Shown piece by piece: positions 1 to 40,174 of a DNA stretch of 40,174 nucleotides. The position numbers were made by a program, and so were the translations under genes. The first letter of the stretch is position 1; every line of letters begins with the position of its first letter. Where the stretch lies: the NCBI GenBank assembly GCA_024239075.1, contig JANBVI010000061.1, positions 1 through 40,174 of the forward strand. Reading direction: 5' to 3'. The notes under the pieces were generated by a model. That model saw only the letters and a list, made by a program, of their open reading frames with translations, ran no database searches and was not told the origin of the DNA. The stretch is from Fischerella sp. CENA71. Lineage in GTDB: Bacteria > Cyanobacteriota > Cyanobacteriia > Cyanobacteriales > Nostocaceae.

Positions 1-986
1 ATGTAGACACAGCCAAAATATTCCCCCACGTTGACTGGCTGGGTGTTCCGAATTCTGTTTTTGGTTTGTTAGAAGCAGCGTTAGAGATTCAATACCGCAT
101 CCACGTCAATGAACAAGCGTTTTTAAAAGGGGAGGAAATTAAAGATTTTGACCCGATAGTATTTTTCATAGATGAAATCAACCTAATATTCACCAGATGG
201 AAGTCTATAAACGAAGCAGATTTAGAGAATGTCCTAGATCGCTTTGCTGACACACTATCTGGAGAAAGATTGGAATATTTCAACCAGTTCATGAGGATAG
301 AGTTAGGAAACTACAAACAGCAGTTTGCTAAGAAATTGCTATTATTCATCTGGCAGACGGGGCGAAGTCTGAGAGTGAAATCGTTGATAGCTGGTCAAAA
401 CCTTCAGCCTGGCAGTTTTGGAATGATGGTCAATGATTTGGCCAACTGCGCCTATATTTCCTTTGGTGACAGCATTAGAAGTTGTCAAAAATACAAGGTT
501 AGGGACATTGACGCTGATTTAATTTCTAAAAATAGCAATCTCCTGCAAAAGGCACTAAATAGCAATCCACAGTTAAAATACACCGCTTTGTATTGTCCCA
601 CCCAAGGAGAAGCATTTTTTGGCACTCTTCCCCCTCCAAATTACTACGAATGGGACAAAGAATTAGTCCGTCCAAAAATATCCAATTCGACGTCCAATGG
701 CACGTCCAATTGGACGGCAGACAGTCAAAATGTCCAATTACGTCCAACGCTGGACATATTACAGGATAAGGGATTGGACGTTTTTAAAGATGCGTCCAAG
801 CTACCGAAAAAATTCCAAAATCTCTCGTATGAGGCATACGTCCAACTCTGGCAGCGGCTACCCAAAAAGCCAGATAGAACTGTTTATAAGATGCTGGCAT
901 ATGAGCAAGTTTTTGGCGTGTCTCGTAGTAGTGATCGTAAAGTAATCTCAGATTTTATCGATTGGTTGGAACGGAATTTTAGTTAG
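1..986 (+). CDS. Plasmid P-loop ATPase, 3' part (near-duplicate of the gene at 35769)
   Basis: The reading frame is open from base 3 and runs off the left edge, so the gene starts outside the window. Compared with the full copy at 35769-36896, it begins at about residue 49; the Walker A loop is therefore outside, but the Walker B segment (FFIDEINLIF) is present. The protein looks like a FtsK/HerA-type or plasmid-transfer ATPase; its exact role is not known. The two copies are nearly identical in protein sequence except in a linker near residues 220-270, where the DNA carries repeated GTCCAA words in both. Similarity continues past the stop to about 1008 and then ends. The TTG at 66 is only an internal codon, not the start. 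Confidence 0.8.
   Translation, partial: VDTAKIFPHVDWLGVPNSVFGLLEAALEIQYRIHVNEQAFLKGEEIKDFDPIVFFIDEINLIFTRWKSINEADLENVLDRFADTLSGERLEYFNQFMRIELGNYKQQFAKKLLLFIWQTGRSLRVKSLIAGQNLQPGSFGMMVNDLANCAYISFGDSIRSCQKYKVRDIDADLISKNSNLLQKALNSNPQLKYTALYCPTQGEAFFGTLPPPNYYEWDKELVRPKISNSTSNGTSNWTADSQNVQLRPTLDILQDKGLDVFKDASKLPKKFQNLSYEAYVQLWQRLPKKPDRTVYKMLAYEQVFGVSRSSDRKVISDFIDWLERNFS
670..845. repeat. Iteron-like GTCCAA cluster inside the ATPase gene
   Basis: Within 176 bp there are about seven or eight direct GTCCAA words, mostly preceded by C or T, and two inverted TTGGAC copies, one forming the palindrome CGTCCAATTGGACG. The cluster lies in the variable linker of the coding sequence. The second gene copy has a matching cluster. 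The DNA word is kept although the encoded amino acids differ, which hints at selection on DNA. Confidence 0.6.
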
Positions 987-1002
987 GGAAAGGGGAATCA
1001 AT

Positions 1003-1527
1003 GCGATCGGACGACAAGGTGCAGATGTTGCCATCTTAATCCGCAAACTCCGCCAACGCAGCAAAAGTAATGACGAATTACTCTGCATTGGCACAAGTGC
1101 CACCATGTCAACGGAAGGTTCTCGTGAACAACGCCGCCAAGTTGTAGCAGATGTCGCCAGCAAATTATTTGGCGTAGAAATTAAAGCCAGCAATGTTATC
1201 GATGAAACCTTAGAACGTTCTATAAAACGTGATGAACCAACCATTGAAGAACTACGCCAAAGTATTCAAGCAGGTTTACCACCAGAATCAGAACAAACTT
1301 TAGAAAAGTTTCAAAAGCATCCCCTCGCCGCTTGGATAGAGATGAACTTCGGCTTAGAAGACAAAGAAGGGCATCTCGTCCGTCGCCAACCTATTACCCT
1401 TCAAGAAGGTGCAGAGAAACTAGCTTCTAAATGGGGTAAAAGTAGCCAAAGCGCATTTTGCCGCCATGCGTCGTCTGTAAAGCTTACTCAGACGCTTGTT
1501 TTAGAAAAAAAACTAACTTTTACCTAA
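1003..1527 (+). pseudogene. DEAD/DEAH-type helicase fragment, truncated at both ends
   Basis: The frame from about 1003 reads AIGRQGADVAILIRKL, then CIGTSATMSTEG (a helicase motif III-like TSAT), then VADVASKLFGVEI. This matches the middle of a large superfamily 2 helicase: the region after motif II, motif III and the following linker. The ATP-binding N terminus and the whole second RecA lobe are missing. The 5' break falls exactly where similarity between the two ATPase copies ends, at GCGATCG. The 3' break lies near 1430-1480, where the protein turns into unrelated sequence that also occurs inverted at 3405-3460. An ATG at 1105 is internal. The fragment is almost certainly non-functional. 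The helicase type cannot be fixed from this piece. Confidence 0.65.
1430..1485. repeat. Outer inverted repeat, left arm (partner 3405-3460)
   Basis: This arm contains GGGGTAAAAGTAGCCAA, then ATTTTGCCGCC and TAAAGCTT. The same words occur in the same order on the minus strand at 3405-3460. It lies outside the IS4 transposase relic and may mark the outer border of a larger element. Confidence 0.5.
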
Positions 1528-1947
1528 AATTTAGGATTTGGCAGACCAGATCCACTACATTTAGCCGTACCATTTGAACCCCTCTAATTTTTGGGGTCTG
1601 AAACCCTTGTGGCTACGTGACAAAATGCTGTGCTAAAAACTAGTGACTTTTACTGGTACAGCCAAAACAAGCTTTTTCTCAGCTTTTTGACTCAAGGAGT
1701 GACAAGCACCTCAAAAGCTTTGTTCAACAAGGGTTTAGAGTTTTGAAGCTGCGAATATAATCAAGGTAAAAATAAAAATGATAATCATTATTTTGGGGAG
1801 GAGTAGGAGAAACCGCTGTGCGGTTTTTCCTACTCCTGGTTGATTTGTTTTTCAACAAAAAACTTGAAGTTTAGGGCTTTTATTAATATAAAAAATGATT
1901 TAAATAATTAGTGAAAAACGATGACTACAGTCAGATTATTATGATAA

Positions 1948-3129
1948 TCAAGCTTCTTTTAGTATTGACATAGCTTTTAAACCCTTTTGGTAATTGAAAA
2001 TTTTATGACGGTTTATATTGATAATATCTTGGACAATATCTCCTAAAAAATCCCAGGCAATAATCCATAAATTACCGTAAAGACCTAACCAAAAGTTACT
2101 GTGTCTTCTTGAACGTCGTTTAACTTCATTCAGTCTAGATATATATTTTTGAAATCCTGATTGTTTAATCAACTTACCTTTTAATGTCGAAATTGTATAA
2201 GCTATTGCTATTAGTAAAATCAAGTTGGTAAGGCGGTGAGTATTAGCTTTACTACCTTCAAGATTATAACCCCCGGTTTTACAATCTTTAAACATTGCTC
2301 GGAGGCGGAGTGTCTCCGACTCCGCTCAATTCCCATACGATGACGGTAATTTTTTATAACTTCTTCAAGATTATCTAAATTTGTTAATAAAAACCAAGGT
2401 TCTTTCTCTATTTTTTGACTGTATTGTCTCTGACAGTAGGCAGCTAGATTAAAACGACCAAATCCTTTATTTTTAGTGATGTGGATATTTGATAAAAATA
2501 TCTTTGTTCCTGGAGTAACTCCCAGGTCAGAAAGCTTTTGATACTTACCTTTATGCTTTTTCAAGTAGGTTCCTTGTTTTTGACGAAAAATGAAATATAT
2601 TTTTTGAGGTGATTTTTGAGTCTTCAGCCAATAAGATAGTTCAACACCATGAAATTCTCTATCTCCTAAAATTACTAATTCATAGTTTTTCAATAAACGT
2701 AATACTGGTTTAATAACAGCTTGCTGTTCTCCTAAATTAGTGCTTCCTTTTTTTTCTAACATTTTCCAATATATTGGGATAGCTCGCTTTTGATAAATAA
2801 CAGCGATTACTAAAACATTGTTATTTTTCCATTGAGTTCTATCTAAGCTTATAATTAAACGGCTCCCCATCTGAAATTCTTGTTGAATAATAAGTTGAAC
2901 TATTGGAAACCAAAATAAAGGTAAGCTTAAACTTGATAAAGTTAAAAATCTTTGAATATGTTTTCGACGACTTTCATATGTTATTGGCAAGGGAAAACAA
3001 GCAGAAGAACCTTTCTATTCTTACTGTTTTTTGAACAGTTAACAACCAAATGAAAATTTTTAAAGTTTGGTATTGTGCATTTGTTAAGGATTGTTTAAAA
3101 TGTGACTCATATAATGGTAATAATTGCAT
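1948..3129 (-). pseudogene. IS4-family DDE transposase with frameshifts
   Basis: Three pieces in different frames make one transposase. The likely start is the ATG at 3129 (MQLLPLYESHF); the longer ORF from 3273 runs into the IS end and its hairpin. Frame one ends near 2990, where the expected continuation PLPITYESRRKHIQRF is in another frame. The middle piece has the first acidic residue (LDRTQW), the second (GDREFHGVEL) and the YRHRMGIE motif. The last piece resumes at MFKDCKTGGYNLE, completing the Y-(2)-R-(3)-E-(6)-K signature of IS4 transposases. A 25-26 nt dyad sits between E and the rest of this signature and breaks the frame. It is therefore inactive as it stands. Confidence 0.85.
2300..2324. 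repeat. Short dyad repeat inserted in the transposase gene
   Basis: This is an 11-bp stem with one mismatch and a TGT loop (CGGAGGCGGAG / CTCCGACTCCG). It interrupts the codons for the YREK signature; removing about 26 nt restores the family pattern. Size and structure fit the very small mobile dyad repeats (SDRs) described in Nostoc. Confidence 0.7.
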
Positions 3130-3404
3130 TTTTAGGTCTTCTTTATCAAACGTAGACCGATATTTTTTACCATAAAATCGTCTTTTATTATTAAAAATAA
3201 ATTTATACCAAGGTAGGGGGTGGGTGGTCGCTATGCGACCACCCACCCTCTCTACAATGATTATCATTTTCATTTAAAAATTGATTTTATCGGCAATGTC
3301 ACAACTCCAAAACCTTGTTTTAATAAGGTTTTGGGCTGCTTGTCACCCCTTGAGGCTTTTTGATAAAAACAGCGATTTTATTTCTGTAACTCTTTCATGG
3401 CAAG

Positions 3405-3460
3405 CCTTTCAAGCTTTACGTGGCGGCAAAATCTGTCTTGGCTACTTTTACCCCAATTTA
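3405..3460. repeat. Outer inverted repeat, right arm (partner 1430-1485)
   Basis: On the minus strand this reads TTGGGGTAAAAGTAGCCAA, ATTTTGCCGCC and TAAAGCTT, as in the left arm but with short deletions between the words. Confidence 0.5.
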
Positions 3461-3499
3461 GCGAAGGTATTGATATAAAACCATCATTAAACCCTCCAA

Positions 3500-3587
3500 A
3501 GATAAAGTCAAAGCTCATTATGAAAGCCTCAACCAATGGTGTGACAAGATGAAGGCTGTTGATGTAGCAGCGTTAATAACAGCTTAA
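3500..3587 (+). pseudogene. 3' tail of an unrecognised gene
   Basis: An in-frame stretch ends AHYESLNQWCDKMKAVDVAALITA followed by TAA at 3585-3587 (given here only as the tail of the frame). The composition looks protein-like, but there is no start and the upstream part is cut by the inverted-repeat DNA. No family was recognised. Confidence 0.3.
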
Positions 3588-3606
3588 TCCCATCATCACC
3601 AAACCT

Positions 3607-4989
3607 TTATCTGGCTTGGTTTAGCAACGATTCTCGCCCCTTGAGGTATTTATTAATGCAGTACAACTCAGTATGGTCATTACTATATCGGATAAAGTGT
3701 TCTCGCATTTGCGCCAGTCTTAAACGATAACTCGGATCGTTAAGCAGACAGAGTACCTTCTGTCGAATGCCGTCACTGGACTCTAAAGACATTCTTGCAC
3801 GTAGCCCTAGACCATGATATACAACTCGAGCGGAGTTGCCTGGCTGATCTGTACGCCTTGGGTAAACCAGCATCGGAACGGTCATCATTATACATTCCTT
3901 AATAGAGTTAAAACCACCATGTGTGATCATCACGCTAGCACGATGCAGAATTTCTAGTTGGGGAACAAAAGTATATACGTGTACATTTGATTTCTCAGAG
4001 CGTAATCTGTGCGTTAAAAAGTCAGATCCTGTTGCAATGATAAGTTCAAAAAGCAAATCCCCCTCAAATGCTTTGATAACTTTATGCAGAAAGTGAATGG
4101 CAATCCAATCATGCGCATGATGAACAGTACTCAATGAGCAAAGAATGATGTTTGCCTTACCGTTTATACCGTTCCAGGAAAAGCTTGGAACATATCGTTG
4201 AAAGTCAACGCACGGACCTATATACTCAGTATGGTTGGGTATACCCCGCTCACGTGGAAAGTCAAACTCCTTTACACTAAGTACAATCTCTGGCACACAC
4301 TTGAGTGCAAAATCAAACCTAAGTGGTCGTGTGACCCATTCTTCTGCAAGAGGGAAGCTTGCCTGTTCGGCAAGACGCTTGACAACTAGCTGTGAGGAAT
4401 AGGCGTTCACAAACTCTTGGAGGACGCAACCTAAGCGGTACCACCAGTAAACGAGTCGTTGATAAGCCCATGCAAGCTGTATTAGTAGACGTCGATAGAT
4501 CGTGGTTCCAGGAATTAACCGAGACGTGTATGGTGGGACGAGTGGATCGTAAGTGAATAATGGATAAACGCTTATTGAAAGGGCAGGAATGTTGTTTATC
4601 CAAAAAGGCATATAATAGCACAAAAAGAAGGGATCGAAGATCATCAAGTCAGGCTTGAGTTTGCTAATTAGATTTGAAACTTCAGTTGGTATAGTATTAA
4701 GTTCTTTGAGCAAGGCTTTAGCTTTAGATCGGCGATCACACCACACCTTCAAAGGATTATTGAGTAGTTTATTGTTTAATAGTGAGCCTTGTTGTTGAGG
4801 CAAGACACCCAATGGACGTAGAAATGATACATACTCGAAAGCAAAATTTTGCTCCAAAACAGCTTCTCGAATTCCTTCGTCCCCTAAGTAGATGACTGAG
4901 TCACCGCGTGCTTGCAACTTGCGAGCTATGGAAAAAGTTGGGTTTAAGTGGCCCTTGTAGTTCGCGACCACAAATACAATACGCGCCAT
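3607..4989 (-). CDS. GT1-family glycosyltransferase (MGT/YjiC/CrtX-like)
   Basis: The product is 460 aa, normal for the family. The N terminus (MARIVFVVANYKGHLNP) is the GT-B acceptor-domain start, with the GH-NP signature of MGT/UGT-like enzymes. The C-terminal Rossmann half has the donor-binding motif THGGFNSIKECIMMTVPML followed by YPRRTDQPGNSARV, where the conserved D-Q contacts the sugar of the nucleotide donor. It should transfer a sugar from an NDP-sugar to a small lipophilic or peptide acceptor in the cytoplasm. It is the last gene of the minus-strand biosynthetic run. The ATG is preceded by AGGT at a plausible distance. The acceptor and sugar cannot be named. The run of tailoring genes upstream argues for a secondary metabolite. 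Confidence 0.85.
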   Translation of the reverse strand: MARIVFVVANYKGHLNPTFSIARKLQARGDSVIYLGDEGIREAVLEQNFAFEYVSFLRPLGVLPQQQGSLLNNKLLNNPLKVWCDRRSKAKALLKELNTIPTEVSNLISKLKPDLMIFDPFFLCYYMPFWINNIPALSISVYPLFTYDPLVPPYTSRLIPGTTIYRRLLIQLAWAYQRLVYWWYRLGCVLQEFVNAYSSQLVVKRLAEQASFPLAEEWVTRPLRFDFALKCVPEIVLSVKEFDFPRERGIPNHTEYIGPCVDFQRYVPSFSWNGINGKANIILCSLSTVHHAHDWIAIHFLHKVIKAFEGDLLFELIIATGSDFLTHRLRSEKSNVHVYTFVPQLEILHRASVMITHGGFNSIKECIMMTVPMLVYPRRTDQPGNSARVVYHGLGLRARMSLESSDGIRQKVLCLLNDPSYRLRLAQMREHFIRYSNDHTELYCINKYLKGRESLLNQAR

Positions 4990-5151
4990 AAAAGTACCTA
5001 TTCATCAGAATCGAGCCGTGGATTCAGAAGTAACACTGTAGAGTTTATGTTGAGTGCTGCACAGGATGTAAAGGCGACTAAACTATTTTTTCACAAGGTT
5101 TTTAGACATTTTATAACCAATGGTCATAGATAGTAAAATGTGGATAAATCT

Positions 5152-5272
5152 CAATACGGTTTGGATAACGAGCAAAGAGGAAGGGTAAAAGGGTAAAGGG
5201 TAATAGTAAGAGTTAATAGACGTAAATTTTTTCCCTTCCCCTTAACTTTTTACCTTTAACCGAACCGTATTG
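5152..5272. repeat. Small inverted-repeat element (MITE-like) with CAATACGGTT ends
   Basis: About 120 bp begin CAATACGGTT and end with its complement; subterminal parts (GGGTAAAAGGGTAAAGG and ACTTTTTACCTTTAACC) are also roughly complementary. A half copy is at 13235-13259. The rest of the 5000-5450 gap shows no gene. Confidence 0.5.
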
Positions 5273-5453
5273 CCACTGCTCCCACGTGAAATTCTTAGGA
5301 TTGTTTTAGTCATTTGCTCACAAGGTGCTGATTTCTTTCATCTTTCAGCTTATACCTTGTGAGTTTTCTTACAACAACCCCCCACTTTTAAAACATCCCC
5401 TTAATATAGGTCACATCAGCCTTTGTGAAATTATAGTCATAAATCCGGTTTGT

Positions 5454-5987
5454 TTAAGTCTTTCCAAGAATTTGCTTTTGATATTCCTGCTCGGTAATTA
5501 TATCTGAAGTAGACTGCAACTGATCTAGAAAGACAATACCGTTGAGATGATCGTACTCGTGTTGGAAGCCGCGAGCAAGACTATCTGTTAATTCTTGTTT
5601 TAGTAAGCTGCCATTACGGTCAGTATACTCTACTCTGACGGTTCGGAATCTAGGAACTAATCCCCTAATCCCTGGGATACTAAAACAACCTTCCCAATCT
5701 TTGACAACATCACTTGAATGAGCAAGAATTCTAGGGTTAATCATGATAATGGGTTTCATGTCTGAAGCATCGGAAGACTTGGGATACGGACGGGGAGTAA
5801 TAATAAATAAACGATAAAATTTTGCTACTTGAGGCGCAGCAATTCCTTGACCACTGTTATGTGCAACTGTTGTCATCAAATCATCTATCAGTTCTTGTAT
5901 CTCCTCATCCAGGATGTTGTCAACCAAAGATGATTTTTGGAAGAGATTTGGATTACCTAGTTGAATGATAGGAAGTAACTTAGCCAT
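5454..5987 (-). CDS. def: Peptide deformylase
   Basis: The product is 177 aa from the ATG at 5987 (MAKLLPIIQLGNP); an in-frame extension upstream runs into the IS5 remnant and is not expected in the family. All three metal-site motifs are present: GQGIAAPQ (46-53), EGCFS (99-103, Cys ligand) and HEYDH (143-147, two His ligands and the catalytic Glu). Phe replaces the usual Leu in EGCLS, as in some divergent enzymes. The enzyme removes N-formyl groups from peptides. It sits inside the biosynthetic run, only about 15 kb from an NRPS with a formyltransferase domain. A cluster-specific role (deformylating a product, or a resistant copy) is therefore possible beside ordinary housekeeping. The assignment of the family is firm. 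Confidence 0.93.
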   Translation of the reverse strand: MAKLLPIIQLGNPNLFQKSSLVDNILDEEIQELIDDLMTTVAHNSGQGIAAPQVAKFYRLFIITPRPYPKSSDASDMKPIIMINPRILAHSSDVVKDWEGCFSIPGIRGLVPRFRTVRVEYTDRNGSLLKQELTDSLARGFQHEYDHLNGIVFLDQLQSTSDIITEQEYQKQILGKT

Positions 5988-6002
5988 AATTAGTTTTAAT
6001 AG

Positions 6003-6125
6003 ACCTCTTGCACGAATCAAGAAAACAAGGCAAGCTCATAGTTGAGAAGTCCGGCAATCAAATTACATCGCAGACCAAACCGTTTTCTGCGATTGCGATA
6101 TTGACGCAGTACAAAGTTGATTTCC
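6003..6125 (-). pseudogene. IS5-family transposase C-terminal remnant
   Basis: The minus strand encodes YRNRRKRFGLRCNLIAGLLNYELALFS and a stop at 6017-6019, the typical IS5-group C terminus, followed by what looks like the IS end (tagacctcttgc). It abuts the deformylase start. A sister remnant is at 20374-20530. Beyond it, 6126-6335 holds nothing recognisable. Confidence 0.75.
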
Positions 6126-6335
6126 TTGCTGTGTAACTAATTAGCTAGCTTTATATCATCAACGCACTCTGTGATCGCCTCTTTCAGGATATAACGAGTT
6201 TGAAAACAGGGTAATTAAATTACATCAAATTTTCTTGGTGCAGGATGTGAGTTAAGGAAGTTTTATAACTTACTTGAGTCAGTTCAGGCTATACAAGTTA
6301 TAAATTTCTTTGTAGTATTGTATACTACAAATTCC

Positions 6336-7361
6336 TTAAAATAACATTGCGGCAGAAGCAAGATCGAACTTATTCTGATGGAACGTTGGGTCTATCTCCA
6401 TCATCTTCATGATTAGATTGGAGATAGCATCTTCTGTCACCTGGTGAGTTTGAGTTTTATAATCACATTGCAACTCGGATAGCCAAGAATGACCAGGCTT
6501 CATTGTGAGCCACCCGCGTCGCCAGCAGCGAAGCGGCTCAGTTCGTTGCTCCTCAGCCACTAAAAGCAGGATTTTAAATGTCATATCGGATGAGGACAAC
6601 CACGTTTGAAGGCGCTGTGTAAAGGAAGAGTCCGGGTAGTCGTTCATCGCTAAATTGACTTGGCAGTATCCGTCTGTAGTTAGGTGGTAGCAAATGCAGC
6701 TAAAGAACCGAGATAAGATTTGCTCTCCGGCCAATAGTGGGCTCTTAAACTCACCTTGCTCGTCATAGGTTGGAGAATTAAAAACGATACGATCAAAGCG
6801 CTGATCTTTAATAGTGTTGAATAGATCGCCAGCAAGAAATTCCACATTGGTGACACCATTGAGCATAGCATTGAACTGGGCTATATTAAGTGCGCGGGGA
6901 TTAATGTCTACTGCCATCACCTGCTCTGCGTAGCGCGACATCACCAACGCCAACACACCGCAGCCTGTTCCCATGTCTAGGGCATATTTGGTCGGGCCTC
7001 TTACCAAAAGACGTGTCAACAACGGTGCTTCCCAAAGAGGGTCTAAGTAAGACGGTATCTGTTCTGTAGAGGGAATTTTGGGATCTGAGAACAAGACCAA
7101 GCCTTCTACTAAATGAATGCAGAAAGGTGAAGAGAAGCCGTTGCTGTATTCATCGATGAGTCCACATTGCTTTAGAAAGAGTAACTCCTGAGATGGAATC
7201 GAAGTGGACAAGGGATCAACAACAAAACGATTTCCTGAAAAAAGGCGCTTTAAAGCCACATCATCTGGCTTGATGGATAGATTCCGCTTAAGCAGTTGTC
7301 CAATTGCAATTAAATCCTCTACTGAGCTATGCTTTGCACTTACTTGTCGACATCCTATCAT
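6336..7361 (-). CDS. Class I SAM-dependent methyltransferase (HemK/RsmC-like fold)
   Basis: The product is 341 aa. The C-terminal half is a Rossmann methyltransferase: motif I LDMGTGCGVLAL (about 128-139), motif II acidic residue in AVDINPRAL, an acidic motif III (AGDLFN), and NSPT (195-198) in place of the NPPY motif of N-methyltransferases. The N-terminal 110 residues resemble the substrate-recognition region of methyltransferase-small proteins. It could N-methylate a small molecule or a peptide amide; the change of NPPY to NSPT makes the target uncertain. It lies between the DegT aminotransferase and the deformylase on the same strand, with gaps of 220-350 bp, so it need not be in one tight operon. 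A housekeeping RNA or protein methyltransferase is the alternative. Confidence 0.8.
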   Translation of the reverse strand: MIGCRQVSAKHSSVEDLIAIGQLLKRNLSIKPDDVALKRLFSGNRFVVDPLSTSIPSQELLFLKQCGLIDEYSNGFSSPFCIHLVEGLVLFSDPKIPSTEQIPSYLDPLWEAPLLTRLLVRGPTKYALDMGTGCGVLALVMSRYAEQVMAVDINPRALNIAQFNAMLNGVTNVEFLAGDLFNTIKDQRFDRIVFNSPTYDEQGEFKSPLLAGEQILSRFFSCICYHLTTDGYCQVNLAMNDYPDSSFTQRLQTWLSSSDMTFKILLLVAEEQRTEPLRCWRRGWLTMKPGHSWLSELQCDYKTQTHQVTEDAISNLIMKMMEIDPTFHQNKFDLASAAMLF

Positions 7362-7583
7362 TTGCTTGTAAAATAAGGGTTAATTGGAGATAAGTAGAAC
7401 GAGGTGAAAAAAACCAAACTGTGTAAAGATAAGTAAACACGTAGAATGTGTATACCAAGGTAATAGAGATAACCTTAAGCTTTATTCTTCAGATTTTTCA
7501 CTATCCGTTCTCGATAGTTTTGTTCATAGATATGGATATCAGAATCTGTCACTGAGTAATTCTTCACTCCATTCTGTTATGCT

Positions 7584-8825
7584 TCATGCATACTTGTACA
7601 CCAATGCTTCGGCGTTAACTATCACTTTTATAAGAATGTCGCTGATGATATTAATGGTCTGTTCGTCAGCACCAAGCCATTGATGTGCTATGGTCGCACA
7701 ATGTTTAGTAGCCAATTCCTCAGCTACAGGGCATAGAGTCTCTGCAACACGGTACTTTGTTTTTGGTAAGTTGAACAATATATGCTGATATACAGCTCCA
7801 TACGTTGGGTTTATATGTAGACCCTCAGCAGCGATCGCTTTAAGCAAAATCTTAAGTGGAACACGGACTAACGGCTCCTCATCAAAAATAAGAACCAAAG
7901 CATAATAGCTCTGGGGATTAGCTGCTTTGCCTTGTACTTGCATCCGGACTCCAGGCACATCTGCTAAATGGGACTTAAGTCGTGCAGCATTTTGATTATA
8001 CGTTGCAAGGCGTTGCTCTAATCCTAATAGTTGATTTTCTAGGATTGCTGCCTGGAACTCTGTGGCTCGAAAATTGTAGCAGGTCAACTCCGATGTAGAA
8101 CCACTTATAGTCTGACCCTTACTCATATAAGAAGCATAACCGATGTGTTTTAGGCGAAACAAGCGTTCAGCAGTCTCAGCATTATTAGTGATACAAATTC
8201 CTCCTTCCCCGCTTGCCATGACCTTCGATTGCTGAAAGCTAAAAGAACCAACGTCCCCCCAGCTACCGACTCTTCGGTCCCTCCACCGTCCACCGTGTGT
8301 ATGTGCGCAGTCTTCTATAACAACAAGATTATGGTGTTGTGCAATGTCTAGAATAGCGTCCAAATCAGCCATTGACCCATATAGATGAACAGGGATTATT
8401 GCACGAGTTTTATCTGTTATAGCTAACTTAACCTTTTTTGGATCGAGACACAACGTAGTTGGTTCGATGTCAACAAAAACTGGGATAGCTCCTAAGTAAC
8501 TTACAGCCATTGCTGTGGCAAGCCACGTTAATGCAGGAACAATTACTTCATCGCCCTTTCCAATACCATATGCTGCAAGCGCACACTGTAGTGTGACGGT
8601 GCCATTAGTCATAAAAACACCGTATTTCACGTCGTGAAAAGTTGCGAAATTATAGGCAAAATTACGCTCATACAAACCATTGAATGACCATTGTCTGCTC
8701 CAATAAATATCAACTAACTTTTGAGAAGTTGCTTCTTCAACTGGAGGCCATTGTGGGCACACTAATGATTCAGAAACGGGTTTACCGCCCATCAATGCTA
8801 ACTTCTGCTCTGACATTGATTTCAT
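7584..8825 (-). CDS. DegT/DnrJ/EryC1/StrS-family PLP aminotransferase
   Basis: The product is 413 aa. The N terminus LALMGGKPVSES is the usual start of sugar and cyclitol aminotransferases. The cofactor region shows EDCAHTHGG (about 171-179) and the PLP lysine in SFSFQQSKVMASGEGG (Lys about 201). The QQxK-M-x-x-GEGG context resembles 3-amino-5-hydroxybenzoate synthases and glutamine:scyllo-inosose aminotransferases more than the simple sugar enzymes. It likely moves an amino group from Gln/Glu to a keto-sugar, keto-cyclitol or related carbonyl. The ATG at 8825 has AAAGGAG five bases upstream, which supports this start over the ATG four codons in. It fits with the glycosyltransferase and dehydrogenase in making or attaching an amino-sugar or cyclitol; this pathway is inference. 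Confidence 0.88.
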   Translation of the reverse strand: MKSMSEQKLALMGGKPVSESLVCPQWPPVEEATSQKLVDIYWSRQWSFNGLYERNFAYNFATFHDVKYGVFMTNGTVTLQCALAAYGIGKGDEVIVPALTWLATAMAVSYLGAIPVFVDIEPTTLCLDPKKVKLAITDKTRAIIPVHLYGSMADLDAILDIAQHHNLVVIEDCAHTHGGRWRDRRVGSWGDVGSFSFQQSKVMASGEGGICITNNAETAERLFRLKHIGYASYMSKGQTISGSTSELTCYNFRATEFQAAILENQLLGLEQRLATYNQNAARLKSHLADVPGVRMQVQGKAANPQSYYALVLIFDEEPLVRVPLKILLKAIAAEGLHINPTYGAVYQHILFNLPKTKYRVAETLCPVAEELATKHCATIAHQWLGADEQTINIISDILIKVIVNAEALVYKYA

Positions 8826-9020
8826 TTGCTCCTTTCACTGCTTGTCAAGTCCCGCTTTCTTTTCTTCAGCAATAACCTCGTTTCATCTTATTTTGTTGCT
8901 ACGTTTGACTGCGTTAAGGATGCATTACACGCTTAGTCTATCCTTTTCAAACGTTCTTTAGATCTTTTTTCTCACCTCTTTGTAGTGATAATTTATAGAC
9001 AGGCTCTTAATTCTGGCCTT

Positions 9021-9776
9021 TTAACGAATTCTTTTGAAATCGTTAAGAATGGCTGATTGAAATTCGTATCCAAGTAGCTGTTTTAGCTTAGAACTAGCGC
9101 GATCTATTACAGATCTCTGCATATAGTGCAATGGATCTCGTAAGGGACGCACAAATTTCGGGTTGTAGTTACCGAGAATAGACACTCTTGGCTCAAGAGT
9201 AGAATTAATTGAAGTGTCATGCCAGCAAAGACCATGAGAAATAACGACCGAGCCAGCTTTTCCCGTAATTTTTTGAGCCATTTTGGAAAATTGTATAGGG
9301 TCAGGAGGACTGCACAGCTTTTGTGTTCCAGGAGCAAAACACGTGGAGCCATTCTCTTGTGTAAAATCCTCAACCATCCAAATGACTTGAATCTCCATTA
9401 CGGGGAAAGAAGGGAAGGGGGGCTTCATAGTCCAGTAAGGATAGTCTATATGCAAACCCATACTAGATGCACCAGGTCTAAGAATATGGGCTGAAAAATC
9501 ACCAAGAGTCATATCTGTCCCTAAAATTGCTTCTATAACTTCAATCACTCTTGAATGCTGCACCATAAACTCAAAAATTTTGTGCTCGTAGATTAGGTCA
9601 TACACTCTTTCCCTGTTTTCATAAATCAATAACTGTCCTTCTTGCCTCTGCTCCCTTGCCAGTTTAAGAACAAGTGAGCGTGCTTCATTCGCCTGCTCTG
9701 TACTTAATACACTGGGAAGTAAAACATAACCCTTCCCTTCCAAAATTTCATCTACAAGACTTGCAATATTTACCAC
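9021..9776 (-). CDS. Phytanoyl-CoA dioxygenase (PhyH) family Fe(II)/2OG oxygenase
   Basis: The product is 251 aa, starting with GTG at 9776 (VNIASLVDEILEGKGYVLL). The iron site is complete: HID (His 109, Asp 111) and a distal His in HGLCWHDTS (about 186), followed by an Arg at about 197 (PRVSIL) for 2-oxoglutarate. It should hydroxylate, epoxidise or otherwise oxidise a small substrate in the cytoplasm. PhyH enzymes are common tailoring oxygenases in natural-product clusters. It sits 195 bp upstream of the DegT gene and 114 bp downstream of the aminotransferase gene on the same strand. The substrate is unknown. Confidence 0.85.
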   Translation of the reverse strand: MVNIASLVDEILEGKGYVLLPSVLSTEQANEARSLVLKLAREQRQEGQLLIYENRERVYDLIYEHKIFEFMVQHSRVIEVIEAILGTDMTLGDFSAHILRPGASSMGLHIDYPYWTMKPPFPSFPVMEIQVIWMVEDFTQENGSTCFAPGTQKLCSPPDPIQFSKMAQKITGKAGSVVISHGLCWHDTSINSTLEPRVSILGNYNPKFVRPLRDPLHYMQRSVIDRASSKLKQLLGYEFQSAILNDFKRIR

Positions 9777-9890
9777 AGCTAGGAAAACAGTTTGGTTTAC
9801 TCGTTAACGCTTATAAGTTTGGGTAAATTTAGATATTTGATTTTTACGGGATTACTTTAGTACTCATTATCTCTGAGTATTTGCTTACTA

Positions 9891-11213
9891 TCATGCTAGT
9901 CTATTCTGGGCAATCTGAGCCTGAACAAAGCGATTGAGTTGTCGAATCCCTCGATCAATCTCTTCTTTGGTTACGTAACTGAAGGAAAGGCGGATCTGAT
10001 GTTCACGACCCCGGCTTAGACAGAAGAAGGACATTGGACAGCAGACAACGCCGTAGTCAGCTGCACAGACTCGTAGACACTCTGCATCAAACTCGAACGG
10101 CAAGGTGACAGTGAGAAAGAAACCGCCAGCCGGGCAAGTCCATTTAACTGCACCGTCCAGTCCGTTGCTACCAAACTCCTCCGCCAACCTATTGAGCATG
10201 AAGTCACGATTCGTACGATAGAAAGAGAGTTTTGCCTCCACGATGGGTAGCAGCGAATAGTTTGACTCGAGGAGGAGACCTCCGACCAGCGCTTGTAACA
10301 GTGGTGACGTATTAATCGTAGTTAAGCTCTTAACTTTTGAGAGTTCCTCGGCAAGCAGGTATTTGCTATTATCAACCTGCTGGTCAGCAACTAGAAAGCC
10401 CAAACGAAGCCCAGGAAAAAGGGTCTTTGAAAAACTATTGAGATAAATTACTACACCGTGTTCGTCGAGTGCTTTGAGAGTTGGCTTTCTTTTTTCATCA
10501 TAAGCAAACATACCATAGGGATTGTCCTCAAAGATCAAGAGACCATTTTTATACGCAATTTGGAGAATTTCATTACGTACCTCCATTGTCATACTTGTAC
10601 CAAGAGGGTTATTAAAGTCAGGGATAACATAGAGTGCTTTTGGACGCTTGCCTGTAGCTAAAACTTCGTTGATTGCTCTTGTAACTGCTCTTACCTCCAG
10701 ACCTTCTTCGGTTACTGATATGGGGATCACGGAAATCCCTAAAAGTTTAGCCAGACCTGTGATTCCGATATAGGTCGGATCGCTCGCCAGTAAGACGTCT
10801 TTTGCTGGATCAAACAACCCCATTAGCAAAGTTGCCATCGCTTCCTGGCAGCCGGAGGTAATTATTACTGCCTTTGGTTGGATTTGAATATTTTCGTCGT
10901 TGGCAAGTTGACGGGTAATAAACTCATTGATGATTCCATTTGTTCTATTATACTGCCCAAGGTCTCCGAAAACCATCGCTCGCGATAAATTGTTGACCTT
11001 TATCTGATAGTCAACGAAGCTTTGAATGGCTCCTAGACTCTCCTCAACGTTAAACAAGCTTTCCAAGGGACGACCAGGAGCAAAAGAAATTGCCTTTGGA
11101 AACTCGAGAACCACCTCATTGAGGAAATTCATAACATTTAATAAGGGATCGGAAAAGCAGTTTTTGAGGATACGCTGCATTTGAATTTGCTCACTTGTCA
11201 ATCTGAATGCCAT
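9891..11213 (-). CDS. PLP-dependent class I/II aminotransferase (fold type I, Aro8/MocR-like domain)
   Basis: The product is 440 aa and contains only the aminotransferase domain, with no N-terminal DNA-binding domain. Landmarks are ITSGCQEAM (substrate/PLP phosphate loop), DFNNPLG (about 199-205), IFEDNPYG (Asp 230) and the PLP lysine in NSFSKTLFPGLRLGF (Lys about 263). Enzymes of this subgroup act on aromatic, branched or alpha-aminoadipate-type 2-oxo acids. Its upstream neighbour is an HPPD-like VOC protein. A pair of aminotransferase and HPPD-type enzyme is the classical route to hydroxyphenylglycine-type amino acids, but the VOC protein here is half length, so that route is only a hypothesis. 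Confidence 0.87.
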   Translation of the reverse strand: MAFRLTSEQIQMQRILKNCFSDPLLNVMNFLNEVVLEFPKAISFAPGRPLESLFNVEESLGAIQSFVDYQIKVNNLSRAMVFGDLGQYNRTNGIINEFITRQLANDENIQIQPKAVIITSGCQEAMATLLMGLFDPAKDVLLASDPTYIGITGLAKLLGISVIPISVTEEGLEVRAVTRAINEVLATGKRPKALYVIPDFNNPLGTSMTMEVRNEILQIAYKNGLLIFEDNPYGMFAYDEKRKPTLKALDEHGVVIYLNSFSKTLFPGLRLGFLVADQQVDNSKYLLAEELSKVKSLTTINTSPLLQALVGGLLLESNYSLLPIVEAKLSFYRTNRDFMLNRLAEEFGSNGLDGAVKWTCPAGGFFLTVTLPFEFDAECLRVCAADYGVVCCPMSFFCLSRGREHQIRLSFSYVTKEEIDRGIRQLNRFVQAQIAQNRLA

Positions 11214-11816
11214 AGATCCACAGCCATGAAACAGGTAGTATACCGAAGCTCTGGAGATGTTCCACCGTCCTGCAAAGCTAAAAGTTGGGGTGCAAGTGCC
11301 TCAATTTTGCTTCACACGCCCCTTTGACAAAGGTACCCAATAACGGCGGCTTGAGAAGTTTCCGAAAGCTGACCTTCAAGAGTATTTCTTGAAAGCACGC
11401 TACTAACAGCGCTCACAACCCATTATAGATGGAAGAAATACTCACCACAGACAAAAATCCTTATTGCACATTTCTGAGAGTGTTTCTTGAAAGCGGCCCA
11501 TCTGCGGTGATTGCCCGCCACTCGTTATGCATGAAAAAAACTTTATTGGCAAAGCTTGTGAGCGATGAGGAGGTATATTTATCTTGTGTCTTCACAGTTA
11601 AAACTGGCATTTGCCTGGTACATAGAATGCCCGATTAGGAGCATAGTTGCGAGTTTTATGGTTATGACATTGGTGAAGGACAATATTTCCTATCCTGTTG
11701 AGAAATTATCTATTATTACAACCCAGGTCAGGACATCTTTAAATAATTATACCAGGGTTGCAACGATATGAAATTGCCACCAAAGCAAAATACTCCAAGG
11801 TGAGAAAAAGTTATGT
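11214..11816. other. Intergenic stretch without a convincing gene
   Basis: This is 600 bp between the aminotransferase and the VOC gene. Short ORFs here lack ribosome sites and recognisable sequence. One segment (about 11475-11520) matches, inverted and at roughly three quarters identity, 14335-14385 near the IS110 remnants, centred on GTGTTTCTTGAAAGC. A shorter related word occurs at 11383-11397. This suggests debris of one repeat family. Confidence 0.4.
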
Positions 11817-12341
11817 TCATACCAAATCTTTCTGCTCAAGTTGCATAAAAAGCTGCTCTACATTTTGGTCAGAGAATAAACTATTGCTACCTGTTCGCTC
11901 GATGAACTCAAACATCATCCCTGTAAGCTTGTCACGCTTAGAAAATATTTGCTTAAGCCCTGTGCTTTCAACAATAGAGGTGTCGAATTCCATGTTAGCC
12001 TTTGATAGTTCAGTAGCTACCTGCGACAAGTCTTCAACAGCGATAGCGATATGCTGAACTCCAACGCCATAGTGTTCGATGTACTTCGAGATTTGAGAGT
12101 TGGCAGATATACCTTCCAGCAACACTACCGTGAGTGGTCCAGCACTGAGAACAGCTGAAATCATTGCAGTTTCATTGCCTTCAGTCTTTCGACGCTCAAT
12201 CACTGTAAATCCTAGTACCTCAGTAAACCAGGAGATAGACTTTTCTAGGTTCAGTACTGCAATAGCGATGTGGTCAATGCCTTTAGCATACTTTGCTAGG
12301 GCGGAAACAGAATTTAGAGTGAGGTTCATTTCAATGCTCAT
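11817..12341 (-). CDS. VOC-family protein resembling the metal-binding half of HPPD
   Basis: The product is 174 aa. Two beta-alpha-beta-beta-beta repeats are visible, each with a metal-ligand start: GIDHIAIAV (His 24) and GVQHIAIAV (His 97). The third ligand is the Glu in MMFEFIER (about 145). The segment LKQIFSKRDKLTGMMFEFIE recalls the C-terminal half of 4-hydroxyphenylpyruvate dioxygenase and hydroxymandelate synthase. Those enzymes have four repeats in about 350 aa; this has two. It could be a dimeric minimal oxygenase, an epimerase-type enzyme, or a binding/resistance protein. It is first of the lower block VOC-aminotransferase-PhyH-DegT. The start is the ATG at 12341; an in-frame ATG four codons later is possible. 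Confidence 0.82.
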   Translation of the reverse strand: MSIEMNLTLNSVSALAKYAKGIDHIAIAVLNLEKSISWFTEVLGFTVIERRKTEGNETAMISAVLSAGPLTVVLLEGISANSQISKYIEHYGVGVQHIAIAVEDLSQVATELSKANMEFDTSIVESTGLKQIFSKRDKLTGMMFEFIERTGSNSLFSDQNVEQLFMQLEQKDLV

Positions 12342-13385
12342 GACATACTCTAACTAAGATAAAATTATTAGAGGCAACAGGGACTGGAGCGCCTCCCACT
12401 GCTCATCAATCAAATCCCTTCGACTACTATCGTCTTGAATTGCTATTTTGCTTACGCTGAACTACTTCCAGCAACTTTACTTTTTTTACAATAACCAGTT
12501 TACAGCTACGCCCTACTATAAGTAAATCGAAAACTTTTATAAGGTGACGAAAGAATGAGGGTTTCAAGTAACGTTTTTGGGATTCACAAGAGCGACTACT
12601 TGCCTTTGTAGGAGAGCCAATTTACAACCCTGTGACCCGAAAAGCAAATTCTATGGCGATTCTGGCCGACTGTATTCCTTAGCTCAAATAAAGGGTGCTT
12701 AAGGCTTCTGGAAAACTTTTCATCTACTGAAGTCTACCAAAGGTTATTTTCACAATATTGAACCCATTGTTACAAAAAAAGCAGAGGGCAGTCCCAAAAA
12801 AACAAATTTCATCGCCAGGAATGAAAATGTCTTTCTCCCCCAGCTTCCCCTGCTCTTTTAAGTCAAATCCCCATGTGATTTCATCACACAACAAAAACAC
12901 GAAAATAGAAAGAACTTTCTTACACCCCCACACCCCTATAGCTTTACACACGTTTTCAAGATAGAGGGCAAAGGCTATCGGAAAATTTCTTGCTTTATGC
13001 TTCTTGGAGCTATGAGCCTGTTCATTCCTTAAGCCATCTCATCGACGGCTGACTTCGTTTTAAGAAGTAAAGTGGTGTAAATGCTTAAAACTACGCACAA
13101 ACAATTATATCCTTTTAGGCGTTGGTTCTTTTGAATTTATTTTGCAATCAAAACACTTTACATTTTAACTAAACTATATCATACCTACTTTGTTTTTTGT
13201 TATGAACGTTGTAATTTTTCCCTTACGAGGTTACCAATACGGTTCGGTTAAAGGTAAAACGGTTGGTTCGCTGATTTCTCACTTACATTGCTATTCAGTT
13301 ATCAGCATTTATATAACCTTATGGCTAATTCTTCAAAACCCTTGCTTGAGTTTGATTTATAGTTAACAAATCAGACTTATTCCTT
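12342..13385. other. One-kilobase gap with no supported gene
   Basis: The stretch upstream of the VOC gene is AT-rich with many stops in all frames. The only feature seen is a half copy of the CAATACGGTT repeat at 13235-13259. It must hold the promoter of the VOC-led block, but no clear element was identified. Confidence 0.4.
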
Positions 13386-14091
13386 TCAAGAAACATATTC
13401 TGTGGCAGTAGGTTGAGCAACAAGATCAAAGCCTAGAGACTGAGCTTTTTTGTGGAGATTTTTCACCATGCGTTCGCGGTGCTGTTGTTCATAGACCTCA
13501 AGACCAGGGTCAGCATACTGTCCAGCAGTAGTCCACATTAAGTAGAATAACCGTGCAAGCTTGTGTGCGGTAGCGGTAATCGCTTTAGGGGCACCCATGC
13601 GTCCACGTAATCGTCGATAAAAACCTCCGAGTGCAGAATTACTATAGGTTAAAGATAAAGCAGCCAGCCGAAAAGCATTTGCCGCCCGATTGACAACTGG
13701 GCGAGTCTGAGAACTTTTGATCTTATCGGAGTGTGATTTTTTGCCCAGGACATAAACCCAACCAAGAGGTAAAATGCTTGACTGTGAGAAATCGTTTTGG
13801 GTCTAATCCAACTTCTGACAAAATCGTCTGTACAGTTAATGCATCAAGACCATCAATCAGAGTAAAATCGACACCAGCCATACGGTAAAGATATTTACGC
13901 AAATTGAAATCAGGGTGGTTAGCAGTTGATTTTTTCTGCGTTTTTTCCGTTCTATCTGCTGGAACGCATACCCAATGCTCTCCACCGCCCAGGTCGATAC
14001 CAGCCGCATTCTGATTAATTTGCTCCCATTGGGATGATGCTTTTGAGTGGGCTAAAGACTGATTTGCTCGTTGATTTGGCGGCAATTTCAT
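13386..14091 (-). pseudogene. IS110-family transposase relic (internal deletion and frameshift)
   Basis: The N terminus has the RuvC-like start NQNAAGIDLGGGEHWVCVPA. The sequence then jumps to the middle of the C-terminal domain (IDGLDALTVQTILSEVGLD, then FTSWLGLCPG), so a large part of the catalytic domain is lost. A frameshift near 13740 moves the rest (RPVVNRAANAFRLAA, MGAPKAITATAHKLARLFY, YEQQHRERM) to another frame, ending at 13386. Intact IS110 transposases have about 350-450 residues; here about 240 remain. It splits the biosynthetic run between the exporter and the VOC gene. Confidence 0.85.
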
Positions 14092-14444
14092 GGATGCAAC
14101 CTTAATATTATCAATTAAATATGTCCTGAAGAGGGGATGTGGTCAACAGATAATCTTTCAAACGGGATAGAAAACTTTTTTCCTTCACCAATGTCATCGC
14201 CATTTGCCCCAGAATCATGCTCCTAATCAGGCTGAAACACTATTATGCGTTCGATTTTAACTTGTCAGGACATTTATAAATATATCTGTGTCATGAGTCG
14301 GTAGGCGTAACTGTTTCTTTCATTCATCGCAGGTGGCGATCGCCGCCAATGGGGCTGCTTTCAAGAAACACTCTGCGTAAAACTTATGTAGCAAGGGTTG
14401 GAGAGGATGGAGTATTTTGCGTATCTTGAGAAATTGGGACAAGT
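14092..14444. other. Spacer between two IS110 relics
   Basis: No gene is seen. The stretch includes the segment at 14335-14385 that matches, inverted, 11475-11520. Non-coding ends of IS110 elements carry the bridge RNA, so part of this could be such a remnant; no structure was verified. Confidence 0.3.
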
Positions 14445-14621
14445 TCATTTTGCGAGAGCATGAGCTTTTTTCCTCAGATTTTTTAGAACTTGCTCGTTGT
14501 ATTTTTGCTCGTAGTAGTCCATGCCAGAGTCAGAATATTGTTCAGTGGTCGTCCACATCCGGTAGAACATACGTGCGAGTTTGTGGGCGGTAGCGGTAAT
14601 CGCTTTGGGGGCACCCAAGCG
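14445..14621 (-). pseudogene. Second IS110-family transposase C-terminal remnant
   Basis: The minus strand reads LGAPKAITATAHKLARMFYRMW, then EQYSDSGMDYYEQKYNEQ and KNLRKKAHALAK with a stop at 14445 (shown in pieces). It is clearly related to but distinct from the relic at 13386, so two different IS110 elements left debris here. It directly follows the 3' end of the exporter gene. Confidence 0.8.
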
Positions 14622-14678
14622 CGATTATGATCGCTAATCAGACAATACTGAAGAATCTGTTGATACAACGATTCGCCT

Positions 14679-16229
14679 CTATGCAGAACCTTCTTTACCT
14701 ACTTTAGTGAGAAATAGCAACAAGGGCAGTGAGCAAAGGAACACAACCCCGACTATCCGAAAGATGTCAGCAAAAGACATAACGGCAGCTTGTATATTAA
14801 TTGATTGATTAATTAAGGCAAGTGCTTGTTGATGAACTGTTACAGAGTCCGTACCCCAACTCTGGAGTCCCTTAGTAAGCAAATCGAGGCGCTGATTCGT
14901 CTCTAAATTGTAAAGACTAACCTTTTCCACCAGCACAGCTTTGTGGAAGACCTCCCGGCCCTCAAGTATACTCGAGAGCAAGGCGATTCCAATACTGCCG
15001 CCCACCTGGCGGCTGAGATTGAAGAGACCAGACCCTGCTCCCACATCTTTCAGGGATAGTGGACTTAAAGCTGCTAAGCTTAGGGGAAGAACTATTAGGG
15101 TTGAAGCAGCTGCGCGTTCTACCAACAACCAAAATAAATCGTCTGTGCCAGTTTGCGGAGTGATGGAAGCCAGTTGAAACATGACCAATGTAATTCCCAC
15201 AGTACCACCCGCCATAAGCAGCCTAGCATCGATCTTGGTAGATAGCCTGCCCACTAAAACCATCATGATAGCTGATGCTAAAACTCCAGGAGCCAGCAAT
15301 AGTCCCGTCTGCATCGCCGTAAACTGGAGTACTCTCTGGCTGAAGATCGGCACAACAAAGAGCGTTCCAAAGGCTCCCATACTGGAAATTCCATTGTAAA
15401 GGCTTCCGGCTGCCAAGCAGCGGTAACGCAGAACTTTCAGATCAACAGCAGGGTTTTTAGTCGTGAACTCGCGCCAGATGAAGAGCCCCAAGCTACTCAG
15501 ACCAACTACCGTTACGATTATGATGAAGCTGGATGAAAACCAGTCGCTCCTTTCCCCTTCCTGTAACACAATCTGAAAGCTGATCAGTGAACTCGCTAAA
15601 AACGCAATCCCAGACCAATCTACTACTTGGTTATGCTGTTTGCCCTTATCCCTGTCCTTTGGCAAAAATAACCAAGACATTACAACTGCCAACACTCCAA
15701 AAGAAAAGTTGATAAAGAAGACACAGCGCCAGTTCAGGTTATCTGTCAGATACCCCCCCAGGATCATACCAATGGCAGGACCAACCGACATCACAACCCC
15801 AAAAGCCGACTGGGCGATGCCCAGCTCTGCTTTTGGAAAGGTTTCGAATAGGATTGCTTGAGCTTTTGTATACAACCCGCCGCCGCACAAGCCCTGAACA
15901 GCGCGTGACATAATCAGCATTGATAGATTAGAGGAAAGACTACACAAAACCGATGCGATAGTAAAGCCAATCAGTGAAAATATAAAGTAGGTTTTGCGAC
16001 CAAAGTAATTTCCTAGCCAAGCTGTCAAAGGAATCATGATAGCATCGGCGATTGTATTGCTTGTCTCGACCCAAGCAATCTCGCTAATTGTTGCTCCGAA
16101 AGTTCCTTGCATATTACTTATGGTAACGCCGAGGATACTGCCATCAATGACTTCGAGAACAGCCGCTAGGGAAACGGTGAATCCGATGACCCACTTTAGA
16201 GGTACCTGGATAAAGGTAGTAAACTGCAT
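14679..16229 (-). CDS. MFS multidrug exporter of the DHA2 (EmrB/QacA) family, 14 TM
   Basis: The product is 516 aa, usual for 14-TM drug:H+ antiporters. The first helix holds the acidic residue of the family (AVLEVIDGSILGVTISNM), loop 2-3 has the motif A relic GNYFGRKTYF, and helix 5 the motif C-like GVVMSVGPAIGMILGG. It should pump an amphiphilic compound across the inner membrane. A fusion protein gene of the matching EmrA/HlyD type lies about 1.9 kb upstream on the same strand, so the two probably form a tripartite pump with an outer-membrane channel encoded elsewhere. In this setting it is the likely exporter or self-resistance pump of the cluster. Confidence 0.92.
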   Translation of the reverse strand: MQFTTFIQVPLKWVIGFTVSLAAVLEVIDGSILGVTISNMQGTFGATISEIAWVETSNTIADAIMIPLTAWLGNYFGRKTYFIFSLIGFTIASVLCSLSSNLSMLIMSRAVQGLCGGGLYTKAQAILFETFPKAELGIAQSAFGVVMSVGPAIGMILGGYLTDNLNWRCVFFINFSFGVLAVVMSWLFLPKDRDKGKQHNQVVDWSGIAFLASSLISFQIVLQEGERSDWFSSSFIIIVTVVGLSSLGLFIWREFTTKNPAVDLKVLRYRCLAAGSLYNGISSMGAFGTLFVVPIFSQRVLQFTAMQTGLLLAPGVLASAIMMVLVGRLSTKIDARLLMAGGTVGITLVMFQLASITPQTGTDDLFWLLVERAAASTLIVLPLSLAALSPLSLKDVGAGSGLFNLSRQVGGSIGIALLSSILEGREVFHKAVLVEKVSLYNLETNQRLDLLTKGLQSWGTDSVTVHQQALALINQSINIQAAVMSFADIFRIVGVVFLCSLPLLLFLTKVGKEGSA

Positions 16230-16354
16230 AGGAGTTAGTCATTTAGCCTTCGTATGAAAAAATTTAAATGTCATTAAGAAAATTCGTGCTTCCCACCGGA
16301 AGCGACAGCTGGTACTACCTTAAGACATCCAATCATTGATACCAGAGAAATTTC

Positions 16355-16603
16355 TCAAAAAAAGTGAGACTGTTGATCAGATTTGCACCTGATTTTAGTA
16401 TTACGAACCTCAAGGCAATGTTCCGAGGTTATAAAGGCTGTTGAGGAGACTATAAAACTCCTTCCGGAAAAACCAGACCCAATTTTACTTGTCAATATTT
16501 TCCACAGAGTTACCAATTTAGAGCGTATCCACCCTGCCGATCCTTGTTCTACTAGTTCATAAATTTGGCGAAGATATTGTACTTCCAGTGTACTTATTTT
16601 CAT
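16355..16603 (-). CDS. Small hypothetical protein (82 aa)
   Basis: It starts at an ATG (MKISTLEVQYLRQIYELVEQ) and has a plausible helical N-terminal half, then a Ser-rich tail with two Cys residues. No family was recognised. It lies between the exporter and the dehydrogenase on the same strand. It could be a real small gene or the N-terminal stub of a longer one whose tail was replaced. Confidence 0.35.
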   Translation of the reverse strand: MKISTLEVQYLRQIYELVEQGSAGWIRSKLVTLWKILTSKIGSGFSGRSFIVSSTAFITSEHCLEVRNTKIRCKSDQQSHFF

Positions 16604-16682
16604 CCATAGTGCTGAACTGCAAGTTCATGAGCCACTAAACTTAGATTTTTTGCAAAACACCGAAATGACGACTCGTGGAGAC

Positions 16683-17375
16683 CTACCACGGAATTTCAGT
16701 GCCGTCATAAGCGAAGAATCGCCCCGACTCGGCTTGCGTTAGCCTCCCGATGACCTGTCTCAGTCCGCTAACGCTTTCTTGAACCGATATCAGCGCTCTC
16801 GATCCGCCTAGATCGGTTTTCACCCATCCTGGATGCAAGCTGGTAACTACTATCCCTTTAGGAGAAAGGTCGACCGACAACGTTTTGACTATCATATTCA
16901 CTGTGGCCTTCGAGGCTCTATATGCATAGCGTGTACCGCTGTAATTTTGGGCAATGCTCCCCATCTGGCTGCTAATAGTCACAATGGTTTTCTTACGGCT
17001 CCGTGCCAACTGTTCGAGAAAAACTTGCGCCATCTTAAGGGTTGCATAGGCGTTGATACGCATGGATTTCTCCCAAGACTCATAGGTGACGTCAGCAAGA
17101 GTCGCGCATTTCTCGCCCCAGCCAGCATTGTTAATAAGGATATCTACGCTCTCCTCCCTTAAAAATGTACCTAGCCTTTCAATCTGCTCGTGATCGCCCA
17201 CATCGAGGGCATGGAGGTAGACCGTATCAGGGTACTGTCGTTGAACTTTTTGCAGGACTTTAGCGGTCTTTGGGTTACGACAGGTCGCCAAGACGCACCA
17301 CCCATCAGCGGCATACTGAGTGGCAAGCTCGAGTCCAATACCGCGACTCGTTCCGGTAATTAACACAGTACTCAT
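16683..17375 (-). CDS. Short-chain dehydrogenase/reductase (classical SDR)
   Basis: The product is 230 aa from the ATG at 17375. The cofactor motif is TGTSRGIG (7-14), with NNAG at 82-85, a catalytic Ser around 135-140 and YRASK (Tyr 152, Lys 156). The Arg after the second strand (TCRNP) suggests NADPH preference. GGAGGT stands six bases before the ATG, which overlaps the TGA of the upstream short ORF as TGATG, so translation is probably coupled. An upstream TTG one codon earlier is less likely. It could reduce a keto-sugar or keto intermediate for the cluster. The C terminus is somewhat short and ends in GTEIPW. Confidence 0.88.
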   Translation of the reverse strand: MSTVLITGTSRGIGLELATQYAADGWCVLATCRNPKTAKVLQKVQRQYPDTVYLHALDVGDHEQIERLGTFLREESVDILINNAGWGEKCATLADVTYESWEKSMRINAYATLKMAQVFLEQLARSRKKTIVTISSQMGSIAQNYSGTRYAYRASKATVNMIVKTLSVDLSPKGIVVTSLHPGWVKTDLGGSRALISVQESVSGLRQVIGRLTQAESGRFFAYDGTEIPW

Positions 17376-17593
17376 CAATTACCTCCACGGTTCTCAAGTA
17401 CCTGCACTTCACGGCCATTGTGCCAGTGTATTCCCCTGAAGAATTCGAAGTTCCAATCCATCTGTGCCGGTCTCGGCTGAGTATTGACGATGACCACCGG
17501 ACGACTTCTTTCCACATAGTTCTTCCGGAAAAAAGCTTCGCTCGGGTTCTCGATTCTATCGATTGCTGAACTACTTATAGTCGTTATAGTCAT
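17375..17593 (-). CDS. Short cupin/JmjC-like N-terminal ORF (72 aa), translationally coupled to the SDR
   Basis: The sequence SEAFFRKNYVERSRPVVIVN resembles the first strand-helix region of cupin_8/JmjC-like hydroxylases, which usually have about 280 aa and carry the HxD iron motif further on. That part is absent here. The stop overlaps the SDR start (TGATG) and the coding frame keeps a Shine-Dalgarno for the next gene. It may be a deletion relic whose 5' end was kept as a leader, or a true small protein. Confidence 0.5.
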   Translation of the reverse strand: MTITTISSSAIDRIENPSEAFFRKNYVERSRPVVIVNTQPRPAQMDWNFEFFRGIHWHNGREVQVLENRGGN

Positions 17594-17665
17594 TCTGAGA
17601 AACCTTTCCTTTGTGAATGGAGAGCAACCATAGCCCCAGAGCTATGCAAATAGTGCGTTTTTTCT

Positions 17666-17738
17666 TTAGAGTAATTCAAACTTATAAAGTTAGGGGCAGC
17701 AGATTTTTCGTTTTACCCTAACTTATAAATTACTCTAA
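17666..17738. repeat. 73-bp imperfect inverted repeat
   Basis: It starts TTAGAGTAATT and ends AATTACTCTAA, with inner arms CTTATAAAGTTAGGG and CCCTAACTTATAA around a short loop. It lies about 70 bp upstream of the cupin-like ORF and next to the group II intron end. It may be a small MITE or a regulatory hairpin. Confidence 0.55.
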
Positions 17739-17756
17739 CACGGGGGAAAAGTAACG

Positions 17757-18140
17757 GTGCGATGTAGAAGTTGAGTGTCAGAGGACTAAATAAATCCTCA
17801 TAAAGTGAGTGGAGAGCCGACTCTCAGGCGTGAAGTCTGTCTCACCGTCCCCAGGTAAAAGAGTCTCAAACTCCGGTCACGTTGGCAATAAGTAATGAAC
17901 CCAACGGAATGCAGACCACGAAAGAATCCCAACCTGATAGCATAAATCGGGGCGGGACTAGGGGAAAGTCCGGAAGGGTTAACAGCAGTGAACTGTTGAT
18001 GAAGCTTCGTCATTTTGCCAATAAGTGAAATCAGGCTGATACACTTCACTTAGACCAAAAGGTGCATGGGTGAATAAAAATAAGAATCAGCTTTGGGAGC
18101 AAGTTGAACCCCTAATAGGCGAGACCAGATGCGGCACTTT
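17757..18140 (+). mobile_element. Group II intron 5' part (domains I-III and start of domain IV), truncated
   Basis: It begins with the GUGYG consensus (GTGCGATG) and continues with blocks typical of cyanobacterial group II introns: GAGTGTCAGAGGAC, CTCAAACTCCGGTCACG, AATCCCAACCTGATAGCATA, GTTGATGAAGCTTCGTC and GGCTGATACACTTCACTTAG. An ORF start with MNKNKNQLWEQ follows at 18070 but stops matching anything intron-like by about 18140-18170, where the DNA becomes the 3' end of the fusion-protein gene. There is no reverse transcriptase, domain V or domain VI, so it cannot splice as it stands. Confidence 0.8.
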
Positions 18141-19502
18141 TGATTTTCGGGTAGGACAAGAACGATTAATTTTCTTTAAATTTACGCTGACAGTTGCTGA
18201 CATTCCAGGAGTAATCCTCAATTCATATCCTCGAATACTAGCTGAGTCAAATACTATTTTTACTGGGATACGTTGTACCACCTTAGTAAAGTTACCAGTG
18301 GCGTTATCAGGGGGTAATAAGGTAAACACCGCCCCTGAACCTGGTGAAAAACTATCTATGTATCCACTGAAGGAGTGATTAGGGAAGGCATCTAGCTTAA
18401 TTTTTACCATTTGCCCTGGCTGCATCCGTTTCAATTGAGTTTCTTTGAAGTTAGCAACTATCCAGTAGTTATTATCCACGATTACCATTAAGGATTGTCC
18501 TGTTTCGATCCTTTGTCCAGTTTTTACTGATTTGCGCCCTATCCTTCCCTGAACAGAACCTGTAATTTTAGTGTAGGTTAACTGTAGTTTCGCTTCTTCT
18601 AGATTAGCTTCTGCCAGATTGACATTAGCCTTTGCTGCCTCATACTCACTGAAGTTAATCGGGACTTGGAGATTGCCAGAGATAGTCTTCTGCAACTCTC
18701 CTTTAGAAGCAACCAAAGTAGCTTGCGCTTTGGTTACATTCTTAAGTGCTTGATTAAGCTTCGCTTGTGCTTGCATAACTTCCTGCTTAGCCAAATTTTT
18801 CTGAGCTTGAGCAACTTTATAGGCAGCGATAGCGCTATCCAACTGCTGATGAGAAATCGCGCCTGCTTTATATAAGTTGCTATAACGACGGTAATCAGCT
18901 TGTACTTTCTGCATATTGGCTTCTGCTTGAGCTAAGGTTGCTTGAGTAGCTAGCGTTCCGGCTTGTACTTCTTTGACTGCTGCTTGGGCGATTGAAACTT
19001 CTGCCATAGCACTTGAGACATTCCCTTTTGCCTGCTGTATGTCAGCCTCGGCATTTTGAGATATAAAATTAATCTTTGCCTGTGCAGCATCTGCTTGATA
19101 TCGAGCAGTTTGCAAAGACGCTAGGGCTTGCTGTACTTTACTTTGATATTCCTTTGTGTCTAGCTTCACTAGCAATTGATCTTTTTGCACTGTCTGGTTA
19201 TCGTCTACTAGTACTTCAACTACTGTGCCATTAATCCGACTACTGATAGGGTAAATGTTGCTTGTTACATAGGCATTATCAGTGCTTTCCTGTGTGAAAA
19301 TATACTGCCACAACTGATAACCAAAAATACCAAAAAAAACTGCACTTAAACCCAAAATTAATAGAGTCAAATCCCTCCATTTTTGATGTTTGGGTAAAGA
19401 AACTTTTTCTGGCTTCAACTCAGGTTGTAGCAATATTGGTTCCTCTGCTTTGGAACTAGTATCATTTGTCGTCATTGATGCTATTTTCCAGTTTAGTGTC
19501 AC
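18087..19502 (-). CDS. HlyD/EmrA-type membrane fusion protein
   Basis: The product is 471 aa. A cytoplasmic head is followed by one TM helix (about 50-70, LTLLILGLSAVFFGIFGY), the lipoyl half (STDNAYVTSNIYPISSRING), a long Ala/Gln-rich coiled coil (about 130-290), the second lipoyl half (LTYTKITGSVQGRIG) and the beta barrel (FSPGSGAVFTLLPPDN). It links the MFS pump to an outer-membrane channel. GTG at 19502 has AAAGGA four bases upstream; the ATG at 19475 is the alternative. The normal C terminus should end shortly after MSATVSVNLKKI; the last 25-35 residues (Ser/Arg/Cys-rich) come from antisense of intron DNA, so the gene's end was replaced but the core is intact. Confidence 0.9.
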   Translation of the reverse strand: MTLNWKIASMTTNDTSSKAEEPILLQPELKPEKVSLPKHQKWRDLTLLILGLSAVFFGIFGYQLWQYIFTQESTDNAYVTSNIYPISSRINGTVVEVLVDDNQTVQKDQLLVKLDTKEYQSKVQQALASLQTARYQADAAQAKINFISQNAEADIQQAKGNVSSAMAEVSIAQAAVKEVQAGTLATQATLAQAEANMQKVQADYRRYSNLYKAGAISHQQLDSAIAAYKVAQAQKNLAKQEVMQAQAKLNQALKNVTKAQATLVASKGELQKTISGNLQVPINFSEYEAAKANVNLAEANLEEAKLQLTYTKITGSVQGRIGRKSVKTGQRIETGQSLMVIVDNNYWIVANFKETQLKRMQPGQMVKIKLDAFPNHSFSGYIDSFSPGSGAVFTLLPPDNATGNFTKVVQRIPVKIVFDSASIRGYELRITPGMSATVSVNLKKINRSCPTRKSKVPHLVSPIRGSTCSQS

Positions 19503-19904
19503 ATAATCCTTTCTTTGCCAGTTTTATAAAATTGTAATAGCATGAGCTGATGTAGCAAGCAGGTACAATTTACGATGGTGTGCCACCATTGCGATTATCT
19601 TTACAAAGTACCCGCCATCGCTTAGATAATTTTATTACAGAATAATTGGTTAGCTCTGGGATGAGACGTAACAAAATTTATGGCATATTACTAAAAATTA
19701 TTATTCACTTATCAGTTCTAGAGCGTCTAAGCCGAAGCGCATTCAGAGTGAAAAAGCACTGTTCCAAAACTTATCCATTAATGCAACAACCTTCTGACCT
19801 ACTATGTCAAATTGTTGTGATAGCGTGATTGATTTGGAAGCGATCACTCTTATCTTACTTAGTGCCATTCTACTAAAAGATAAAGGACAGAAGCAGGGGT
19901 ATCC

Positions 19905-19927
19905 AAATGTGCCAAATTGGCACATTT
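19905..19927. promoter_or_regulatory. Perfect 23-bp palindrome, operator-like
   Basis: AAATGTGCCAA and TTGGCACATTT flank a central A. A near-loopless palindrome of this size in an intergenic region is typical of a dimeric regulator site. It is 400 bp upstream of the HlyD-type gene. No regulator gene is adjacent. Confidence 0.4.
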
Positions 19928-20295
19928 AAATTAATGGGTTAAGGATCTGATTTTAGACTAAGGCATGAGGCGCAACGTAGAAAGTATGGCATCCGTGTTT
20001 TGGTCGAAAACCGTGATAATATTCGCTAAATTGATAATTTGTGGACTAGTAAGATTCCGAATTGGGGCACTCACTTATATTACCACTAGAAATACACGCG
20101 AGTGCATGAGCTAAAATTAGGGCACATCACCATATATTTTGTCTTGTTCTCTACAAAAAATATCTCAAATCATTATTTGCTGTATAGACTAGCTAATTCA
20201 CAATCTTACATTTTCACCCGAAGAGCTAGCCACATAAAGGCTTTGATATAATTATCGGAGATATATAATAAGCTTCTAGTATGAAACGAATTACT

Positions 20296-20329
20296 TTTTA
20301 GATATCTATCCAAAGATAGATATCTAAAA
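20296..20329. repeat. Perfect hairpin with 15-bp stem and CAAA loop
   Basis: TTTTAGATATCTATC pairs with GATAGATATCTAAAA. The A/T-flanked stem could act as a bidirectional terminator or be a small dyad element. Confidence 0.45.
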
Positions 20330-20373
20330 GGGTAGCAAAAAGAATATAAATTAGACTAGACCTCTTGCATAAA

Positions 20374-20530
20374 TCAAGAAAAGAGAGCTAGTTCGTAGTT
20401 GAGAAGTCCAGCAATCAGATTGCATCGTAAACCAAAGCGTTTTCTGCGATTACAATGTTGTTGTTTGAGGATGTGAAAAATCAACAAGAAGGCGGTAGAT
20501 GTATTCGCCAACAACAGGTAGTTGAGCTAA
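20374..20530 (-). pseudogene. IS5-family transposase C-terminal remnant, second copy
   Basis: The minus strand encodes HILKQQHCNRRKRF, GLRCNLIAGLLNYELALFS and a stop, nearly the same C terminus as at 6017, followed by the same IS end (tagacctcttgcat). The two are direct repeats about 14 kb apart. Confidence 0.75.
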
Positions 20531-21126
20531 CAAGAGTGGATGTGTAGCTATAAGAATGAATTTTAGTGATTCCCTAATAGCCTTTATCAGCTAGACACAG
20601 CTGCGTTAGCGAAGCTCCTTTGAAAGAGGCTCGCTCAAAACGGATATTTGTATTTTTGAGTAAGCGTGCACTCATGAATGCGACCAACCCCATAGGCTGT
20701 TTAGGTTTCAAAAACTTAATATATGGTTCTCTAAAAATAATGCCCAGCCGTTTTCTCCAAATCCTCGCCGCCAAAGGCGTAAACCCAATATACGGCACTT
20801 GCAATTATTTATGAGTAAGTGCTTATAAGAGTTCAGGGAGGGTAGTTGGCAAGAGGTATATTGGAACGAGAACATTACAATTATGAAGAAGCAATTGCCC
20901 TAACAACCTAAGTTTAGCAAGCCACACAAGCACAATTAGTCGCAAATCTGATAGGTGGTTGGGTGAAAAAGAGCAACCAAATACCCACGCTGATTAAACT
21001 TCTTGGTTGGTCAAGGACGTCAAAAAATAGCTGTAAGTTGTTGCAAATCAAATGCAAATCAATAATTTTTGCTTATTTCACGCGGCATTATGCAACAAGT
21101 ACGAATAGTGGTGATATTTTCGTGAT
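20531..21126. other. Gene debris between the IS5 and IS66-like remnants
   Basis: No intact gene is seen. A segment at about 20865-20970 reads like protein-coding sequence on the plus strand (HYNYEEAIALTT, then QATQAQLVANLIGGWV) with in-frame stops, so it is probably an unrecognised decayed gene. GC-rich short repeats with Nostoc-like character occur around 20600-20790. Confidence 0.35.
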
Positions 21127-21210
21127 CATCCAGAATTTCCTAAACGAAGTAACTTAGCGGAGCGGTCATTGCGATTGGTGGTGACCAAATATAAAGCCAG
21201 TGGTAGGTGA
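21127..21210 (+). pseudogene. IS66-like transposase fragment
   Basis: The frame HPEFPKRSNLAERSLRLVV followed by TKYKASGG matches the end of IS66-type transposases (NNxAERALRxxVxxRKxSGG). Only about 28 codons remain, immediately upstream of the NRPS gene. Confidence 0.5.
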
Positions 21211-21240
21211 ATTTTATACAAATTATAACCAAGCACTTAA

Positions 21241-23712
<2,472 letters not shown>

Positions 23713-23779
23713 ATCGGGTTTTACCGAATTTAGTGGCTCTGTCTGACCTTCGATTCAATGTGTTTAAAAATGACGGAGG

Positions 23780-23910
23780 GGCACCCCAGAAATTCGCCGA
23801 TTGAATCGGCGAATTCTCTGGGGACCCCGGCGGAGCCTTTATATATATTCGACAAGTCCACTGATTGATTCGTGTGGTGGCACGGAGCAAAGCTTTGCTC
23901 CGTGCTAGAG
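23780..23910. repeat. Two strong GC-rich hairpins
   Basis: One is built on GGGGCACCCCAG/CTGGGGACCCC with inner arms AATTCGCCGATT and AATCGGCGAATT; the other is GCACGGAGCAAAGC followed by its complement. Both are of the kind found as dispersed palindromes in Nostoc genomes. Confidence 0.5.
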
Positions 23911-23926
23911 CGCCAGTCCAGTAGAA

Positions 23927-23980
23927 GGCGTAGATATAGCGTAGCTGACACCAGGTGCAAACTAAACAGTTTAGTTTAAT
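23927..23980. repeat. 54-bp inverted repeat, left copy
   Basis: It matches 25447-25500 in inverted orientation with two mismatches. It contains the palindrome AAACTAAACAGTTTAGTTT and the word GGCGTAGATATAGCGTAG. Together the pair encloses a Tn3 transposase relic and a zinc-ribbon gene tail. Confidence 0.85.
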
Positions 23981-24037
23981 AGCTTGATATCGCTGTTATA
24001 TCGTCAAAACAAGCGATTGAGCCTGTTATAGCAAACT

Positions 24038-25106
24038 TTATGCAGCAACAGATTCTATTGGTAACCGCTCATCCATATCCAAATTAAAAGTACCGTAGGG
24101 GTTAACATGACCCCAAATTAATGGCGAAAGCGCTCGCAAATCCTCCTGCTTCATCGACTTCATCCATTCAGGTTGCGATCAAACTTGCTGAATCATCAAG
24201 GTATTAATATACACCAACGAAATCTGCAATAAGTGCAGTGATAACACAGCCAATTCTTGGTCTTCTAAACGATTCGTCGCAATCGTAGCGAATGTGCCAC
24301 TCAGTCATTAAATTTTGATCCCAAGCACCAAATTTTTTGGAGTCAGAAGCACAAGCAGTCGTCCCCTCTCCCCAAATTTGGGGCATTCTAATATCGAAAA
24401 TAGCATTGGCAATGCTAGCAATGGCATTACGTAACTGTTCTTTATGAATAAAACGACGTTTGACATACAATAAATCGTGGTAATTTCCGCCAGCAGTACC
24501 ACTGCTTAAACGTTTTAATCCCGTATTAGGTAATCCTCTATCTAACATTTCAAGAGCATCGTTCAGTTGTTTCTGTAAGTCAGAAATAAATAACTCGACA
24601 TCAGATGGTTGTTTGAGGGCTTGGAAATAAAACGTGCGTTGCTCATCAAAATCTGTTGGTAAATCCTCTTCTGGATTACGATAGCGGTTTGCTCCCACTA
24701 CCCAGATTTCTTTACATCTAAGCTTATCTCTTAAAGCTTGAAGTACGCTTAATTCATAATTAATGCGATTAACTTTAATTTCACCATCGCTTTCGGTTTC
24801 TAGAATTAATTCTTGCCAACCAGGACGTAAAATTCCTTCAATTGGTATACTTTCTCCAACATCATAATAACGCTGTTTACTGTCAGCATACTTCTTGAGT
24901 AATTCAATAGCCTCAATTACTGGACGATGTATCTCGTTATTTGAACGAAACTCTAATTGATTTAAAATTAAAGGTAATATCTGGCGATAATGTCTACCAT
25001 AAGAACTACGCATCACCGTATATACTTTTTCACGGTAAGCATTTCCTGTTGATTTATATTCTTTTACCAAATTCTTAAGTGTCTCTTCGCTGACAACCAA
25101 ACTCAA
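24038..25106 (-). pseudogene. Tn3-family transposase (TnpA) relic
   Basis: The first 290 codons read a contiguous middle part of Tnp[34 protein letters not shown] and the first catalytic aspartate in [16 protein letters not shown]. Directly after EWHIRY a large deletion joins to the far C terminus, in another frame: [20 protein letters not shown] then [10 protein letters not shown], a stop, and finally SPLIWGHVNPYGTFNLDMDE to a stop at 24038. The N-terminal third and most of the DDE domain are absent (about 990 aa in intact TnpA). It is dead. No Tn3 resolvase or GGGG-type 38-bp ends were found nearby. Confidence 0.88.
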
Positions 25107-25410
25107 CCAAAAGACGCTGCACGGACTGGCGGTCGCGCTCTCTGTACCTCAGGAGTTTTTAGAAGCTGTCAGCAAAGGCAAAGAGGTTCAACTTGTCCAA
25201 GGTGTGAAATTTTGTCCCCACTGTTGGAGTCCGGGTAATGCTGTTGACCCTATTTGGAGTCATGCTCAAGCTAAGTTTTGCTATCTCTGCGGTACGCAAC
25301 TGCGGGCTAGTTGTGCCAATTGTGGTGAGTTGATGGTGTCTAGTAGACATCGCTTTTGTCCCATCTGTGGTCATCCTTATAAAAGCAGTGTACCTGCTGC
25401 TCAAACTTAA
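25095..25410 (+). pseudogene. HTH (XRE-like) plus double zinc-ribbon protein, 5' truncated
   Basis: The plus-strand frame starts in the junction with the TnpA relic and reads [20 protein letters not shown], the end of a Cro/C1-type helix-turn-helix unit, followed by two zinc ribbons: CPHC...CYLCG and CANCG...CPICG. It ends at a stop at 25408-25410. Similar HTH-ribbon proteins occur beside mobile elements in cyanobacteria. It probably lacks its DNA-binding N terminus. A translation start at the ATG at 25261 or so would give only the ribbons. Confidence 0.6.
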
Positions 25411-25446
25411 GCACAGCAAGGTTTAATAGCTTTAGTTCCAGTTTTT

Positions 25447-25500
25447 ATTAAACTAAACAGTTTAGTTTGCCCTTGGTGTCAGCTACGCTATATCTACGCC
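25447..25500. repeat. 54-bp inverted repeat, right copy
   Basis: It is the inverted partner of 23927-23980 (52 of 54 bases). A truncated MITE begins within a few bases of its outer end. Confidence 0.85.
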
Positions 25501-25504
25501 AAGA

Positions 25505-25607
25505 TATGAGCCTATCAAATATATTTTGGCTCGACCCAAGGATTGATGAGCGTTCCCACGTGGTGGGAACGCGAGGGCACCGACATTTTATTATTTGGAA
25601 GTGCCTT
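25505..25607. mobile_element. MITE copy, left end truncated
   Basis: It shows CCTATCAAATATATTTTGGC, the hairpin GCGTTCCCACGTGGTGGGAACGC and the right end ATTTTATTATTTGGAAGTGCC, matching the copy at 39324-39449. Its left end is missing at the inverted repeat. Confidence 0.6.
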
Positions 25608-25754
25608 ACTGTAACTGACAACGCCTATGCCAAACGTTCATACAACACAACAATCGCTTGGCATTGGAATTTGCCGACCAATGGTCGGCAAACATTTTTA
25701 TATATCCCCAATCGGAAAGCGATCGCTCTCAACTAAGGCACTTACTCGTAATAA

Positions 25755-25878
25755 GGGATCTCCAAAAAATAAAATGCCCAGCCGTCGCTTTCGCCTAAGA
25801 GGCGAAAGCGCCTAAATACTTGGGCGGATGCCAAAATATATTTAATATGGCTGGGCATTTTATTTCTTGGAAAGGCCT
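25755..25878. mobile_element. MITE copy, complete
   Basis: It starts GGGATCTCCAAAAAATAAAA and ends ATTTTATTTCTTGGAAAGGCC, forming about 20-bp imperfect inverted ends. The interior has the words ATGCCCAGCC and GGCTGGGCAT and the hairpin CGCTTTCGCC/GGCGAAAGCG. No ORF. Confidence 0.65.
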
Positions 25879-25980
25879 AAAAGCAAGCGCCGTAGTAAAG
25901 ACTAAGCTTAGGGTACAATAATAATGTGGATGCGATCGCGCTTAAAAGTTTATTGAAAATAGCCAAGATAAGCCTGAAAT

Positions 25981-26245
25981 TCAACGAGCGATGGCACTTA
26001 AGATTTGTAGAGCCTTCTCTAGACCAGAATCGCGCCCAGCATTGAGATCTTTGCTCTGTAACACCGAAACCAAGATGTTTGGTGGAATGCCTGTCACGTC
26101 AAAAAACTTGCCATCCTCTGTGAGGAAGAGTTCGTTAGGAAGACCGAACTGCCATCCGTTAGGTAACTCGCGCTCGAGCACATCAGAAAAGACGCCTTGG
26201 GTATTCTCGCCCACACGAATTACTTGGGGGTCACGCCCCATTAAC
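25981..26245 (-). pseudogene. S41-family peptidase, C-terminal fragment
   Basis: The reading frame gives IRVGENTQGVFSDVLERELP, NGWQFGLPNELFLTEDGK and DVTGIPPNI, the conserved C-terminal part of tail-specific (S41) proteases including the GE-TQG-SD segment after the catalytic serine. The serine region and the PDZ domain are absent. The upstream boundary coincides with the end of the MITE at 26246. The first ATG (26241) is therefore internal. Confidence 0.75.
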
Positions 26246-26508
26246 CTGAACTTCCCCCCAAGAAAAAAGAGCTAACTGTTAACCAGAGCGGGTTTCAAAG
26301 TTTTTTGATTCGCTCTTACTGGGTACAAATTGCCAAAGGGGCTTGCGGAGCGAACTTGAGGCGTTGACCCCCCAATTTTTAGCTTACCCTAGTTGTACCA
26401 ATAATTCCAGACCATACATGGGTACACTTATTGTTACGTTAAGAGCTAAATTGATTGTACAGTAAGGCTTACGAGCTTTTTTAGTACAAATGCACGGGGG
26501 AAGTTCAG
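26246..26508. mobile_element. 263-bp MITE-like element with CTGAACTTCCCCC ends
   Basis: The 13-bp ends CTGAACTTCCCCC (26246-26258) and its exact complement (26496-26508) enclose AT-rich DNA without an ORF. It sits exactly between the S41 fragment and the integrase fragment, so both were probably cut by it or by its parent element. Confidence 0.65.
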
Positions 26509-26637
26509 ATTAGAAAGGTGCAGAAGTTGAGCCGTCATGGTGACCCCAGAACGTTGATGATTTATGATGATAATCGGAATAAAGACCTGTGGGAGATGTC
26601 GGAGTTGTTAACGGGAATGTTGAAGGACTCCGAGTAA
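26509..26637 (+). pseudogene. Tyrosine recombinase (phage-integrase family), C-terminal fragment
   Basis: The frame IRKVQKLSRHGDPRTLMIYD followed by DNRNKDLWEMSELLTGM reads as the last 43 residues of a tyrosine recombinase: the SRHxDxxT box and the nucleophile Tyr in MIYDDN. The stop is at 26635-26637. Everything before is cut by the MITE. Related fragments are typical of Nostoc plasmids. Confidence 0.75.
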
Positions 26638-26660
26638 GGAAAAGTTCTTAGTGAACTAAT

Positions 26661-29600
26661 TTAACTAGAAGCAATTCTCTGCTGAATCTCCAACGCTAGC
26701 GTGTTTTGAAAATCAGCAAGTTTCTTGAGAAGATTTTTAAATGCATTAAAGGAATCATTATGCTGACGTAGCTTTGATTCCTGATATCGCCAACAAACGT
26801 CAAGCAGAGATGCTAAATTTTTTTGAATGTTGTCCTCAGTCCAAAAGTGATCATTAGATTGGCTAGCAGTATAAAGCCAGGTGAGGCTATCAATGCGAAG
26901 TTCCTCAGCAGCTGGCTTCAACAGAAATGCCACAAAATGCAACGCACACCCTGGTTTATCCAAGTGTTGTCTAGCCCATTTCTCGTAAATTTTATGCATT
27001 TGCTTGATAATCGGCTTATGAGCTATTGCCCACATATTGTTAATACTGGAGTTTAAGCCTACTAAATAACACCATAACTCCTCTAAACCGTACTGGCGGA
27101 GTCTTGGGTCAAACTCCCAATTGGGTGAAGAGAATGCAAAATCTACCATTGCATGACATTCTTGAATAAATCTGTCAGAAATAGGTTCAGAATTAAGGCC
27201 AGTAATAAACCACTCCGTCAGAAATTTTTCAATCCAGTGATTCTCTTCCATTCCTAAACTAAGGATTGGCTTCCAAAAATCCTCCGGTTTTTCTGTAGTG
27301 GGCAATTGCAAAATTAAGGGAGCAAGATGCTGAGAAAGCCACTCATTCCAAGTACTAAGTGTTCGGTCTTTCTCAGGAAATTGAAGAGAATATTTGAGCG
27401 ATTCTTTCCAAAACGTAATCCATTCTTGACGCTCAGTTCTACTGATTGCCTGATCTAGTGAAGGTAGCCAAGCATAGGCAGCTTGAATTAGCCTAAAACT
27501 TAAGCGAGGAAATTGGCTAGGTGTGATATCTCCAAAGAAACTAGGTTGGCTGTAATTTTGGTGAGGTTTCTTGTCTGCTAGTTCTTCCCAAACTTGGGTT
27601 GCTACTTCTTCCCAACTAGGTAGATTAGGAGAAATGAGCTTGTCCAAAAAAGCTTTTATTTCTCGATGTCGTTCAACCTCGATATCAAATGAGGATTCCA
27701 AACCATAACGAGTGCTATCCCACTTCCATCTTACTGCTGCCCAACGAAAAAGTAGATGTTGGAGTCGCTTAAAGTCTTCATAAAAAGAACTCCTAAATTT
27801 GGCAACATAAGCAAAGACAGTACTGACAACTGCATAGCGCGAGCTTGTAACCAACAACACTACACATTCTCGCCATTTATTAGAGTCTGAAAATTTAGAC
27901 CAAATAAGTGGGATTACTTGGGCACAGAAAACATCCCACTCCAATTCCATACTGCTTTCTTCATGACCAAATTTGCTCCCTTTTGGAGGGTCGTGGATAA
28001 TTTTGATAAGTTGCTCAAAGCACCATTGTTCTTTTTCTGGATATTTTTGAAGCCAGTTCCAATGCAACTGAATAAGAACGGCTATGCCTCCACAAATACT
28101 GTTCTCAATGTCATATAATCCAGACCCATCTTCCACAGATGGAAATCCAGCCATTTGTTGAAGGATATTCCAAAACTTCTCAAGCTGTTCATCTTGTAGT
28201 GGTTGACCTGCATTAAGGATTTCTCTACAACGAAAAGGAAAAGACAAAATTTTTATCCGACGCTCAGAGTCTTCTCTAAAAGCTTTTTCCTTCTCGCTTA
28301 ATTTGTTAGGAGCTTGAAATACCCAAAAATCACCATGCTCAGGGTAATTCTGAATTCTGTAATTATCAATGTTGTACCCGTCAACAAGTTCCTCTAAAAA
28401 CCATTTTAGTTCATCTTCTTTGGAATTTTCTTGAAGGCGTTTGAGCCAGTTTGAACGAATTTCCTCAAAAAAAGTTCGCATTTCTGGAATATTTAGGAAA
28501 AAGCTTTGTGACCATTTATACAAACCTTGTTTTCGGTGAGGTAGTTCGTACCACTCGCGAACTAATTTGATAATCTGCTCGTTTTGCCCCAACCAAGTTA
28601 TCGTGATAGTTATATCCGACCCAGACAAAGGTTGATGTCGGGATTCCCAAAGATAAAATTCAGGAACTGTAAGCAGCGACCGTAGAGGTTCTTGGACAAG
28701 AAAAGATGATTTGCGAGCTACTGCACTTAGCAATCCTGCAAATGCTACAGAATTAGAGCGTTGCAGGATTAACTCTATCGCATTATTAATTGGTTTATTT
28801 TCATCAATTTCGTTGTAAAGCCACTTTTCTAAGACCATCAAAGCCACAGTTACTGGATATGGACAAGAGTTATAGTTGCAGTACCAGTAATAGACGTTTT
28901 GATTACCAAGCCATCGATGTTCATTACCTGCTAGAGTAATCGATACATCAGGGACAGTTTGATTCTCACGTCGCCAAATATCTGCCCATCTTTCTGTTGC
29001 AAAGTTAATTAAGCGCAGGATTAATTCCAGTCCTTCTGTAGGCTGATGCTTAATGAAAAAAAGTAATGGCCCTTGAGTATAAAAGGGAGGATACCACTCT
29101 CTATCGCACGCAATTCCCAATTCTTGCCGATGGGCGCTCGGTTCTTCTATTAACAGGGCAAGAAGGACTTCGCGTGCAACGCTTGGGTTGGCAATAATTA
29201 GTGGATAGATAGCATCTGTTGTTAAGCAGACCTGGCGAAATGCAGAGTGTATTTTCTGACTAGGGCCGTCCGTCCAAGCAACGGGTTCCTGTTCCTCCTC
29301 ATCTCCGAATTCCCAGCTAAAGTTTCTGAAGATTATTGGATCTATTTCCTGCTCATCTATCCTTGACCAGGAGGATTCATCAAGTTCTAATTCATAGGTT
29401 CCATATTCTGGATCATCAATAATTCTTTTAATAAGAGGTTCGGATTGAGTTTCTGTTTCAGTCTTTTGTGCTGTGACTTCTTTCCTAGCACTAGCTTTTA
29501 GTGCAAAATTAGCTACACCGTCAGGAAGTTCATAAACTCCTGCAAGTGCAGCATGATAAATTTTTTTACTTAAATCATCTTTATCATAAAAAAATCTGCC

Positions 29601-31322
29601 AGCTTTTGTGGACTCTAAAAGTCTTTCAGCAGTGGCTAAAGCTAACTCGGCAGCTTCCCGGCGCAGTGGCCATTTTGTATCCAATCGTCGTAGCCATGTG
29701 TTTGCTATCTCTGCAATATATTCAGGTGCTAGTTCAATGACATCTGTTAAATGTCGGTGGAGAAACTGAAGTATTGGCAACCAATAGGGAATGTATGGAA
29801 TCCGTTGTATTGTAGCGGCCGTGGTTTCCAAGTCTGAATCAAGTTGGGAAGCAATGGCCAAAATCGCAGGATTAGGTAATGTGGCAATGAAAAGGAACCT
29901 GGCTAGTAACCGACGTAAAAACAAACCATCGTTTGCAGCTAAATCAGTCCAGATACGCTCTAAAAGTGGAAGTGGGTTGGCAGCGAAAACAACGGCTTCC
30001 AATAGTAAGTCCGAAGTTAAATCAGGAGTATTATCGTCTCCGCACAAAGAAACTAGTGCAGAGCGCCATTGTGCCGTATCTTCATTTTTCTCCAGAAGAT
30101 GAAGTCCGTAAAGCCTTACAGCGCGATGCCAAAGAGGAGAAGAGACTCGATGTTTAATATAGTCCCGTAGGTTGTTTTTTTGTCCTAAGAGAACTCGCTG
30201 CCTTGCCCAATCACCATAGAGATCATGACAAAAAGATAGGCACTCTTCTCGTTCTTGACAGAGGTGATCTCTAATTAAACTGTCTACTTGCGCTAAGTCA
30301 GAAATAGAAAATGCGTCAGTTGGCGTTTCAGCTTCCAAATTATCTGCCTGCTTTTCACCCAATGATTTTAGTAGACCAGCTCGCATTCTAGCATTGGGCT
30401 GTTTACAAACTTCTGTCTCCCAAAACCATTCAATCAAGTTAGATTCTCCAACCCACTGAGTAGTATCCACAGAGCCGCCAGTAGACAATTTTGTTGCTAG
30501 TAAGTCAAGGACTTTTGGCTTGAACAATAGGGACTGTAGTTGAGGTTGAAAATTTAAACGTTTCAAAGCAGGAAATGTTTCCCAAACTGGTTCAAAGTCA
30601 TTAATAGAAGGAGCGCCAACTTGAAGCATTTTCCAGTCTTCAGTCAAGACATTGGCGCGTGCCAAAAGCATTTGAACTCTGTTCCACTCTTCTAACTGGC
30701 AAGGAATAAGGAGTCGCCAAGGGCTGTCCTCCACATTTAGTCGAAGTGTATGAATTAGCACAGATAAATTCTGAAATGAAGCTTCCGAGAAGATGCGATC
30801 TAGTCCATCAATTACCACATAGACGCGAGGAGCAGAAACAGCAGCTAGAACATCTCGAAGCGGAGAAGATAACCCTAAACGATTCTGAAAAGATGAAAAG
30901 TCTGGAACATCAAAGCTGCTAGCCTTCCACCAGATGGTTTTGTTAGCATTCTGTTCTTTTTCAGCCCAAGATTTAGAAATTACAGTTTTTCCACAGCCTG
31001 AAGCCCCCAAAAGAACAACTACCTTGTTGTTCTCAAAAGCTGTTTCTATTGCTTCTAATTCTACTAGACGAGAAATAAAAATTTTATTACCAATTCTGTC
31101 TGGGATTATTGTGAGATTTTCTCTTGTTTGTTCTATAAGTTTTATCCAATCGGTTTGATAATTTGGAGAACTATTAGGATGAAAAATAAATTGAATCTGG
31201 ACATTACCATCACCGATTGCAGCCTGCATTCCACCACCTAATATGGAACTATCAGCCTGCTGCTTAATATTTGGCTCAGGCGAGGGTAGTGGACTAGATT
31301 CAGGTTGCTCTGACTGATTCAT
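26661..31322 (-). CDS. Giant STAND-type P-loop NTPase with N-terminal Gly/Gln motif
   Basis: The product is 1553 aa. Residues 29-44 (GGGMQAAIGDGNVQIQ) share a motif with the two upstream genes. The NTPase domain follows: Walker A GASGCGKT (106-113), Walker B VYVVIDGLD (167-175), then a helical region with conserved LxxLLFKPKVLDLLA. The remaining 1100 or so residues are Trp-rich and helical and look like a superstructure-forming sensor. No N-terminal nuclease, protease, TIR or TM effector is present. In STAND/NLR proteins of this plan, ligand binding at the C terminus drives oligomerisation and the short N-terminal motif recruits a separate effector. The start lies 12 bp after the stop of the 144-aa gene, so the two are an operon. 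The assignment to a STAND NTPase is strong; a defence role is inference. Confidence 0.85.
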   Translation of the reverse strand: MNQSEQPESSPLPSPEPNIKQQADSSILGGGMQAAIGDGNVQIQFIFHPNSSPNYQTDWIKLIEQTRENLTIIPDRIGNKIFISRLVELEAIETAFENNKVVVLLGASGCGKTVISKSWAEKEQNANKTIWWKASSFDVPDFSSFQNRLGLSSPLRDVLAAVSAPRVYVVIDGLDRIFSEASFQNLSVLIHTLRLNVEDSPWRLLIPCQLEEWNRVQMLLARANVLTEDWKMLQVGAPSINDFEPVWETFPALKRLNFQPQLQSLLFKPKVLDLLATKLSTGGSVDTTQWVGESNLIEWFWETEVCKQPNARMRAGLLKSLGEKQADNLEAETPTDAFSISDLAQVDSLIRDHLCQEREECLSFCHDLYGDWARQRVLLGQKNNLRDYIKHRVSSPLWHRAVRLYGLHLLEKNEDTAQWRSALVSLCGDDNTPDLTSDLLLEAVVFAANPLPLLERIWTDLAANDGLFLRRLLARFLFIATLPNPAILAIASQLDSDLETTAATIQRIPYIPYWLPILQFLHRHLTDVIELAPEYIAEIANTWLRRLDTKWPLRREAAELALATAERLLESTKAGRFFYDKDDLSKKIYHAALAGVYELPDGVANFALKASARKEVTAQKTETETQSEPLIKRIIDDPEYGTYELELDESSWSRIDEQEIDPIIFRNFSWEFGDEEEQEPVAWTDGPSQKIHSAFRQVCLTTDAIYPLIIANPSVAREVLLALLIEEPSAHRQELGIACDREWYPPFYTQGPLLFFIKHQPTEGLELILRLINFATERWADIWRRENQTVPDVSITLAGNEHRWLGNQNVYYWYCNYNSCPYPVTVALMVLEKWLYNEIDENKPINNAIELILQRSNSVAFAGLLSAVARKSSFLVQEPLRSLLTVPEFYLWESRHQPLSGSDITITITWLGQNEQIIKLVREWYELPHRKQGLYKWSQSFFLNIPEMRTFFEEIRSNWLKRLQENSKEDELKWFLEELVDGYNIDNYRIQNYPEHGDFWVFQAPNKLSEKEKAFREDSERRIKILSFPFRCREILNAGQPLQDEQLEKFWNILQQMAGFPSVEDGSGLYDIENSICGGIAVLIQLHWNWLQKYPEKEQWCFEQLIKIIHDPPKGSKFGHEESSMELEWDVFCAQVIPLIWSKFSDSNKWRECVVLLVTSSRYAVVSTVFAYVAKFRSSFYEDFKRLQHLLFRWAAVRWKWDSTRYGLESSFDIEVERHREIKAFLDKLISPNLPSWEEVATQVWEELADKKPHQNYSQPSFFGDITPSQFPRLSFRLIQAAYAWLPSLDQAISRTERQEWITFWKESLKYSLQFPEKDRTLSTWNEWLSQHLAPLILQLPTTEKPEDFWKPILSLGMEENHWIEKFLTEWFITGLNSEPISDRFIQECHAMVDFAFSSPNWEFDPRLRQYGLEELWCYLVGLNSSINNMWAIAHKPIIKQMHKIYEKWARQHLDKPGCALHFVAFLLKPAAEELRIDSLTWLYTASQSNDHFWTEDNIQKNLASLLDVCWRYQESKLRQHNDSFNAFKNLLKKLADFQNTLALEIQQRIASS

Positions 31323-31334
31323 TAGCTTATCTCA

Positions 31335-31769
31335 CTAGAATCCGAAGAAACTTTTAGCAACACCTAGCCAACCAGGTAGTTCCAGCAAAATTGGTTTGAC
31401 ATTCTCCCAAAGGTTTTTAGTTGATGCCACGCTTTCACTGGCAGTTTTCAGTGTTTCTGCCATCCGTTTGAGATTACCAGATGCCAGCTGTTTATCAGGT
31501 TCAGGAGCTTGAGCTTCTTCTTTAGCGGCTCCTAGATATTTGAGTGACTTTTCTTTAACTGCTTCTGGTAGTTCTGAGTTTGCACCTACTAATTGTTCTA
31601 TCTGCGCTAACATCCGAATTACATCTTCCTGATTTAGCTGTTTTTCACCAGATGCGACTACATTGGTCTCCATTGTTTGCTGGTTTTTGTCGCCCTGCGC
31701 CGTTTGCATACCACCGTACACATTACCGCCGCTTACATTTTGGGAAATTCCACCAGGATTATTAGTCAT
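31335..31769 (-). CDS. 144-aa helical protein with N-terminal Gly/Gln/Asn motif
   Basis: Residues 6-31 (GGISQNVSGGNVYGGMQTAQ and GDKNQQ) match residues 564-589 of the pentapeptide protein without gaps and also resemble the N terminus of the NTPase. The rest is two or three predicted helices (DVIRMLAQIEQLV, NLKRMAETLKTASESV) ending in a hydrophobic WLGVAKSFFGF. That end could insert into or associate with membranes. No enzymatic motif is seen. By position (12 bp before the NTPase) and motif, it may be an adaptor or effector for it. Confidence 0.75.
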   Translation of the reverse strand: MTNNPGGISQNVSGGNVYGGMQTAQGDKNQQTMETNVVASGEKQLNQEDVIRMLAQIEQLVGANSELPEAVKEKSLKYLGAAKEEAQAPEPDKQLASGNLKRMAETLKTASESVASTKNLWENVKPILLELPGWLGVAKSFFGF

Positions 31770-31941
31770 TATATTTATCTTGTCTACTTAGATGCTTGAA
31801 TAAAAATTGAGTATAGCTCACTAAGACAAATCCAGTGACGGTATCAGCTACATCAAAGCTCAGATTTTCACGGCTCAAGCCTTCGATAAATTTAAAGGCG
31901 ACGGGATTGGCGATCGCCCTGCGTGAGTTAGTTGTATCTTC

Positions 31942-32085
31942 CTAATTCCGTTTGAACTCCATCTGGGCGAAGTGATCTTGCAGCAATTTGTGGATGAAGC
32001 GGTAGCGACCACCTACACGCTGGAGGAATAATCGCTCGGTGCAGTAGTTGAGAAATCGGGCGTAGTTCCAATTGGTCTGGTGTTC
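31942..32085 (-). pseudogene. C-terminal remnant of a NACHT-type NTPase
   Basis: Between the 144-aa gene and the pentapeptide gene, the minus strand reads NWNYARFLNYCTERLFLQRV, GGRYRFIHKLLQDHFAQMEF and a stop at 31942. This is the characteristic end of large cyanobacterial NACHT/STAND proteins (RYRFIHRLLQEHFA). An in-frame stop at 32086 and the absence of anything before it show that only a tail remains. The rest of the gap 31770-31941 carries no gene. Confidence 0.7.
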
Positions 32086-32103
32086 CTAATTCAAGTTAAT
32101 AAT

Positions 32104-32586
32104 TTATTGATTGTTTTTATTCCAATCATCTAAAGCAGCAATGACAAAGCTGGCTGCGGGATGGCTGAGGGCTTGTTCTAGAGCCGCCGTACCACCAGCC
32201 CTCAACGCGCTGATTGTTTTGTGCATTAAAGTTGGGTTATTTTCGATGCGTTGCGTGGCTTCTGCTGCCAGTGCCATTTTTCCTGACATTGTTTCAGTAG
32301 GATAAGACTGGCTTAATTGCTCTAGCAATGCCTGAATTTCGGCTGCGGCTTCTGCAAGGGTTTGTTTTTGCTCTGATTGAGAAATATTTTGATTAAATAT
32401 TTGCTGACTGCCAGATTGAGCAGTGTCAACAAAGCCACCAATGTTTGCGTGACTTTGATCATATTTAGTTCTATAAGTTTCGTTACTCATATTTTGCTGA
32501 TTATTGTTACCTTGTGCTGCTTGCATTCCTCCCCCAATCTGGCTGTTATTTACGCTTTGGTTAATTCCACCTTGATTCGGATTCAT
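32104..32586 (-). CDS. Possible nested gene: stand-alone 160-aa motif protein from an internal start
   Basis: Met559 of the pentapeptide protein (ATG at 32586) is preceded by GAGGTAGG four bases upstream and begins MNPNQGGINQ, like MTNNPGGISQ of the 144-aa protein. Over 33 residues the two align without gaps with about 18 identities. An internal start would yield a separate motif protein. Not proven. Confidence 0.4.
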   Translation of the reverse strand: MNPNQGGINQSVNNSQIGGGMQAAQGNNNQQNMSNETYRTKYDQSHANIGGFVDTAQSGSQQIFNQNISQSEQKQTLAEAAAEIQALLEQLSQSYPTETMSGKMALAAEATQRIENNPTLMHKTISALRAGGTAALEQALSHPAASFVIAALDDWNKNNQ

Positions 32587-34260
32587 TGTACCTACCTCTT
32601 GTATTTGTGTACTTGAATAAAAATTAGGACGTTGTAACGCTTGAGTAACAAAATTTTCTAAACTACGAATTCTGTCATCTTTTTCTGCTATTAGGGCTTT
32701 TAATTCTTGCTCCGCTAACGCTTTAATTTGATGATAAATTTCAAAATATTCTGCACTCAGTTGGGACTTATCAGCCTTTGCTGCGGTTTTGGCACGAAGT
32801 AAAAATTTATCTTCACCTCGCACTTCCATACCGACAATTCGCAGGTCAGCTTCCGGGTGATTCTCTGCTAACTGCTTAAAGGAAATTGCGATCGCTCTGG
32901 GGTCAACGCCTTGGTTATGGTAAAGGTCGAGGGTGTCAAAAATTGGCTTAATGAAATCTCCAAACTCACCATCTGCAAAGACCTCCTGCCTGTTATCCGG
33001 TTTCCGATAGGGGTCTGGGTTATCTGTTGTGGGGAGTCGCATATAAACGTATTCACACCGCACACCATCAAATTTGGTATCAGTGGTAATACCCCAATCT
33101 TGAATGTAAGCTCCTGTGAGAGTAGCTCCTGTTAAATCAGTTCCATTAAGTTGTGTTTGTACTAATTTCGCCCTGGTTAAGTCTGCATCTTGCAAGTTAG
33201 CTTGGCTCAGATCTGCACCAATAAAACTTGCATCTACTAAGTTGGCTCCTTGAAAATTGACTCCTCGCAAATCTTCACGGTCAAAGTTTTTTTCTTGTCC
33301 TTGACCTGTAACCAGCACTTGACGCATTTGTGATTTTTGCAGGTAAGTTTTTCCTGGGCGTACACAGATCAGCATTTTAACTTGCTTGAAACAAGTACGA
33401 ATAAGAATAGCATCTCGGAAATCACTCCTTTCGAGATTTGCGTTGCGGAAATCAGCATCAGTTAAATTAGCTTTGCGGAAGCTAGTCCCACCTTTAGTAA
33501 TAAAGCTAACTAAAAAATTCCGAAAAAAAACATTTTGCTGTTCATTCTTAATGATGCTTCTTGCCAGATAATCAATTAACAAAGCTGCTATCGCAGCTAC
33601 TATTAAAGCTACTGTAATTCCACCAAATGCTACTGATTTTGGCGTAGCTAATACTGCTGCCATCACTGCTGTTGTTGGTGCTGCTACCACTGTTGCTATT
33701 ACAGTTTTCTTATCTTTTATAGTTAGGCTGGTAGCTACGGTCACGATAACTACAATAAAACCTAGCTCTATAGCTGTAATTGCTCCAGCTACGCCTACTG
33801 ACAATGCTCCTAATGAATCTTGTGCTTTTAGCCAAATTGCAAGAAATGTGCCTATTATTGCTCCTACTAGCGTACCTATAATAGAAACAGAAACTACAGC
33901 AAAACCTAAACCTTTTTTATCAATAGTAAAAGACAAACTCGCAATTATAATTAAAGCTAGGACACCTGGAATAATACTGTAATAATAATTTTTTTTAATA
34001 AAAAAGAAATCTGTAATCCAAATACCAGGAAAGGCGGCAGTAAATCCTCCTAGAAAGGATAGCAGTAATAAGATAATTTTTAAAAAAACCTCCCTATGCT
34101 TTGGCAACCCAGCTGTAGCACCATTAAAAAATGCTCCCTTTAAATTAGCAGCAGTAAAATCTGCCCCTCGGATATCTGCACCACTAAAAATTGCCCTCTC
34201 AAGGTTTTGATTTTTGAAAGAACGACCTCTGAGATTTTGACCGGAGAAATCCTGGAACAT
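32104..34260 (-). CDS. Pentapeptide-repeat multi-TM protein with C-terminal Gly/Gln motif module
   Basis: The product is 718 aa. Pentapeptide repeats (A(D/N)LxX) occupy about 1-50, with about six TM helices at 57-231, and further repeats at about 255-290 and 325-395, interrupted by a block without the pattern. A conserved soluble region (about 405-500), a coiled-coil stretch and, from 559, a module like the 144-aa protein follow: motif 564-589 and a helical domain ending WNKNNQ. The start is the ATG at 34260 (MFQDFSGQNLRGRSFKNQNL). Pentapeptide proteins of this build are common in filamentous cyanobacteria, usually without known function. As a membrane protein with the shared motif it may be the effector of the NTPase. 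Confidence 0.82.
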   Translation of the reverse strand: MFQDFSGQNLRGRSFKNQNLERAIFSGADIRGADFTAANLKGAFFNGATAGLPKHREVFLKIILLLLSFLGGFTAAFPGIWITDFFFIKKNYYYSIIPGVLALIIIASLSFTIDKKGLGFAVVSVSIIGTLVGAIIGTFLAIWLKAQDSLGALSVGVAGAITAIELGFIVVIVTVATSLTIKDKKTVIATVVAAPTTAVMAAVLATPKSVAFGGITVALIVAAIAALLIDYLARSIIKNEQQNVFFRNFLVSFITKGGTSFRKANLTDADFRNANLERSDFRDAILIRTCFKQVKMLICVRPGKTYLQKSQMRQVLVTGQGQEKNFDREDLRGVNFQGANLVDASFIGADLSQANLQDADLTRAKLVQTQLNGTDLTGATLTGAYIQDWGITTDTKFDGVRCEYVYMRLPTTDNPDPYRKPDNRQEVFADGEFGDFIKPIFDTLDLYHNQGVDPRAIAISFKQLAENHPEADLRIVGMEVRGEDKFLLRAKTAAKADKSQLSAEYFEIYHQIKALAEQELKALIAEKDDRIRSLENFVTQALQRPNFYSSTQIQEVGTMNPNQGGINQSVNNSQIGGGMQAAQGNNNQQNMSNETYRTKYDQSHANIGGFVDTAQSGSQQIFNQNISQSEQKQTLAEAAAEIQALLEQLSQSYPTETMSGKMALAAEATQRIENNPTLMHKTISALRAGGTAALEQALSHPAASFVIAALDDWNKNNQ

Positions 34261-34420
34261 GGCTAGGCGCTGTATACAAATTTCTTTTTTGGATACAGAT
34301 ATACCATGACCAATTCCAGATTTTCAACGGTTTAAGTTAATTTTCTATTTCTAACGCCTGTTAGCATGATTTTGTTAATTCTCTAATAATAAATGGCTAT
34401 TTATCGGCTGCAAAATTATT

Positions 34421-34583
34421 GGTGTCTACCGGACACCATCTAGACACTTGGTGTCTGGGTTGTGTCTGGGGTTGTGTCTGCTAGTGTCTTGCTACATAAG
34501 GGTTTGAGGCTTTTGTATCTGTGGTGTCTGGTGAGGAGTGTCCGCGAAAAAAGTGGGTTTTTGGGGGCAGACACTCCTCACCA
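34421..34583. repeat. GTGTCT repeat cluster with a long hairpin
   Basis: About ten copies of GTGTCT/GTGTCC or its complement (spacing 8-15 bp in the densest part) lie between the pentapeptide gene and the ATPase gene. The cluster ends in a 14-bp perfect stem, TGGTGAGGAGTGTC (34529-34542) and its complement (34570-34583), just 8 bp beyond the ATPase stop. It could be an iteron-type binding site, the promoter-operator of the pentapeptide gene, or a terminator of the ATPase gene. No U-run follows on either strand. Confidence 0.55.
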
Positions 34584-34590
34584 AAAGCAG

Positions 34591-35742
34591 TCAAATTTGA
34601 TTGAGTTTGATAACACCGTCGCCTATCCAGTTGGCTAACCCTGCACCCACAATTTCATACATCCAGGCCTTGATTTGCTCAACAGTAAATCTTTCACCGT
34701 TCACTTTAAAGTTGCCCTTAAACTCTCTTACATCGGCTGTCATTCTCTCAGTTCGGGTGAGATATTCATACAACTTTTGCGCCATTGGTGATAGCTTATT
34801 TTTTTCATTTGGGGTATCACCAGTCTTGCCACCGAGATTAAATTCCAGTTCATAAATGCGTTCTAAAGTGGCTTTATCTATGGGTGGCGATTCATCAGAT
34901 TTCACCGATTTATGAACCCTAAAATCAATCCGCTTGTGGTCAAGTTTAGGTAGTTCAATTGGCAACCATTGACCATGCCCTGGTAGTTTAATTTTCCCCA
35001 TACCCGATGCTTTAGCCTCTGTAGTCACCGGGTCAATTTGTGCAATTAACTCAATCTCTAATAAAGCCGCATCCCTCAGTTTTGATAACCCTTTAGCTTT
35101 GGCTAGTATTTCCATCGTCCGGTCATGGGCGACAAACAAAGGAATCATTAATTGCTTGCGGCTTTCGGTCATGGCACAGCGAAACCATTTACCAATAAAA
35201 TCTGGGTCAGGTTTCCAGTTGTCGGGCGCAGAGAGTGGCATCGGCTCAATAATATGATCTGTCCATGTGGTGAACTCCTCACAAATCACCGATAACTGTT
35301 TCCCAGATGCCCTTAAATGCTGTGTCCATTGCTCCTCAGTCATGCCCGACTCACGGTAAGCAGCGTAGCGCAATCGCATCTCATCCATGTACCATTGCAT
35401 GAATAGGGCAATTTCCCTGTAGCCAGTAATCAGCCTTACCCCTCGCCATTCAACTTCAGTCCCGTGAGGGTCTAAAGCTACAACATCCCATCCGGCGTTT
35501 ACCTTCTGCCAGACAATCTCTCTAGTCGTCCACGACTTACCCGAACCCATACCCCCAAACAGTAAAGCAGGGTAGCCAATAGGGTTTTTCATCCATTGGT
35601 ATTTGTCAGAGTTGGCGATGACTGGCTGCTGTGCTTTCTCCTCCACTGTTCCCGGTTCACCGTGTGGTAGCTGTGCCTGGGGTGGGTGAAACTTATCGAA
35701 GCTTGCACCCCCATCTAGTAAATGCCCAAGGTTAGCTTTCAA
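34591..35742 (-). CDS. Plasmid P-loop ATPase (HerA/FtsK or transfer-type), divergent partner
   Basis: The product is 383 aa from a TTG at 35742 (MKANLGHLLDGG). Walker A is GGMGSGKSWT (63-72), Walker B-like LSVICEEF (about 150), with the strand ALDPHGTE between. The middle shows the arginine-rich and DPVTTEAKA region, and the C terminus is a winged-helix-like domain (VNGERFTVEQIKAWMYE). It pairs with the divergent ATPase gene 26 bp away, as in several cyanobacterial plasmids. It probably works on DNA: partitioning, transfer or segregation. The TTG start has no good Shine-Dalgarno; a later start is possible. Confidence 0.75.
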   Translation of the reverse strand: MKANLGHLLDGGASFDKFHPPQAQLPHGEPGTVEEKAQQPVIANSDKYQWMKNPIGYPALLFGGMGSGKSWTTREIVWQKVNAGWDVVALDPHGTEVEWRGVRLITGYREIALFMQWYMDEMRLRYAAYRESGMTEEQWTQHLRASGKQLSVICEEFTTWTDHIIEPMPLSAPDNWKPDPDFIGKWFRCAMTESRKQLMIPLFVAHDRTMEILAKAKGLSKLRDAALLEIELIAQIDPVTTEAKASGMGKIKLPGHGQWLPIELPKLDHKRIDFRVHKSVKSDESPPIDKATLERIYELEFNLGGKTGDTPNEKNKLSPMAQKLYEYLTRTERMTADVREFKGNFKVNGERFTVEQIKAWMYEIVGAGLANWIGDGVIKLNQI

Positions 35743-35755
35743 GTAGGGGTAATGT

Positions 35756-35788
35756 TAGGGTAGCTGCTATGAAGTGCCAACTACCCTA
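35756..35788. promoter_or_regulatory. Dyad between the divergent ATPase genes
   Basis: TAGGGTAG (35756-35763) and its exact complement (35781-35788) are centred on the ATG at 35769. The dyad spans the 26-bp divergent gap and the first codons. It may be the operator of both genes; if so, translation may begin at the later ATG at 35799. Confidence 0.4.
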
Positions 35789-36896
35789 CCATGTAGGCAT
35801 GTGGGCAGAAACAGGAGGTGGAAAGAGTACAGCGATTTCTAATGTGATTGGTGGCATGATTCAAGAATTAGGGGGAGCGCCAACAATAAGAACTACAATA
35901 CCCAAAATAGATGTAGACACAGCCAAAATATTCCCCCACGTTGACTGGCTGGGTGTTCCGAATTCTGTTTTTGGTTTGTTAGAAGCAGCGTTAGAGATTC
36001 AATACCGCATCCACGTCAATGAACAAGCGTTCTTAAAAGGGGAGGAGATAAAAGATTTTGACCCGATACTATTTTTCATAGATGAAATCAATTTAATATT
36101 TACCAGATGGAAGTCTATAAACGAAGCAGATTTAGAGAATGTTCTAGATCGCTTTGCAGACACTTTGTCAGGGGAAAGATTGGAATACTTCAATCGATTC
36201 ATGAGGATAGAGTTAGGCAATTACAAGCAGCAGTTTGCTAAGAAGTTGCTATTGTTCATCTGGCAGACGGGGCGAAGTCTCAGGGTGAAATCGTTGATAG
36301 CTGGTCAAAACCTTCAGCCAGGTAGTTTTGGGATGATGGTTAATGATTTGGCCAACTGTGCTTACATCAGTTTTGGTGACAGTATCAGGAGTTGCCAAAA
36401 ATACAAGGTTCGTGACGTTGATGCTGATTTAATTTCTAAAAATAGCAATCTCCTGCAAAAGGCACTAAAAACCAATCCACAGCTAAAATACACCGCTTTG
36501 TATTGTCCCACCCAAGGAGAAGCATTTTTTGGCACTCTTCCCCCTCCAAATTACTACGAATGGGATAAAGAATTAGTGCGTCCAAAACTGTCCAAACTGA
36601 TGTCCAATGGTGCGTCCAATTGGACAGAATCTAGAGAAAATGTCCAAGTGCGTCCAACGCCCGACAGATTACAGAATAAGGAATTTGGCGTTTTTAAGGA
36701 TGCGTCCAAGCTACCCTCTAAGTTTCAAAATCTGTCATATGAGGCATACCTCCAATTATGGCAGCGGCTACCCAAAAAGACAGACTCGTGCGTTCACAAA
36801 ATGTTGGCATATGAGCAAGTTTTTGAAGTGTCTCGCAGTAGCGATCGCAAAGTCGTCTCAGATTTTATTGATTGGTTGGAACGGAATTTTAGTTGA
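35769..36896 (+). CDS. Plasmid P-loop ATPase, full-length copy
   Basis: The product is 375 aa. Walker A is AETGGGKST (13-21) and Walker B ILFFIDEIN (100-108). Arg-Ser-rich and GQNLQPGSFGMM motifs follow in the sensor region, as in FtsK/HerA ATPases. The C-terminal domain (SYEAYLQLWQRLPKK) resembles a winged helix. It differs from the partial gene at 1-986 mainly in the linker. The start is the ATG at 35769, with the in-frame ATG at 35799 (MWAETGGGKST) as alternative. Together with its divergent neighbour it marks the plasmid backbone. Role in transfer or maintenance is inference. Confidence 0.8.
   Translation: MKCQLPYHVGMWAETGGGKSTAISNVIGGMIQELGGAPTIRTTIPKIDVDTAKIFPHVDWLGVPNSVFGLLEAALEIQYRIHVNEQAFLKGEEIKDFDPILFFIDEINLIFTRWKSINEADLENVLDRFADTLSGERLEYFNRFMRIELGNYKQQFAKKLLLFIWQTGRSLRVKSLIAGQNLQPGSFGMMVNDLANCAYISFGDSIRSCQKYKVRDVDADLISKNSNLLQKALKTNPQLKYTALYCPTQGEAFFGTLPPPNYYEWDKELVRPKLSKLMSNGASNWTESRENVQVRPTPDRLQNKEFGVFKDASKLPSKFQNLSYEAYLQLWQRLPKKTDSCVHKMLAYEQVFEVSRSSDRKVVSDFIDWLERNFS
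36580..36709. repeat. GTCCAA cluster inside the second ATPase copy
   Basis: Seven direct GTCCAA words and one TTGGAC lie within 130 bp, at the same place as the cluster at 670-845 although the encoded residues differ. See the finding on iteron-like words. Confidence 0.6.
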
Positions 36897-36912
36897 GGAA
36901 AATAGGGAATCA

Positions 36913-37413
36913 ATGCGATCGCACTACACTACATACACACATCATCATCAGCCAGGGTACATTTACTTAATGGAGGCTCTTGGCTATCACGGCTTGATTC
37001 CTGGCTGTTTTCTCCGTCGTTGCAAAATCGGATTGAGCCGGAATCCACAGCTGCGCCTTCAAAAATTTCATGATAACCAACCGCCATGTGACATAAAAAT
37101 CTTGAAAACTATTTACGTCAAAGATATGGAAGCAGTTGAGACAGAACTGCATCGTCAGTTCAACAGATGCCGGGTGAAATTAATCAAATCAAGGGAATGG
37201 TTCGATTTAACGCCTTGGCAGTTTGCAATGGTTCATTGGGCAATGAGCCGCTGTGATTCTCGCTCAAATAATGGCAACCTATTAGTATCAGTAAAGTTGA
37301 TTTTGGCTTGCTTATTAGTACTGGCAGGAGCGGGAGTGATGCTAGGGCAACAACTAAATCAGCAGGCGCAGCAGTCAGATGTGGAAAGTCAAAGGTATCT
37401 AGAACATTATTAG
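36913..37413 (+). CDS. GIY-YIG-family (T5orf172/MUG113-like) protein with C-terminal TM helix
   Basis: The product is 166 aa from the ATG at 36913, in the HIP1 site ATGCGATCGC. It starts with GYIYLM (15-20), then CKIGLSRNPQLRLQKF (37-52) and a Glu in VKDMEAVETELHRQF, the order of a GIY-YIG nuclease domain of the T5orf172/MUG113 type. REWFDLT (94-100) is the common end motif. Residues about 123-145 form one TM helix, followed by a Gln-rich tail. A membrane-tethered nuclease-like protein on a plasmid is unusual. The first GIY is changed to GYIYLM plus KIGLS, which is normal for this branch. It starts 17 bp after the ATPase gene, so the two may be co-transcribed. Confidence 0.72.
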   Translation: MRSHYTTYTHHHQPGYIYLMEALGYHGLIPGCFLRRCKIGLSRNPQLRLQKFHDNQPPCDIKILKTIYVKDMEAVETELHRQFNRCRVKLIKSREWFDLTPWQFAMVHWAMSRCDSRSNNGNLLVSVKLILACLLVLAGAGVMLGQQLNQQAQQSDVESQRYLEHY

Positions 37414-37483
37414 AACTCGTTGGGTGGGATGGCTAACAATGATTCCAACAAAAGAACATTTTTCTGAATAAGGAAACAAAAAC

Positions 37484-37699
37484 ATGAAAAATATCATTGA
37501 TTTAATTGTTGCTGAAGCTAAGAAGTTGAATGATGAAATTAAAAAATTACGACGCCCTTGGATGCGACACAAAAAACAAGAAAGCGCCTTAATAGACTCA
37601 GCGAATCGCACTGTTGACGTATCGAATCAACCCAAAAGGCTGGACTTGTTTTCCAGTCAAATGAAACCCTCGCTACTGGGCAGTAACCACGCGGCATGA
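37484..37699 (+). CDS. Small hypothetical protein (71 aa), Lys-rich
   Basis: The ATG at 37484 has AAGGAA at a good distance. The N-terminal 25 residues (MKNIIDLIVAEAKKLNDEIK) form an amphipathic helix or short coiled coil; the rest is basic and probably unstructured. No family was recognised. It may be a plasmid accessory protein. Confidence 0.5.
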   Translation: MKNIIDLIVAEAKKLNDEIKKLRRPWMRHKKQESALIDSANRTVDVSNQPKRLDLFSSQMKPSLLGSNHAA

Positions 37700-37706
37700 C
37701 TTGCGG

Positions 37707-38128
37707 ATGGCAAACGCCATAATAAATTACTTTGAGCAGTTGGGAATTATCTTGGATTGTGGAGGTAGCGAATACAAAAATTCGGAGGCTATTGTCAGCT
37801 TTCAGTGCGATCGCAACAACAGAATCGTGTTAGCCGAAGAATTAAATGAGCATAGTGAAAAGCTACAGCAAATCATCTCCAGCCTAAATGCACCCCTGTT
37901 TAAATTTGATATTGAGACTGGGCTGATGCTTTGCTATGTGCAATTGTCGTGCAAGTCCTTCATCCTCAATCACCAGAGAACGCAGTGTTAAATCTCTGGT
38001 TCTATGGGGAGTTAATGTCAACGTACTTGGCTGCACTCCAACCATACACCAGGCTAGATCAAGAGATGGCAGCTTGCTGGAAGCAACTAAAAATCATCTG
38101 GTCTTCTGCCGATGAAAATACTGATTAG
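37707..38128 (+). pseudogene. Hypothetical plasmid protein split by a frameshift
   Basis: The first frame (MANAIINYFEQLGIILD, from the ATG at 37707) runs to a stop at 37991; the second frame takes over at about 37930 (MLCAIVVQVLHPQSPENAVL) and ends at 38128. Both look protein-like, and the overlap LMLC is shared, so a one-base shift near 37935 split one gene of about 140 codons. Programmed frameshifting or a read error are alternatives. No family was recognised. The first frame starts 8 bp after the previous stop, an operon-like spacing. Confidence 0.5.
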
Positions 38129-38172
38129 TGACATACTCCTACAGTGATGCTGACAGTGTAGGAGTATGTCAC
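38128..38172. terminator. Perfect 16-bp-stem hairpin after the plasmid gene block
   Basis: GTGACATACTCCTACA (38128-38143) pairs with its exact complement (38157-38172) around a 13-base loop, immediately at the stop codon of the preceding gene. No U-tract follows, so it may be a terminator without a tail or another type of dyad. Confidence 0.5.
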
Positions 38173-38214
38173 CTAATTCGGGTAGAAGTTCATAAATAAT
38201 CAAGCAGAGAAAAT

Positions 38215-38289
38215 ATGGATTTTTGGCACGAAGAACAAAGACCTTGCAAAGTGTGTGGATTCCATTTCACCGAGATCCCAAAAAAGTAA
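38215..38289 (+). CDS. Possible 24-aa micro-ORF with CxxC
   Basis: MDFWHEEQRPCKVCGFHFTE and four more residues. The ATG follows GAGAAAAT. The CKVCG suggests a metal-binding knuckle, but the size is too small to be sure. Confidence 0.25.
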   Translation: MDFWHEEQRPCKVCGFHFTEIPKK

Positions 38290-38801
38290 TAGCAACTGGC
38301 AAGACCCCATTCTAAAGATAGAGAGAGGATTGTACCTTATGATGCTTATGTATTAATACTTACAAACTTTATTGACATTACATTAACCAGCAGATAGATA
38401 TATGTTTTTTTGAGAAAGCAGATAATGGCTGATGTGGTAAATCGATGAAGAATTAATCAAATTTGCTGTCGTGACTCCGCTGTCCGCGACAGATTCACTA
38501 ATGTGATTAATATGAGAATGTGATGAACACAAAATATAAGCAAAGTAATAAAAAGTATAAAAAAGGAGCTTTGTAAAAAGTAGATAATGAAAACATTCGT
38601 TTCCAAATAAAAATAAAATTAGAAATTAATAATAAAAAATAAAATGACAATCAAAAATTATCAAAAATACTTAATCAAATCCGAAATCCTGCTTGAATAT
38701 ATGTGAAGGAACATTTTCAGAATTATTAAATGCAGATAATTTGTTACTAATATTTTTGTTTGATTAATTGTTAATCTTTATTACTTATAGGGTGAGAAAC
38801 C
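38290..38801. other. AT-rich gap
   Basis: No gene is seen. It is very A/T-rich with long A-runs. It should hold the promoter of the gene at 38802; none was identified with confidence. Confidence 0.4.
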
Positions 38802-39242
38802 ATGATAATTGAATCTACAAATCACCAGTTTTCTTGTGTAGATTTTTGGCTTCCCAGTGATTATAATTCCGATAAAAATGGTGAGACTTTTGTATTTGCT
38901 TCTGAGAATAGTACATCTTTAAGCATTGCAGGCTTTTCTCTAATGAATTATTGTTTTACTGAAAAGAAAAATCAAACATATATTCAATATACAAATATTT
39001 TAAAGACTTTGGTTTTTCCATTAGACTTATATGGAGAAGCAGTTGATTTTTTAGATTTAAATAGCGCTATTGTATTATGTGATGAAATATCTAACAGATA
39101 TTCTTGGGAACTTTCTTGCTGGCTGCGAAATTACATTTATCCTTCCTGGACGCATCAGGGGAAAATAAGTATACCTCATGTCACTGATTCTTATACTCTC
39201 TTTCAAGGGATCTCGGTGAAAATAAAAAGGAGTGTACCCTAA
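38802..39242 (+). CDS. Hypothetical protein (146 aa), probably altered at the C terminus
   Basis: The ATG (MIIESTNHQFSCVDFWLPSD) follows TATAGGGTGAG at about 8 bp. The protein appears globular, rich in Trp, Tyr and Asn, with no recognised domain. The last dozen residues (SVKIKRSVP) come just where an IS5 transposase fragment begins, so the native end is probably lost. It is much lower in GC than the surrounding plasmid genes, a sign of separate origin. Confidence 0.55.
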   Translation: MIIESTNHQFSCVDFWLPSDYNSDKNGETFVFASENSTSLSIAGFSLMNYCFTEKKNQTYIQYTNILKTLVFPLDLYGEAVDFLDLNSAIVLCDEISNRYSWELSCWLRNYIYPSWTHQGKISIPHVTDSYTLFQGISVKIKRSVP

Positions 39243-39323
39243 GAGCTGATGGTTTCGATGGTGGTAAGAAAGTTAAAGGCCGTAAGCGACATATAGTTGT
39301 GAATTCTCAAGGTTTGTTGATTG
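39233..39323 (+). pseudogene. IS5-family transposase fragment (middle part)
   Basis: The frame RADGFDGGKKVKGRKRHIVV followed by NSQGLLIG matches the DGxKKVKGRKRHIxVDTxGLL block of IS5-type transposases, just upstream of the second catalytic region. It is cut by the MITE at 39324. Confidence 0.75.
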
Positions 39324-39449
39324 GGGATCTCCAAAAAATAAAATATCGGTGCCCTATCAAATATACTTTGGCTCAACTTAAGAATTGGTGAGCGTTCCCA
39401 CATTCGTGGGAACGCGAGGGCACCGATATTTTATTAATTGGAAAGGCCT
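39324..39449. mobile_element. MITE copy, complete, inserted in the IS5 fragment
   Basis: It starts GGGATCTCCAAAAAATAAAA, ends TTTTATTAATTGGAAAGGCC, and carries the hairpin GCGTTCCCACATTCGTGGGAACGC and the pair TATCGGTGCC/GGCACCGATA. It is the best-preserved member of the family. Confidence 0.65.
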
Positions 39450-39614
39450 GAGCAAGGATTATGAGTTGTACACAGAGATCAGTAAAGCAATGATTTACGG
39501 CTGATTGATTCGTCTGATGGTAAAACGAATGGCAGCTTAATCTTTTGTTTACGAATCAGCTCTTAGACCTTAATTAAGTATAAATAGAGTAAATTGATTA
39601 TCTGAGAAACTTCC

Positions 39615-40174
39615 TTGCAAAAATCACAAACTCTTTTTTTCGTAGCCCTGCTACCACCACAAGAAATTCAGGATTATGCTAACCAAATCAAGCAGCAGTT
39701 TGCTCTTAACTACGCCAGTCGCCACGCCCAAAAATCTCCGCCTCACATTACCCTACAACCACCTTTTAAATGGTCTGATCAAAACCTATTAGCATTAGAA
39801 GCGTGTTTGCAGGAATTTGCTAGCACTCAAAACCCAATACCAATTACGCTGAGTGGTTATGGTGCGTTTATTGCCCGTGTCATCTATATCAATGTGATCA
39901 CAAGTCCAGAATTATTGGCTGTACAAGCGAATTTAATGACACACTTAGCCAACCAACTGGGAATTGTTGATCAAGTATCTCAAACTCGACCTTTCGCGCC
40001 TCACATGACAGTGGCTTTTAAAGATTTAACACGTCAGAACTTTAAAGCTGCTTGGCCAGAGTTTGAAAAGCGTGAGTTATATTTTGAATTTACAGCAAAT
40101 CATTTAACGTTACTACGACACGATGGTCAGCGATGGAATGTCAAAGCAGAGTTTCCGTTTATAATTGGCGATCG
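39615..40174 (+). CDS. 2'-5' RNA ligase-family (2H phosphoesterase, LigT-like) protein, runs off the right edge
   Basis: A continuous frame starts after the stop at 39603-39605; TTG at 39615 is the only early start. It is open at the right edge, with at least 186 codons. Two HxT motifs are present: PPHITLQPPF (His 44, Thr 46) and APHMTVAF (His 130, Thr 132), the active site of 2H phosphoesterases. This predicts cyclic-nucleotide-phosphate or RNA 2'-3' cyclic phosphate hydrolysis, or ligase-like activity. Such proteins are common small stand-alone genes in cyanobacteria. Its upstream region has no clear Shine-Dalgarno, so the start is uncertain. Confidence 0.82.
   Translation, partial: MQKSQTLFFVALLPPQEIQDYANQIKQQFALNYASRHAQKSPPHITLQPPFKWSDQNLLALEACLQEFASTQNPIPITLSGYGAFIARVIYINVITSPELLAVQANLMTHLANQLGIVDQVSQTRPFAPHMTVAFKDLTRQNFKAAWPEFEKRELYFEFTANHLTLLRHDGQRWNVKAEFPFIIGD

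What the first reader, a model, noticed from the sequence alone, without database searches (positions are those of the whole stretch)
26661..34260. Three-gene STAND NTPase cassette wired by a shared Gly/Gln/Asn motif, a possible amyloid-signalled defence or cell-death system
Seen: three minus-strand genes carry the same motif, roughly GG-(I/L)xxx...GGMQxAxGDxNxQ. It is at residues 564-589 of the pentapeptide membrane protein, 6-31 of the 144-aa protein and 29-44 of the 1553-aa NTPase. The latter two are only 12 bp apart. Known: bacterial NLR/STAND proteins with no N-terminal effector are often linked to separate effectors by short amyloid signalling motifs (BASS, RHIM-like), and filamentous cyanobacteria are rich in them. 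Inference: the giant NTPase senses an invader, oligomerises, and its motif templates the motif of the membrane protein and/or the 144-aa protein, which then acts at the membrane. A pentapeptide-repeat TM protein as a partner would be an unfamiliar effector.
Basis: partly seen in the sequence, partly recalled or inferred. Interest (0 to 1): 0.85.

Follow-up and report, generated by a model that had tools for sequence, protein, structure and literature searches.

The report
Motif-matched sensor and effector gene pairs
A filamentous cyanobacterium carries giant sensor proteins and separate effector proteins that share a short matching motif, apparently the plug that lets a triggered sensor switch on its own partner, and related bacteria keep similar parts while changing both halves of the plug together.

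Summary
In detail: all three genes carry one ~30-residue motif, and its profile finds no eighth place in this 7.5 Mb genome (7 hits at E<=10, in three clusters). The other two clusters are also effector + STAND pairs. At 50 deduplicated loci, picked for carrying the motif or a relative of the 144-aa protein, 94 motif ORFs include 36 effector->receptor pairs. The cassette is misread, though. Nostoc foliaceum has four genes, two pairs; here the pentapeptide protein's NACHT receptor is deleted, leaving a 129-bp remnant. The giant NTPase pairs with the 144-aa protein: motif disordered, tail a confident helical bundle. Five of nine scanned NTPase relatives have EAD10, PNP, caspase or TIR where this one has the motif. 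Related tails elsewhere follow other motifs, and the next gene tends to carry the matching one (61 tail ORFs, 0 of 20,000 permutations); the window's own pair shows no extra match. Motif-keyed coupling is well supported; amyloid templating and defence are inferred. It works like BASS/EAD systems; BASS-family membership could not be tested.

The parts
26661..31322 (-). 1553-aa STAND-type NTPase (receptor): N-terminal motif, P-loop NTPase (Walker A at residue 106, Walker B region at 166), long variable C-terminal region
   Evidence: P-loop, nSTAND and NACHT matches, all below Pfam cut-offs; Avs4 E=1.2e-17, best stretch residues 77-178; residues 1-700 93-100% identical to two Nostocales copies, 701-1100 66-77%
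31188..31280 (-). receptor-side motif, residues 15-45 of the NTPase
31335..31769 (-). 144-aa partner protein: motif followed by a helical tail (type A)
   Evidence: dN/dS 0.115 against Nostoc foliaceum
31662..31760 (-). effector-side motif, residues 4-36 of the 144-aa protein
31338..31640 (-). type A tail, residues 44-144, helical bundle; 98 of the 144 residues have pLDDT 90 or more
   Evidence: a tail-only profile has matches in 23 of 214 genomes of the order
31942..32070 (-). 3' remnant (42 codons + stop) of a NACHT receptor gene that is complete in Nostoc foliaceum and Nostocales LEGE 11386; the rest, including its motif, is deleted
32104..34260 (-). 718-aa pentapeptide-repeat membrane protein (effector of the first module, its receptor lost here): pentapeptide repeats, hydrophobic helical stretch about residues 54-256, second pentapeptide block, motif, type B tail
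   Evidence: (Pentapeptide 2.2e-32); model of low confidence (mean pLDDT 48.5; hydrophobic stretch below 50); no membrane predictor was run
32482..32577 (-). effector-side motif, residues 562-593 of the pentapeptide protein
32107..32376 (-). type B tail, residues 629-718, related to the tail of the CHAT effector at C66:61415; modelled as four helices, pLDDT about 70-89

Best explanation
This is a pair of sensor/effector modules coupled by a homotypic motif. SHOWN: receptor-type proteins (NACHT, nSTAND1-WD40 or this 1553-aa NTPase; less often other proteins) carry the motif at the N-terminus; the gene upstream usually encodes a protein with the same motif followed by a helical tail, alone (the 144-aa protein) or behind a pentapeptide-membrane or CHAT domain. 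In related loci the motif can be a different sequence, and then both partners tend to have changed together. INFERRED: the variable C-terminal region of the NTPase recognises an invader; nucleotide-driven oligomerisation gathers several N-terminal motifs, which fold as a stacked beta-structure (most likely amyloid-like) and template the motif of the 144-aa protein; this clusters the helical tails, which act at the membrane or recruit a further effector, and the cell dies or stops growing. In this window module 2 (144-aa + NTPase) looks complete; module 1 has lost its receptor, so the pentapeptide protein is an orphan or is driven by another receptor with a similar motif.
For: Motif found only in three effector/receptor clusters in the genome. 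36 adjacent effector->receptor pairs among 94 motif ORFs at 50 loci, 24 of the 36 no more than 20 bp apart; 28 loci in named cyanobacteria and motif hits in 4 of 5 genomes of the genus, the own one included. Slot argument: five of nine scanned homologues of the NTPase have EAD10 (67% identity over residues 35-647), PNP_UDP_1 (two), Peptidase_C14 or TIR_2 at the N-terminus. Co-swap: 61 tail-bearing ORFs match their own downstream neighbour better than shuffled neighbours, 0 of 20,000; in 15 hand-picked pairs spanning several motif types 0 of 100,000, own partner ranked first in 10 of 15; of nine of those partners scanned together seven are NACHT proteins. Tail folded, motif disordered as a monomer. 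Motif and NTPase core conserved, C-terminal region diverging. Four-gene relatives.
Against: No biochemical evidence of amyloid, oligomerisation or cell death. Fine-scale matching inside this motif family is weak: no within-pair signal among nine CHAT or tail/nSTAND1 pairs (p=0.47), and the window's own pair scores below its mean against unrelated partners and ranks 15 of 22, 31 of 61, 3 of 15. Some receptor-side partners are not STAND: DctP solute-binding proteins, a coiled-coil protein, a GUN4-ending protein, a TPR protein. 21 of 94 motif ORFs are unpaired; 14 of 75 tail ORFs have no downstream neighbour; in 24 loci found by the tail alone only nine show a motif match with z above 3. Gene order effector-first is partly a result of how I defined a pair; in L089 the receptor lies upstream of the effector, 2.4 kb away, and in L051 the two diverge. 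The tail fold gives no functional clue.
Confidence: 0.62

Rival explanations
1. The motif couples receptor and effector homotypically but not as amyloid: it is an EAD-like adaptor, a small discrete beta-structured assembly that forms once the STAND protein has oligomerised, in the sense of the effector-associated domains of Kaur et al. 2020.
For: The closest homologue of the NTPase listed has the Pfam domain EAD10 at this position. The architectural rule (one copy on the core protein, a second often on the adjacent effector gene) is the published EAD principle (PMC7159879, passages seen).
Against: The motif is about 30 residues, rich in Gly, Gln and Asn, and disordered in the monomer models, which resembles signalling amyloids more than a folded domain (inference); tandem QGDNN repeats in related pairs suggest stacking (inference).
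Confidence: 0.25
2. The motif and tail serve as a localisation or complex-assembly tag, for example a membrane scaffold, and the pairs are not a defence or death system.
For: Some partners are DctP-type solute-binding proteins or coiled-coil proteins instead of STAND receptors.
Against: Most identified partners are STAND receptors, effectors include caspase-like CHAT proteins, and the NTPase has a variable C-terminal region; homologues carry domains known from conflict systems; the tail resembles PADLOC candidate family PDC-M14B in 13 of 13 type A members, though in only 2 of 8 type B members.
Confidence: 0.1
3. The shared motif is a relic of gene duplication and recombination with no present function.
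For: The 144-aa gene has a decayed pentapeptide-gene flank upstream, so it looks like a fission product; the clusters occur in several genera and relatives of the 144-aa protein on plasmids; the window's own pair shows no pair-specific match.
Against: Strong constraint on the 144-aa protein (dN/dS 0.115); co-swap of different motifs in both partners while the tails stay related; outside the motif, receptor and effector have different domains.
Confidence: 0.03

Closest known systems
BASS (bacterial amyloid signalling sequences) with Bell proteins, Dyrka et al. 2020; known here only through the review PMC7889193 (section 9 and passages) and passages of PMC8086366, PMC9815663 and PMC12261475
   Same: Short motif shared by the N-terminus of an NLR-type protein and the product of the adjacent gene; cyanobacteria; CHAT also reported as a BASS-bearing domain; partner domain alpha-helical.
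   Different: In Bell proteins the motif is at the C-terminus behind the helical domain; here it comes before the helical tail, and longer effectors add a pentapeptide-membrane or CHAT domain in front. The BASS1-10 profiles were not available for comparison.
[quoted passage not shown] 2020 (PMC7159879, passages) and 2021 (PMC8195603, passages)
   Same: Same architectural logic; EAD10 sits in the same slot of the closest homologue listed.
   Different: The motif is about 30 residues and matches no Pfam model; the EADs are described as small domains.
PADLOC candidate PDC-M14B
   Same: The end of the motif and the type A tail match positions 159-258 of its 267.
   Different: The first 158 positions are not covered; one paper search for its name gave no paper holding that name.
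Avs4
   Same: The NTPase matches the PADLOC Avs4 model, E=1.2e-17.
   Different: The best stretch is only residues 77-178; no fused N-terminal effector domain; the C-terminal region was not tied to any Avs target.
Fungal NLR/effector amyloid signalosomes, including the PNP_UDP-linked motifs of PMC9815663 (passages)
   Same: Adjacent NLR and effector genes with a shared short motif; PNP_UDP domains occur as effectors there and fused to two homologues of this NTPase here.
   Different: Different sequences and effectors, and here no experimental fibres.

Membership tests
BASS | shared short motif in products of adjacent genes, N-terminal in an NLR-type protein | tested here: met
   36 effector->receptor pairs; receptors NACHT, nSTAND1 and this NTPase
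BASS | motif at the C-terminus of a Bell domain (the usual partner; CHAT and TIR partners are also reported) | tested here: not met
   motif lies N-terminal to the helical tail in the 144-aa protein and internal in the longer effectors
BASS | match to a profile of BASS1-10 | not testable with these tools
   the paper is not held and no profiles are held
BASS | amyloid fibres and seeding | not testable with these tools
   needs peptides; the monomer models are disordered there
EAD | one copy on the core component, another on an effector, often of the adjacent gene | tested here: met
   rule as quoted
EAD | match to a described EAD model (Pfam) | tested here: not met
   no EAD model for any of the three window proteins at E<=1; EAD10 is found instead in homologue L156
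STAND NTPase | P-loop NTPase with Walker A and B, related to NACHT/nSTAND | tested here: met
   Walker A at residue 106 and Walker B region at 166; ABC_tran, NPHP3_N, nSTAND_NTPase5, nSTAND3 and NACHT matches, all below their gathering cut-offs
Avs | match to an Avs model over its length, with its C-terminal sensor | tested here: inconclusive
   Avs4 E=1.2e-17 with two stretches, best only residues 77-178
Bell/HeLo four-helix domain | structural relationship of the tail to HeLo/MLKL-type bundles | tested here: inconclusive
PDC-M14B | match over the whole model | tested here: not met
   only positions 159-258 of 267

The most novel reading that the evidence does not exclude
Cyanobacteria use an open-ended code of short stacking motifs as interchangeable keys. 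One helical effector tail and one set of NACHT/STAND receptors are re-keyed by exchanging the motif in both partners, giving several insulated sensor-effector pairs in one lineage, with pentapeptide-repeat membrane proteins as a new class of motif-triggered effector, and some effectors (L045/L222) carrying two keys in series so that two receptors can fire one effector.
Probability: 0.35. Interest if true: 0.82.

Novelty: new variant of a known kind. Interest (0 to 1): 0.64.

Why it matters
If right, it adds a motif family and a pentapeptide-membrane effector to bacterial NLR signalling, and offers natural swap experiments (related tails and receptors, different motifs) that make the question of what sets specificity between signalling motifs directly testable. 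It also shows one genome holding three clusters with the same motif, where cross-talk or insulation can be measured.
Full report
WHAT IS THERE. The window is a whole 40,174-base contig (C61) of a 7.47 Mb genome. Other genomes of its genus are Fischerella: G391 has the contig length and coordinates of Fischerella sp. PCC 9431, G389 those of F. muscicola SAG 1427-1. Three minus-strand genes carry one motif: a 718-aa pentapeptide-repeat membrane protein, a 144-aa protein and a 1553-aa NTPase. The seven motif copies of this genome align without gaps over 33 columns. Receptor copies read roughly IxQQADNSTLGGGMQAAIGDDNIQIQ, effector copies roughly GGISQNVSGGNVYGGMQAAQGDNNQQTM (my paraphrase of the rows). 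At E<=10 the profile finds the seven and nothing else in the genome; as it was built from those seven, the result is the absence of others. Shuffled proteins and ORFs of 13 loci of NTPase homologues score at most 6.3 bits.

TWO MORE CLUSTERS IN THE SAME GENOME. At C66:8674-12984 a 709-aa pentapeptide-membrane protein ends in the motif plus a tail, 69% identical to the 144-aa protein, and is followed 12 bp later by a 722-aa NACHT protein with the motif. At C66:61415-66308 a CHAT caspase-like protein with the motif and the other tail type is followed, 268 bp later, by an nSTAND1-WD40 protein with the motif.

THE CASSETTE IS TWO MODULES, ONE BROKEN. In Nostoc foliaceum (L101) the order is pentapeptide protein, NACHT receptor, 144-aa protein, 1560-aa NTPase; in Nostocales LEGE 11386 (L102) the same four are present, but the pentapeptide gene is split into two ORFs. 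Alignment shows that in the window the NACHT gene is gone except for its last 42 codons and stop (31942-32070). The pentapeptide protein thus lacks its neighbour receptor here. Upstream of the 144-aa gene lies a stretch that resembles pentapeptide coding sequence but has a stop, so the gene looks like a fission product of a second pentapeptide-motif-tail gene (inference). Against L101 the 144-aa protein is under strong constraint (dN/dS 0.115); the NTPase (0.359) and the pentapeptide protein (0.334) less so. In the NTPase, residues 1-700 are 93-100% identical to the copies in L101 and L102 and residues 701-1100 only 66-77%, with 82-94% beyond residue 1100, as expected of a diverging sensor (inference).

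DISTRIBUTION. Motif hits: 4 of 5 genomes of the genus, the own one included, at E<=0.01; 17 of 388 in the order; 6 of 388 in the class (an earlier seven-row profile at E<=0.05 gave 9 of 388). A scan of the GTDB species genomes with a six-row motif-plus-tail alignment gave 28 loci, all with cyanobacterial record titles; that they are filamentous is recalled. After removing nine duplicate loci, 94 motif ORFs at 50 loci give 37 adjacent couples, of which one (the window's pentapeptide and 144-aa genes) is not an effector-receptor pair, and 21 unpaired ORFs, some at contig ends or broken. The 36 pairs lie at 34 loci and 24 of them are no more than 20 bp apart. These loci were picked because they carry the motif or a relative of the 144-aa protein, and a pair was defined as effector first, so neither the number nor the order is a frequency estimate; L089 (receptor upstream, 2.4 kb away) and L051 (divergent) do not fit the definition. 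Three receptor ORFs of the 36 are short (84, 102 and 239 aa), the first two a split and a truncated gene. Identified receptors are NACHT, nSTAND1-WD40 and this NTPase; other receptor-side partners are DctP solute-binding proteins, a coiled-coil protein and a GUN4-ending protein. Effectors are pentapeptide-membrane, CHAT, CHAT plus DUF900 hydrolase (a weak, 20-bit motif copy), the tail with an unnamed domain, or the tail alone. Plasmid records: 16 match the 144-aa protein, all cyanobacterial; phages: none.

THE N-TERMINAL SLOT. A search of 378 genomes of the order found homologues of the NTPase at E<=1e-15 in 14, the own genome included. I fetched the other 13 and gave N-terminal pieces of nine to Pfam. 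L156 (67% identical over residues 35-647) has EAD10; L158 and L159 have PNP_UDP_1; L166 has a caspase domain; L167 has TIR_2. L157, L160, L161 and L168 have no named N-terminal domain at E<=0.01; L162, L163, L164 and L165 were not scanned. So five of nine carry a known effector or adaptor domain where this protein has the motif. Several of these are distant (21-26% identity), so the slot argument rests most on L156, L158 and L159 (35-67%).

THE CO-SWAP. A profile of the type A tail without the motif has matches in 23 of 214 genomes of the order, 29 places in all. I fetched 24 of these places that I did not already hold and left out two weak, stop-bearing ones. In the 24, ten have no downstream ORF within 500 bp; of the other fourteen, nine begin with a stretch that matches the motif region before the tail at z above 3, for example SFTNSPISGQVGQGRDFTQ and NFDQSPVSGQAGQGRDFNQ in L204 (in L219 the z of 5.9 comes from another stretch and is not counted). 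Over all held loci, 75 ORFs bear a tail (59 type A, 16 type B) and 61 of them have a same-strand ORF within 400 bp downstream; their mean match to that neighbour is 56.7 against 44.6 (s.d. 1.46) in 20,000 permutations, none as high. In 15 hand-picked pairs spanning several motif types the own partner ranks first in 10. Nine of those partners were given to Pfam: seven are NACHT proteins, one is nSTAND1-WD40 and one has TPR repeats. Against the reading: inside the present motif family matching is loose, and the window's own pair is not closer than mismatched pairs (ranks 31 of 61 and 3 of 15).

STRUCTURE. AlphaFold on 24 sequences gives the 144-aa protein mean pLDDT 80.3: the motif region (1-41) below 50, the tail (helices 47-63, 69-87, 93-113, 115-128, 132-135) mostly above 90. 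Structural matches are assorted helical bundles. The pentapeptide protein, on six sequences, gives a poor model (mean pLDDT 48.5): pentapeptide coil at residues 1-50 (about 77), helices at 54-256 (below 50), motif disordered (below 40), type B tail as four helices (about 70-89).

MECHANISM. Shown: shared motif, adjacency, slot equivalence in part of the homologues, co-swap, folded tail. Inferred: oligomerisation on sensing, stacking of motifs, clustering of tails or effectors, membrane damage or proteolysis, and protection of the filament. The closest published descriptions are BASS/Bell (PMC7889193: passages, section 9; PMC8086366, PMC12261475 and PMC9815663: passages; Dyrka 2020 itself not seen) and the EAD principle (PMC7159879, passages; PMC8195603, passages). 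Motif order relative to the helical domain is the reverse of Bell proteins. I therefore call it a BASS-like or EAD-like variant, not a member.

VERDICT. Amyloid is the most likely but unproven physical basis.

Noticed in passing
L045 4210-6495 / L222 2192-4477 (Fischerella sp. NIES-4106 plasmid2): One pentapeptide effector carries two motifs in series, the present one and a tandem QGDNN repeat; a pentapeptide effector with the QGDNN type sits 9 bp before a 267-aa gene with a matching repeat in Anabaena cylindrica pANACY.03 (L223).
   Followed up: partly
L091, L093, L114-L118: DctP-type solute-binding proteins (Pfam run on L091, L093 and L114; the others by resemblance) carry the receptor-side motif at the N-terminus and follow a 141- or 152-aa tail protein; an unexpected receptor or effector type.
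   Followed up: partly
L224 (Acaryochloris marina plasmid pREC2) and L225 (Nostoc sp. HK-01 plasmid2): Tail protein + NACHT pairs with another shared motif (QIGGxAGxD) on plasmids, the first conjugative by PLSDB and in a cyanobacterium that is, as recalled, unicellular.
   Followed up: partly
32104-34260 and pentapeptide effectors in other loci: A methionine codon stands just before the motif in the eleven pentapeptide effectors shown (searched with peptides that begin with it, so others were not counted; L226 lacks it); an internal start could yield a free motif-tail protein.
   Followed up: no
24204-25106: ORF with a partial Tn3 transposase DDE domain, a sign of mobile DNA near the cassette.
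   Followed up: no
34591-36896: Two divergent ORFs beside the cassette; the first matches the HerA/DUF87 ATPase family below its cut-off, the second has no Pfam match at E<=1.
   Followed up: no
3607-23385: Possible biosynthetic genes: glycosyltransferase, peptide deformylase, methyltransferase, DegT aminotransferase, PhyH, aminotransferase, MFS, HlyD, and a formyltransferase with partial condensation and AMP-binding matches.
   Followed up: no
L030 8517-9980 (= L121): The receptor-side gene is split into an 84-aa motif ORF and a 383-aa coiled-coil ORF, compared with one 456-aa gene in L032.
   Followed up: no
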